64,000 nt of DNA from Sycon ciliatum (taxonomy: Eukaryota; Porifera; Calcarea; Leucosolenida; Sycettidae), in assembly GCF_964019385.1 (NCBI RefSeq), contig NC_088649.1, positions 14,442,608 to 14,506,607 on the forward strand, in the 5' to 3' direction. The position numbers and the translations under genes are program-made. Shown here in pieces: positions 1 to 64,000 of this stretch (positions are counted from its first letter, which is position 1; every line of letters begins with the position of its first letter). The notes beneath the pieces were generated by a model. It did not search any database and was not told the DNA's origin. It was given only the letters and a program-made list of their open reading frames with translations.

Positions 1-624
1 ATCTGATATTCTGTCAGTTTTTGTCAATGGTAAAAACGTCTTCTCATTCGGTTGGATGTTGAGTTGGAATCCAGGAGGTTTATCCGGTGAAAATGAGTAA
101 ATAACATCACCAGATCTACCATTGAGGTATGCCTCACTTACCAAACTACAGTGAATGAGGATGTTGTGAGTGTCAGTGATATTCACAATGAAGTCAGATG
201 TAGAAGTTATATCAACCAGTTTCTTTGAAAATCCGAGCACAGGAGCAAGTGATGATTGGATGTCAAAGTCAACCTTGTATCCATGTTTGAGGTAAATTTC
301 ACTGTGTAGAGTGTTGAAGTTTGGTTCAATCGTTATCCCATCTTCATTTTCGATTTTTCTCTGGATATATCGATTGATGTCAGTCAAGTTGTAAGCACCT
401 CTTGGAATGAGATGAGTTTTCCAGGTTTTCCCATCAAAAATCCGAATTTGGTTGTTTGAGGTGTTGATGTTGAATCAACTATACCAGATGGTAGAATTGA
501 TCAGAGCAATTTCATAGGTCTTCTTTTCATCAAGTAGTAATGGAGGGTTGAATGATGCTTGGAAGTTTTGACTTGTCCCTGTGATTTGTGAACTGTGACT
601 ATCAAAAAATAGGATGGTTTCCAT
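1..624 (-). pseudogene. Capsid/penton-type virion protein, partial, one in-frame stop
   Basis: ATG at 624; the frame is open to the window edge except for a single TGA at 475-477, after codon 49, in a stretch that otherwise continues without frameshift. The product is beta-rich, with a short N-terminal segment, then an Asn/Asp-rich 'GAYNLTDINRYIQ' stretch, an 'LAPVLGFSKK' stretch and a 'PPGFQLNIQPNE' stretch. I recall similar proteins of unassigned function in virus-like elements of cnidarian and arthropod genomes. A jelly-roll minor capsid/penton role is inferred from the gene context (next to a packaging ATPase), not from a motif I can prove. The C-terminus lies outside the window. Confidence 0.5.
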
Positions 625-632
625 GGTTCTAT

Positions 633-1823
633 CTATACATAAGATTTATATATCTTCTTGTATTCACTCTTTTTTATCACTTTATCATTCAACAAACGGT
701 CCAAGATCTCAACTAGTTCGTTAATGACTTTCTTTGATGTATTTCCTGCTTCTCGGGAAGCGCAAAGTAAACTCAGTCGTTTTACTAACTCATCATGTGA
801 TTTGTAAAATCTGATTCCACTACCTTTCAAGGGTTCATAGCGTGTGTGGAAGACTCCGTCCAATACAGGAAACCCAAAGGCATATGATTCTTCATCTTCC
901 GAAGAGCTGTCTCTATCACTAAACCCTCGGAAATATGCTTCTGGAGTTGGGTATTCTGGATTGTTACCTTTCTTTCTGTTTCTTCTTTTTTTCTTAGTCG
1001 GCTGTGGTGGAGTATAATCAACAGGTCTAGGCCTAAACGCGGATGCTCTTTCTCGTGACACTTTTATTGTTAGAGGTTGAGTTGCTTGATCTGGAACTGG
1101 ACTTCAGGGTTCTGGACTTTTTGGATTGATACCTTTCTTTTTGTTTCTTCTCTTTTTCTTAGTGGACTGTGGTGATGATTGAGCTGCTCGATCTGCTTTC
1201 TGATCTTGTACTGGTTTCACTCTACTACCGTTAGCACTGATCATGACGTCTATCCATTCCCTCGCCTTGTCTATGGAATTTATCACATGTTTCATGTTTC
1301 CATCTTTATCACTTACTGAACCAGGGCGCACTTGTACCCCTCTTATTCTTCCAAGAATATTCTTCATTTCTTTCAAGTCCTCACCTTCTTTGATCTCTCC
1401 TGCTGGTGATATTGGATGATTACTCCCCCTATACTTATTGATGAGGTCAATATCACTCTGGTTGAATGAGATATTAGTTTCTCTGATCCGAGAAGTTTCA
1501 CCACCCGGTTCTGGAGTACTATTTTCTATGGGTTTGATGAATGAACCCACCACAGATGGAATTTGATGGAGGGCTGATGTGATTGCTGCTTGGTTAGTCT
1601 GAAGTTGTCCAAGGAGCGCATCCTGCCGTTTATCGTATTCCTCACTTTGTTTGGTTAAATGTTTAACAACAGGTTTTTGGAACTCTTCTACAAACTCCTC
1701 CTGCTGTTGCTTACCTATCCTTTTTTCCAGTTGACGTTGCTTGAGAATTTCTCGATTTTTGAGAAAGGTGTCAATGACTTCCTTCCGATGTTCAGGATTT
1801 TCTACTTGTGTAAAATGTGGCAT
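633..1823 (-). pseudogene. Virion-associated coiled-coil protein, one in-frame stop
   Basis: ATG at 1823; the frame runs to a TAG at 633-635 and is interrupted only by TGA at 1104-1106, so two apparent ORFs are one gene of about 397 codons. The N-terminal 80 residues are charged and predicted helical ('NPEHRKEVIDTFLKNREILK'), followed by a Gln/Glu-rich helix. The middle is low-complexity. The basic segment KKKRRNRKKG occurs twice, about 100 residues apart, and suggests DNA binding or nuclear targeting. The C-terminus ends in a Lys-rich helix. It lies 28 bp downstream of the ATPase and 8 bp upstream of the capsid-type gene. The family is recognised only as a recurrent neighbour in such elements; its function is unknown. 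Confidence 0.5.
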
Positions 1824-1851
1824 GCTTATCTACCAATACCTTTTTTTCTTC

Positions 1852-2505
1852 TCACTTCTCCAAGAACCTATCGAATCCACATCGGTACATCTCTGGCTGA
1901 TATGTTGCTGTTTTATCAAGCATGAAAAATGAATGTGGTTTCTCTGTTGCCATTTCATAGGCCTCCGCAAACTCGGTTTTCTTAAGATTTTTGGAGTGAT
2001 CATGTGCTAGACATTGGACATCTCTGTTGTCTAAGCCCTTGTACAGGAGGAAGCACTTGGTATTCCTCCGGATTTATTTCGGTACATCATAGTATGATTG
2101 GCAAAGATATATACAGTTACATTTCTTGTTCCGAGAAAGACTGAAGTATTCCATCACTTTTGTCATATTCTTTTTGTCAATCTTGATGTCATCAAAAATT
2201 ATCACCTTATTTTCCTGATCATCGAGATCCTCCACTGGACAAACCTTGTCTGGTTGTTCAATGATAAGTTTACCAGGAGATATTCCATTGTAAAACCCAT
2301 CAAGAAGTTGATATTTTGGTTGTTGAGGATTTATTGTGTAAAGAATGACCTTATCACAGTTCAACCATGATTGTAGAAGCATATTACACAGGGTGTTTGT
2401 CTTCCCACATCCCGTTTGTCCGATCATCATGTAGTGACAATCAGGAAGCAAGTAGTGATGCTTTGTTGGTTTCTCCTTGTGCTCATCAAAGTTGATCATT
2501 TCCAT
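1852..2505 (-). pseudogene. A32/FtsK-like genome-packaging ATPase, one in-frame stop
   Basis: Walker A GQTGCGKT at residues 29-36 and Walker B-like KVIIFDDI at 100-107, followed by a sensor-like region ending CQSYYDVPK. A TAA at 2074-2076 interrupts the frame at codon 144. The same frame continues without shift to a TGA at 1852-1854, for 218 codons in all, a normal size for this small DNA-packaging ATPase class. In Polintons and related viruses this enzyme pumps DNA into the capsid. It is the first gene of the leftward block, starting from a 74-bp divergent promoter region. The interruption is downstream of both Walker motifs but removes the C-terminal third. Confidence 0.75.
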
Positions 2506-2579
2506 GGTTTGTATCTACAAAGGATCATTTTTATTGTTCCAACACTCTCAAGAAAGAATAATATAGATAGATAAGGAAG
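2506..2579. promoter_or_regulatory. Divergent intergenic promoter region
   Basis: A 74-bp AT-rich gap separates the ATPase start (2505, leftward) from the fibre-like start (2580, rightward). It must hold promoter elements for both gene blocks. TATA-like sequence (aataatatagatag) lies just before the fibre ATG. No finer site can be assigned. Confidence 0.4.
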
Positions 2580-3450
2580 ATGAGTTCAAAATTTGGAACA
2601 GCCTTGGAAGCTAATTCGATCAATCTTGATTCCTATGCCAAAAAAGGGAGTTATTTGTCATCAGTGAAGGAAAGCTGGATAAAGCTGGTGGAGATGTGAA
2701 TGGACATATTGACATGAACTATCATAGCATATGCTTTCTTGGTTATGATGGAATAAGTACCACTTGTGCGGCACCAACTGGGTGGGTCACAAGTGAGATA
2801 GGAAAAGTGGATACTTCATTGAGGAAGCATGTTGATGATGATGAAACACGACTGAAGGTGAGTGGTACACTGAAAATGAAAGGAAATCTTGACATGGGTG
2901 GAATGGAAATTGTAAATGTGAAGCAACCATCAACAAGTAAATCTGTGGTAACATCAGAATATCCCAACACAGCACAAAGTCGGACTCTCTAGACGAGTGG
3001 ACTCAACCAGATGAAAGGAAATCTTAACATGGGGTTGAAACACATCATCAATCTCCGAGACTCACAGAGGATGACTCAGCAACAACAAAGGAGTATGTTG
3101 ACAGAAAGGATGGAAAGGTGAAAGTCAAAAAATTGAAGAATATCATCCCGAGCTCATCAACCACTCCACCAGAAGCCACACTTCATGTCTTTTCTATTTA
3201 CAAAAGTCCAACCAACAAACTGATTGTCATTGAGGATCTCTTCATAGTCGGTCAAGAAACAAGTGGTAGCAGAAGACGTTTTCAAGTATCATATCGAGAT
3301 GTGTTGGGAGAAAAAGCGGTAATCCGATACATTACTGAACATGATATAACAACGGCATATCTGACCTTCATCAACAACACATTGACATTACCAACTGTGA
3401 GTGGATACAATCTCATTGATGAATGGGAGCTGGTTTATCATGAGTACTGA
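2580..3450 (+). pseudogene. Fibre-like protein with phage-tail-type repeats, multiple lesions
   Basis: Begins at ATG 2580 and keeps an MSSKFG...NLDSYA-type start. Repeats of the form GDVNGHIDM / MKGNLDMGGMEIVNV / MKGNLNMGLKHIINL resemble the 'GNLdMgxxxIxNL...YVD' repeats of phage tail fibres. A C-terminal beta-rich head (3118-3450) follows. Lesions: a frameshift near 2670, a stop at 2989-2991, and a one-base loss near 3062 compared with 23432. It is inferred to be the surface fibre of the element. The same head, intact, occurs at 23361-23825 and 44938-45402. Confidence 0.55.
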
Positions 3451-3479
3451 AAATCTTCACTATAATTATGTAGATAAAA

Positions 3480-3947
3480 ATGGAAATACCTCATTTGTTA
3501 ATACTGTTGACCATGCTACCATTTACTCTTGGTTGTACTCGTGATCCGTTGGATAAGGATGGACTCTGCTTGACAACGAAACCTCCTACTGTCATCTAAA
3601 GTGAAAGACCAACTCCGGTTGACATCCCTAGTGAAACATCACCACCAACAGACCATATCACTACACAACCCCCTTACGATCAGACGAAACCAGTAAACGG
3701 GGATAACCGTCATTTGACAGACCCCAATCTTTTTCTTTTATCTCTGATTGTTATTCCAATAGTTGGTGCTGTTGTATATATCATAAAACGTTCCAGCTGT
3801 TCGATGAGTGTTGACCCTGAAAATGATCCAAGAAATTTACAACATCAGCATAGGTTAGAATTTGATCCGATACCATTATCAGATATGCTAGGTGTGAACA
3901 ATCTACCAAAATCACCTTCAACCTTTGATGTAACTGGTATAGTCTGA
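3480..3947 (+). pseudogene. Small mucin-like membrane protein, one nonsense change
   Basis: ATG 3480 with a hydrophobic signal peptide (residues 1-18), a Thr/Pro-rich ectodomain, one membrane segment (LLSLIVIPIVGAVVYII) and an Arg/Lys stop-transfer, then a cytoplasmic tail ending FDVTGIV. Codon 40 is TAA (3597-3599), where the homologues at 23851 and 45428 have CAA, so it is a point nonsense change. The length (156 codons) is otherwise identical to the intact copies. Confidence 0.65.
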
Positions 3948-3983
3948 TGGGGAGAAAGAAAACGGTTTATGATAGAGTAAAAA

Positions 3984-5236
3984 ATGTTGAAACTGAAAAT
4001 GATATCTATTCTCTTAGAAATTATCATGTTGTGTAGTGTTTCACATTCCTTTCCAACTCCTGGGAATATATGCTGGGTAGTGGGTGATCATATAGCCTGT
4101 GTTCCTTCTCAACCACTTTTTCCTCCTGATAATGTACCAGTAGCATCGGTAGCACCGCTAACAACGGGAAAGCCAACAACAAGGTTAATACCAACAACGG
4201 TAGCTCCAACAACACCGGCAACACCGACAACATCGGGAACTACGCTAACAACATCGGGAATTACACCGGGGACATCGGAAATTACACCGGGACCATCGGG
4301 AATTACATCGGGAACATCGGGAATTACATCGGGAACATCGGGAATTACATCGGGAACATCGGGAATTACATCGGGAACATCGGGAACATCGGGAACATCG
4401 GGAACATCGGGAATTACATCTGGAATACCGACAACATCAATCCCAACGTCAACATCGGGAACATCGGGAAATACATCGGGAAAATCAAACAACTTGATAT
4501 ACCTCCTTTTCCTTCTTCTTCTCATCCCCATTGCTGCTGGTATATTTCACAGACAAATAAAAAAAAATATCATAGAAAGAAGGATGAGGACCTTCACACT
4601 TTCGAAAACACCCACCTCATGTAAAGATGATCAGGTGAAAAATATGACGTTCATACCCACAAAAGAAACCCTTGCTGAGGGGAGAGCAGCACTCAACTCA
4701 GGATGGAGACCACCGATTATAAAAAAAGATGATGAAAAACAAAAAAAGATATATGAGGAAATGATCAATCCCTTAGCAAAACTTAAACAGGAAAAAGTTA
4801 AGTATGCTGAGGTGAGAGCTAGAGTAGCACTCAACTCAGGATGGAGACCACCGAATATAAAAAAAGAAAAAAACAAGAAAAGATATATGTGGAATTGTTC
4901 CATTCCTTAACAAAACTAAAACAGGGGGCAGTTGAGTATGATGAAAAGATAGATGAGGAAATGAGCAACCCCTTAGCAAAACTAAAACAGGAAACAGTTG
5001 AGTATACTGAAAAGATAGCACGAGAGTATGAAGATGGGAAACAGTATATTGTTGATGATGAGATGGAAAATGGGTATGAGTTACCGCTTGATGGTGGTGA
5101 ATCCTCATCCATAGCTGGACCACCCAAAGTTGGCTCAGAAACCGACCCCACATCAGTCCTCAAAGTGAGCCAAGATGGGGTAAGTGAAAAGGCTCAAGTT
5201 GGCTCACTTCCGATTTTCTCGGAGACAGCAAGTTGA
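3984..5236 (+). pseudogene. Mucin-like membrane protein fused to cytoplasmic repeat protein, frameshifted
   Basis: Signal peptide, Thr/Ser/Gly repeat stalk (T-S-G-I-T units), membrane segment (LIYLLFLLLLIPIAAGIF), then a Lys-rich repeat region. Two extra A residues in the run near 4560 remove the stop that separates two ORFs in units 2 and 3, so here both parts are read as one 308-codon frame. A 5-bp loss near 4865 then shifts the frame, and the rest (to 5236) is in another frame. Which arrangement, fused or split, is ancestral cannot be decided from these copies. Confidence 0.55.
4240..4428 (+). repeat. Coding minisatellite (9/12-bp units)
   Basis: Tandem ACATCGGGA and ATTACATCGGGA units encode the Thr-Ser-Gly-(Ile) stalk. 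Unit number and order differ from 24587-24765 and 46164-46342, as expected for slippage. Confidence 0.85.
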
Positions 5237-5323
5237 CTCACTTTTCTGGGGCTGGGTTGAGCCAACATGGGATCAGTGGTTGGAGTGGTAAAATTAGTAC
5301 TTGGGGTGTTTATCCTTTAGTAC

Positions 5324-5434
5324 AGTAGTATAGGATGAGGGGGAGACTTTGGAGAGTGGCCCGAAGGGCCGATCGAGAAAGTCGATTTTGGCTCACCTGG
5401 AAGGTGAGCCAGAACCCCCTCGTCCTATACTACT
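5324..5434. repeat. Terminal cloverleaf-like hairpin of the element
   Basis: The last 20 bp (5415-5434) are the inverted repeat of 5324-5343 with one mismatch (T.G pair). Inside lie three further hairpins: GGCCC-gaa-GGGCC, ATCGA-gaaag-TCGAT and GGCTCACCT-gga-AGGTGAGCC. This gives an outer stem with three arms. The same architecture is present at 25706-25817 and 47283-47394. Confidence 0.8.
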
Positions 5435-5440
5435 AACAGC
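5435..5440. other. Putative 6-bp target site duplication AACAGC (right copy)
   Basis: Directly abuts the element terminus. The uninterrupted site (gcgAACAGCtatgctag) is at 27033-27038 and 48613-48618. The left copy would be outside the window. Confidence 0.6.
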
Positions 5441-5640
5441 TATGCTAGACATAGCAACTTGTGCTAGGATTACGCCATTCAAGCTTGCAAGGCTGATGAA
5501 TTAACCGCCACACACGCACATGCACACACACCCGTGCACACACACCCGTGCACACACACATACAGAGGGCCTTGTGATTCCTGGCATTCAATTCCAAAGA
5601 CATCCACTAGCTACATTCGTTAGAAACTATACCGAATACA
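5441..5640. repeat. Interspersed repeat fragment with (CA)n
   Basis: The motif 'agcaacttgtgctgggatta...ttgcaaggctgatgaatt...accgcca' recurs at 7060-7145, 21390-21445 and 27046-27110. It is a dispersed family rather than part of a gene. Confidence 0.6.
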
Positions 5641-5925
5641 CAGCAAGCCTGGAAAACTGACATATCAGAATATCTGACCCGGTAGTCTGGCGGGCAATAC
5701 ATAATCAACATAATCTTTGACCTTAGAAAATCCAAGGAGTGTGAATGTTACCAAAAATAGGAAATCCAGTAAGAAAATAGGAAAAAAGAGAGTGAAGAGC
5801 GAAAATATTACCAAGCGTGACACGGCGAGGACAACAGCGTTCTCCTGAAACAATTTGGAAGATCATGAACCGGCCTGTTAAAATACATGATTGTAGTGGT
5901 AGCATTCCACCAACAGTCTACAAGG

Positions 5926-5931
5926 ACTGCA
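5926..5931. other. Empty ACTGCA target site (unit 1)
   Basis: In unit 3 the same position carries the 14.4-kb palindrome, with ACTGCA on both sides. It is 49 bp beyond the stop codon of the Ly6-like gene. Confidence 0.9.
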
Positions 5932-5979
5932 CCTGTGAGCAGGCTATTCACTCACCGGGCATAATTGCGCTGTCAACAT

Positions 5980-8900
5980 TTACAACATCATGGAAGAGAT
6001 GATGGCAGCAGCAAGAAGAGGCAATGAGGCGACCACTGAAGCAGCGGGGCTGTCGTACTTGCTGTTGCAGTTGGCAGTTTTGCAGCAGGTCACACACTTC
6101 TGGTTGGTGGTAGCACTGTTGCACTGTTCTTTGTTGTCCTCGCTGTGGCATTCTGATAGTTGGGCAGTGGTGGCGCAGCCTAGGGCGATAGAAGCCTTGC
6201 CAACAGACTTGATACCTACAACATTGCAGAGCAAGTATTCCAACAGGCGTGCACACACACACACACATACATTTGCGACCTTCCAGGAAATAGTGGCACG
6301 GGTCTCCCCAGGAGAGGGGAGAGATAATCAAAAATAAATCTTGGAAAAATGACTCAGTTGGCTGTTGAACCATCCACCAGCCCCCCCCCCCCCCCCCCCT
6401 GAAATCCCCCAACTCTGGCTGGACTTGGAAATAATCCTATTCGTGGGCTCACTCCGTCACATTATGCTTGAGCACAAGGTACAGAACAAGTAGTAATGGC
6501 ATCAAGGTGTCTGTTCCAGGATCCAACTGCATTTAACCCTGCCCCCAGTGAAGGTATAATTATATACCTGCTACAGTACTAATATTATAGAGGTTCCGGG
6601 GTACGATTTTCCGTGCCAAAATCCGTGTGGGCGCTACGGATTTTTTCCAGGCGTGCTCCATACGATTTTTCGGCACGGAGAATCCGTGTGGACTGGCTTT
6701 CACACGAACCATGTTTCGTATGGAGATTTTGCGTCATCGGGTGCAGAAAGATTTTTCGCGTACAAATTTGGTACGAGAAACATCGATTTTCCGCGGGAAG
6801 TTTTGATTTCGGTACAAATTTTCAAAATGCAAAGGCATAGCGCGGGAATGTGACGTGTTTGCGATCGTAACCTAGGCAATGACGGCAAACACATAAGTAA
6901 AGTAGTTAGTTCCGTACTCCGGAACATTTCACTGCTCGAAAACGACGTATAACAAATCCGTAGCGCCTCTACGGATTTTGGCACGAAAAATCGTACTCCG
7001 GAATATCCCTATTGGTGTACACTCAGGCCTCAGACATGCCCATCACGGAAGCGATGATAGCGAACAGCTATGTTAGACATAGCAACTTGTGCTGGGATTA
7101 CACCATTCAACAGCTTGCAAGGCTGATGAATTGACCGCCACTAATTTTAAGCCTGGTATCCACCACACAGCTGATTGAAGTGACTTTTTGTGGTCAGTGA
7201 ATCCACATGCACACACACACGGATACACAGACATGCACATCTGTCCAGTGGACCTTTCTACCAACATCCTGCTGTGTTCACAGGAGAGTTTAAAAAAAAA
7301 ACGGGGATTGAGTTTGACCCTGATTGAGTTTCAACCGCTATGTAGACAGACCGACTGGAGCATGGTGGAGGGGGTTGAAATCAAGAACACGTGCGTTTAC
7401 ATGTACGGTACTTTCGGGCATATTTCGCACCAGAATAATTTACGCAGCATTGCAGATGCTACATGATCGCCAAAGTACTGCATAAGTAAAGTGGTTCGTT
7501 TGGAATAACTTTCGCTATATTCGTTGTTAGGGGGCATGAAATAACTAAAGTCGGGACCAAACTAAATTTTTCCTGGAACGTTCGGGGTGACAGACCTCGA
7601 CCAAAAACGAAGTTTAGTACGTATAGGCGAGACCAAAACAAAATCGAGGTTCCCGGGCAGGACCCATGTGAAAGTGGTGCGGGCGGGCGCTTATTTATTT
7701 TTTATTTTTCCGTTGTATGTATGCATGGTGTGCCGAACTCTCTTTTTACAGTATTCTCTGGTAATTCTTATTTAATTTTTTTACAGGCAACAGGTAAGCG
7801 GTTTACCCGTACAGTTTTTTTTTGTATTTTCGGCCAACGACGGCCTGAGTCGTACATCAGGGAGTCGTTCAAGTCCGGGTTTGTGGTCACTAGAGAGGTT
7901 AAGTTACAAGTTTTTTGCCCTTTTTCAAAACGCGGTGCAAATCTCACGTTACGTGTAATTTTTAGAGGTTAAGTTACACGAGGGACGTGACGTGAAATTT
8001 TGCCTGGCAGGATTCGGGTTTAGTTCGCACATATATCAAATCTTCCAACAAACTCGATAAAACTCGATAAAATTCCGAAAACTCACACAAATTCGGTCGG
8101 AATAACCAAGCGAAACCTCCAAAAACTCACGTCATGAACTTACGTGCGGGACAGTCAACTCACGTAAAACACGTCAAATTTTACGTGAGTTTTTTCACTT
8201 TTTGACGTAAAAGTTCACGGACGTAAGACTTTTACGTGAAACTTAACCTCTCTATTGGCTACCCCAGCCATGTATTGCTTGGAATAAAAAAACTAATTAA
8301 AGTTAACAAGAGTTTCGGAGACAACAGTTTTTTTTGATATAGCCACAAGGAGGACTAATTGTACTCTAAGCATTTCCTACGTCGACATGTACATGTACCG
8401 GTATGTGTACGATGATCGCAAGGCACACAACGAAAGGGAAAGAGAGGATTTGTTCAGAACTGTTTTCTTGTTACATTGATCAGTGAATCTTCGTAACAAT
8501 GGAATGGGGACTACTTGAAACTAATCTTATATGGACAAGTAAAAGTTCTAGATCATTTTTACGAATTTGGTTGTGCGCAGCCTTTACTTCATATTCTTCG
8601 AAAAGAGGGGCACTGCAGGAACAAATCGTCTTACCAGTGTACTGGACGATGGAGATGCAAGTGGTGCTGCCGTTACAAGTCTGCATTGTGCTTTTGCACG
8701 TAGGGTTGGTCAGAATGCCAACAGACACAGCGGTGCAAGACGCCATCCGACAGGAGAAGCTGGACGCGGTAGTACTGGTGTTGGTAGAGACCGTGGTATT
8801 ATCAGGTTCGGTAGACGGTACAGGAGCTATTGTTCCTGCTGGCGGTGCAAGAGTTCCTGCTGGCGGTGCAAGAGTTCCTGCTGGCGGTGCAAGAGTTCCT

Positions 8901-8995
8901 GCTGGCGGTGCAGGAGCCATTCCTGCTTGTCCTGCCACGAACGATCCAGTCAAGCCGAGTACGGCGAGACAGAAAAGAACACGAAAGGTCGACAT
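5980..8995 (-). CDS. Ly6/uPAR-like GPI-anchored surface protein, two exons (unit 1)
   Basis: Exon 1 is 8995-8635 and exon 2 is 6215-5980. The donor is ACTG|GTAAGA, the acceptor TGTAG|GT, and the intron is phase 1. The 198-aa product has a signal peptide (1-22), four PPAGT(L/I)A repeats (about 30-56), a Ser/Thr linker, and twelve cysteines (82, 87, 100, 107, 113, 134, 143, 152, 161, 164, 165, 170) ending in the C-C-x4-C-N signature of Ly6/uPAR three-finger domains. A hydrophobic C-terminus without charged tail (about 178-198) suggests GPI anchoring. The 2.4-kb intron holds several MITEs. An unspliced reading of exon 1 to 8480 gives a charged tail lacking the second half of the domain, so the spliced model is preferred. 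The ligand is unknown. Confidence 0.8.
6290..6565. repeat. Interspersed repeat, 3' part, with poly-C tract
   Basis: Similar to 21838-22095 ('tctcc..ggagaggggagaga...aactgca..taaccctgcccccagtga'). It contains an 18-C run at 6382-6399 whose length differs between units (27961, 63965). Confidence 0.65.
6591..7007. mobile_element. MITE with about 45-bp terminal inverted repeats
   Basis: Left end GGTTCCGGGGTACGATTTT and right end the inverted equivalent. In unit 2 (28166-28580) the right end matches even better. Internal sequence is rich in paired 'TACGGATTTT' motifs. It has no coding capacity and lies in the Ly6-like intron. Confidence 0.75.
7015..7215. repeat. Interspersed repeat, 5' part
   Basis: Matches 21345-21505 and 26995-27110 ('gcgatgatagcga', 'cagcttgcaaggctga', 'gaattgaccgccact'). 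Followed by a short (CA)n tract. Confidence 0.65.
7216..7890. other. Non-coding intronic DNA
   Basis: Inside the intron of the Ly6-like gene. Short ORFs on both strands lack coding features. I see no other element. Confidence 0.5.
7893..8252. mobile_element. MITE, TIR GAGAGGTTAAGTT, TA target
   Basis: Thirteen-bp perfect terminal inverted repeats are flanked by TA at 7891-7892 and 8253-8254, as in Tc1/mariner-type insertions. A degenerate inner copy of the end lies at 7963. It sits close to the donor site of the Ly6-like gene. Confidence 0.75.
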
Positions 8996-9090
8996 GATGA
9001 GGTAGAAGGGGTCGTTTAGCTAGACCACTACAACAACAACAATAACAAGAATGTCTTCACTTCCTTCGTTTCGTGGGATTGTGCATTCTG

Positions 9091-9862
9091 AAGCCTAGTT
9101 CACATTCGACGCAACGCCGACGGTACGGGACGTAAGGGCTTGTCGAGAGGGCCTAGGGCTGGGGTGAGCTGTAAAATCCTGTACGATTCGTACGACACGA
9201 CATGCAGCAGTCCTTGCGACGTTCAACGTCGAACGGCGCGAGTCACATGACATAAGGCACGGTCCGTGACGGGGTGACTTTCGGACCTAATTTCTCGTTT
9301 TTCGGGACTTCTTTTCAATTATTTCTCCTTGAAAGAAGCGGAATCAAGTTCACAATACCAGTTTTTCATGAAGACCAAAAAATTAGCCCTGAAAGTTGTG
9401 GCATTCAAGTAATAGCCCCAGGAAATGATAGAATAGTTCGTCTGTCACGCTTCTGAACTATCCCTAAATACAATAAGTGACATGAGATCTTATGTTGCTA
9501 AAATTCAACTCAAGTCGTGCTAGCCATTCTGTGAGTTATCATGGGAAGCGCAGTGTTCGAAATGCTAAAAATTTCCAAGTACGAATCGGGAGTAGTCGGC
9601 GCACGACGCCGTCTCCTGTTCACACTCGAATTGCAGCTGTTTTGCACGCTTGCGTCCCCGTCTACGCCCGTCTACGGTATGAAAAGTTGGATCGATCCAA
9701 CCAAGAGTACTCTTGATCCAACTCTTCCCGTCGCTTCCCGATCTGTACGGTAGTACGGTTGCGTTCCCGTTCCTGGTGTTCACATTGGACGCCGTCAGAC
9801 CGTCCCGTCGCTTCCCGTCGATCCCGCGTCCCGTCGCGCCCCGTCGAATGTGAACTAGGCTT
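9091..9862. mobile_element. MITE, TIR AAGCCTAGTTCACATTCGACG
   Basis: Inverted copies at both ends; the interior contains repeated CCCGTCG/CGACGGG runs. No clear target duplication. Unit 2 (30664-31414) lacks 21 bp within it. Confidence 0.7.
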
Positions 9863-9928
9863 GAACTAACTGTACGCATGCGCTATATGCGTGTCTTATA
9901 CACTGGAATGGTGGGCTCTATAGCAGCA

Positions 9929-9967
9929 TGCAGGGAGTAGTATTGTACATGTACTATACTGCTCCCT
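9929..9967. repeat. Micro-palindrome with AGGGAGT arms
   Basis: A near-perfect hairpin, AGGGAGTAGTAT...ATACTGCTCCCT, with arms resembling the short hairpins at 19649 and 49300. Flanking duplication is not convincing here. Confidence 0.55.
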
Positions 9968-10158
9968 GCTCTACAAGGCTACCTTTTATTCTTTCTGACC
10001 CCGAGTACCCAAAAAGGTTCTACGGTATATTCTTACAGGTTCAACCCGTGACCTTCACCGTACCGAATTGCTGTGCTTGCATTTTTCTTGTATCCTTTTT
10101 CACTCGTTCCCTGTTTTCCTTTTTCGATTGCCTTTTTAATTTTTGGAAGGAGTTTCAG

Positions 10159-10977
10159 AGCGCCCCTACCTCCTCGTCGCTTCAGGTGGGGAGGGGCGGA
10201 TGGGCGAGTCCTACTTGCCGCATTCAGTGCAACATGAAAAAGTACTCACCCAACGAAAACTTTTTCTTTTTACCAGGCGTGGGCCATCCCCTGAACTCAT
10301 AGGTGCCAAACATTCTTTTTTTTTTCCTTTTCTTTTTACCAGGCGTGGGCCATCCCCTGAATTCATAGGTGCCAACTCTTTTGGAGTAAAAAAAGAAAAG
10401 AAAACTGTTCGTGCATCTCGTACACCGACCAAAGGTCAAGAGCCAGGAGTCGTACAGACCCGTCAAAACTCAGGGTTTGTGCGATCCCTGGTCAAGAGGG
10501 TACCTAGGGTACCGGGTGGGGACTGTTGCGTACATTTCCAACAGGGTCGAGCACGCGTCTGCAGTACAGTACGGCATCACCAGACTGCGACAGAGTCATC
10601 CCCTGTTGAGGTTGATGGCCGTGCTTATTTATACCATGTTCTCATAATTTCTGCTTTTCGTGTCATTCTTGCTTCTTGTGTTTGTTTGTTCTCCTCTAGT
10701 TCTCCTCTAGTTCTCTATGTTCGCGGAGAAGGCGGAGAGCCGGAACACAGTACCTCTTATTTTTAATTTTTTTTAATTACTTACTTTTTTTTACCAGGCG
10801 TGGGCCATCCCCTGATCATAGGTGCCAAACATTTTTAGTATAAAAAATTAAAAAAATAAAGATGATGCACACTAAAAAAAAAGAAAAAAAAAGACAGAGT
10901 CATACGAGGATACATCCCTGACAAGAAGTCAGGCAGGGGCGGATAGGAGAGACGGGGCGCTCTGGCGGGATTTTACG
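10159..10977. mobile_element. MITE of the GCGCTCTGGCGGGATTTTACG family with nested insertions
   Basis: Shares ends and interior ('ccaaaggtcaagagccagga', 'gtcgagcacgcgtctgcag') with the element at 16441-16819, in opposite orientation and with its left end truncated. Interrupted by smaller sequences: the unit 'ttaccaggcgtgggccatcc' is present three times (10267, 10332, 10791). Confidence 0.7.
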
Positions 10978-10989
10978 AGAGGTTCCGCA

Positions 10990-13602
10990 TAACGTAAGTA
11001 AAAAACGTAGTCTATCCACGCCACGGGGGGGGGGGGGGTAGCTGTGTTTTTTTTTTTTTTTTTTCACACGGAAAACTGAGCCTCTTGTACGGGCAAAATA
11101 ACACATTTTGTGAAGAATCAACACATATATAAAAACGAATCATCATTATACAGTATTTACAGAGTCTGTCACTCAGTAGGATCACTGCACTGTGCAGGTT
11201 CACTGGATGCGTGCCTCCGCCGCCACTAGCACAGCAGGGGACTCAGGCATGGCAGGAGCAAACATTTAGAAAAGCGATCCTGTCAGCTTTTCTATTATTG
11301 TGTTCACATGGCAGAAAAAACGACATCGCTATGCTACGTAAGTTTCTACGTAAGGTGCTCGGTATTTCACTTAGGCTACGTAAAACTCTACGTAAGATGC
11401 TCGGTATTAGATCTACCAACGCGTGGTAGCCGTGTGCTGTGCACGTGCACGGCAGACATTGTATTCAGTGCATACAGTCCGCGGATCCGTGTTCGGATGT
11501 GCATGCGCGAGGAACTTCCTTCTTTGGAACTGCTTCTTGCATGAGCTGTTTCGGATATTTCGTCTCATGGCCTGGCTTATTTCGTTTCGGCGCTGCTGAG
11601 ACCTCCTTTCGCGGAATATTACTCAATAACAGGTGAGTTGACCAGTTGCCTTTGATTCATTTGCTTGTGTTGACTCTTTCATTCAGGAAAAGTGTGCTGA
11701 TTTTGGGGCGGAATGCAATAAATAATGGAAAAGTTGACAGGATCTCTTTTCCAAATTTTGCTTTTCTGCTGCCGAGCTGCGAGGCCTCCTTTTACGGAAT
11801 ACTCGATGACAGGTGATCTCTAAGTTGACCGGTTTCCTTCGATTCATTTGCTTATGTTCACCTTTCATTTACGGAGACGTGTGCTGATTTTATTCGGATT
11901 TAGATCCATTTTTAATATTTTTTATCTCTTTGCCCTTGTCTACAGTGTGCGAAGAACGCGAGTTCAACTTCTTGACGGTAAGGCTTTTGTTAGATGTGTT
12001 GTCGAAATACTCATATTCATTGTACATTGGTACGTTACAAGTAAGGCACTGGTCAGTGGCATACTATCGTTGGCAGTTCCCAATCTGGAGGGAAAGGTTC
12101 AAGTGCCAATTGACCGAGTTTGCAAAATAAATTCGCATATCAGGGGAAATCTCTATTGTGGAGAGGTTCAGTAACTTGTTTGTTTCATACGAAACAAGCC
12201 AATGGGTGCAGTCTCGTCCCGTGAAAATCTCGTACTTGTATGATTGGATTTGTTTACTCAAGTCTGGGCTGTTTGATTTGTGAGTACCGCCGAGATTGCA
12301 CCGCCCCAAATAAAGTTTCGTGCCGCCAAAGCAAGAATTACGATCTGCAATCGGTTTGTAGTACCTGTAAGAATGTGGAGTACATGTATCGTACTTTCTC
12401 TGTTGCTGTTTCAGTTGCCGTCATGTTGCTAAAGAAAGGTTCAGTAGGTTCTGCAAAACGAAAATTCGAACGAAGTTTCACGACAGTCCTTGCGAAAGTG
12501 TGTGCGAATTTTTGCACGAACTTTGCGTTCTGCACATTTTCGTAGTTTGCGCGGGCCAAGTGCACGTACGCCATGATCCGATCTCACGAAATTTCCTACG
12601 ACAGTTCATTTCGCGTTCCCTGCAAGTTTCGCGTCCAAAGGTGCGAAGTTTCGCACTTCATGATGTAGAGCGAAAGTTTGTACGCATTTTCGTTTTGCAG
12701 AATCTCTCTAGTGAGTAGTGACTCAATTGTTTCATACAAGACTAGTCAATGAGTCGGTGTGGCTTAGAATCTTTCGATGTAGAAGAAATCTATTCGTATG
12801 TCTATTGGACGTATAATTGACCCATTCTCTGGTTATAAAATAGGTTAAGCTCACAGAATAAATACCATCGGTCCCTTGGTGTTCGTCCTAAAGAGGTTCG
12901 ACTGGATATCATTCATACTCACCAAAAGATGTGTAAGATTTTATTATTGTGGAGTGCCTTGTTTATCTCTCAGTACCTCCAACCATAGCCTTGCCCCTTT
13001 TCTCCTCAGGATCAGTGTAGTTGTTGGAACGAGGTTTTGGACTCAGCAATGTATTCGTTTACATTTTAATACATGTTTATTGTTCCTCCTTTGCTGTGTT
13101 GTTTTAGACAATCGTGGACTAACAGTTTGAAGTCATTGAACTACTTCCAAAAGTTGTATCGACCTCAACAGGATTACGATTTCAGTTTCAATATGATGCT
13201 GGATGACCTTATCACGATAACCCATGACTATAAACCATTATAAACACAGAATCAACAAAAACATCTGCGACACCCACCTGGCGCATGGCTACATTTCTCA
13301 AATAAATCTGATTGAGGGTGGAGAAATCTGAAATATCTGAAAGGCAAGGCAATTTTATGAGTCATGAAATTCTGCAACAGCAACATGCACAGAATGACCT
13401 CCGTATAAAAAAAGTATCACCACCACTGCTCACATGTTTCCCCGCAGAAGAACATGCATTATGCTGGTGCCATTTTCTGCAAGAAAAGAATTGCACATCA
13501 ATGCGTATAACTATAATAATGGTATTGATATGATGTGAAGGCCATCATTTACATATTGATATAGGGCATTCCATTGATTGGTGACAGAAAAAACAAAAGA
13601 AA
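10990..13602. other. Long stretch without a recognisable gene
   Basis: Contains a G12/T20 tract (11027-11064), a 34-bp direct repeat pair (11333-11366, 11375-11408), and a duplicated segment of about 120 bp (11588-11709 and 11768-11891) in which both copies carry an ACAG|GTGA donor-like site. There are also scattered splice-like pairs, such as CTACAG before 11945 and GTAAGG at 11979. These could be 5' exons of a host gene but no coherent protein emerges. Confidence 0.5.
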
Positions 13603-14010
13603 TTATAGCAATAAAAACTGCTTTATGGCAGTTTTCTAAAAAAGGTTATTGTGTTCTAGTCCATGGAACCGGTCTAAAAAGTAACAAATTAACGAAATGT
13701 GATAGCTGAAAATTAAAATTTCACACAAAACCTCACAATAATCACACACAGAATGAAAAGCTACATGCAGAAGACCTTTTCCCCTGGTGATCCTCTTTCC
13801 TATGCATGCATGTTGCCAATTGCTGGTGCAGTACAAGTTTAGTGTTGAAAGCAGCATTTCAAGTGTTGTGATTATTGTGAGGTTTTGTGTGAAATTTTAA
13901 TTTTCAGCTATCACATTTCGTTAATTTGTTACTTTTTAGACCGGTTCCATGGACTAGAACACAATAACCTTTTTTAGAAAACTGCCATAAAGCAGTTTTT
14001 ATTGCTATAA
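13603..14010. mobile_element. Fold-back MITE, about 145-bp inverted arms
   Basis: Arms 13603-13747 and 13866-14010 are inverted copies (ends ATTATAGCAATAAAAACTGC) around a 118-bp spacer. Inserted at the 3' end of the retrotransposon remnant. Confidence 0.85.
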
Positions 14011-15597
14011 TGCTCCTTGAGCCACGCAGGCACATAGCACCACAACGCACCAGGGCAAACCCAAGGCGGCAGCGCAGCAAGGAGATAACCTGCCCGTATG
14101 GCTCCTTACTCTTCTCAGCCAGGAGAGAGGCGATCCGCGTGAAAAGAGCATTGGCATGCTTGCCATAGCCACCAGAGGCAGAGAGCACAACGGGCACGAA
14201 GGAGGCATGCTCAACTTCACGTACTCGCTCCTCGTACTTCCGGCGCTTTTCCTGTTCATGGCGTCTGTAGCTAGCAGCGAGGGAGGTGGCACGATTCGAA
14301 GACGCAAAAGGGTTGAACACCCGTACATCAATAAAGATGCGCTCGAATCGGCCACCCCACACACCACTAGCCGCAACGTCCAGCCGAGCTTGCTCCTCCG
14401 TGACAGCTGTGCGATGGCGGAAGGCCTCTCCGGTGACGGGCTGGAGGTGGGGTTCCACTGTCACGTTGTGAGCGACCTGCCTCAGAGCTCTGGCGGTGAT
14501 GTCCCTCACCTCGTTGTGTCGCAGCGTCGGGAAGCCACCAAACGGGCACGACAGGGCGTGACTCACATTCAGCGGCTTACTGCACACACAGAGGCTTGGG
14601 AGCCGAGGAGGTGTCCAGCCGTACCGGAGGCACAGGCCATCCCGGAAATCTCCCTTGCTGAGTGTGAAACCATGGCGGCTGAGGGGGCGGCAGGTCAGCC
14701 AGCTGGATGCACCCTTTTCTGAGGCCAGGTCGAGAACAGGGGCCAGCTCCCGGTGATCCGAGCGAAGAGCGTCAGCCATAGACTTGAACGCGCTCCGCTT
14801 CTCGGCCCGAATCGTCGCCTTGACCGTCCGGAGCTGAGTCAGAGAGTCGCCAAGAGACGACTCCTGCTCCAGCAGGCGAGACACGAGGCTAGCCGTGATC
14901 CTTCGGGATGAGGTGTACTGTTCAGCCACTGAACAAGGGTCTGCCATACCCAGTCCCCCAAGCCGGCAAGGCAGAGAGAGAGTAGGGAGCGAACAGTTGT
15001 CCCAGGTGGAGCCTGACCCGGGGCCGTGATGGCCGGGATGAGCCGACCGCTGATTGCGTGTTCCAGCGGTTCAAGCAAGGATGGCGGGATGGAGGAGGTC
15101 CGGCAGAGGAAGGACCACTTGTTTTGCAGGCCCTGTGTGAAGGCGGAGTAGGCGGCCTGTGGCTGCGATGCACCGATGGTCGTGAGCTGCGCAACTTCCT
15201 CACACCAGGTGGCGACCTTGGACTGGACAAATTGTTCTATAAACTCATCCGTGCCCAAAGGTGCACCAAGGTGGCGGCAACCATCACACGTGACCTGCAC
15301 ACCGGTCCCCTCGAACATCTCGATAGCAGCTGCGTACCTGGAGGGCTTGACCAGGAGGAGTGACTTCTGGGCATTGCAGTGGTAGCCATACCCAGGACCT
15401 TGGCTGACGAGATTGTCCCACCATTGGCGAACAGGCGTTAGCTTGCCACCGGCTGCAGCATCGTCCGCAGGGTAGCTGTGTTTTCGACACACCGGAGATG
15501 AGTTGAGTTTTTTGCAGCTCCGGGCTTTTGAGCAGATCTTCGATTTAGTCCGGGATCCGGATTCTGAGAAATCAATTTTTCGCAGTTGGTGTGCCAC
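14011..15597 (-). pseudogene. RLE-type non-LTR retrotransposon remnant (RT, CCHC, endonuclease)
   Basis: Two overlapping frames joined by a frameshift near 14940. Upstream part: reverse-transcriptase palm fragment with an 'ADDAAAGG' active-site box followed by 'WWDNLVSQGPGYGYHCNAQK', typical of RT thumb-side sequence. Downstream part: a CxC-x7-H-x3-C knuckle (CVCSKPLNVSHALSC) followed by 'ARLDVAASG' and 'IFIDVRVF', resembling the PD-(D/E)xK restriction-like endonuclease order of R2/NeSL-type elements. The 5' half of the element is absent and the 3' end runs into the fold-back MITE, so it is dead. A plus-strand ORF of 188 codons here is its shadow. Confidence 0.6.
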
Positions 15598-16235
15598 TTT
15601 GGAAGGAGGATTTGGGCATGGTCCAGTTAGATAGGGAAGGGGTTTGGTAGCATGGATTCACTTGTCGGACTCCTGAAAGCTGTGCCATAAGCTTGCTACG
15701 AGGGGGTTTTCATGCCAATTTCTCCTCGCCGATTTCAAGATCTTCGTGCACCTGAGCATTGATTGGGCACGCTCACATGAAGCATTTTACGCGCAGTGAG
15801 GGAAATGCATCAGTATAGTACAGTATTTTTGAATTATTTCAAAAAACGTTGTCAACACTAGTAATAGCACTCGACTCGTCTCGAATCGATTGAAGGATTA
15901 CTTATTAGTGGTGTCGAGTCTGAAGCCCGAGCCAATGCTGTAGTTGCTGAAGCCCCATCCTATGGAATACTACCAACTCCCCGGCACAAGGTGAGCCAGT
16001 ATTTTGTCTTGAATCACGAACTTGAAAAATAAATTTCCCAAAAAAGAAGACACATTGTGAGTTTGATATCAATATTCAATGTTCAATAACAATGCACTTC
16101 TGTGTTGGTACACTGATTCTGGTATCCAATGAAAAGAACAAAATAACGTGTCAGTTTATGTCCTCGCTGCATCTCTCTCAAGAAATATTTCTCAAGAAAT
16201 ATTCGTTCAGTTCATCACTTGAATAATTGTCAGTA
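15598..16235. other. Non-coding interval
   Basis: No convincing ORF, RNA or transposon end seen. Confidence 0.4.
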
Positions 16236-16430
16236 GATTAATTATCAGTACATGATGATATGTTGCAATGATGCGCACCTCCAGGTAAAATATATTAAAA
16301 TAGATCATCATGTACTGATAATTAAACTTCTGACAACAACAAAAAGTAATACAATAGTATCTCACACACACAATGTTTATCAATATACAAAAGGAATATG
16401 CTGCAATGATTCGCGCATCCTGGTAAAATA
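16236..16430. repeat. Hairpin and degenerate repeats
   Basis: Inverted arms 'attatcagtacatgatgat' / 'atcatcatgtactgataat' (16242-16323). The motif 'atatgctgcaatgat' and relatives recur at 16258, 16395 and 16868. Confidence 0.6.
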
Positions 16431-16440
16431 GTTAAAAGTA

Positions 16441-16819
16441 CCGTAAAATCCCGCCAGAGCGCCCCGTCTCTCCCATCCGCCCCTCCCTGACTTCTTGTCA
16501 GGGACGTGATTGATTGTATCCTCGTATGACTTTGTTGCAGTCTGTGATGCCGTACTGCACTGCAGACGCGTGCTCGACCCCGTTGGAAATGTACGCAACA
16601 GTGCCCACCCTCCTGACCAGGGATCGCACAAACCCTGCGTTTTGTCGGGTCTGTTCGACTCCTGGCTCTTGACCTTTGGTCGGTGTACGAGATGCACGAA
16701 CAGTTTTCGTAGGGTGAGTACTTTTTCATGTAGCACTGAATGCGGCAAGCAGGACTCGCCCATCTGCCCCTCCCCACCTGAAGCGGAGGAGGTAGGGGCG
16801 CTCTGGCGGGATTTTACGG
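16441..16819. mobile_element. MITE, TIR CCGTAAAATCCCGCCAGAGC, TA target
   Basis: About 25-bp inverted ends, flanked by TA at 16439-16440 and 16820-16821. Related to 10159-10977. Confidence 0.8.
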
Positions 16820-17235
16820 TAGTACAATTTTACACTGTATATTACACAAACTGTTTCTCAATATGATGATATGCTGCAATGATGCCGTGCACGTGCGCAC
16901 ATCCAGCCCACAGTGTCTGTGTAGCACTGTCCGTGCATGGAAAAACGGTCGTAGGTGGTCGGTAAAACGAGAGGTCGCTTACACCAGGTTTTACTGTAGT
17001 ACAATAGTACACACAATGTTTATCCATATACAAAATCTAGGAATATTGCCACATGGCATGTATGTTAGTTGTAGAGCCTTGCTGTCACTGTTAGTTTTCT
17101 AACTTGATTCATTCTTGTATGTCTAATTTCTCCCTTTACAATATGGCAGCTGCGCAAGGAATTCAAACTGACGCACTGTCACTATCAACGTTATCATTGC
17201 TGAGATCATCACTCGTACATGCAGCTGATCCATCA

Positions 17236-18956
17236 CTATCGGACACACGAGTCGTCACAATCTGAGTTTGGCTGGGCATGATTGGACTCAGTTTCCAGTT
17301 GCGATACGTCACCGGACGTACTTTGCTGTGGTGGTTGCTCTGGCCTACTGTTGAGCGGACTTGCGCATGTACCTTCGCAGCGGCAGATGTCAGTGCACGC
17401 AAGAGATGACTTCTTGCATGAGCAGCGTTGAGTGTCACACACTCCTCGGCACCCGCAGCTGATGAGGCTCTGAAGTTCTTTTGGCACTGCCTGCTGTTCT
17501 GTCCAATTCACAGCAACTCTGCCTGAAGGAAGAAACAAACATTGTCACAGACAGTTAAGGGGGCACATCACCCAAAAATTTCATATGGCATTCAATTGAC
17601 CGTAACTTTGGTGTTTCTCAGTGGATTTGAGTGAAATTTTGACCACACACTCCTGCCACTATGCTGGCCCTCAGGACATGATTTACAAGTTCTTGCGTCT
17701 CACTGACAGGCTTTCCAGGCCGGAAAAACTCAAATTTCCGGCATAGTGCTACGGTGTGCGAGCCACCCAGGAGCCAAACAAATGCATTTACATTTTTTTC
17801 ACATTTTCGTGCCCATTCTGTCCGTGCGCGGGACCCAAACCTAAAACAAGTCCAGAAGCAGCCATGGGTGGTGGGGTAGGGCCCCTCAACGTGGCCCTGG
17901 AATCTGTCACAACGGAACGAGTGGGCGTTCTTTCACGGACTCCCACAGACCCAAGGCAATTTTTGAATTTTTTTAGGTTTGGCACGTGCTACGAGGTCGT
18001 ACCTTTGATACAACATCCAGTGCTGGGACCTCCACAGCAAGCCATTTCCACAGCGCTGCAAACCAAATCCAGGATGCCCTCAGAAACCGGCAAAGACTGC
18101 CACTCACGTTTCACTACTGCCTAGTACTGAATCCTACCTGACTTCTTGACACGACTCAAACTTGCCAAAGTCACTAAATCAACGTCAACTACAATAATCA
18201 AGCCACATATCTGCAACGTCACGAGGGTGCTGGCAAAAGTCCTGCTGCACGTGGTTTTTTAACGTGATTTTTTGGACTTTTTTGGACTTGGGGCAAAATT
18301 CTGCACACTTTCGCGTGTTTCCATAATACGACAAGTTGCGCACGGTCTGCTCACATTCAAATACAGTGCTGCCAACAAATGACAGCATGCAACAAAAAAA
18401 TCTTTCCTTGCAAGGGCACATTTTCGGCCATAACTCTTGAACGGCTGGTCAGATAGGGACACAGTTTTCAGAGAATTTGCAGCTATTCATGCTCTTTCAA
18501 CTGACGTAGCACTCAATATGAATTTACAAATTCGATTTTTCAGCGAATTTTTGGGTGATGTGCCCCCTTAATTTATTCATCGCGTATATTTTTGCAGTAG
18601 ACAGTCATAGATATCTGGTTAAATGGGAAGGGCAGCACTGTATCCTTTATCCTTTTATCTGCTAATTACAATTCTTTCAACCTTGCAGTATGTTTCTCAA
18701 TATCCGCAGACTCCACTGTAGCCTTTGTAGACGCGTACCATACCATAATAATTACACAAGTGTAAATTTCCTCACGCATAACTTGATCCAAAGTTGGGTA
18801 CATTATCGGTGCTAATTATTTATCGGAACAACTTACCGTCGCTGTCTTGAATCCATCCTCTGCCGATGGGCGTAGGCACATCGGGCTTCGGTTGCAAAGC
18901 CAGTCGCCACACAGTAGCCTGGTAATTAGCGCGTGCTGTGTGGACATTATGTAGCT
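17236..18956 (-). CDS. CXC/tesmin-like cysteine-rich protein, 3' exons (unit 1)
   Basis: Penultimate exon ends at 18837 (GACG|GTAAGT); last exon is 17522-17236 (acceptor TTCCTTCAG|GC, phase 1). The joined frame reads 'PTPIGRGWIQDSDG' then 'RVAVNWTEQQAVPKELQ', then a Cys-rich block with CGC, CSC and CRC pairs (C-x-C-x3-C-x4-C-x-C pattern) of the CXC type. Proteins with this order (a GW motif, a variable linker, then a CXC block) are common in cnidarian and arthropod genomes and often transposon-associated. DNA binding is inferred. The intron is enlarged by a TTAA-flanked MITE. The 5' boundary of the upstream exon (about 18956) is uncertain and earlier exons were not found. Confidence 0.6.
17559..18567. 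mobile_element. Non-autonomous DNA transposon, TTAA target duplication
   Basis: Inverted ends GGGGGCACATCACCCAAAAA, with TTAA at 17555-17558 and 18568-18571. TTAA specificity points to piggyBac or Kolobok relatives. 1009 bp, no transposase frame. Lies in the intron of the CXC-like gene. Confidence 0.85.
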
Positions 18957-19173
18957 CTAACACATCTCCAGTGCGTAAGCCAACAGCCTTCCAGCTCGGA
19001 AGGTACCATAACCTTGAACCTTCCAAGCTGGAAGGTCCAATCAGTGGACAGATCACCATTTTAACCAATTTCTGACTTTGGTCTGGACGGAAAATAGTGG
19101 GGGAGATAATTGGAGAAAGCTCAAAATCAACCAATCGAAAAAGCCAAGAAAGAACTTCGTACCACAAATACAA

Positions 19174-19530
19174 AAGAAAAAAAACTTCCTATCGGGAAGT
19201 AGTAAAATACCTACTACACAGTGTATTCTACCTCACGGAATACCACGGCATGCCATTTCCATCCCCCAGAGGCCCTCGCCACCGGAATGGCCACGGCGCG
19301 GTACAGCAGGAGCCACGGAATGAACTCGCGCCAAAACTGCCCCTCACGTGAGCAAATCATCATGGGTAGTACTCACGGCACGCACGTCGAGGCATAACCC
19401 CCCCCGACGACATAACGGTATCGTAGTGGAAATCTGCCCTTATCCAGGGTCATTTGACTGGAAATAGCGTCCCTTGGTCCTGGTTTTAGTGGTCTTTTAA
19501 GGCAGGTGGTCACCTCATCGGAGCGGTCGC
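19174..19530. other. Non-coding interval
   Basis: No gene supported. Immediately downstream a plus-strand frame (19511-19640) reads like a signal peptide ('LIGAVALTGFTAVFAGSASA') followed by three cysteines, a possible first exon for the Ly6-like exon at 20574; no start codon or clean donor was found. Confidence 0.3.
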
Positions 19531-19648
19531 CTTGACAGGATTCACTGCAGTATTTGCGGGGTCCGCATCAGCACCGCTTGAATGTTCAGAAACGCACGTT
19601 ACTACACTGTTTTGTCAAGCACAGTGCATCCTCCGCCTTCGTCAACCA

Positions 19649-19685
19649 GGGAGTCGTCAAATACCGTATTTGGCGACTCCCTGCT
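19649..19685. mobile_element. 37-bp hairpin insertion with 8-bp target duplication
   Basis: Arms GGGAGTCG...CGACTCCC, flanked by GTCAACCA at 19641-19648 and 19686-19693. Eight-bp duplication and CAGGG-type ends are hAT-like, but the size is far below normal MITEs. Confidence 0.6.
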
Positions 19686-19986
19686 GTCAACCAAACAATG
19701 CTTGTTATTTAAATATACAGTCATGTACATGTACATATGTGTATGCCGCAGCCAGACTAGTCCGATTCATGGTTGCCCACTGTCCCATCCAGACATGCAG
19801 ACGCCTGGTACCTGGGTACCATCACCGGTAGGTGAACGAGATCAAATTGATGTGCGAAGTTTTTTCATCGTCAATCACAACTCTACCTATGATTTTATGA
19901 TTGAGGAAAAAGGAAAATGGAACCAGGAAACATTCATTGGTTTGGGGGTAAAGATGCAAACGGGAAGAGTATGAAGAAAAAATCGA

Positions 19987-20060
19987 CTGTCACCACCAGG
20001 ACTCGAACCAGGGACCTTCGCTTGAGGCCAGAGATGCTCTGGCCACTGAGCTTTGCTGTA
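19987..20060 (-). repeat. tRNA-like (SINE-type) sequence
   Basis: The minus strand shows an A-box-like AGCTCAGTGGCCAGAGC and a B-box GGTTCGAGTCC at tRNA spacing, with a D-stem and a 4/5-paired T-stem. The acceptor stem does not pair, so a tRNA-derived SINE head is likelier than a functional tRNA gene. Confidence 0.5.
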
Positions 20061-20068
20061 GATGTCAT

Positions 20069-20375
20069 CAACAGTACATACTAGAACCGCGACAGAATTT
20101 CAAGTTGACGTCATTATTTTATGATGCAATGCTCCAATGCTCCTTGCACCAGTGGTTTACAACAGTTGTACCGGTGTCAACGATTCACGCGCGTTTTTCT
20201 TTGCACTAATTTGTACAGGATCAGATGGGTTTTGGTCCACCACAGGTTCCGGATTCGTCTGATAATATGTGATAATCCGTGTACGCATTGCATCATAAAA
20301 TGACGTCAGCTTGAAATTCTGCCCGGACAGCACCCATATTTCGAGCTGCACACTCTTGGGGGGTATGTACTCTTG
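20069..20375. mobile_element. MITE related to 26229-26457
   Basis: Ends CAAcAGTACATAC / GTATGTACTCTTG, with inner inverted arms around 'tgacgtcattattttatgatgcaatg'. The right end read inward (CAAGAGTACATACCCCCCAA...) parallels the ends of the hAT-like MITE at 26229. Confidence 0.6.
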
Positions 20376-20573
20376 CTGTTATCCAAGCAGAGACCGTTCA
20401 ACATTTTCTTCAGACTTTGAAACCGGAAACAGTAACAATCAATGGTAGGGGACGCGTGAGCTGGCCGTGCCAGTGGGGCAAATCAAGCGCAGCCGACAGA
20501 CTAGACGGTGTCCGCATGTGTACATGTACCGGCACGTGACTGACATGCACTGTTCTGTGCGCAATCTCTTCAG

Positions 20574-20854
20574 GGCCGGCCATGCTGCCGACGATGAACA
20601 CGACCATGCTGAAAGGCTGCGGCACCGCGAAGCAGCTGCAAAGGTGCGGCTCCACCATGGGAGAGCAGAGCTGCAACGCCACCCTTAGCAACACTACCGG
20701 CACGGCCAACACCACCCTCTGCGCCATCTGCTGCAAGGAAAACAACTGCAACGCGCTGGCTGCCCGCAACTCTGCTGCCTCGTACATCGCCGCCACCTCC
20801 ATGCCACTCTTCGTCTTCGTTACCTTGGTAAACACGGCGTTGTTGGGGTTGTGA
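20574..20854 (+). CDS. Ly6-like protein, last exon (unit 1)
   Basis: Acceptor CTCTTCAG|GG, phase 1, as in exon 2 of the Ly6-like gene at 5980. The frame encodes a GC...C...C...C-x2-CC-x4-CN cysteine pattern (CAICCKENNCN), several N-glycosylation sites (NTT, NAT), and a hydrophobic C-terminus fitting a GPI signal. The shared intron phase and pattern suggest a paralogue of the first Ly6-like gene on the opposite strand. The upstream exon is not established; a candidate is noted at 19511-19640. An apparent ATG at 20582 lies within the exon and need not be the start. Confidence 0.6.
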
Positions 20855-20859
20855 TGACG

Positions 20860-21335
20860 GTTACTATTGGTTACAGTGAAAATGGGACTGCGATATCAGT
20901 TGCACAGAGCAACACATATTTTGGAATTTTTTGATTTTTCCACCAAGCTTGTTATACTCATTAATGCATGTTTCTGTTTTCGCTGGGCTGTTTACAATTC
21001 TAATTTTGGGCCTGTCCTTCAAATTGCCCGTCACACGATCAGAAGGTTTTGACCTGTAGCGGCTGTAGGTCTCTCTTGAGACCACCGCTGATGTATCGCT
21101 TACCACAAATGGTTAAACAGCTCATTCACTTGAACCTCACCAAATGCCTGCACCGAGTATGGATGTAAAATGTACACAATGTAATGTAAATGCACATGTT
21201 CACGCCTCCTCACATTTAGTAGCATGCCGTAATGATTTTATATAACAATCATCTGTTGTCATTGGCCTTTCGTGGTTTGGAGTGACATGCAGCATGATGC
21301 TGACACACACCATTAATTTTTACCATTGGACCATT
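20860..21335. other. Non-coding interval after the Ly6-like exon
   Basis: Presumably 3' UTR and spacer; no element recognised. Confidence 0.4.
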
Positions 21336-21339
21336 TGAC

Positions 21340-22095
21340 GCCCATAACCGGAGGCGATGATAGCGATGCTACAGCAGAAGCCATAGCAGCTTGTGCTGGG
21401 ATTGCACCATTCAACAGCTTGCAAGGCTGAAGAATTGACCGCCACTATTCAGCCTGGTCTACACCACACAGCTATGAAGTGGCTTTTTCTGGCCAGTGAA
21501 TCACTAATAATTATTTTTGATCTTTTTCATTTTTTCATTTTTTTTCCGCACACACATCACACCATATACTCCGGCATGCACTGGCTGTTGGTAACCACCC
21601 AGGAGAATGAAAGAAAAGTCAGAAGGAGTCCTAGAAAGATAAGAAAGATGTGTGTGACCATAGCCGTCGGGAATCGAACGCGCAACCTATCGATTAAAAA
21701 TCGCTGCACATACACCACTGCACCATATGGGAAACACACATGCACACACATGCACACACTCACATGCACGCATGCGAGCCCACACACATGCAAACACACA
21801 CTTGTACTTGTTGCTCACTGCCAAAACTGGTCAAGTGGGTCTCCTCGGGAGAGGGGAGAGAGACTCAAAAAGAATCTTGGAAAGATGACTCAATTGGCTA
21901 TTGAACCGCCCAACGGCCAACACCCCCTGAAATCCCCAAACTGTGTGACTCTGTTGTAGACTTGAAAATGTTCCCACTTTTGGGCTCACCACACCTCAGT
22001 AAGTGGGTGAGGACAAGGTGCAGACAAAGGATTGACGGCATCAGGGTATCCGTCCCGGATCCAACTGCAGTTACCCCTGCCCCCAGTGATGGTAA
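21340..22095. repeat. Composite interspersed repeat with tRNA-like core
   Basis: 5' part matches 7015-7215 and 3' part matches 6290-6565. At 21668-21735 (minus) a 'gtgcagtgg...gttcgattccc' A/B-box-like pair is present. This looks like the most complete copy of the family. Confidence 0.55.
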
Positions 22096-22348
22096 TACTA
22101 CTAGTGTGGGTGGCTAAATCAGAGTGGATCTGATACAAGCTTCACTAGCACCATGATTACACAAGAGTTAATCTAGCCAGAAGCAGTCCATGGTTAACAC
22201 GTATGTATACTTCAAATAGAAAGTATATGAACCCTGGAACCAACAAAGGTGGCAGGTACAATATCACACCTTCAAGTAGCCGAGCCCGTTGGCAACAGAC
22301 CCAACAAAATCAGGCATAAGTGTACCCACCAACGGAACTAGCTGGCAC

Positions 22349-22358
22349 GCACACACAC

Positions 22359-22434
<76 letters not shown>

Positions 22435-22446
22435 CCACACACACAC

Positions 22447-22494
<48 letters not shown>

Positions 22495-22545
22495 CCACAC
22501 ACACATATACATATACGCACACACACACACACACGCACACACATT
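22349..22545. repeat. (CA)n microsatellite
   Basis: Nearly pure CA/TG with short interruptions; longer in unit 2 (43909-44122). All ORFs across it are artefacts. Confidence 0.95.
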
Positions 22546-22614
22546 GACGTGCACGCGTACATCCACGATGTCTTGTGATGATCAATGCGCAGCCTATCTG
22601 TCTTGTAGCATTTA

Positions 22615-23285
22615 CAGTCGACTCCACTTGTAACGAACTCGCATATAGCGAATTTCGTGATATAACGAACACTAATCCATGTCCCTGATTGAACCCACAC
22701 AATATTGACCCTGTATAGCGAAACGTTTTCGTTTATAACAAACCAAATCTTGTAGGGCCGCATGTACACCAAGTGCATCCACACTGTCATGGACTACTTG
22801 CCAGTCATGACTTACCGCTCGTATAGTCTGTCCCTGCGGGAGTTTGCGGAAAAACTCTCGAAAACTTGCGCAAGAAATTGCGGCAGAAAACAACAAAAAA
22901 TGCGACGAAAAGTGCGGAATGATGCAGAACTTGCAAGGAATTCGCGGAATTATTTACAGAAAATTGCGGATTTGGGCCAAATCACGAAATTTATTGCATC
23001 ATATATCTACTCGGGAGTAGTACGAGTCGTACTGTGCAAATAACCTACAGGATCATGGAAAGCACTGCGTGAAAAGTGCAGAAAAAGTGAGATATAGTGC
23101 AGAAAACAACCAAAAAACGCGGGAAATCGCGGGTTTGGGCGAAAATCGCGAAATTTCTTGCATCCGTGGAATCGCGATTTCCTGGAGGGACAGTATAGTG
23201 TGAGTGCATGTCTGTTATAACGAACTTCGGCTATAAAGAACTACTTCTCCTGCACAATGGTGTTCGTTATATCAGGAGTCGATCT
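22615..23285. mobile_element. Pogo/Tigger-like MITE, TA target
   Basis: Ends CAGTCGACTCC... / ...GGAGTCGATCT, with 'TATAACGAAC' subterminal repeats typical of pogo/Tigger relatives. TA at 22613-22614 and 23286-23287. It lies only about 23 bp before the start of the unit 2 element fragment. Confidence 0.75.
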
Positions 23286-23360
23286 TACAATGCAATGAAT
23301 GCATGCTAAGTTGAATCTACTGCTCCGAGTGGAAAAGGAGCTCACGCACTGAAAGCAGCA

Positions 23361-23825
23361 ATGCCCACTGAAAGCCAGATGAAAGGAAATCTTAACATGG
23401 GGTTGAAACACATCATCAATCTCCGAGACTCAACAGAGGATGACTCAGCAACAACAAAGGAGTATGTTGACAGAAAGGATGGAAAGGTGAAAGTCAAAAA
23501 ATTGAAGAATATCATCCCGAGCTCATCAACCACTCCACCAGAAGCCACACTTCATGTCTTTCCTATTAAATTTTACAAAAGTCCAACCAACAAACTGATT
23601 GTCATTGAGGATCTCTTCATAGTCGGTCAAGAAACAAGTGGTAGCAGAAGACGTTTTCAAGTATCCTATCGAGATGTGTTGGGAGAAAAAGCGGTAATCC
23701 GATACATTACTGAACATGATATAACAACGGCATATCTGACCTTCATCAACAACACATTGACATTACCAACTGTGAGTGGATACGATCTCATTGATGAATG
23801 GGAGCTGGTTTATCATGAGTACTGA
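23361..23825 (+). pseudogene. Fibre-like protein, N-terminally truncated (unit 2)
   Basis: One phage-tail-type repeat (MKGNLNMGLKHIINL...KEYVD, residues about 9-37) followed by a beta-rich head of about 110 residues with no stop or shift. The upstream repeats and the natural start present at 2580 are missing because the fragment is truncated, so the ATG at 23361 is probably internal. Confidence 0.5.
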
Positions 23826-23850
23826 AAATCTTCACTATATGTAGATAAAA

Positions 23851-24318
23851 ATGGAAATACCTCATTTGTTAATACTGTTGACCATGCTACCATTTACTCT
23901 TGGTTGTACTCGTGATCCGTTGGATAAGGATGGACTCTGCTTGACAACGAAACCTCCTACTGTCATCCAAAGTGAAACACCAACTCCGGTTGACATCCCT
24001 AGTGAAACATCACCACCAACAGACCATATCACTACACAACCCCCTTACGATCAGACGAAACCAGTAAACGGGGATAACCGTCATTTGACAGACCCCAATC
24101 TTTATCTTTTATCTCTGATTGTTATTCCAATAGTTGGTGCTGTTGTATATATCATAAAACGTTCCAGCTGTTCGATGAGTGTTGACCCTGAAAATGATCC
24201 AAGAAATTTACAACATCAACATAGGTTAGAATTTGATCCGATACCATTATCAGATATGCTAGGTGTGAACAATCTACCAAAATCACCTTCAACCTTTGAT
24301 GTAACTGGTATAGTCTGA
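23851..24318 (+). CDS. Small mucin-like membrane protein (unit 2)
   Basis: Intact 155-aa frame beginning 25 bp after the fibre-like stop: signal peptide 1-18, a Thr/Pro-rich ectodomain with Cys19 and Cys30, membrane segment near residues 88-107, and a 48-residue tail. Type I topology suggests an envelope or cell-surface glycoprotein. I know no family name. Whether it is expressed in this truncated context is unknown. Confidence 0.6.
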   Translation: MEIPHLLILLTMLPFTLGCTRDPLDKDGLCLTTKPPTVIQSETPTPVDIPSETSPPTDHITTQPPYDQTKPVNGDNRHLTDPNLYLLSLIVIPIVGAVVYIIKRSSCSMSVDPENDPRNLQHQHRLEFDPIPLSDMLGVNNLPKSPSTFDVTGIV

Positions 24319-24354
24319 TGGGGAGAAAGAAAACGGTTTATGATAGAGTAAAAA

Positions 24355-24912
24355 ATGTTGAAACTGAAAATGATATCTGTTCTCTTAGAAATTATCATGT
24401 TGTGTAGTGTTTCACATTCCTTTCCAACTCCTGGGAATATATGTTGGGTAGTGGGTGATCATATAGCCTGTGTTCCTTCTCAACCACTTTTTCCTCCTGA
24501 TAATGTACCAGTAGCATCGGTAGCACCGCTAACAACGGGAAAGCCAACAACAAGGTTAATACCAACAACGGTAGCTCCAACAACATCGGGAACTACGCTA
24601 ACAACATCGGGAATTACACCGGGAACATCGGGAATTACATCGGGAATTACATCGGGAACATCGGGAATTACATCGGGAACATCGGGAATTACACCGGGAA
24701 CATCGGGAATTACATCGGGAATTACATCGGGAACATCGGGAACATCGGGAATTACATCGGGAATACCGACAACATCAATCCCAACGTCAACATCGGGAAC
24801 ATCGGGAAATACATCGGGAAAATCAAACAACTTGATATACCTCCTTTTCCTTCTTCTTCTCATCCCCATTACTGCTGGTATATTTCACAGACAAATAAAA
24901 AAATTATCATAG
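24355..24912 (+). CDS. Mucin-like membrane protein with T-S-G-I-T repeats (unit 2)
   Basis: 185 aa: signal peptide about 1-22 (LLEIIMLCSVSHS), two cysteines in a short head (CWVVGDHIAC), a long Thr/Ser/Gly/Pro stalk that should be heavily O-glycosylated, membrane segment LIYLLFLLLLIPITAGIF, and a short basic tail ending KKLS. The next gene starts 9 bp later. Confidence 0.6.
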   Translation: MLKLKMISVLLEIIMLCSVSHSFPTPGNICWVVGDHIACVPSQPLFPPDNVPVASVAPLTTGKPTTRLIPTTVAPTTSGTTLTTSGITPGTSGITSGITSGTSGITSGTSGITPGTSGITSGITSGTSGTSGITSGIPTTSIPTSTSGTSGNTSGKSNNLIYLLFLLLLIPITAGIFHRQIKKLS

Positions 24913-24920
24913 AAAGAAGG

Positions 24921-25577
24921 ATGAGGACCTTCACACTTTCGAAAACACCCACCTCATGTAAAGATGATCAGGTGAAAAATATGACTTTCATACCCACAAA
25001 AGAAACCCTTGCTAAGGTGAGAGCAACACTCAACTCAGGATGGAGACCACCGATTATAAAAAAAGATGATGAAAAACAAAAAAAGATATATGAGGAAATG
25101 ATCAATCCCTTAGCAAAACTAAAACAGGAAACAGTTGAGTATGCTGAGGTGAGAGCTAGAGCAGCACTCAACTCAGGATGGAGACCACCGATTATAAAAA
25201 AAGATGAAGAAAAACAAGAAAAGATATATGTGGAATTGTTCCATTCCTTAACAAAACTAAAACAGGGGGCAGTTGAGTATGATGAAAAGATAGATGAGGA
25301 AATGATCAATCCCTTAGCAAAACTAAAACAGGAAACAGTTGAGTATGTTGAAAAGATAGCACGAGAGTATGAAGATGGGAAATATATTGTTGATGATGAT
25401 GAGATGGGGAATAGGTATGAGTTACCGATTGATGGTGGTGAATCCTCATCCATAGCTGAACCACCCAAAGTTGGCTCAGAAACCAACCCCACATCAGTCC
25501 TCGAAGTGAGCCAAGATGGGGTAAGTGAAAAAGCTGAAGTTGGCTCACTTCCGATTTTCTCGGAGACAGCAAGTTGA
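24921..25577 (+). CDS. Cytoplasmic-type repeat protein (unit 2)
   Basis: 218 aa, Lys/Glu-rich. 'ALNSGWRPPIIKKD' is repeated (also as TLNSGWRPPIIKKD), alternating with coiled-coil-like 'NPLAKLKQETVEY' / 'HSLTKLKQGAVEY' units, then an acidic Ser-rich tail. No signal or membrane segment. In copy 1 this is read through from the preceding membrane protein, so it may be the cytoplasmic half of one ancestral protein, split here by a frameshift. Confidence 0.5.
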   Translation: MRTFTLSKTPTSCKDDQVKNMTFIPTKETLAKVRATLNSGWRPPIIKKDDEKQKKIYEEMINPLAKLKQETVEYAEVRARAALNSGWRPPIIKKDEEKQEKIYVELFHSLTKLKQGAVEYDEKIDEEMINPLAKLKQETVEYVEKIAREYEDGKYIVDDDEMGNRYELPIDGGESSSIAEPPKVGSETNPTSVLEVSQDGVSEKAEVGSLPIFSETAS

Positions 25578-25705
25578 CTCACTTTTCTGGAACTGGGTTG
25601 AGCCAACATGGGATCAGTGTTTGGAGTTGTAAAATTAGTACTTGGAGGTGTAAAATTAGTACTTGGAGTTGTAATATTAGTACTTGGGTGTCTATCCTTT
25701 AGTAT

Positions 25706-25817
25706 AGTAGTATAGGGGGAGGGGGAGACTTTCGAGAGCGGCCCCGAAGGGCCGATCGAGAAAGTCGATTTTGGCTCACCTGGAAGGTGAGCCAGAACCC
25801 CCTCCTCCTATACTACT
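25706..25817. repeat. Terminal cloverleaf-like hairpin (unit 2)
   Basis: Same fold as 5324-5434. At stem position 13, T.G in copy 1 becomes a G-C pair here, a compensating change; position 12 is now a G.T pair. Confidence 0.8.
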
Positions 25818-26204
25818 TCCACCTAACTCTGCGCGGACATAGCTGGACTCAGTTGTACAGGGATGGGCAAAAAGGTGTGCAAAACGACTTTTTGTGAAAA
25901 GATGGACCCCGGAAAAGTAGTTTTGAGCGAAAAAAATTACTGCTTCCTCGGAAACCGACGGGGGACTCTCCCCCCCCCCCCCTTGGGCCGGAAATTAAAT
26001 CCCGGTATAAGGATCACCCGCACAATGTACATGCCAAGTGCCCCCCCCCCCCCGGGCTCCGATCCCTAATCCGGTGTGACCCTTAACCGGGTTCTACTCT
26101 ACCATGTAAACGACCGTCGCAAGAGAAGCATGCAAATCTGCAAATGCACTGGATGTGCACCCACAGATTTTCTCTTTATACTTATAGCAACGATAGCGGA
26201 TCTT

Positions 26205-26851
26205 AGGGTGCGTTCTTATAGACCTTATCAAGAGTCCATAACCCCCCAGAGTGTGCAACTCCAGGTTGGGGTCTGGCGCAACGAAATCCAAACATTGCGT
26301 CATCCGGTCCATAGTCAAGCATGGGCGGATGGGGCCATGTGCTTATCTGGTACATCCGCTACTCACTACATGACGTATGAAGTTTGGATTTCGTTGCGGC
26401 ACTGATTTGTGCTGAGAAGGATCACGAGTTGCACACTCTGGGGGGTTATGGACTCTTGACCTTATATATAGTCTCCAGCTTCTAGGAGAAGAAGAAAAAG
26501 AGAAGTCGAAGAAACTGGGATTACTCAAGAACGGGTCTCGATCAATTCGGAGATATTTTGCACATGTCAAGCAAAATGAAGCGCCAAAGGGGCCGCGATC
26601 TTGAGTGATGAATGTAGTAATGCACGTGTGCGTATGCGAAAAGGGAAATGCGTGCACTCATGATGAACACGTGGCTTTTAGTCGTAGTTCGCATGCGCTG
26701 ATCCCAAACCGCGGGAATCTTCAAGTTTCAACCACCTCTGAAGCTTGGAGAGCTTTGGAGAGCCTCCTAAAAGTCGGAGAGGATATAAGAACAGCTGTCG
26801 AACTTTTCGGAGAGTCTCCAACTTTTCCGAGAGGATTTAAGAACGCACCCT
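26205..26851. mobile_element. TIR element AGGGTGCGTTCTTA (outer), unit 2
   Basis: Inverted ends AGGGTGCGTTCTTA / TAAGAACGCACCCT, non-coding, with repeated 'ggagag' motifs. It contains the smaller element at 26229-26457. Confidence 0.7.
26229..26457. mobile_element. hAT-like MITE with 8-bp TSD GACCTTAT (nested)
   Basis: Ends (C)AAGAGTCCATAACCCCCC with inverted partner, flanked by GACCTTAT at 26221-26228 and 26458-26465. A clean nested insertion in the outer TIR element. Confidence 0.85.
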
Positions 26852-27032
26852 GATTCTGATTGAAACAGATCAAGACAAGCGCCAGTTAAGAACACCAATG
26901 CAGACCTGGTCTACACCACACGGAGTACATCGGCCCGGAATAGAATGGCCAAGACAGTTACCTATGCACACCCTACACTTGCACACACACACACACACCT
27001 CAGACCTGCCCATCGCGGAAGCGATGATAGCG

Positions 27033-27038
27033 AACAGC
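27033..27038. other. Empty AACAGC site (unit 2)
   Basis: Pre-insertion allele of the unit 1 element. Confidence 0.8.
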
Positions 27039-27509
27039 TATGCTAGACATAGCAACTTGTGCTGGGATTACGCCATTCAAGCTTGCAAGGCTGATGAATT
27101 AACCGCCACACACGCACATGCACACACACCCGTGCACACACACATACAGAGGGCCTTGTGATTCCTGGCATTCAATTCCAAAGACATCCACTAGCTACAT
27201 TCGTTAGAAACTATACCGAATACACAGCAAGCCTGGAAAACTGACATATCAGAATATCTGACCCGGTAGTCTGGCGGGCAATACATAATCAACATAATCT
27301 TTGACCTTAGAAAATCCAAGGAGTGTGAATGTCACCAAAAATAGGAAATCCAGTAAGAAAATAGGAAAAAAGAGAGTGAAGAGCGAAAATATTACCAAGC
27401 GTGACACGGCGAGGACAACAGCATTCTCCTGAAACAATTTGGAAGATCATGAACCGGCCTGTTAAAATACATGATTGTAGTGGTAGCATTCCACCAACAG
27501 TCTACAAGG

Positions 27510-27515
27510 ACTGCA
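27510..27515. other. Empty ACTGCA site (unit 2)
   Basis: Pre-insertion allele of the unit 3 palindrome. Confidence 0.9.
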
Positions 27516-27563
27516 CCTGTGAGCAGGCTATTCACTCACCGGGCATAATTGCGCTGTCAACAT

Positions 27564-30500
27564 TTACAACATCATGGAAGAGATTATGGCAGCAGCAAGA
27601 AGAGGCAATGAGGCGACCACTGAAGCAGCGGGGCTGTCGTACTTGCTGTTGCAGTTGGCAGTTTTGCAGCAGGTCACACACTTCTGGTTGGTGGTAGCAC
27701 TGTTGCACTGTTCTTTGTTGTCCTCGCTGTGGCATTCTGATAGTTGGGCAGTGGTGGCGCAGCCTAGGGCGATAGAAGCCTTGCCAACAGACTTGATACC
27801 TACAACATTGCAGAGCAAGTATTCCAACAGGCGCGCGTGCACACACATACATTTGCGACCTTCCAGGAAATAGTGGCACGGGTCTCCCCAGGAGAGGGGA
27901 GAGATAATCAAAAATAAATCTTGGAAAAATGACTCAGTTGGCTGTTGAACCATCCACCAGCCCCCCCCCCCCCCTGAAATCCCCCAACTCTGGCTGGACT
28001 TGGAATTAATCCTATTCGTGGGCTCACTCCGTCACATTATGCTTGAGCACAAGGCACAGAACAAGTAGTAATGGCATCAAGGTGTCTGTTCCAGGATCCA
28101 ACTGCATTTAACCCTGCCCCCAGTGAAGGTATAATTATATACCTGCTACAGTACTAATATTATAGAGGTTCCGGGGTACGATTTTCCGTGCCAAAATCCG
28201 TGTGGGCGCTACGGATTTTTTCCAGGCATGCTCCATATGATTTTTCGTCACGGAGAATCCGTGTGGACTGGCTTTCACACGAACCATGTTTCGTATGGAG
28301 ATTTTGCGTCATCGGGTGCAGAAAGATTTTCGCGTACAAATTTGGTACGAGAAACATCGATTTTCCGCGGGAAGTTTTGATTTCGGTACAAATTTTCAAA
28401 ATGCAAAGGCATAGCGCAGGAATGTGACGTGTTTGCGATCGTAACCTAGGCAATGACGGCAAACACATAAGTAAAGTAGTTAGTTCCGTACTCCGGAACA
28501 TTTCACTGCTCGAAAACGACGTATAAAAAATCCGTAGCGCCTCTACGGATTTTGGCACGAAAAATCGTACTCCGGAACCTCCCTATTGGTGTAAACTCAG
28601 GCCTCAGATATGCCCATCGCGGAAGCGATGATAGCGAACAGCTATGTTAGACATAGCAACTTGTGCTGGGATTACACCATTCAACAGCTTGCAAGGCTGA
28701 TGAATTGACCGCCACTAATTTTTAGCCTGGTATCCACCACACAGCTGATTGAAGTGACTTTTTGTGGTCAGTGAATCCACATGCACACACACACGGATAC
28801 ACAGACATGCACATCTGTCCAGTGGACCTTTCTACCAACATCCTGCTGTGTTCACAGGAGAGTTTAAAAAAAAAACGGGGATTGAGTTTGACCCTGATTG
28901 AGTTTCAACCGCTATGTAGACAGACCGACTGGAGCATGGTGGAGGGGGTTGAAATCAAGAACACGTGCGTTTACATGTACGGTACTTTCGGGCATATTTC
29001 GCACCAGAATAATTTACGCAGCATTGCAGATGCTACATGATCGCCAAAGTACTGCATAAGTAAAGTGGTTCGTTTGGAATAACTTTCGCTATATTCGTTG
29101 TTAGGGGGCATGAAATAACTAAAGTCGGGACCAAACTAAATTTTTCCTGGAACGTTCGGGGTGACAGACCTCGACCAAAAACGAAGTTTAGTACGTATAG
29201 GCGAGACCAAAACAAAATCGAGGTTCCCGGGCAGGACCCATGTGAAAGTGGTGCGGGCGGGCGCTTATTTATTTTTTATTTTTCCGTTGTATGTATGCAT
29301 GGTGTGCCGAACTCTCTTTTTACAGTATTCTCTGGTAATTCTTATTTAATTTTTTACAGGCAACAGGTAAGCGGTTTACCCGTACAGTTTTTTTTTGTAT
29401 TTTCGGCCAACGACGGCCTGAGTCGTACATCAGGGAGTCGTTCAAGTCCGGGTTTGTGGTCACTAGAGAGGTTAAGTTACAAGTTTTTTGCCCTTTTTCA
29501 AAACGCGGTGCAAATCTCACGTTACGTGTAATTTTTAGAGGTTAAGTTACACGAGGGACGTGACGTGAAATTTTGCCTGGCAGGATTCGGGTTTAGTTCG
29601 CACATATATCAAATCTTCCAACAAACTCGATAAAACTCGATAAAATTCCGAAAACTCACACAAATTCGGTCGGAATAACCAAGCGAAACCTCCAAAAACT
29701 CACGTCATGAACTTACGTGCGGGACAGTCAACTCACGTAAAACACGTCAAATTTTACGTGAGTTTTTTCACTTTTTGACGTAAAAGTTCACGGACGTAAG
29801 ACTTTTACGTGAAACTTAACCTCTCTATTGGCTACCCCAGCCATGTATTGCTTGGAATAAAAAAACTAATTAAAGTTAACAAGAGTTTCGGAGACAACAG
29901 TTTTTTTTGATATAGCCACAAGGAGGACTAATTGTACTCTAAGCATTTCCTACGTCGACATGTACATGTACCGGTATGTGTACGATGATCGCAAGGCACA
30001 CAACGAAAGGGAAAGAGAGGATTTGTTCAGAACTGTTTTCTTGTTACATTGATCAGTGAATCTTCGTAACAATGGAATGGGGACTACTTGAAACTAATCT
30101 TATATGGACAAGTAAAAGTTCTAGATCATTTTTACGAATTTGGTTGTGCGCAGCCTTTACTTCATATTCTTCGAAAAGAGGGGCACTGCAGGAACAAATC
30201 GTCTTACCAGTGTACTGGACGATGGAGATGCAAGTGGTGCTGCCGTTACAAGTCTGCATTGTGCTTTTGCACGTAGGGTTGGTCAGAATGCCAACAGACA
30301 CAGCGGTGCAAGACGCCATCCGACAGGAGAAGCTGGACGCGGTAGTACTGGTGTTGGTAGAGACCGTGGTATTATCAGGTTCGGTAGACGGTACAGGAGC
30401 TATTGTTCCTGCTGGCGGTGCAAGAGTTCCTGCTGGCGGTGCAAGAGTTCCTGCTGGCGGTGCAAGAGTTCCTGCTGGCGGTGCAGGAGCCATTCCTGCT

Positions 30501-30568
30501 TGTCCTGCCACGAACGATCCAGTCAAGCCGAGTACGGCGAGACAGAAAAGAACACGAAAGGTCGACAT
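27564..30568 (-). CDS. Ly6/uPAR-like GPI-anchored protein (unit 2 copy)
   Basis: Exon 1 30568-30208, exon 2 27799-27564; splice sites and all twelve cysteines identical to the unit 1 gene, including four PPAGT repeats. Intact, so the array carries at least two potentially expressed copies. Confidence 0.8.
28166..28580. mobile_element. MITE (unit 2 copy of 6591-7007)
   Basis: Ends AGGTTCCGG / CCGGAACCT are perfect here. Confidence 0.75.
29466..29825. mobile_element. MITE, TIR GAGAGGTTAAGTT (unit 2)
   Basis: TA flanks at 29464-29465 and 29826-29827. Confidence 0.75.
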
Positions 30569-30663
30569 GATGAGGTAGAAGGGGTCGTTTAGCTAGACCA
30601 CTACAACAACAACAATAACAAGAATGTCTTCACTTCCTTCGTTTCGTGGGATTGTGCATTCTG

Positions 30664-31414
30664 AAGCCTAGTTCACATTCGACGCAACGCCGACGGTACG
30701 GGACGTAAGGGCTTGTCGAGAGGGCCTAGGGCTGGGGTGAGCTGTAAAATCCTGTACGATTCGTACGACACGACATGCAGCAGTCCTTGCGACGTTCAAC
30801 GTCGAACGGCGCGAGTCACATGACATAAGGCACGGTCCGTGACGGGGTGACTTTCGGACCTAATTTCTCGTTTTTCGGGACTTCTTTTCAATTATTTCTC
30901 CTTGAAAGAAGCGGAATCAAGTTCACAATACCAGTTTTTCATGAAGACCAAAAAATTAGCCCTGAAAGTTGTGGCATTCAAGTAATAGCCCCAGGAAATG
31001 ATAGAATAGTTCGTCTGTCACGCTTCTGAACTATCCCTAAATACAATAAGTGACATGAGATCTTATGTTGCTAAAATTCAACTCAAGTCGTGCTAGCCAT
31101 TCTGTGAGTTATCATGGGAAGCGCAGTGTTCGAAATGCTAAAAATTTCCAAGTACGAATCGGGAGTAGTCGGCGCACGACGCCGTCTCCTGTTTTGCACG
31201 CTTGCGTCCCCGTCTACGCCCGTCTACGGTATGAAAAGTTGGATCGATCCAACCAAGAGTACTCTTGATCCAACTCTTCCCGTCGCTTCCCGATCTGTAC
31301 GGTAGTACGGTTGCGTTCCCGTTCCTGGTGTTCACATTGGACGCCGTCAGACCGTCCCGTCGCTTCCCGTCGATCCCGCGTCCCGTCGCGCCCCGTCGAA
31401 TGTGAACTAGGCTT
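30664..31414. mobile_element. MITE, TIR AAGCCTAGTTCACATTCGACG (unit 2)
   Basis: 21 bp shorter than the unit 1 copy. Confidence 0.7.
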
Positions 31415-31710
31415 GAACTAACTGTACGCATGCGCTATATGCGTGTCTTATACACTGGAATGGTGGGCTCTATAGCAGCATGCAGGGAGTAGTATTGTAC
31501 ATGTACTATACTGCTCCCTGCTCTACAAGGCTACCTTTTATTCTTTCTGACCCCGAGTACCCAAAAAGGTTCTACGGTATATTCTTACAGGTTCAACCCG
31601 TGACCTTCACCGTACCGAATTGCTGTGCTTGCATTTTTCTTGTATCCTTTTTCACTCGTTCCCTGTTTTCCTTTTTCGATTGCCTTTTTAATTTTTGGAA
31701 GGAGTTTCAG

Positions 31711-32529
31711 AGCGCCCCTACCTCCTCGTCGCTTCAGGTGGGGAGGGGCGGATGGGCGAGTCCTACTTGCCGCATTCAGTGCAACATGAAAAAGTACTCA
31801 CCCAACGAAAACTTTTTCTTTTTACCAGGCGTGGGCCATCCCCTGAACTCATAGGTGCCAAACATTCTTTTTTTTTTCCTTTTCTTTTTACCAGGCGTGG
31901 GCCATCCCCTGAATTCATAGGTGCCAACTCTTTTGGAGTAAAAAAAGAAAAGAAAACTGTTCGTGCATCTCGTACACCGACCAAAGGTCAAGAGCCAGGA
32001 GTCGTACAGACCCGTCAAAACTCAGGGTTTGTGCGATCCCTGGTCAAGAGGGTACCTAGGGTACCGGGTGGGGACTGTTGCGTACATTTCCAACAGGGTC
32101 GAGCACGCGTCTGCAGTACAGTACGGCATCACCAGACTGCGACAGAGTCATCCCCTGTTGAGGTTGATGGCCGTGCTTATTTATACCATGTTCTCATAAT
32201 TTCTGCTTTTCGTGTCATTCTTGCTTCTTGTGTTTGTTTGTTCTCCTCTAGTTCTCCTCTAGTTCTCTATGTTCGCGGAGAAGGCGGAGAGCCGGAACAC
32301 AGTACCTCTTATTTTTAATTTTTTTTAATTACTTACTTTTTTTTACCAGGCGTGGGCCATCCCCTGATCATAGGTGCCAAACATTTTTAGTATAAAAAAT
32401 TAAAAAAATAAAGATGATGCACACTAAAAAAAAAGAAAAAAAAAGACAGAGTCATACGAGGATACATCCCTGACAAGAAGTCAGGCAGGGGCGGATAGGA
32501 GAGACGGGGCGCTCTGGCGGGATTTTACG
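31711..32529. mobile_element. Nested MITE cluster (unit 2)
   Basis: Copy of 10159-10977. Confidence 0.7.
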
Positions 32530-32541
32530 AGAGGTTCCGCA

Positions 32542-35158
32542 TAACGTAAGTAAAAAACGTAGTCTATCCACGCCACGGGGGGGGGGGGGGGGGGGGGGTA
32601 GCTGTGTTTTTTTTTTTTTTTTTTTTCACACGGAAAACTGAGCCTCTTGTACGGGCAAAATAACACATTTTGTGAAGAATCAACACATATATAAAAACGA
32701 ATCATCATTATACAGTATTTACAGAGTCTGTCACTCAGTAGGATCACTGCACTGTGCAGGTTCACTGGATGCGTGCCTCCGCCGCCACTAGCACAGCAGG
32801 GGACTCAGGCATGGCAGGAGCAAACATTTAGAAAAGCGATCCTGTCAGCTTTTCTATTATTGTGTTCACATGGCAGAAAAAACGACATCGCTATGCTACG
32901 TAAGTTTCTACGTAAGGTGCTCGGTATTTCACTTAGGCTACGTAAAACTCTACGTAAGATGCTCGGTATTAGATCTACCAACGCGTGGTAGCCGTGTGCT
33001 GTGCACGTGCACGGCAGACATTGTATTCAGTGCATACAGTCCGCGGATCCGTGTTCGGATGTGCATGCGCGAGGAACTTCCTTCTTTGGAACTGCTTCTT
33101 GCATGAGCTGTTTCGGATATTTCGTCTCATGGCCTGGCTTATTTCGTTTCGGCGCTGCTGAGACCTCCTTTCGCGGAATATTACTCAATAACAGGTGAGT
33201 TGACCAGTTGCCTTTGATTCATTTGCTTGTGTTGACTCTTTCATTCAGGAAAAGTGTGCTGATTTTGGGGCGGAATGCAATAAATAATGGAAAAGTTGAC
33301 AGGATCTCTTTTCCAAATTTTGCTTTTCTGCTGCCGAGCTGCGAGGCCTCCTTTTACGGAATACTCGATGACAGGTGATCTCTAAGTTGACCGGTTTCCT
33401 TCGATTCATTTGCTTATGTTCACCTTTCATTTACGGAGACGTGTGCTGATTTCATTCGGATTTAGATCCATTTTTAATATTTTTTATCTCTTTGCCCTTG
33501 TCTACAGTGTGCGAAGAACGCGAGTTCAACTTCTTGACGGTAAGGCTTTTGTTAGATGTGTTGTCGAAATACTCATATTCATTGTACATTGGTACGTTAC
33601 AAGTAAGGCACTGGTCAGTGGCATACTATCGTTGGCAGTTCCCAATCTGGAGGGAAAGGTTCAAGTGCCAATTGACCGAGTTTGCAAAATAAATTCGCAT
33701 ATCAGGGGAAATCTCTATTGTGGAGAGGTTCAGTAACTTGTTTGTTTCATACGAAACAAGCCAATGGGTGCAGTCTCGTCCCGTGAAAATCTCGTACTTG
33801 TATGATTGGATTTGTTTACTCAAGTCTGGGCTGTTTGATTTGTGAGTACCGCCGAGATTGCACCGCCCCAAATAAAGTTTCGTGCCGCCAAAGCAAGAAT
33901 TACGATCTGCAATCGGTTTGTAGTACCTGTAAGAATGTGGAGTACATGTATCGTACTTTCTCTGTTGCTGTTTCAGTTGCCGTCATGTTGCTAAAGAAAG
34001 GTTCAGTAGGTTCTGCAAAACGAAAATTCGAACGAAGTTTCACGACAGTCCTTGCGAAAGTGTGTGCGAATTTTTGCACGAACTTTGCGTTCTGCACATT
34101 TTCGTAGTTTGCGCGGGCCAAGTGCACGTACGCCATGATCCGATCTCACGAAATTTCCTACGACAGTTCATTTCGCGTTCCCTGCAAGTTTCGCGTCCAA
34201 AGGTGCGAAGTTTCGCACTTCATGATGTAGAGCGAAAGTTTGTACGCATTTTCGTTTTGCAGAATCTCTCTAGTGAGTAGTGACTCAATTGTTTCATACA
34301 AGACTAGTCAATGAGTCGGTGTGGCTTAGAATCTTTCGATGTAGAAGAAATCTATTCGTATGTCTATTGGACGTATAATTGTATTCTCTGGTTATAAAAT
34401 AGGTTAAGCTCACAGAATAAATACCATCGGTCCCTTGGTGTTCGTCCTAAAGAGGTTCGACTGGATATCATTCATACTCACCAAAAGATGTGTAAGATTT
34501 TATTATTGTGGAGTGCCTTGTTTATCTCTCAGTACCTCCAACCATAGCCTTGCCCCTTTTCTCCTCAGGATCAGTGTAGTTGTTGGAACGAGGTTTTGGA
34601 CTCAGCAATGTATTCGTTTACATTTTAATACATGTTTATTGTTCCTCCTTTGCTGTGTTGTTTTAGACAATCGTGGACTAACAGTTTGAAGTCATTGAAC
34701 TACTTCCAAAAGTTGTATCGACCTCAACAGGATTACGATTTCAGTTTCAATATGATGCTGGATGACCTTATCACGATAACCCATGACTATAAACCATTAT
34801 AAACACAGAATCAACAAAAACATCTGCGACACCCACCTGGCGCATGGCTACATTTCTCAAATAAATCTGATTGAGGGTGGAGAAATCTGAAATATCTGAA
34901 AGGCAAGGCAATTTTATGAGTCATGAAATTCTGCAACAGCAACATGCACAGAATGACCTCCGTATAAAAAAAGTATCACCACCACTGCTCACATGTTTCC
35001 CCGCAGAAGAACATGCATTATGCTGGTGCCATTTTCTGCAAGAAAAGAATTGCACATCAATGCGTATAATAATTATGGTATTGATATGATGTGAAGGCCA
35101 TCATTTACATATTGATATAGGGCATTCCATTGATTGGTGACAGAAAAAACAAAAGAAA
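32542..35158. other. Long stretch without recognisable gene (unit 2)
   Basis: Copy of 10990-13602; the G-run and T-run at 32578-32626 are longer than in unit 1. Confidence 0.5.
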
Positions 35159-35566
35159 TTATAGCAATAAAAACTGCTTTATGGCAGTTTTCTAAAAAAG
35201 GTTATTGTGTTCTAGTCCATGGAACCGGTCTAAAAAGTAACAAATTAACGAAATGTGATAGCTGAAAATTAAAATTTCACACAAAACCTCACAATAATCA
35301 CACACAGAATGAAAAGCTACATGCAGAAGACCTTTTCCCCTGGTGATCCTCTTTCCTATGCATGCATGTTGCCAATTGTTGGTGCAGTACAAGTTTAGTG
35401 TTGAAAGCAGCATTTCAAGTGTTGTGATTATTGTGAGGTTTTGTGTGAAATTTTAATTTTCAGCTATCACATTTCGTTAATTTGTTACTTTTTAGACCGG
35501 TTCCATGGACTAGAACACAATAACCTTTTTTAGAAAACTGCCATAAAGCAGTTTTTATTGCTATAA
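35159..35566. mobile_element. Fold-back MITE (unit 2)
   Basis: Copy of 13603-14010. Confidence 0.85.
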
Positions 35567-37153
35567 TGCTCCTTGAGCCACGCAGGCACATAGCACCACA
35601 ACGCACCAGGGCAAACCCAAGGCGGCAGCGCAGCAAGGAGATAACCTGCCCGTATGGCTCCTTACTCTTCTCAGCCAGGAGAGAGGCGATCCGCGTGAAA
35701 AGAGCATTGGCATGCTTGCCATAGCCACCAGAGGCAGAGAGCACAACGGGCACGAAGGAGGCATGCTCAACTTCACGTACTCGCTCCTCGTACTTCCGGC
35801 GCTTTTCCTGTTCATGGCGTCTGTAGCTAGCAGCGAGGGAGGTGGCACGATTCGAAGACGCAAAAGGGTTGAACACCCGTACATCAATAAAGATGCGCTC
35901 GAATCGGCCACCCCACACACCACTAGCCGCAACGTCCAGCCGAGCTTGCTCCTCCGTGACAGCTGTGCGATGGCGGAAGGCCTCTCCGGTGACGGGCTGG
36001 AGGTGGGGTTCCACTGTCACGTTGTGAGCGACCTGCCTCAGAGCTCTGGCGGTGATGTCCCTCACCTCGTTGTGTCGCAGCGTCGGGAAGCCACCAAACG
36101 GGCACGACAGGGCGTGACTCACATTCAGCGGCTTACTGCACACACAGAGGCTTGGGAGCCGAGGAGGTGTCCAGCCGTACCGGAGGCACAGGCCATCCCG
36201 GAAATCTCCCTTGCTGAGTGTGAAACCATGGCGGCTGAGGGGGCGGCAGGTCAGCCAGCTGGATGCACCCTTTTCTGAGGCCAGGTCGAGAACAGGGGCC
36301 AGCTCCCGGTGATCCGAGCGAAGAGCGTCAGCCATAGACTTGAACGCGCTCCGCTTCTCGGCCCGAATCGTCGCCTTGACCGTCCGGAGCTGAGTCAGAG
36401 AGTCGCCAAGAGACGACTCCTGCTCCAGCAGGCGAGACACGAGGCTAGCCGTGATCCTTCGGGATGAGGTGTACTGTTCAGCCACTGAACAAGGGTCTGC
36501 CATACCCAGTCCCCCAAGCCGGCAAGGCAGAGAGAGAGTAGGGAGCGAACAGTTGTCCCAGGTGGAGCCTGACCCGGGGCCGTGATGGCCGGGATGAGCC
36601 GACCGCTGATTGCGTGTTCCAGCGGTTCAAGCAAGGATGGCGGGATGGAGGAGGTCCGGCAGAGGAAGGACCACTTGTTTTGCAGGCCCTGTGTGAAGGC
36701 GGAGTAGGCGGCCTGTGGCTGCGATGCACCGATGGTCGTGAGCTGCGCAACTTCCTCACACCAGGTGGCGACCTTGGACTGGACAAATTGTTCTATAAAC
36801 TCATCCGTGCCCAAAGGTGCACCAAGGTGGCGGCAACCATCACACGTGACCTGCACACCGGTCCCCTCGAACATCTCGATAGCAGCTGCGTACCTGGAGG
36901 GCTTGACCAGGAGGAGTGACTTCTGGGCATTGCAGTGGTAGCCATACCCAGGACCTTGGCTGACGAGATTGTCCCACCATTGGCGAACAGGCGTTAGCTT
37001 GCCACCGGCTGCAGCATCGTCCGCAGGGTAGCTGTGTTTTCGACACACCGGAGATGAGTTGAGTTTTTTGCAGCTCCGGGCTTTTGAGCAGATCTTCGAT
37101 TTAGTCCGGGATCCGGATTCTGAGAAATCAATTTTTCGCAGTTGGTGTGCCAC
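35567..37153 (-). pseudogene. RLE-type retrotransposon remnant (unit 2)
   Basis: Same frameshift and end points as in unit 1, so the damage predates the tandem duplication. Confidence 0.6.
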
Positions 37154-37996
37154 TTTGGAAGGAGGATTTGGGCATGGTCCAGTTAGATAGGGAAGGGGTT
37201 TGGTAGCATGGATTCACTTGTCGGACTCCTGAAAGCTGTGCCATAAGCTTGCTACGAGGGGGTTTTCATGCCAATTTCTCCTCGCCGATTTCAAGATCTT
37301 CGTGCACCTGAGCATTGATTGGGCACGCTCACATGAAGCATTTTACGCGCAGTGAGGGAAATGCATCAGTATAGTACAGTATTTTTGAATTATTTCAAAA
37401 AACGTTGTCAACACTAGTAATAGCACTCGACTCGTCTCGAATCGATTGAAGGATTACTTATTAGTGGTGTCGAGTCTGAAGCCCGAGCCAATGCTGTAGT
37501 TGCTGAAGCCCCATCCTATGGAATACTACCAACTCCCCGGCACAAGGTGAGCCAGTATTTTGTCTTGAATCACGAACTTGAAAAATAAATTTCCCAAAAA
37601 AGAAGACACATTGTGAGTTTGATATCAATATTCAATGTTCAATAACAATGCACTTCTGTGTTGGTACACTGATTCTGGTATCCAATGAAAAGAACAAAAT
37701 AACGTGTCAGTTTATGTCCTCGCTGCATCTCTCTCAAGAAATATTTCTCAAGAAATATTCGTTCAGTTCATCACTTGAATAATTGTCAGTAGATTAATTA
37801 TCAGTACATGATGATATGTTGCAATGATGCGCACCTCCAGGTAAAATATATTAAAATAGATCATCATGTACTGATAATTAAACTTCTGACAACAACAAAA
37901 AGTAATACAATAGTATCTCACACACACAATGTTTATCAATATACAAAAGGAATATGCTGCAATGATTCGCGCATCCTGGTAAAATAGTTAAAAGTA

Positions 37997-38375
37997 CCGT
38001 AAAATCCCGCCAGAGCGCCCCGTCTCTCCCATCCGCCCCTCCCTGACTTCTTGTCAGGGACGTGATTGATTGTATCCTCGTATGACTTTGTTGCAGTCTG
38101 TGATGCCGTACTGCACTGCAGACGCGTGCTCGACCCCGTTGGAAATGTACGCAACAGTGCCCACCCTCCTGACCAGGGATCGCACAAACCCTGCGTTTTG
38201 TCGGGTCTGTTCGACTCCTGGCTCTTGACCTTTGGTCGGTGTACGAGATGCACGAACAGTTTTCGTAGGGTGAGTACTTTTTCATGTAGCACTGAATGCG
38301 GCAAGCAGGACTCGCCCATCTGCCCCTCCCCACCTGAAGCGGAGGAGGTAGGGGCGCTCTGGCGGGATTTTACGG
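37997..38375. mobile_element. MITE, TIR CCGTAAAATCCCGCC (unit 2)
   Basis: Copy of 16441-16819, TA-flanked. Confidence 0.8.
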
Positions 38376-38791
38376 TAGTACAATTTTACACTGTATATTA
38401 CACAAACTGTTTCTCAATATGATGATATGCTGCAATGATGCCGTGCACGTGCGCACATCCAGCCCACAGTGTCTGTGTAGCACTGTCCGTGCATGGAAAA
38501 ACGGTCGTAGGTGGTCGGTAAAACGAGAGGTCGCTTACACCAGGTTTTACTGTAGTACAATAGTACACACAATGTTTATCCATATACAAAATCTAGGAAT
38601 ATTGCCACATGGCATGTATGTTAGTTGTAGAGCCTTGCTGTCACTGTTAGTTTTCTAACTTGATTCATTCTTGTATGTCTAATTTCTCCCTTTACAATAT
38701 GGCAGCTGCGCAAGGAATTCAAACTGACGCACTGTCACTATCAACGTTATCATTGCTGAGATCATCACTCGTACATGCAGCTGATCCATCA

Positions 38792-40512
38792 CTATCGGAC
38801 ACACGAGTCGTCACAATCTGAGTTTGGCTGGGCATGATTGGACTCAGTTTCCAGTTGCGATACGTCACCGGACGTACTTTGCTGTGGTGGTTGCTCTGGC
38901 CTACTGTTGAGCGGACTTGCGCATGTACCTTCGCAGCGGCAGATGTCAGTGCACGCAAGAGATGACTTCTTGCATGAGCAGCGTTGAGTGTCACACACTC
39001 CTCGGCACCCGCAGCTGATGAGGCTCTGAAGTTCTTTTGGCACTGCCTGCTGTTCTGTCCAATTCACAGCAACTCTGCCTGAAGGAAGAAACAAACATTG
39101 TCACAGACAGTTAAGGGGGCACATCACCCAAAAATTTCATATGGCATTCAATTGACCGTAACTTTGGTGTTTCTCAGTGGATTTGAGTGAAATTTTGACC
39201 ACACACTCCTGCCACTATGCTGGCCCTCAGGACATGATTTACAAGTTCTTGCGTCTCACTGACAGGCTTTCCAGGCCGGAAAAACTCAAATTTCCGGCAT
39301 AGTGCTACGGTGTGCGAGCCACCCAGGAGCCAAACAAATGCATTTACATTTTTTTCACATTTTCGTGCCCATTCTGTCCGTGCGCGGGACCCAAACCTAA
39401 AACAAGTCCAGAAGCAGCCATGGGTGGTGGGGTAGGGCCCCTCAACGTGGCCCTGGAATCTGTCACAACGGAACGAGTGGGCGTTCTTTCACGGACTCCC
39501 ACAGACCCAAGGCAATTTTTGAATTTTTTTAGGTTTGGCACGTGCTACGAGGTCGTACCTTTGATACAACATCCAGTGCTGGGACCTCCACAGCAAGCCA
39601 TTTCCACAGCGCTGCAAACCAAATCCAGGATGCCCTCAGAAACCGGCAAAGACTGCCACTCACGTTTCACTACTGCCTAGTACTGAATCCTACCTGACTT
39701 CTTGACACGACTCAAACTTGCCAAAGTCACTAAATCAACGTCAACTACAATAATCAAGCCACATATCTGCAACGTCACGAGGGTGCTGGCAAAAGTCCTG
39801 CTGCACGTGGTTTTTTAACGTGATTTTTTGGACTTTTTTGGACTTGGGGCAAAATTCTGCACACTTTCGCGTGTTTCCATAATACGACAAGTTGCGCACG
39901 GTCTGCTCACATTCAAATACAGTGCTGCCAACAAATGACAGCATGCAACAAAAAAATCTTTCCTTGCAAGGGCACATTTTCGGCCATAACTCTTGAACGG
40001 CTGGTCAGATAGGGACACAGTTTTCAGAGAATTTGCAGCTATTCATGCTCTTTCAACTGACGTAGCACTCAATATGAATTTACAAATTCGATTTTTCAGC
40101 GAATTTTTGGGTGATGTGCCCCCTTAATTTATTCATCGCGTATATTTTTGCAGTAGACAGTCATAGATATCTGGTTAAATGGGAAGGGCAGCACTGTATC
40201 CTTTATCCTTTTATCTGCTAATTACAATTCTTTCAACCTTGCAGTATGTTTCTCAATATCCGCAGACTCCACTGTAGCCTTTGTAGACGCGTACCATACC
40301 ATAATAATTACACAAGTGTAAATTTCCTCACGCATAACTTGATCCAAAGTTGGGTACATTATCGGTGCTAATTATTTATCGGAACAACTTACCGTCGCTG
40401 TCTTGAATCCATCCTCTGCCGATGGGCGTAGGCACATCGGGCTTCGGTTGCAAAGCCAGTCGCCACACAGTAGCCTGGTAATTAGCGCGTGCTGTGTGGA
40501 CATTATGTAGCT
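38792..40512 (-). CDS. CXC/tesmin-like protein, 3' exons (unit 2)
   Basis: Donor after 40393, last exon 39078-38792; same splice phase and cysteine block as in unit 1. Confidence 0.6.
39115..40123. mobile_element. TTAA-flanked transposon (unit 2)
   Basis: Copy of 17559-18567. Confidence 0.85.
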
Positions 40513-41204
40513 CTAACACATCTCCAGTGCGTAAGCCAACAGCCTTCCAGCTCGGAAGGTACCATAACCTTGAACCTTCCAAGCTGGAAGGTCCAATCAG
40601 TGGACAGATCACCATTTTAACCAATTTCTGACTTTGGTCTGGACGGAAAATAGTGGGGGAGATAATTGGAGAAAGCTCAAAATCAACCAATCGAAAAAGC
40701 CAAGAAAGAACTTCGTACCACAAATACAAAAGAAAAAAAACTTCCTATCGGGAAGTAGTAAAATACCTACTACACAGTGTATTCTACCTCACGGAATACC
40801 ACGGCATGCCATTTCCATCCCCCAGAGGCCCTCGCCACCGGAATGGCCACGGCGCGGTACAGAAGGAGCCACGGAATGAACTCGCGCCAAAACTGCCCCT
40901 CACGTGAGCAAATCATCATGGGTAGTACTCACGGCACGCACGTCGAGGCATAACCCCCCCCGACGACATAACGGTATCGTAGTGGAAATCTGCCCTTATC
41001 CAGGGTCATTTGACTGGAAATAGCGTCCCTTGGTCCTGGTTTTAGTGGTCTTTTAAGGCAGGTGGTCACCTCATCGGAGCGGTCGCCTTGACAGGATTCA
41101 CTGCAGTATTTGCGGGGTCCGCATCAGCACCGCTTGAATGTTCAGAAACGCACGTTACTACACTGTTTTGTCAAGCACAGTGCATCCTCCGCCTTCGTCA
41201 ACCA

Positions 41205-41241
41205 GGGAGTCGTCAAATACCGTATTTGGCGACTCCCTGCT
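41205..41241. mobile_element. 37-bp hairpin insertion (unit 2)
   Basis: GTCAACCA on both sides, as in unit 1. Confidence 0.6.
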
Positions 41242-41542
41242 GTCAACCAAACAATGCTTGTTATTTAAATATACAGTCATGTACATGTACATATGTGTAT
41301 GCCGCAGCCAGACTAGTCCGATTCATGGTTGCCCACTGTCCCATCCAGACATGCAGACGCCTGGTACCTGGGTACCATCACCGGTAGGTGAACGAGATCA
41401 AATTGATGTGCGAAGTTTTTTCATCGTCAATCACAACTCTACCTATGATTTTATGATTGAGGAAAAAGGAAAATGGAACCAGGAAACATTCATTGGTTTG
41501 GGGGTAAAGATGCAAACGGGAAGAGTATGAAGAAAAAATCGA

Positions 41543-41616
41543 CTGTCACCACCAGGACTCGAACCAGGGACCTTCGCTTGAGGCCAGAGATGCTCTGGCC
41601 ACTGAGCTTTGCTGTA
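41543..41616 (-). repeat. tRNA-like SINE head (unit 2)
   Basis: Copy of 19987-20060. Confidence 0.5.
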
Positions 41617-41624
41617 GATGTCAT

Positions 41625-41934
41625 CAACAGTACATACTAGAACCGCGACAGAATTTCAAGTTGACGTCATTATTTTATGATGCAATGCTCCAATGCTCCT
41701 TGCACCAGTGGTTTACAACAGTTGTACCGGTGTCAACGATTCACGCGCGTTTTTCTTTGCACTAATTTGTACAGGATCAGATGGGTTTTGGTCCACCACA
41801 GGTTCCGGATTCGTCTGATAATATGTGATAATCCGTGTACGCATTGCATCATAAAATGACGTCAGCTTGAAATTCTGCCCGGACAGCACCCATATTTCGA
41901 GCTGCACACTCTTGGGGGGGGGTATGTACTCTTG
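41625..41934. mobile_element. MITE related to the hAT-like family (unit 2)
   Basis: Copy of 20069-20375 with a 3-bp longer G run. Confidence 0.6.
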
Positions 41935-42132
41935 CTGTTATCCAAGCAGAGACCGTTCAACATTTTCTTCAGACTTTGAAACCGGAAACAGTAACAATCA
42001 ATGGTAGGGGACGCGTGAGCTGGCCGTGCCAGTGGGGCAAATCAAGCGCAGCCGACAGACTAGACGGTGTCCGCATGTGTACATGTACCGGCACGTGACT
42101 GACATGCACTGTTCTGTGCGCAATCTCTTCAG

Positions 42133-42413
42133 GGCCGGCCATGCTGCCGACGATGAACACGACCATGCTGAAAGGCTGCGGCACCGCGAAGCAGCTGCAA
42201 AGGTGCGGCTCCACCATGGGAGAGCAGAGCTGCAACGCCACCCTTAGCAACACTACCGGCACGGCCAACACCACCCTCTGCGCCATCTGCTGCAAGGAAA
42301 ACAACTGCAACGCGCTGGCTGCCCGCAACTCTGCTGCCTCGTACATCGCCGCCACCTCCATGCCACTCTTCGTCTTCGTTACCTTGGTAAACACGGCGTT
42401 GTTGGGGTTGTGA
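42133..42413 (+). CDS. Ly6-like protein, last exon (unit 2)
   Basis: Identical coding sequence to 20574-20854. Confidence 0.6.
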
Positions 42414-42898
42414 TGACGGTTACTATTGGTTACAGTGAAAATGGGACTGCGATATCAGTTGCACAGAGCAACACATATTTTGGAATTTTTTGATTTTTCC
42501 ACCAAGCTTGTTATACTCATTAATGCATGTTTCTGTTTTCGCTGGGCTGTTTACAATTCTAATTTTGGGCCTGTCCTTCAAATTGCCCGTCACACGATCA
42601 GAAGGTTTTGACCTGTAGCGGCTGTAGGTCTCTCTTGAGACCACCGCTGATGTATCGCTTACCACAAATGGTTAAACAGCTCATTCACTTGAACCTCACC
42701 AAATGCCTGCACCGAGTATGGATGTAAAATGTACACAATGTAATGTAAATGCACATGTTCACGCCTCCTCACATTTAGTAGCATGCCGTAATGATTTTAT
42801 ATAACAATCATCTGTTGTCATTGGCCTTTCGTGGTTTGGAGTGACATGCAGCATGATGCTGACACACACCATTAATTTTTACCATTGGACCATTTGAC

Positions 42899-43654
42899 GC
42901 CCATAACCGGAGGCGATGATAGCGATGCTACAGCAGAAGCCATAGCAGCTTGTGCTGGGATTGCACCATTCAACAGCTTGCAAGGCTGAAGAATTGACCG
43001 CCACTATTCAGCCTGGTCTACACCACACAGCTATGAAGTGGCTTTTTCTGGCCAGTGAATCACTAATAATTATTTTTGATCTTTTTCATTTTTTCATTTT
43101 TTTTCCGCACACACATCACACCATATACTCCGGCATGCACTGGCTGTTGGTAACCACCCAGGAGAATGAAAGAAAAGTCAGAAGGAGTCCTAGAAAGATA
43201 AGAAAGATGTGTGTGACCATAGCCGTCGGGAATCGAACGCGCAACCTATCGATTAAAAATCGCTGCACATACACCACTGCACCATATGGGAAACACACAT
43301 GCACACACATGCACACACTCACATGCACGCATGCGAGCCCACACACATGCAAACACACACTTGTACTTGTTGCTCACTGCCAAAACTGGTCAAGTGGGTC
43401 TCCTCGGGAGAGGGGAGAGAGACTCAAAAAGAATCTTGGAAAGATGACTCAATTGGCTATTGAACCGCCCAACGGCCAACACCCCCTGAAATCCCCAAAC
43501 TGTGTGACTCTGTTGTAGACTTGAAAATGTTCCCACTTTTGGGCTCACCACACCTCAGTAAGTGGGTGAGGACAAGGTGCAGACAAAGGATTGACGGCAT
43601 CAGGGTATCCGTCCCGGATCCAACTGCAGTTACCCCTGCCCCCAGTGATGGTAA
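42899..43654. repeat. Composite interspersed repeat (unit 2)
   Basis: Copy of 21340-22095. Confidence 0.55.
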
Positions 43655-43908
43655 TACTACTAGTGTGGGTGGCTAAATCAGAGTGGATCTGATACAAGCT
43701 TCACTAGCACCATGATTACACAAGAGTTAATCTAGCCAGAAGCAGTCCATGGTTAACACGTATGTATACTTCAAATAGAAAGTATATGAACCCTGGAACC
43801 AACAAAGGTGGCAGGTACAATATCACACCTTCAAGTAGCCGAGCCCGTTGGCAACAGACCCAACAAAATCAGGCATAAGTGTACCCACCAACGGAACTAG
43901 CTGGCACG

Positions 43909-43917
43909 CACACACAC

Positions 43918-44013
<96 letters not shown>

Positions 44014-44025
44014 CCACACACACAC

Positions 44026-44071
<46 letters not shown>

Positions 44072-44122
44072 CCACACACACATATACATATACGCACACA
44101 CACACACACACGCACACACATT
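43909..44122. repeat. (CA)n microsatellite (unit 2)
   Basis: 18 bp longer than in unit 1. Confidence 0.95.
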
Positions 44123-44191
44123 GACGTGCACGCGTACATCCACGATGTCTTGTGATGATCAATGCGCAGCCTATCTGTCTTGTAGCATTTA

Positions 44192-44862
44192 CAGTCGACT
44201 CCACTTGTAACGAACTCGCATATAGCGAATTTCGTGATATAACGAACACTAATCCATGTCCCTGATTGAACCCACACAATATTGACCCTGTATAGCGAAA
44301 CGTTTTCGTTTATAACAAACCAAATCTTGTAGGGCCGCATGTACACCAAGTGCATCCACACTGTCATGGACTACTTGCCAGTCATGACTTACCGCTCGTA
44401 TAGTCTGTCCCTGCGGGAGTTTGCGGAAAAACTCTCGAAAACTTGCGCAAGAAATTGCGGCAGAAAACAACAAAAAATGCGACGAAAAGTGCGGAATGAT
44501 GCAGAACTTGCAAGGAATTCGCGGAATTATTTACAGAAAATTGCGGATTTGGGCCAAATCACGAAATTTATTGCATCATATATCTACTCGGGAGTAGTAC
44601 GAGTCGTACTGTGCAAATAACCTACAGGATCATGGAAAGCACTGTGTGAAAAGTGCAGAAAAAGTGAGATATAGTGCAGAAAACAACCAAAAAACGCGGG
44701 AAATCGCGGGTTTGGGCGAAAATCGCGAAATTTCTTGCATCCGTGGAATCGCGATTTCCTGGAGGGACAGTATAGTGTGAGTCCATGTCTGTTATAACGA
44801 ACTTCGGCTATAAAGAACTACTTCTCCTGCACAATGGTGTTCGTTATATCAGGAGTCGATCT
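44192..44862. mobile_element. Pogo/Tigger-like MITE (unit 2)
   Basis: Copy of 22615-23285. Confidence 0.75.
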
Positions 44863-44937
44863 TACAATGCAATGAATGCATGCTAAGTTGAATCTACTGC
44901 TCCGAGTGGAAAAGGAGCTCACGCACTGAAAGCAGCA

Positions 44938-45402
44938 ATGCCCACTGAAAGCCAGATGAAAGGAAATCTTAACATGGGGTTGAAACACATCATCAATCTC
45001 CGAGACTCAACAGAGGATGACTCAGCAACAACAAAGGAGTATGTTGACAGAAAGGATGGAAAGGTGAAAGTCAAAAAATTGAAGAATATCATCCCGAGCT
45101 CATCAACCACTCCACCAGAAGCCACACTTCATGTCTTTCCTATTAAATTTTACAAAAGTCCAACCAACAAACTGATTGTCATTGAGGATCTCTTCATAGT
45201 CGGTCAAGAAACAAGTGGTAGCAGAAGACGTTTTCAAGTATCCTATCGAGATGTGTTGGGAGAAAAAGCGGTAATCCGATACATTACTGAACATGATATA
45301 ACAACGGCATATCTGACCTTCATCAACAACACATTGACATTACCAACTGTGAGTGGATACGATCTCATTGATGAATGGGAGCTGGTTTATCATGAGTACT
45401 GA
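44938..45402 (+). pseudogene. Fibre-like protein, N-terminally truncated (unit 3)
   Basis: Protein-identical to 23361-23825. Confidence 0.5.
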
Positions 45403-45427
45403 AAATCTTCACTATATGTAGATAAAA

Positions 45428-45895
45428 ATGGAAATACCTCATTTGTTAATACTGTTGACCATGCTACCATTTACTCTTGGTTGTACTCGTGATCCGTTGG
45501 ATAAGGATGGACTCTGCTTGACAACGAAACCTCCTACTGTCATCCAAAGTGAAAGACCAACTCCGGTTGACATCCCTAGTGAAACATCACCACCAACAGA
45601 CCATATCACTACACAACCCCCTTACGATCAGACGAAACCAGTAAACGGGGATAACCGTCATTTGACAGACCCCAATCTTTATCTTTTATCTCTGATTGTT
45701 ATTCCAATAGTTGGTGCTGTTGTATATATCATAAAACGTTCCAGCTGTTCGATGAGTGTTGACCCTGAAAATGATCCAAGAAATTTACAACATCAACATA
45801 GGTTAGAATTTGATCCGATACCATTATCAGATATGCTAGGTGTGAACAATCTACCAAAATCACCTTCAACCTTTGATGTAACTGGTATAGTCTGA
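45428..45895 (+). CDS. Small mucin-like membrane protein (unit 3)
   Basis: Differs from the unit 2 copy by one residue (Arg instead of Thr after QSE); copy 1 also has Arg there. Confidence 0.6.
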   Translation: MEIPHLLILLTMLPFTLGCTRDPLDKDGLCLTTKPPTVIQSERPTPVDIPSETSPPTDHITTQPPYDQTKPVNGDNRHLTDPNLYLLSLIVIPIVGAVVYIIKRSSCSMSVDPENDPRNLQHQHRLEFDPIPLSDMLGVNNLPKSPSTFDVTGIV

Positions 45896-45931
45896 TGGGG
45901 AGAAAGAAAACGGTTTATGATAGAGTAAAAA

Positions 45932-46489
45932 ATGTTGAAACTGAAAATGATATCTGTTCTCTTAGAAATTATCATGTTGTGTAGTGTTTCACATTCCTTT
46001 CCAACTCCTGGGAATATATGTTGGGTAGTGGGTGATCATATAGCCTGTGTTCCTTCTCAACCACTTTTTCCTCCTGATAATGTACCAGTAGCATCGGTAG
46101 CACCGCTAACAACGGGAAAGCCAACAACAAGGTTAATACCAACAACGGTAGCTCCAACAACATCGGGAACTACGCTAACAACATCGGGAATTACACCGGG
46201 AACATCGGGAATTACATCGGGAATTACATCGGGAACATCGGGAATTACATCGGGAACATCGGGAATTACACCGGGAACATCGGGAATTACATCGGGAATT
46301 ACATCGGGAACATCGGGAACATCGGGAATTACATCGGGAATACCGACAACATCAATCCCAACGTCAACATCGGGAACATCGGGAAATACATCGGGAAAAT
46401 CAAACAACTTGATATACCTCCTTTTCCTTCTTCTTCTCATCCCCATTACTGCTGGTATATTTCACAGACAAATAAAAAAATTATCATAG
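45932..46489 (+). CDS. Mucin-like T-S-G-I-T repeat membrane protein (unit 3)
   Basis: Same protein as at 24355, with identical repeat number. Confidence 0.6.
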   Translation: MLKLKMISVLLEIIMLCSVSHSFPTPGNICWVVGDHIACVPSQPLFPPDNVPVASVAPLTTGKPTTRLIPTTVAPTTSGTTLTTSGITPGTSGITSGITSGTSGITSGTSGITPGTSGITSGITSGTSGTSGITSGIPTTSIPTSTSGTSGNTSGKSNNLIYLLFLLLLIPITAGIFHRQIKKLS

Positions 46490-46497
46490 AAAGAAGG

Positions 46498-47154
46498 ATG
46501 AGGACCTTCACACTTTCGAAAACACCCACCTCATGTAAAGATGATCAGGTGAAAAATATGACTTTCATACCCACAAAAGAAACCCTTGCTAAGGTGAGAG
46601 CAACACTCAACTCAGGATGGAGACCACCGATTATAAAAAAAGATGATGAAAAACAAAAAAAGATATATGAGGAAATGATCAATCCCTTAGCAAAACTAAA
46701 ACAGGAAACAGTTGAGTATGCTGAGGTGAGAGCTAGAGCAGCACTCAACTCAGGATGGAGACCACCGATTATAAAAAAAGATGAAGAAAAACAAGAAAAG
46801 ATATATGTGGAATTGTTCCATTCCTTAACAAAACTAAAACAGGGGGCAGTTGAGTATGATGAAAAGATAGATGAGGAAATGATCAATCCCTTAGCAAAAC
46901 TAAAACAGGAAACAGTTGAGTATGTTGAAAAGATAGCACGAGAGTATGAAGATGGGAAATATATTGTTGATGATGATGAGATGGGGAATAGGTATGAGTT
47001 ACCGATTGATGGTGGTGAATCCTCATCCATAGCTGAACCACCCAAAGTTGGCTCAGAAACCAACCCCACATCAGTCCTCGAAGTGAGCCAAGATGGGGTA
47101 AGTGAAAAAGCTGAAGTTGGCTCACTTCCGATTTTCTCGGAGACAGCAAGTTGA
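46498..47154 (+). CDS. Cytoplasmic-type repeat protein (unit 3)
   Basis: Same protein as at 24921. Confidence 0.5.
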   Translation: MRTFTLSKTPTSCKDDQVKNMTFIPTKETLAKVRATLNSGWRPPIIKKDDEKQKKIYEEMINPLAKLKQETVEYAEVRARAALNSGWRPPIIKKDEEKQEKIYVELFHSLTKLKQGAVEYDEKIDEEMINPLAKLKQETVEYVEKIAREYEDGKYIVDDDEMGNRYELPIDGGESSSIAEPPKVGSETNPTSVLEVSQDGVSEKAEVGSLPIFSETAS

Positions 47155-47282
47155 CTCACTTTTCTGGAACTGGGTTGAGCCAACATGGGATCAGTGTTTG
47201 GAGTTGTAAAATTAGTACTTGGAGGTGTAAAATTAGTACTTGGAGTTGTAATATTAGTACTTGGGTGTCTATCCTTTAGTAT

Positions 47283-47394
47283 AGTAGTATAGGGGGAGGG
47301 GGAGACTTTCGAGAGCGGCCCCGAAGGGCCGATCGAGAAAGTCGATTTTGGCTCACCTGGAAGGTGAGCCAGAACCCCCTCCTCCTATACTACT
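47283..47394. repeat. Terminal cloverleaf-like hairpin (unit 3)
   Basis: Same sequence as 25706-25817. Confidence 0.8.
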
Positions 47395-47784
47395 TCCACC
47401 TAACTCTGCGCGGACATAGCTGGACTCAGTTGTACAGGGATGGGCAAAAAGGTGTGCAAAACGACTTTTTGTGAAAAGATGGACCCCGGAAAAGTAGTTT
47501 TGAGCGAAAAAAATTACTGCTTCCTCGGAAACCGACGGGGGACTCTCCCCCCCCCCCCTTGGGCCGGAAATTAAATCCCGGTATAAGGATCACCCGCACA
47601 ATGTACATGCCAAGTGCCCCCCCCCCCCCCCCCGGGCTCCGATCCCTAATCCGGTGTGACCCTTAACCGGGTTCTACTCTACCATGTAAACGACCGTCGC
47701 AAGAGAAGCATGCAAATCTGCAAATGCACTGGATGTGCACCCACAGATTTTCTCTTTATACTTATAGCAACGATAGCGGATCTT

Positions 47785-48431
47785 AGGGTGCGTTCTTATA
47801 GACCTTATCAAGAGTCCATAACCCCCCAGAGTGTGCAACTCCAGGTTGGGGTCTGGCGCAACGAAATCCAAACTTTGCGTCATCCGGTCCATAGTCAAGC
47901 ATGGGCGGATGGGGCCATGTGCTTATCTGGTACATCCGCTACTCACTACATGACGTATGAAGTTTGGATTTCGTTGCGGCACTGATTTGTGCTGAGAAGG
48001 ATCACGAGTTGCACACTCTGGGGGGTTATGGACTCTTGACCTTATATATAGTCTCCAGCTTCTAGGAGAAGAAGAAAAAGAGAAGTCGAAGAAACTGGGA
48101 TTACTCAAGAACGGGTCTCGATCAATTCGGAGATATTTTGCACATGTCAAGCAAAATGAAGCGCCAAAGGGGCCGCGATCTTGAGTGATGAATGTAGTAA
48201 TGCACGTGTGCGTATGCGAAAAGGGAAATGCGTGCACTCATGATGAACACGTGGCTTTTAGTCGTAGTTCGCATGCGCTGATCCCAAACCGCGGGAATCT
48301 TCAAGTTTCAACCACCTCTGAAGCTTGGAGAGCTTTGGAGAGCCTCCTAAAAGTCGGAGAGGATATAAGAACAGCTGTCGAACTTTTCGGAGAGTCTCCA
48401 ACTTTTCCGAGAGGATTTAAGAACGCACCCT
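47785..48431. mobile_element. TIR element AGGGTGCGTTCTTA (unit 3)
   Basis: Contains the nested hAT-like MITE at 47809-48037, again flanked by GACCTTAT. Confidence 0.7.
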
Positions 48432-48612
48432 GATTCTGATTGAAACAGATCAAGACAAGCGCCAGTTAAGAACACCAATGCAGACCTGGTCTACACCACA
48501 CGGAGTACATCGGCCCGGAATAGAATGGCCAAGACAGTTACCTATGCACACCCTACACTTGCACACACACACACACACCTCAGACCTGCCCATCGCGGAA
48601 GCGATGATAGCG

Positions 48613-48618
48613 AACAGC
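48613..48618. other. Empty AACAGC site (unit 3)
   Basis: Second uninterrupted allele of the unit 1 insertion site. Confidence 0.8.
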
Positions 48619-49092
48619 TATGCTAGACATAGCAACTTGTGCTGGGATTACGCCATTCAAGCTTGCAAGGCTGATGAATTAACCGCCACACACGCACATG
48701 CACACACACCCGTGCACACACACACATACAGAGGGCCTTGTGATTCCTGGCATTCAATTCCAAAGACATCCACTAGCTACATTCGTTAGAAACTATACCG
48801 AATACACAGCAAGCCTGGAAAACTGACATATCAGAATATCTGACCCGGTAGTCTGGCGGGCAATACATAATCAACATAATCTTTGACCTTAGAAAATCCA
48901 AGGAGTGTGAATGTCACCAAAAATAGGAAATCCAGTAAGAAAATAGGAAAAAAAGAGAGTGAAGAGCGAAAATATTACCAAGCGTGACACGGCGAGGACA
49001 ACAGCATTCTCCTGAAACAATTTGGAAGATCATGAACCGGCCTGTTAAAATACATGATTGTAGTGGTAGCATTCCACCAACAGTCTACAAGG

Positions 49093-49098
49093 ACTGCA
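49093..49098. other. Target site duplication ACTGCA, left
   Basis: Partner at 63514-63519; single copy in units 1 and 2. Confidence 0.95.
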
Positions 49099-49130
49099 AG
49101 TAGTAAGTGCGGGGCGGGTTCTGGCCCACT
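49099..49130. repeat. Element terminus, left (inverted at 63482-63513)
   Basis: AGTAGTA start and GGTTCTGGC at 49117-49125. Confidence 0.85.
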
Positions 49131-49133
49131 TTT

Positions 49134-49222
49134 TGACCTTTGACCTTTGGGCCAAATAAGGCACACTGTGTCGGTCGTGCTTGGTCTGGCCCCGGGACCC
49201 CCCAGAGTTTGACCTTTGACCC
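49134..49222. promoter_or_regulatory. Two DR1 nuclear-receptor-type sites
   Basis: A perfect TGACCT-T-TGACCT at 49134-49146 and a near-perfect copy at 49210-49222. DR1 is the known binding format of RXR/HNF4-type receptors; use here is inferred. Mirrored at 63390-63402 and 63466-63478. Confidence 0.4.
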
Positions 49223-49299
49223 CTGGCATGCCATAAATGTGCCATAAAGGTTCTTTTCCGTGGCGAACGTGCACTTGTGCACGTTCGGTGCATTCGCAC

Positions 49300-49330
49300 C
49301 GGGGAGTAGTAAAATACGTACTATTCCCTG
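49300..49330. mobile_element. 31-bp hairpin insertion with 8-bp target duplication
   Basis: Arms CGGGGAGTAGTA / TACTATTCCCTG, flanked by ATTCGCAC at 49292-49299 and 49331-49338. Mirror copy at 63282-63312. Same style as 19649-19685. A related sequence (ctactccctgattcgcac) lies at 49481. Confidence 0.55.
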
Positions 49331-49339
49331 ATTCGCACG

Positions 49340-50123
49340 ACATAGATGTGCATTGCATGCAGCGAATGACATATTGCGCATGCGCGCATACGCACGCGGA
49401 GCATGTGACTTTCAGTGGCCCTGCGGAAAAGACGCAGTGCAACACAAGGTGTACTAGTAGTACATGTGTCATTATACTACTCCCTGATTCGCACTTCGTA
49501 GATGTGCAGCAAACAAGTGAGTTCACGTGCCATGCACTCGTTGAGCTCCAAGATCAGAATTCGGCTCAACATAGTACTTGAAGTCACCGCTCCCATTACG
49601 TCATGTACATTTACATACACCCTGTTGAAGCACTGAAGCATCGGTTTTCGGGGAATTCAACATGCGAATTTTTGAAAATTCGGCGAAAAGATGGGTAATT
49701 TCTTCAAAACCACTGTTTTTCGGCGAATTTTTCGCCCGGCCGATTAGGGAAATGCCTACTGTCCATGCAGGTCCATTAGATGCAAATTTCTATTTTGATC
49801 AGGATACAGTTAGAATCAACCGGCTACGCCCGGAGTATCATGCATTAAAACAATAATTATTATTGAAGGGGTGTCACAGTGAAGCAGTGTTGCTACGCAC
49901 CGCAAATCCCCTCTGCACTGCATCGAATCTATACTGGAGAATCCAGAGTGACCAGCAAAGAGTCACAACCCGCGGGTATCCAGTCACACTCAGGCATATC
50001 CACCATTCCCCACATATTCACTGTAACAAAACACAATACTGTTTACTATAATGCACTTTTATTTAAATGGACTTGGATGAGTCTGTAGAAGAGAACACAA
50101 TGCACGCACACGCACGCATGCGC

Positions 50124-50157
<34 letters not shown>

Positions 50158-50630
50158 GCGCGCACACACATCTAGGTTATAGTGCTATACACGTATCTAG
50201 GATTTAGGAAGCACGAGAATATGTCGAAGCACCCACACATATCCCTTCATGCAGTGTACTTCAGTAGCCCAACACATTACGACCGCTATAGCACAGGACC
50301 ATCACAAAACACATTACGACTGCTATAGCACAGGACCATCACAAAACACTACACACTGTTACTACACTGCATACACAGTTACTACACTACGCCTGTTAGT
50401 AGCTGTTACAAGTACTTACAAATAATTTTGAAAACAAATGGCACATCCCGAAGACGGCAGCTAGCTCCAGACCTTCATACATCATCATCATCTGTAAAAC
50501 CAAGCATGAGCGCACACAAACACTATTAGTGTCACGAATACGGAAGCAGGGTAAGACAAGAGGATACGAAACAAGTAAGTATCGCTATAACGAGGGGGAT
50601 AAGTATACATGTAGACAGAGCAGTGCTTAC
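49340..50630. other. Outer arm, non-coding (left)
   Basis: Holds a (CA)n tract at 50125-50170 and duplicated 'acattacgac.gctatagcacaggaccatcacaaaacac' at 50272-50350. No gene is supported. Mirrored at 61984-63275. Confidence 0.5.
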
Positions 50631-50775
50631 TTACAGGGTCCGGATACGCTCCATGGCGTCCCGGTAGTCGGACTGCAACAGCAGCCCGACTTGCCGGCCC
50701 TCCCAGTAACGGGCTCGATGGGCCGCACCCGCCAGGTGTGCGGCCACGGCCTGGCCTCCCACCAGCCTTTCTCCA
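50631..50775 (-). CDS. Candidate terminal exon (left arm)
   Basis: After an acceptor TTTTTACAG| the frame encodes about 47 residues rich in Gly/Ala/Arg ('AVAAHLAGAAHRARYWEGRQ') and ends in TAA. GC content and codon pattern are more coding-like than the flanks. A possible upstream exon ends AAGAAG|GTAAAT at 51022, but its best frame does not join in phase. Uncertain. Confidence 0.25.
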
Positions 50776-50883
50776 CTGTAAAAACGAAAGAAACCGCAGA
50801 AAGCACAGTGTCATAGAGCTCTTTTGTTGGGGGAGAGAGCTAGGAGTACTGCACACTTACCATTTGTCACAATATATTATAAG

Positions 50884-50942
50884 AAAGAGGCGGCGCTTGA
50901 CGCACCGCCTCAGGTGCTGAAACAGGGGTATAACCCCTGTAA
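50884..50942. other. Two adjacent strong stem-loops (left arm)
   Basis: GAGGCGGCG-cttga-CGCaCCGCCTC-type stem followed by the perfect ACAGGGGT...ACCCCTGT stem. Could be structured RNA or a processing signal; mirrored at 61672-61730. Confidence 0.35.
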
Positions 50943-51166
50943 GTTCCACACCGCAGTGACATGTGAAAGCCATACTGTAATGATACTGAAGTGAAGGTGT
51001 GAACCGCAAAGCAAGGCATTTACCTTCTTCCTGTCGAATTCGCTCTCCAGCTGCATAACGACATCATCCGCTAAAATCCAATCATACCAAGTAATGCAAA
51101 GGTCATCAGTTGACCTTTTGGACTTTTCAACTCTTATCCAAAACCACCAAGAGGAAAAAAAACCAG

Positions 51167-51235
51167 GATAATAATAATAATCTTTATTTCAGGATTACCC
51201 AAAGGCTAACGCCTATCTGGGGATGAAGAAGACGT
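51167..51235 (-). repeat. (TTA)n-tailed retroposon 3' end
   Basis: The minus strand reads ...GGGTAATCCTGAAATAAAG followed by ATT repeats, a typical retroposon tail. Mirrored at 61379-61447. Confidence 0.5.
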
Positions 51236-51288
51236 CAGTTGTAGAAGCGTTTGTGGAGGAGTTGTTACATTATTCTCAGTAAATAGAT

Positions 51289-52073
51289 ATGGCTGATACA
51301 TTCGGTGTAGACTTGGACGACCGGTCGTGGTCTCTCACCACGGGTCCTTTACTAATAGAAAGACGGACGCCAATAAGAACTGTTGTGGAGTTGGCAGATC
51401 AAAACGCGCAGCAAGAAATTTGGCACGTCGATGGTAGACTCCATCGGGAGGACGGACCAGCTCTTGTTGATAGTAGGGGAGTGTGCGCCTGGTGCTATGG
51501 AGGTCGCCTTCATCGCGTTAATGAACCTGCTTGGATAGGACGGGGTAGCATCGAGTACTACCTCAACGGCGTCTAGAGCCGGCGGTCCTGCAGTCAGTTA
51601 TTGTGACGCCACATGCTGTATTCTACGGTGGTATCACCACGGAAGGCTCCACAGGGAGAATGCGCCAGCGGTGATACGCAGGGAAGGTAACAATCGTGTA
51701 CGGGAGTGGTACCGATACAACCTTCGGCATAGGGAAGATGGACCTGCTTTCATCTCTCAGGAGGAGGAGGGTATCTATCAGTGGTACCTCAACGGGGTGT
51801 ATTACGGTAGCCACCATCAAGACCAGGCAATACACCCCATGGAGCTGCAGTACATCAATGTAGTGCCTACTAAGGTAGACTCGTCAGCAATAAGTCACGA
51901 GCCCATCTGTGTGATTTGTCAGGATACCCTGGACCGTCCTCTATCCAAGTTGGAGCGCGGTCATGAATTTCACTTCCACTGTATCAAGGAGTGGATCAGT
52001 TCTGCCCCTAAGCCCTACTTGCCCAACCTGCCGCTACTCCATGACTGCTGAGAACTTGGTTGAGTTCTTGTAG
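51289..52073 (+). pseudogene. DGxLHREDGPA-repeat protein with RING-H2-like finger, two frameshifts (left arm)
   Basis: ATG 51289 starts a protein with repeats of 'W..DGRLHREDGPA' type (VDGRLHREDGPALV, YGGRLHRVNEPAWI, HHGRLHRENAPAVI, NLRHREDGPAFI), known from giant-virus and bacterial MORN-like proteins. A shift near 51575, at YLNGV|stop, moves to the next frame. The C-terminus has a RING-H2-like CVIC...GHEFHFHCIKEW, and the last C-x2-C pair (CPTC) is reached only after another one-base shift near 52012; the stop is then at 52071-52073. The third zinc ligand position is Arg (LERGHEFH). The intact protein would probably be a viral-type ubiquitin ligase; this copy is not functional. Confidence 0.6.
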
Positions 52074-52149
52074 TAATACATGACACAGTTGCATGTAGGC
52101 GACTACGAATGACCAGTCATGTGCTACTGATGGACACGAACACGCCACC

Positions 52150-52475
52150 CTAAATAGCCATGAGCGGCTATTTGGGCAAGGGCAACAAAGCACCTCGTGG
52201 GCGGCCAAGGTTGACACTAGCCACAAGTCTGGTCGCTCAGTTGAATAAGCTGGGTGTGCCCATGAAGACCATGGAAGCCCTTTCCAGGTGCCGGCAACAA
52301 GCAGAGGACAAGACAGACTGGAAGAAACTGTGCAGCTCGACACTCGAGGACAAATCAGTATCAACAGCTTCTACACCTTGCTGATGATGCTCACAAGACA
52401 GAAGTGGGAAAAACCACTGAATTTCTTTATTTAGTGCTCAACTACGCGAAATGTGTTATTATTATTATTATACAT
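52150..52475 (+). pseudogene. LINE 3'-end fragment (left arm)
   Basis: The 74-codon frame 52160-52384 contains GRPRLTLATSL...EDKTDWKKLC, like the C-terminal tail of non-LTR retrotransposon ORF2 (RGRP...D...WRKL), followed by a short non-coding stretch and (TTA)n at 52457. Only the 3' end is present. Confidence 0.4.
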
Positions 52476-52534
52476 GTTCAATTGTACACAGTCTGGCTGA
52501 CTGCCATTCTCTACCACACATTACCGGACACTGT

Positions 52535-53503
52535 TGTGGTTGTCGTCGCTATCGTCGTCGTTGTTGATGTTGTTGTTGGTTGTTCTCGTCGTTATCGTCG
52601 TCGTTGTTGATGTTGTTGTTGGCTGTTGCTGTCGGTTGTTGTCGGTTGTTGTCGTTTGCTGTTGGTTGTTGTTGGTTATTGTCGGTTGTTGTCGGTTGTT
52701 GTTGGTTGTTGTTGGTTGTTGTTGGTTGTTGTTGGTTGTTGTTGAGTGTTGTTGTTGGTTGTTGTTGATTGTTGTCGGTTGTTGGGTGTTGTTGTCGGTT
52801 GTTGGGTGTTGTTGTTGGCTGTTGGGTGTTGTTGTTGTCGGTTGTTGGGTGCTGTTGTTGGTTGTTGTTGGTTGTTGTTGGTTGTTGCCGGATGTTGTCA
52901 GTTGTTGTTGGTTGTTGTTGGTTGTTGTTGTCGGTTGTTGTCGGTTGTTGTCGGTTGTTGTTGGTTGCTGTTGGTTGTTGTTGGTTGTTGTTGGTTGTTG
53001 TTGAGTGTTGTTGTTGGTTGTTGTTGATTGTTGTCGGTTGTTGGGTGTTTTTGTCGGTTGTTGGGTGTTGTTGTTGGTTGTTGGGTGTTGTTGTTGTCGG
53101 TTGTTGGGTGTTGTTGTTGGTTGTTGTTGGTTGTTGTTGGTTGTGCCGGATGTTGTCGGTTGTTGTTGGTTGTTGTTGTCGGTTGTTGTCGGTTGTTGTC
53201 GATTGTTGTTGGTTGTTGTTGGTTGTTGTTGGTTGTTGTTGGTTGTTGTTGGCTGTTGTTGGTTGTTGTTGTCGGTTGTTGTTGGTTGTTGTTGGTAGTT
53301 GTTGTCGGTTGCTGTCGGTTGTTGTCGGTTGTTGTCGGTTGTTGTTGTTTGTTGTTGGTTGTTGTTGGTTGTTGTTGGTTGTTGTTGGCTGTTGTTGTTT
53401 GTTGTTGGTTGTTGTTGTCGGTTGTTGTCGGTTGTTGGGTGTTGTTGTTGGTTATTGTCGGTTGTTGTCGGTTGTTGTCGGTTGTTGTCGGTTGTTGTGT
53501 TTT
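52535..53503. repeat. Imperfect (TTG)n tract, about 1 kb (left arm)
   Basis: Almost no A on the plus strand. Units such as GTTGTTGGTTGTTGTC form a higher-order pattern that itself repeats about 280 bp apart (compare 52740-52870 with 53000-53155). Open in all frames, hence many false ORFs. Confidence 0.95.
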
Positions 53504-53711
53504 AACCCTTTGCGGTGCATCAGTCATTAACGACTGATATTGTGTACATACCGTAAAACTGTCGTAACTCCATCGATTTTAGTCCTGTTGCAAATATCGA
53601 AATATGTAGATTAATCGTTATTTTGTTCATTATCCAGGAGGATGTTGCTATGATTCAGTACCATTTTTTCGCATAATGAGACAAGTTTGTGTAACGTTAG
53701 TGTGACGTGGG

Positions 53712-53752
53712 TATGCTGATTGGATGCGAGGTGGTGAGAGTATGCTGATTGG
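53712..53752 (-). promoter_or_regulatory. Paired CCAATCAGCATA motifs (left arm)
   Basis: Minus-strand CCAATCAGCAT at 53741-53752 and 53712-53723, 29 bp apart, matching the core of the CCAAT array at 55326. Mirrored at 58862-58902. Confidence 0.45.
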
Positions 53753-53905
53753 CCGATAACAATTAGTGGAAGGGATAAAGTAATGCGCTGCTTGTGCAGC
53801 GTAACCAAACACATGGTCTGTGGGAAACACCCTAGTAAAATAAATAAAATAATAATAACATGAATTGCCACCGGCACTTGAGAGACTCGAGCCCCGCCAC
53901 CTTGT

Positions 53906-54382
53906 TCAAATCGGACTTGGTAGCTTCGTATTGGAACTTAATCTTCTTCTTTTTGAGGTATGACCGTACAAAACGCGCTTGGAGTTTTCATTTATTTTAT
54001 TTTTTTTTATTTTTTTTTTCATTGCAACTTTTTTAGCAGATGTCCACTCGTGAAACAACGGTGAATCTGGAACGAATAAATGGTCCATGCCAAAGGCATG
54101 ACGAGTCTCGAAGTCTTCACATTCATGATGGAACCTTGTCATGATTGACGCATTCCTTGATGGTGCGCACATGAAATCAACCTGGCTCATCTTTTCCAAT
54201 TCCATTCTTTTCACATCCTGCAACCCATACCCTACTAGTATCAGTGGGGATGCTAGAATCAGAAGAGGCAAGGCAGCACTCTTCCGTGGATGTATTACTC
54301 GACACAACACCACCCATACTTGTTTTCTAGAAGTTTTGAATATAATGATAATATATTGCAGTAGGAAGTAGTATACAGTCAA
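53906..54382 (-). CDS. Membrane-protein-like ORF, unidentified (left arm)
   Basis: Open frame of 158 codons whose first ATG is at 54205 (99 codons); the upstream part could be an exon without its own ATG, since hydrophobic 'ALPLLILASPLILVGYGL' sits there. The C-terminal half is basic, with an A-rich tract encoding KKKIKKNKINENSKR and a KRRR cluster. It lies downstream of the 246-aa gene on the same strand. No family recognised; moderate doubt that it is a gene. Confidence 0.35.
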   Translation of the reverse strand: MTVYYFLLQYIIIIFKTSRKQVWVVLCRVIHPRKSAALPLLILASPLILVGYGLQDVKRMELEKMSQVDFMCAPSRNASIMTRFHHECEDFETRHAFGMDHLFVPDSPLFHEWTSAKKVAMKKKIKKNKINENSKRVLYGHTSKRRRLSSNTKLPSPI

Positions 54383-54442
54383 ATAGGATAGGATAAGAAT
54401 GAATGATCAGCTGTCTGATAAAGAATGCAGTTCATTAAAGAC

Positions 54443-55183
54443 TTATTGGAAGCTCTCTACCAGCTGATCGTCTTGTTGAACGGCGACACTGCATAATGAT
54501 ATGAAGCTCTCAGTTAGCTGTTTCAGTTCCGTGGTAGAAAGTGTCATGTGCGCGTCCAGAGCACGATGAAAACATCTGGGCTCCACGTGGATGCAGACGA
54601 TTGGAGCAACAGTAAGACGTACCTTCAACGCCTGCTCGTCAATGTCGAGGGAGACTGCCCCGGGGTAGATGAAAACATCTTGTTCCACATCCAGTTCGAA
54701 CGAGCTGGTCGGGACTAGCTTGCTTTCACCGTTGATGTACACCCGACATTGACCGTCGGACGAACGTGATGGGTAGAAGTTGGTCTTGATCTTCTCCACA
54801 CGTCCTCTTCGGAGAGTGTCACGGAGCGATGGACAAGTCTTGATCAAGTTCGTAATGATGAACTCAGTGGACTCATTCAGTTCGATGTAAACCTGTCCTT
54901 GAGCATCTTTGCGAGCTGTTGCCGTACTACCACAGGCTGGTAGAGCTCCTGAAGGGAAGTACATCTTATAACCAGGCTTGTAGAAGGATCTACCTGATGA
55001 CTTGTAGGACAGTTGTATGTCCTCCTGAAACCCATCCACCACAATCTCTTTGTGGAGCTTGGTAGGAGCAGGTGGCACATAGCGACGCTTAGCCGGTACT
55101 GCGTTCGAAGAGAGCACAACTTGAGGAGGGTCAGCAGGAAGAGCGGAATTCTTCCTCACCCATCGCTCGTATAGGGAATCCAT
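54443..55183 (-). CDS. Unidentified 246-aa protein (left arm)
   Basis: Start at ATG 55183 (MDSLYERW...), preferred because the longer frame lacks an upstream ATG in this arm. Mostly beta-type, soluble, no signal or membrane segment. Notable stretches: RRYVPPAPTKLHKEIVVDGF, FYKPGYKMYFPSGALPACG, LRRGRVEKIKTNFYPSR. It has its own TATA box (TATAAATA, 55263-55270) and a CCAAT array upstream, so it is likely well expressed. Conservation of an open frame in both arms despite substitutions suggests a real protein. I do not recognise the family. Confidence 0.6.
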   Translation of the reverse strand: MDSLYERWVRKNSALPADPPQVVLSSNAVPAKRRYVPPAPTKLHKEIVVDGFQEDIQLSYKSSGRSFYKPGYKMYFPSGALPACGSTATARKDAQGQVYIELNESTEFIITNLIKTCPSLRDTLRRGRVEKIKTNFYPSRSSDGQCRVYINGESKLVPTSSFELDVEQDVFIYPGAVSLDIDEQALKVRLTVAPIVCIHVEPRCFHRALDAHMTLSTTELKQLTESFISLCSVAVQQDDQLVESFQ

Positions 55184-55262
55184 CTTCCAGGAAGCGAAGG
55201 CAGAACAACTCAACAGCACTGTATTCGATGAACGAATGACTCAACTACAGGACAACCATCTG

Positions 55263-55270
55263 TATTTATA
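55263..55270 (-). promoter_or_regulatory. TATA box TATAAATA of the 246-aa gene
   Basis: About 80 bp upstream of the ATG; mirrored at 57344-57351. Confidence 0.6.
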
Positions 55271-55325
55271 CAAGTCAGAGACGGGGGCGGATTGAAATGT
55301 TAAAAATATGTGTCAGCTAGATCAA

Positions 55326-55449
55326 CCAATCACCATCAAGCCCGACACAAACATTTGCCCAATCAGCATTGAGCCCGCCAAAAACATTTGACCAACCAGC
55401 ATCAAACTCGCCAAAAACATTTTGTCCAGTCAGCGGCATGCCCACCAAA
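55326..55449 (-). promoter_or_regulatory. 33-bp tandem array with CCAAT boxes (left arm)
   Basis: Three 33-bp units starting CCAATCACCAT, CCAATCAGCAT and CCAACCAGCAT, plus a degenerate fourth (CCAGTCAGCGG). Each carries a 'CCGCCAAAAACATTTG'-like second half. CCAATCAG is the NF-Y core. The array lies 56-180 bp upstream of the TATA box. Mirrored at 57165-57288. Confidence 0.6.
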
Positions 55450-55457
55450 TAATTATC

Positions 55458-56186
55458 TCATCTTAAAGATTCCTTACATGATACAGCCACTTTAGTGAAC
55501 TGATACAGTATGGAAATAAGATCAAAGTCAAACGTGTGCAAGTTCTGAATCACGTGATCAAGTGAATAGGTTTCCCAACAATAGGCATCAATCAATGATG
55601 TCATAAGAGATGTATCAGATGGAGATAAAATCAGCAAATTCGTACGCAACGTGGACAGTTGAGATGATGACACCATCCTGGTCGACTCCATGAGATGCAG
55701 TACATATAGGAGTGGAAAATGCTGAGGAAGAGGTTTCATGATTCGACTGAACCTCAACCATGATACATTGCTCCGAGGTAAGTAGGAACGCAGTTTACGT
55801 AGTACATCCACATTCGTATCGTATACTATGCAGGATAATGCTATAGCATAGTTTAAACTCTTGTACAAACAGGATTTTTTCATCGCAAGTAACTGCTCCC
55901 GAAGAGGGTGTACGCAAAGCTGATCGGATGAGAGTTCAGTTTTCGAAAGAAAATGCAAAAGATGACGATCCACACCGCATAACCGCTCATGTACAGTGTA
56001 ACGCTTCTTCATCAAACTACATCTCCTATGCACATCATCTTCAGGGAAGTAAATCACCGCCATGACAAGTCCACACGAAGAACACACGTATCTTCCTTCA
56101 TGTAAAATATGATCAAGATGTTGACACTGTTTTTCCTCCCCGTATTGCTCTTTTTCTTCTTCTTTCTTCTTAAATTCAGAATCCAT
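55458..56186 (-). CDS. TFIIB-like zinc-ribbon protein (left arm)
   Basis: ATG 56186; 242 aa. A Lys/Glu-rich N-terminus is followed by a zinc ribbon with C21, H23 or H26, C35 and C38 (VCSSCGLVMA), the hallmark of TFIIB/TFB and viral late-transcription-factor homologues. The rest is helical and Leu-rich, compatible with degenerate cyclin folds. The inferred role is RNA polymerase II recruitment at element promoters. It is transcribed from the palindrome centre, with TATATAAAG at 56240-56248. It differs from the right-arm copy at I/V, T/A and K/T positions and one silent site. Confidence 0.65.
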   Translation of the reverse strand: MDSEFKKKEEEKEQYGEEKQCQHLDHILHEGRYVCSSCGLVMAVIYFPEDDVHRRCSLMKKRYTVHERLCGVDRHLLHFLSKTELSSDQLCVHPLREQLLAMKKSCLYKSLNYAIALSCIVYDTNVDVLRKLRSYLPRSNVSWLRFSRIMKPLPQHFPLLYVLHLMESTRMVSSSQLSTLRTNLLILSPSDTSLMTSLIDAYCWETYSLDHVIQNLHTFDFDLISILYQFTKVAVSCKESLR

Positions 56187-56239
56187 CTTCACTCCTCACC
56201 AACATCCTCATTATGACACTATATCCAGCATGATATCTA

Positions 56240-56248
56240 CTTTATATA
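56240..56248 (-). promoter_or_regulatory. TATA box of the left TFIIB-like gene
   Basis: TATATAAAG preceded by an inverted CCAAT (ATTGG) one base upstream; mirror at 56366-56374. Confidence 0.6.
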
Positions 56249-56291
56249 ACCAATCCTATCCGGGGCAATTATCAGGTACAACCATTGGGGT

Positions 56292-56321
56292 CGACGTGTT
56301 GGCGAGGGTATGAGGTCATCT
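56292..56321. other. 30-bp unique spacer at the palindrome centre
   Basis: The only sequence not in inverted duplicate; arms pair from ACCATTGGGGT outward. The right arm has one extra G shortly beyond (five Gs against four). Confidence 0.9.
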
Positions 56322-56365
56322 ACCCCAATGGTTGTACCTGATAATTGCCCCCGGATAGGATTGGT

Positions 56366-56374
56366 TATATAAAG
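56366..56374 (+). promoter_or_regulatory. TATA box of the right TFIIB-like gene
   Basis: TATATAAAG 54 bp before the ATG at 56428; together with the left box it makes the centre a bidirectional promoter. Confidence 0.6.
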
Positions 56375-56427
56375 TAGATATCATGCTGGATATAGTGTCA
56401 TAATGAGGATGTTGGTGAGGAGTGAAG

Positions 56428-57156
56428 ATGGATTCTGAATTTAAGAAGAAAGAAGAAGAAAAAGAGCAATACGGGGAGGAAAAACAGTGTCAACATCTTG
56501 ATCATGTTTTACATGAAGGAAGATACGTGTGTTCTTCGTGTGGACTTGTCATGGCGGTGATTTACTTCCCTGAAGATGATGTGCATAGGAGATGTAGTTT
56601 GATGAAGAAGCGTTACGCTGTACATGAGCGGTTATGCGGTGTGGATCGTCATCTTTTGCATTTTCTTTCGAAAACTGAACTCTCATCCGATCAGCTTTGC
56701 GTACACCCTCTTCGGGAGCAGTTACTTGCGATGACAAAATCCTGTTTGTACAAGAGTTTAAACTATGCTATAGCATTATCCTGCATAGTATACGATACGA
56801 ATGTGGATGTACTACGTAAACTGCGTTCCTACTTACCTCGTAGCAATGTATCATGGTTGAGGTTCAGTCGAATCATGAAACCTCTTCCTCAGCATTTTCC
56901 ACTCCTATATGTACTGCATCTCATGGAGTCGACCAGGATGGTGTCATCATCTCAACTGTCCACGTTGCGTACGAATTTGCTGATTTTATCTCCATCTGAT
57001 ACATCTCTTATGACATCATTGATTGATGCCTATTGTTGGGAAACCTATTCACTTGATCACGTGATTCAGAACTTGCACACGTTTGACTTTGATCTTATTT
57101 CCATACTGTATCAGTTCACTAAAGTGGCTGTATCATGTAAGGAATCTTTAAGATGA
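56428..57156 (+). CDS. TFIIB-like zinc-ribbon protein (right arm)
   Basis: Same 242-aa frame as the left arm with three noticed replacements (Val, Ala and Thr for Ile, Thr and Lys), none at the zinc ligands. Both arms are intact, so two active copies are possible. Confidence 0.65.
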   Translation: MDSEFKKKEEEKEQYGEEKQCQHLDHVLHEGRYVCSSCGLVMAVIYFPEDDVHRRCSLMKKRYAVHERLCGVDRHLLHFLSKTELSSDQLCVHPLREQLLAMTKSCLYKSLNYAIALSCIVYDTNVDVLRKLRSYLPRSNVSWLRFSRIMKPLPQHFPLLYVLHLMESTRMVSSSQLSTLRTNLLILSPSDTSLMTSLIDAYCWETYSLDHVIQNLHTFDFDLISILYQFTKVAVSCKESLR

Positions 57157-57164
57157 GATAATTA

Positions 57165-57288
57165 TTTGGTGGGCATGCCGCTGACTGGACAAAATGTTTT
57201 TGGCGAGTTTGATGCTGGTTGGTCAAATGTTTTTGGCGGGCTCAATGCTGATTGGGCAAATGTTTGTGTCGGGCTTGATGGTGATTGG
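57165..57288 (+). promoter_or_regulatory. 33-bp CCAAT array (right arm)
   Basis: Mirror of 55326-55449; TATAAATA follows at 57344-57351. Confidence 0.6.
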
Positions 57289-57430
57289 TTGATCTAGCTG
57301 ACACATATTTTTAACATTTCAATCCGCCCCCGTCTCTGACTTGTATAAATACAGATGGTTGTCCTGTAGTTGAGTCATTCGTTCATCGAATACAGTGCTG
57401 ATGAGTTGTTCTGCCTTCGCTTCCTGGAAG

Positions 57431-58171
57431 ATGGATTCCCTATACGAGCGATGGGTGAGGAAGAATTCCGCTCTTCCTGCTGACCCTCCTCAAGTTGTGC
57501 TCTCTTCGAACGCAGTACCGGCTAAGCGTCGCTATGTGCCACCTGCTCCTACCAAGCTCCACAAAGAGATTGTGGTGGATGGGTTTCAGGAGGACATGCA
57601 ACTGTCCTACAAGTCATCAGGTAGATCCTTCTACAAGCCTGGTTATAAGATGTACTTCCCTTCAGGAGCTCTACCAGCCTGTGGTAGTACGGCAACAGCT
57701 CGCAAAGATGCTCAAGGACAGGTTTACATCGAACTGAATGAGTCCACTGAGTTCATCATTACGAACTTGATCAAGACTTGTCCATCGCTCCGTGACACTC
57801 TCCGAAGAGGACGTGTGGAGAAGATCAAGACCAACTTCTACCCATCACGTTCGTCCGACGGTCAATGTCGGGTGTACATCAACGGTGAAAGCAAGCTAGT
57901 CCCGACCAGCTCGTTCGAACTGGATGTGGAACAAGATGTTTTCATCTACCCCGGGGCAGTCTCCCTCGACATTGACGAGCAGGCGTTGAAGGTACGTCTT
58001 ACTGTTGCTCCAATCGTCTGCATCCACGTGGAGCCCAGATGTTTTCATCGTGCTCTGGACGCGCACATGACACTTTCTACCACGGAACTGAAACAGCTAA
58101 CTGAGAGCTTCATATCATTATGCAGTGTCGCCGTTCAACAAGACGATCAGCTGGTAGAGAGCTTCCAATAA
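57431..58171 (+). CDS. Unidentified 246-aa protein (right arm)
   Basis: Differs from the left copy at one coding position (Met for Ile in the QED.QLSYK stretch). An extra upstream in-frame ATG (57401) exists only in this arm and would add ten residues. Confidence 0.6.
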   Translation: MDSLYERWVRKNSALPADPPQVVLSSNAVPAKRRYVPPAPTKLHKEIVVDGFQEDMQLSYKSSGRSFYKPGYKMYFPSGALPACGSTATARKDAQGQVYIELNESTEFIITNLIKTCPSLRDTLRRGRVEKIKTNFYPSRSSDGQCRVYINGESKLVPTSSFELDVEQDVFIYPGAVSLDIDEQALKVRLTVAPIVCIHVEPRCFHRALDAHMTLSTTELKQLTESFISLCSVAVQQDDQLVESFQ

Positions 58172-58231
58172 GTCTTTAATGAACTGCATTCTTTATCAGA
58201 CAGCTGATCATTCATTCTTATCCTATCCTAT

Positions 58232-58708
58232 TTGACTGTATACTACTTCCTACTGCAATATATTATCATTATATTCAAAACTTCTAGAAAACAAGTATGG
58301 GTGGTGTTGTGTCGAGTAATACATCCACGGAAGAGTGCTGCCTTGCCTCTTCTGATTCTAGCATCCCCACTGATACTAGTAGGGTATGGGTTGCAGGATG
58401 TGAAAAGAATGGAATTGGAAAAGATGAGCCAGGTTGATTTCATGTGCGCACCATCAAGGAATGCGTCAATCATGACAAGGTTCCATCATGAATGTGAAGA
58501 CTTCGAGACTCGTCATGCCTTTGGCATGGACCATTTATTCGTTCCAGATTCACCGTTGTTTCACGAGTGGACATCTGCTAAAAAAGTTGCAATGAAAAAA
58601 AAAATAAAAAAAAATAAAATAAATGAAAACTCCAAGCGCGTTTTGTACGGTCATACCTCAAAAAGAAGAAGATTAAGTTCCAATACGAAGCTACCAAGTC
58701 CGATTTGA
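58232..58708 (+). CDS. Membrane-protein-like ORF (right arm)
   Basis: Mirror of 53906-54382; first ATG at 58409. Confidence 0.35.
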   Translation: MTVYYFLLQYIIIIFKTSRKQVWVVLCRVIHPRKSAALPLLILASPLILVGYGLQDVKRMELEKMSQVDFMCAPSRNASIMTRFHHECEDFETRHAFGMDHLFVPDSPLFHEWTSAKKVAMKKKIKKNKINENSKRVLYGHTSKRRRLSSNTKLPSPI

Positions 58709-59110
58709 ACAAGGTGGCGGGGCTCGAGTCTCTCAAGTGCCGGTGGCAATTCATGTTATTATTATTTTATTTATTTTACTAGGGTGTTTCCCACAGACCA
58801 TGTGTTTGGTTACGCTGCACAAGCAGCGCATTACTTTATCCCTTCCACTAATTGTTATCGGCCAATCAGCATACTCTCACCACCTCGCATCCAATCAGCA
58901 TACCCACGTCACACTAACGTTACACAAACTTGTCTCATTATGCGAAAAAATGGTACTGAATCATAGCAACATCCTCCTGGATAATGAACAAAATAACGAT
59001 TAATCTACATATTTCGATATTTGCAACAGGACTAAAATCGATGGAGTTACGACAGTTTTACGGTATGTACACAATATCAGTCGTTAATGACTGATGCACC
59101 GCAAAGGGTT

Positions 59111-60079
59111 AAAACACAACAACCGACAACAACCGACAACAACCGACAACAACCGACAATAACCAACAACAACACCCAACAACCGACAACAACCGACAAC
59201 AACAACCAACAACAAACAACAACAGCCAACAACAACCAACAACAACCAACAACAACCAACAACAAACAACAACAACCGACAACAACCGACAACAACCGAC
59301 AGCAACCGACAACAACTACCAACAACAACCAACAACAACCGACAACAACAACCAACAACAGCCAACAACAACCAACAACAACCAACAACAACCAACAACA
59401 ACCAACAACAATCGACAACAACCGACAACAACCGACAACAACAACCAACAACAACCGACAACATCCGGCACAACCAACAACAACCAACAACAACCAACAA
59501 CAACACCCAACAACCGACAACAACAACACCCAACAACCAACAACAACACCCAACAACCGACAAAAACACCCAACAACCGACAACAATCAACAACAACCAA
59601 CAACAACACTCAACAACAACCAACAACAACCAACAACAACCAACAGCAACCAACAACAACCGACAACAACCGACAACAACCGACAACAACAACCAACAAC
59701 AACCAACAACAACTGACAACATCCGGCAACAACCAACAACAACCAACAACAACCAACAACAGCACCCAACAACCGACAACAACAACACCCAACAGCCAAC
59801 AACAACACCCAACAACCGACAACAACACCCAACAACCGACAACAATCAACAACAACCAACAACAACACTCAACAACAACCAACAACAACCAACAACAACC
59901 AACAACAACCAACAACAACCGACAACAACCGACAATAACCAACAACAACCAACAGCAAACGACAACAACCGACAACAACCGACAGCAACAGCCAACAACA
60001 ACATCAACAACGACGACGATAACGACGAGAACAACCAACAACAACATCAACAACGACGACGATAGCGACGACAACCACA
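59111..60079. repeat. (CAA)n tract, mirror of the (TTG)n tract
   Basis: The interruption pattern looks the same as in the left arm. Confidence 0.95.
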
Positions 60080-60138
60080 ACAGTGTCCGGTAATGTGTGG
60101 TAGAGAATGGCAGTCAGCCAGACTGTGTACAATTGAAC

Positions 60139-60464
60139 ATGTATAATAATAATAATAACACATTTCGCGTAGTTGAGCACTAAATAAAGAAATTCAGTGG
60201 TTTTTCCCACTTCTGTCTTGTGAGCATCATCAGCAAGGTGTAGAAGCTGTTGATACTGATTTGTCCTCGAGTGTCGAGCTGCACAGTTTCTTCCAGTCTG
60301 TCTTGTCCTCTGCTTGTTGCCGGCACCTGGAAAGGGCTTCCATGGTCTTCATGGGCACACCCAGCTTATTCAACTGAGCGACCAGACTTGTGGCTAGTGT
60401 CAACCTTGGCCGCCCACGAGGTGCTTTGTTGCCCTTGCCCAAATAGCCGCTCATGGCTATTTAG
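60139..60464 (-). pseudogene. LINE 3'-end fragment (right arm)
   Basis: Mirror of 52150-52475. Confidence 0.4.
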
Positions 60465-60540
60465 GGTGGCGTGTTCGTGTCCATCAGTAGCACATGACTG
60501 GTCATTCGTAGTCGCCTACATGCAACTGTGTCATGTATTA

Positions 60541-61325
60541 CTACAAGAACTCAACCAAGTTCTCAGCAGTCATGGAGTAGCGGCAGGTTGGGCAAGTAGG
60601 GCTTAGGGGCAGAACTGATCCACTCCTTGATACAGTGGAAGTGAAATTCATGACCGCGCTCCAACTTGGATAGAGGACGGTCCAGGGTATCCTGACAAAT
60701 CACACAGATGGGCTCGTGACTTATTGCTGACGAGTCTACCTTAGTAGGCACTACATTGATGTACTGCAGCTCCATGGGGTGTATTGCCTGGTCTTGATGG
60801 TGGCTACCGTAATACACCCCGTTGAGGTACCACTGATAGATACCCTCCTCCTCCTGAGAGATGAAAGCAGGTCCATCTTCCCTATGCCGAAGGTTGTATC
60901 GGTACCACTCCCGTACACGATTGTTACCTTCCCTGCGTATCACCGCTGGCGCATTCTCCCTGTGGAGCCTTCCGTGGTGATACCACCGTAGAATACAGCA
61001 TGTGGCGTCACAATAACTGACTGCAGGACCGCCGGCTCTAGACGCCGTTGAGGTAGTACTCGATGCTACCCCGTCCTATCCAAGCAGGTTCATTAACGCG
61101 ATGAAGGCGACCTCCATAGCACCAGGCGCACACTCCCCTACTATCAACAAGAGCTGGTCCGTCCTCCCGATGGAGTCTACCATCGACGTGCCAAATTTCT
61201 TGCTGCGCGTTTTGATCTGCCAACTCCACAACAGTTCTTATTGGCGTCCGTCTTTCTATTAGTAAAGGACCCGTGGTGAGAGACCACGACCGGTCGTCCA
61301 AGTCTACACCGAATGTATCAGCCAT
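60541..61325 (-). pseudogene. DGxLHREDGPA-repeat/RING protein (right arm)
   Basis: Same two frameshifts and the same lost zinc ligand as the left arm, so damage preceded (or was copied during) palindrome formation. Confidence 0.6.
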
Positions 61326-61838
61326 ATCTATTTACTGAGAATAATGTAACAACTCCTCCACAAACGCTTCTACAACTGACGTCTTCTTCATCCCCAGATA
61401 GGCGTTAGCCTTTGGGTAATCCTGAAATAAAGATTATTATTATTATCCTGGTTTTTTTTCCTCTTGGTGGTTTTGGATAAGAGTTGAAAAGTCCAAAAGG
61501 TCAACTGATGACCTTTGCATTACTTGGTATGATTGGATTTTAGCGGATGATGTCGTTATGCAGCTGGAGAGCGAATTCGACAGGAAGAAGGTAAATGCCT
61601 TGCTTTGCGGTTCACACCTTCACTTCAGTATCATTACAGTATGGCTTTCACATGTCACTGCGGTGTGGAACTTACAGGGGTTATACCCCTGTTTCAGCAC
61701 CTGAGGCGGTGCGTCAAGCGCCGCCTCTTTCTTATAATATATTGTGACAAATGGTAAGTGTGCAGTACTCCTAGCTCTCTCCCCCAACAAAAGAGCTCTA
61801 TGACACTGTGCTTTCTGCGGTTTCTTTCGTTTTTACAG

Positions 61839-61983
61839 TGGAGAAAGGCTGGTGGGAGGCCAGGCCGTGGCCGCACACCTGGCGGGTGCGGCCCATCGAG
61901 CCCGTTACTGGGAGGGCCGGCAAGTCGGGCTGCTGTTGCAGTCCGACTACCGGGACGCCATGGAGCGTATCCGGACCCTGTAA
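61839..61983 (+). CDS. Candidate terminal exon (right arm)
   Basis: Mirror of 50631-50775. Confidence 0.25.
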
Positions 61984-63513
61984 GTAAGCACTGCTCTGTC
62001 TACATGTATACTTATCCCCCTCGTTATAGCGATACTTACTTGTTTCGTATCCTCTTGTCTTACCCTGCTTCCGTATTCGTGACACTAATAGTGTTTGTGT
62101 GCGCTCATGCTTGGTTTTACAGATGATGATGATGTATGAAGGTCTGGAGCTAGCTGCCGTCTTCGGGATGTGCCATTTGTTTTCAAAATTATTTGTAAGT
62201 ACTTGTAACAGCTACTAACAGGCGTAGTGTAGTAACTGTGTATGCAGTGTAGTAACAGTGTGTAGTGTTTTGTGATGGTCCTGTGCTATAGCAGTCGTAA
62301 TGTGTTTTGTGATGGTCCTGTGCTATAGCGGTCGTAATGTGTTGGGCTACTGAAGTACACTGCATGAAGGGATATGTGTGGGTGCTTCGACATATTCTCG
62401 TGCTTCCTAAATCCTAGATACGTGTATAGCACTATAACCTAGATGTGTGTGCGCGCGCGTGTGTGTGTGTGTGTGTGTGTGTGTGTCCGCGCATGCGTGC
62501 GTGTGCGTGCATTGTGTTCTCTTCTACAGACTCATCCAAGTCCATTTAAATAAAAGTGCATTATAGTAAACAGTATTGTGTTTTGTTACAGTGAATATGT
62601 GGGGAATGGTGGATATGCCTGAGTGTGACTGGATACCCGCGGGTTGTGACTCTTTGCTGGTCACTCTGGATTCTCCAGTATAGATTCGATGCAGTGCAGA
62701 GGGGATTTGCGGTGCGTAGCAACACTGCTTCACTGTGACACCCCTTCAATAATAATTATTGTTTTAATGCATGATACTCCGGGCGTAGCCGGTTGATTCT
62801 AACTGTATCCTGATCAAAATAGAAATTTGCATCTAATGGACCTGCATGGACAGTAGGCATTTCCCTAATCGGCCGGGCGAAAAATTCGCCGAAAAACAGT
62901 GGTTTTGAAGAAATTACCCATCTTTTCGCCGAATTTTCAAAAATTCGCATGTTGAATTCCCCGAAAACCGATGCTTCAGTGCTTCAACAGGGTGTATGTA
63001 AATGTACATGACGTAATGGGAGCGGTGACTTCAAGTACTATGTTGAGCCGAATTCTGATCTTGGAGCTCAACGAGTGCATGGCACGTGAACTCACTTGTT
63101 TGCTGCACATCTACGAAGTGCGAATCAGGGAGTAGTATAATGACACATGTACTACTAGTACACCTTGTGTTGCACTGCGTCTTTTCCGCAGGGCCACTGA
63201 AAGTCACATGCTCCGCGTGCGTATGCGCGCATGCGCAATATGTCATTCGCTGCATGCAATGCACATCTATGTCGTGCGAATCAGGGAATAGTACGTATTT
63301 TACTACTCCCCGGTGCGAATGCACCGAACGTGCACAAGTGCACGTTCGCCACGGAAAAGAACCTTTATGGCACATTTATGGCATGCCAGGGGTCAAAGGT
63401 CAAACTCTGGGGGGTCCCGGGGCCAGACCAAGCACGACCGACACAGTGTGCCTTATTTGGCCCAAAGGTCAAAGGTCAAAAAGTGGGCCAGAACCCGCCC
63501 CGCACTTACTACT

Positions 63514-63519
63514 ACTGCA
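63514..63519. other. Target site duplication ACTGCA, right
   Basis: Unit 3 host sequence resumes directly with CCTGTGAGCAGG. Confidence 0.95.
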
Positions 63520-64000
63520 CCTGTGAGCAGGCTATTCACTCACCGGGCATAATTGCGCTGTCAACATTTACAACATCATGGAAGAGATTATGGCAGCAGC
63601 AAGAAGAGGCAATGAGGCGACCACTGAAGCAGCGGGGCTGTCGTACTTGCTGTTGCAGTTGGCAGTTTTGCAGCAGGTCACACACTTCTGGTTGGTGGTA
63701 GCACTGTTGCACTGTTCTTTGTTGTCCTCGCTGTGGCATTCTGATAGTTGGGCAGTGGTGGCGCAGCCTAGGGCGATAGAAGCCTTGCCAACAGACTTGA
63801 TACCTACAACATTGCAGAGCAAGTATTCCAACAGGCGCGCGTGCACACACATACATTTGCGACCTTCCAGGAAATAGTGGCACGGGTCTCCCCAGGAGAG
63901 GGGAGAGATAATCAAAAATAAATCTTGGAAAAATGACTCAGTTGGCTGTTGAACCATCCACCAGCCCCCCCCCCCCCCCCCCTGAAATCCCCCAACTCTG
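63520..64000. repeat. Tandem unit 3, continuation
   Basis: Matches 27516-28000; cut by the window end. Poly-C run at 63965-63982. Confidence 0.9.
63568..63803 (-). CDS. Ly6-like protein, exon 2 (unit 3, partial)
   Basis: Same exon and acceptor as in unit 2; exon 1 should lie about 2.4 kb beyond the window. The palindrome sits just downstream of this stop codon, probably in the 3' UTR or terminator region. Confidence 0.75.

Follow-up and report, generated by a model that had tools for sequence, protein, structure and literature searches.

How does a piece of DNA come to stand head to head with its own mirror image between the two copies of a single target site? In the 64-kb window (the whole stretch of DNA analysed), the element at 49099-63513 raises this question: its 14,415 bp consist of one 7.2-kb sequence joined to its reverse copy, and the whole resembles a non-autonomous, palindromic form derived from a Polinton, a virus-like transposon. 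Polintons are believed to use protein priming for replication outside the chromosome, as adenoviruses do, and this view comes chiefly from their genes. A palindrome with two ends, in which one parental end occurs twice and which was inserted as a single unit, is a by-product to be expected of protein-primed replication, so that the replication mode of Polintons becomes testable from genome sequence alone.

Architecture and insertion site of the palindrome

The left arm (49099-56291, plus strand) is 7,193 bp long and starts with AGTAGTAAG, and the right arm (56322-63513, minus strand), its mirror, ends in CTTACTACT; both were delimited by repeat search, blastn and arm alignment. The repeat search recovers the inverted pairs 50128-56265/56349-62486 and 49099-50168/62444-63513, each at 100% after rounding, and blastn yields a single reverse self-match of the element (14,421 columns, 99.73%). 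The arms are separated by an asymmetric spacer of 30 bp (56292-56321), for which no exact match of at least 10 bp was found elsewhere in the window. The element begins with AGTAGTA and ends with TACTACT, and site comparison places a target-site duplication, ACTGCA, on its left (49093-49098) and on its right (63514-63519). The same comparison locates two empty sites with a single ACTGCA, one in each tandem copy (5926-5931 and 27510-27515), at both of which the 30-bp flanks are identical on either side. There are two of them because the window is a tandem duplication that repeats every 21.6 kb (5435-27515 against 27033-49098, 99.44% by blastn). An earlier sequence-only reading had described the arms, the 30-bp spacer, the ends, the flanking ACTGCA and the two empty sites, and it proved right to the base.

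Since one 6-bp duplication brackets both ends, the palindrome most likely predates integration and entered as a unit. The flanks also bear on whether the palindrome is real, because a false mirror image could arise in assembly or sequencing from unsplit fold-back reads or from a collapsed internal region. Chimeras of the fold-back kind occur frequently in long-read data, but one of them would lead back into the flank from which it came, whereas the flanks here are the two sides of one site and share its duplication. The arms moreover differ by six substitutions, suggesting that both are represented separately in the data. We therefore regard an artefact as quite improbable.

Termini and affinity to Polintons

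The commonest ends of vertebrate Mavericks are (AGT)2//(ACT)2, and their target-site duplications measure 6 bp (PMC8097293, in excerpt). The element has a 6-bp duplication, found on both sides and in single copy at the two empty sites, and its ends, AGTAGTAAG...CTTACTACT, are of the (AGT)2//(ACT)2 or (AG)3//(CT)3 type. It also has terminal inverted repeats (TIRs), which at 7.19 kb are far beyond the vertebrate range of 46-1,447 bp.

Two other elements in the window allow the termini to be compared within this genome. The first, el1, is a probable Polinton that runs off the window start and shows its right terminus (...CCTATACTACT) at 5415-5434 (minus strand). Its junction, 5434/5435, is exact when set against two empty sites (27033 and 48613), host sequence resuming at AACAGC. 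The el1 ATPase matches Pox_A32 with an E-value of 2.5e-4 and 21.1 bits, below the cut-off of 22.8, and a single-protein scan of viral_contigs, which reaches close relatives only, returned no relative of it; neither PolB nor integrase was seen in the part of el1 scanned, its left end lying outside the window. The second, el2 (23375-25817, plus strand), is a right-end Polinton relic ending in ACTACT, recognised by blastn and terminus comparison; it is related to el1 (94% over 2.4 kb) and has a second copy at 44952-47394.

The sequence GGGTTCTGGC is common to the termini of the palindrome, el1 and el2. It occupies bases 18-27 from each end of the palindrome (49116-49125, plus strand; 63487-63496, minus strand), and each of its five sites in the window lies at exactly this distance, 18-27 bases, from an AGTAGTA terminus. 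The palindrome accounts for two of the sites, el1 for one and the el2 copies for two, and the five should not be counted as independent events. In 20,000 mononucleotide shuffles, a local similarity to el1 as high as the element's own beyond AGTAGTA arose 2 times, and among 20,000 random 33-mers of the window 23 times. Through GGGTTCTGGC the element's termini are thus related to those of the genome's other Polintons, el1 itself being only a probable one. The arm has no match in 1-49098 (blastn at E 0.001, blastp at E 0.01), so the tie to el1 is confined to the terminal 35 bases; the same absence of DNA and protein similarity rules out that the arm is a piece of the visible el1. A scan of viral_contigs returned 104 terminal-motif stretches; 20 of them have an offset of 17, and among the contexts listed most are near-copies of one sequence. 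None of the 104 holds the match a second time as an exact inverted copy of 20 bp, and we took these matches to be due to chance or unrelated.

The ends, the 6-bp duplication and a terminal sequence at the same offset as in el1 and el2 support the Polinton-like integration that had been proposed. Another DDE transposon that makes 6-bp duplications (IS3EU/GingerRoot or Dada) would be the alternative, and Dada duplications measure 6-7 bp. Target-site duplications are usually 6 bp in IS3EU and 6 bp in GingerRoot (PMC10045372, in excerpt). According to the same excerpt, however, IS3EU ends are TA..TA and GingerRoot ends TA..TA, occasionally TG..CA, whereas the element ends in AG..CT and shares its terminal sequence with the probable Polinton el1. 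We consider a transposon of this other kind very improbable.

Genes and other features of the arms

The interval 56250-63600 contains 39 stop-to-stop ORFs of at least 70 aa, of which 26 were scanned against Pfam; the other 13 comprise nine frames of the minisatellite, two of the flanks, and one ORF each of 72 and 86 aa. No Pfam domain of PolB, retroviral-type integrase, capsid or A32-type packaging ATPase was found in these 26 right-arm ORFs. With no core gene recognised among the scanned ORFs, the element is at most a non-autonomous derivative and not a full Polinton.

In each arm two ORFs (242 and 256 aa on the right, 242 and 246 aa on the left) exceed 224 aa, the longest ORF in 300 shuffles. 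A further ORF of 166 aa (58208-58708) does not exceed chance, 9 of the 300 shuffles having one of at least this length. The right-arm 242-aa ORF (56428-57156, plus strand) is preceded by TATATAA at 56366-56372, and its N-terminus weakly resembles a TFIIB-like zinc ribbon (PF08271, E 0.042, 13.9 bits where the cut-off is 29); its left-arm copy (55458-56186, minus strand) is open and differs from it by 3 amino acids. The 256-aa ORF, which has no assigned family (57401-58171, plus strand), follows TATAAAT at 57344-57350, and in its left-arm copy (54443-55183, minus strand) a substitution alters the first ATG, leaving 246 aa from the next one. Structure predictions of the 242- and 256-aa products made without an alignment have a mean pLDDT of 36.6 and 35.2, and a sequence search of the PDB gave one match at E 0.91 for one of these two and none for the other.

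Two ORF pieces that overlap and lie in different frames, 61038-61331 and 60563-61075, make up a RING-finger gene (60563-61331, minus strand; RING PF00097, E 1.2e-5, 25.5 bits where the cut-off is 21) in which HREDGPA-type repeats are visible by eye; its mirror copy in the left arm has a calculated position of about 51283-52051. Below the curated cut-offs, arm ORFs matched SF3a60 (E 0.0053), FIT (0.0055), YndJ (0.014), zf-rbx1 (0.036) and others. A possible spliced zinc-finger gene (61641-61979, plus strand) was recognised by eye from exon-like stretches, its exons not being joined; GTAAGT donors stand at 61754 and 61980, and an acceptor ends at 61838. A PHROGs scan of the two stretches, in one frame each, gave no match. 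Single-protein scans, which reach close relatives only, found no relative of three arm proteins in viral_contigs, nor of the 256-aa ORF in genome_contigs, so that gene content does not establish a Polinton origin. Rfam and tRNA scans of the window gave no match.

The arms also contain a CAA-type minisatellite (59116-60082, with its mirror copy at 52532-53498) and, judged by eye only, a LINE-like 3' end at about 60142-60470 (minus strand). The latter has no copy in 1-49098, its ORF tail has no Pfam match, and no target duplication longer than 7 bp was found in the stretches compared.

Origin of the palindrome and known systems

As the palindrome most likely formed before integration, we favour snap-back replication of one genome end. 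The element would be a truncated fold-back derivative of a larger protein-primed Polinton/Maverick-type element that integrated like a normal one, an explanation to which we give about an even chance. The linear parent would have a protein-primed origin at each end, and replication would start from one of them. Some 7.2 kb in, the growing strand would fold back on itself or switch to the displaced strand, leaving a loop of 30 nt, and would then copy back to the end from which it started. Once copied in turn, this hairpin would become a linear duplex whose two sides share one origin and one integrase-recognition end, and a Polinton-type integrase acting in trans could insert it at ACTGCA as one unit, making the 6-bp duplication. 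We infer protein priming, the switch of template, the supply of a helper and the larger parent; a loop of the kind that fold-back leaves is seen in the short, asymmetric spacer that separates the nearly perfect arms. If this is true, the Polinton integrase accepts a genome that has the same end twice and almost no unique sequence. A more speculative proposal, and in our opinion a rather doubtful one, is that the palindrome is a replicating Polinton satellite: bearing the same origin and integrase end twice, it would be spread in trans by a resident el1-type Polinton while keeping at least two expressed accessory genes in double dose, as an endogenous genome of the defective-interfering type derived from a protein-primed virus-like element.

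The differences between the arms complicate this picture. Outside the spacer there are six substitutions (55016, 55213, 55773, 55879, 55997 and 56108), an indel of 2 bp within a TG/AC run (50126-50127) and another of 1 bp (56261). All six substitutions fall within the inner 1,276 bp of the 7,193 (P 2.9e-5; P 4.2e-4 for their span, both tests having been picked after seeing the data), and the outer 5.9 kb has none. If perfect snap-back had been followed by evenly spread mutation, no such inner cluster would be expected; to account for it under snap-back, the outer arms must have been homogenised afterwards, or there were two parents that were not identical. Of what the sequence-only reading proposed, integration in the manner of a Polinton is supported, and snap-back is the best explanation we can offer, although the clustering runs counter to it.

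This pattern of six inner and no outer substitutions would fit TIRs homogenised from the ends inward. The element might then be a compact or internally deleted Polinton-type element with parental TIRs of about 7.2 kb, kept alike by panhandle-type copying, that has lost all its unique sequence but 30 bp. The length of Maverick TIRs does vary widely, but 7.2 kb is about five times the vertebrate maximum in a range of 46-1,447 bp (PMC8097293, in excerpt). It would also take a special coincidence for a deletion to spare 30 bp and yet take nothing from either arm, and we hold this origin to be unlikely.

Alternatively, the palindrome could have arisen after integration, through a break within a normal Polinton whose repair copied one arm by way of the shared TIRs and replaced the other half. 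Copying from arm to arm is a known property of inverted repeats, and such repair would keep both the original ends and the target-site duplication. The copy, however, must extend on the template side precisely as far as the break, and excess divergence would be expected in the outer part, that of the original TIRs, where no substitution is found. We rate chromosomal repair as improbable, since a single duplication encloses both ends and the outer arms are free of substitutions.

The product expected from snap-back has a counterpart in yeast, where Kikuchi et al. reportedly found in 1985 that the protein-primed linear plasmid pGKL1 forms a hairpin and a palindromic dimer with one parental end on both sides. 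That plasmid is said to differ from our element in being cytoplasmic and unintegrated, with no integrase duplication. Our literature search, outside which most subscription papers lay, found no palindromic Polinton named in the titles or abstract openings among the matches listed. Compared with animal Polintons/Mavericks (PMC8097293, in excerpt), the element is alike in its 6-bp duplication and (AGT)2//(ACT)2 ends, and its size falls in their range of 12.7-24.6 kb; it is unlike them in that the 7.2-kb repeats (against 46-1,447 bp) double nearly all of its sequence, and in having no recognised core gene in the ORFs scanned. A general precedent for the template switch is provided by the ODIRA inverted linears of yeast, in which a switch at short inverted repeats gives hairpin-capped and then palindromic linear DNA; they differ in arising at chromosomal origin forks, without protein priming, and in integrating by homologous recombination (PMC10766183, in excerpt). 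Finally, the invertron integrations in Podospora mitochondria resemble our element in involving a linear element of protein-primed type and long inverted repeats, which may derive from panhandle-shaped replication intermediates; the repeats there are host mtDNA around the plasmid, whereas here they are the element itself (PMC1864894, in excerpt).

The palindrome and its integration site

The insertion at 49099-63513 (14,415 bp) is a single reverse self-match (99.73% over 14,421 columns), and its bulk consists of two stretches given as 100% complementary by the repeat search. Its arms, of 7.19 kb each with inner limits at 56291 and 56322, enclose an asymmetric 30-bp spacer for which no exact match of at least 10 bp was found elsewhere within the 64-kb window. 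The 7.2-kb inverted arms and 30-bp central spacer described in the sequence-only reading are therefore confirmed. Folded as single-stranded DNA, the central 131 bases give one hairpin, interrupted only by a 1-bp indel and the loop, as is inevitable for a palindromic sequence.

The left terminus, AGTAGTAAGTGC, is directly preceded by ACTGCA at 49093-49098, and a second ACTGCA, at 63514-63519, directly adjoins the right terminus, CTTACTACT. That reading had also claimed ACTGCA on both sides and two clean empty sites, and indeed a single ACTGCA with identical 30-bp flanks is present at 5926-5931 and 27510-27515. A tandem duplication, repeating every 21.6 kb, makes up the window, and the target site is unfilled in both other copies. 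The duplication covers 5435-49098 (identity 99.4%); a third copy starts at 48613, is broken by the palindrome and runs beyond the window end. Over the stretch compared, 31 of 17,330 aligned bases distinguish copy 1 from copy 2, with a further 76 gap columns. Against the filled site, empty copy 2 shows one substitution over 942 bases of flank (465 right, 477 left; 9 gap columns); empty copy 1 shows 10 over 944 (465 right, 479 left; 23 gap columns). Judging from these differences, the insertion looks young and probably postdates the duplication.

Gene content of the arms

Innermost in each arm is a 242-aa ORF that has an upstream TATATAA box and weakly matches a TFIIB-like zinc ribbon (E 0.042, under the cut-off), and outward of it lies a 256-aa ORF with a TATAAAT box and no known family. 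Both are longer than any ORF seen across 300 dinucleotide shuffles, where the maximum was 224 aa, and both are open in each arm, the left-arm 256-aa ORF keeping 246 aa after alteration of its first ATG. Further outward come a CAA minisatellite, a RING-finger gene on the opposite strand (RING E 1.2e-5; HREDGPA-type repeats spotted by eye) and, also by eye, splice-like exons. The RING-finger gene is split across two frames, and the absence of substitutions from the outer arms means that both copies share this state. Of the 39 ORFs of at least 70 aa in the right-arm region, 26 were scanned and yielded no polymerase, integrase, capsid or packaging-ATPase domain, so the palindrome has no recognised means of replicating or integrating itself.

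A possible truncated LINE 3' end with a TTA-rich tail was noticed by eye at 60142-60470 (minus strand), with a mirror copy in the opposite arm; should it be real, it is probably older than the palindrome. Elsewhere, long ORF pieces at 13904-15657 (minus strand) resemble by eye a decayed non-LTR retrotransposon, and no Pfam match was found for them.

Fold-back replication as a possible origin

A single target duplication brackets both ends, making palindrome first and integration second the simplest order. Replication of a linear parent genome primed by a terminal protein would begin at one end and, after 7.2 kb, would fold back or switch to the displaced strand, giving a hairpin; copying of this hairpin would yield a duplex bearing the one parental end at each side, with a short loop sequence at its centre. 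The palindrome matches such a snap-back product in structure, with one end present twice and a short central loop sequence, and we give this origin, prior to integration, roughly even chances. Alternatively, the parent may already have had very long TIRs. The yeast linear plasmid pGKL1 reportedly yields hairpin and palindromic derivatives. In yeast chromosomes, template switching produces hairpin-capped and then palindromic linears, according to PMC10766183.

All six arm-to-arm substitutions, at positions spanning 55016-56108, fall within the innermost 1,276 bp, which extend from 55016 up to the spacer; in the outer 5.9 kb the sole difference is a 2-bp indel within a dinucleotide repeat. Under even mutation this clustering has P 2.9e-5 (all in the inner part) or 4.2e-4 (span), both tests having been picked post hoc, once the data had been seen. 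It is a misfit with the proposed origin. Either the outer arms were homogenised later, by gene conversion or by copying of hairpin/panhandle type that started from the ends, or the halves may derive from two slightly different parents. In a codon and ORF comparison, four of the substitutions alter an amino acid, another is silent and the remaining one alters the 256-aa ORF at its first ATG; this pattern shows no sign of purifying selection, though the changes are few.

Probable affinity with Polintons

A distinct Polinton-like element, el1, enters from the window start (1-5434) and stops at 5434 with ...CCTATACTACT. Host sequence restarts at AACAGC, the very point at which copies 2 and 3 continue unbroken (27033, 48613), about 490 bp from the palindrome site in unit coordinates. 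It has a gene for a probable ATPase of A32 type, with a Pox_A32 match at E 2.5e-4 that falls slightly below the curated cut-off. The right-end relic of a related Polinton, el2 (94% over 2.4 kb), lies in both full tandem copies (23375-25817 and 44952-47394), duplicated along with the unit, and codes for a fibre-like protein, which gave a weak tail-fibre match in PHROGs (E 0.0013).

At bases 18-27 from its terminus the palindrome carries GGGTTCTGGC, as does el1. On either strand of the window this sequence occurs five times, always at termini: palindrome ends (two), el1 (one) and el2 copies (two), sites that are not independent, as el2 was copied with the tandem unit and the palindrome ends are mutual copies. 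Past AGTAGTA, the likeness to el1 is equalled by 2 of 20,000 mononucleotide shuffles and by 23 of 20,000 random window 33-mers. Going by this terminal likeness and the shared GGGTTCTGGC, the palindrome seems to employ the terminal sequence found in the Polinton-like elements resident here. Comparison of the arm with el1 found no similarity beyond the terminus.

The proposal of Polinton-like integration is supported by the end motif, the 6-bp duplication and the terminus shared with el1 and el2, and the palindrome is very probably a Polinton-family insertion. As characterised in PMC10045372, IS3EU (TSDs usually 6 bp, ends TA..TA) and GingerRoot (6-bp TSDs, ends TA..TA or TG..CA) do not match the palindrome at their ends. 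According to PMC8097293, vertebrate Mavericks end in (AGT)2//(ACT)2 more often than in any other motif, and intact ones bear 6-bp duplications; the palindrome is like them in having both ends of this type and a 6-bp duplication.
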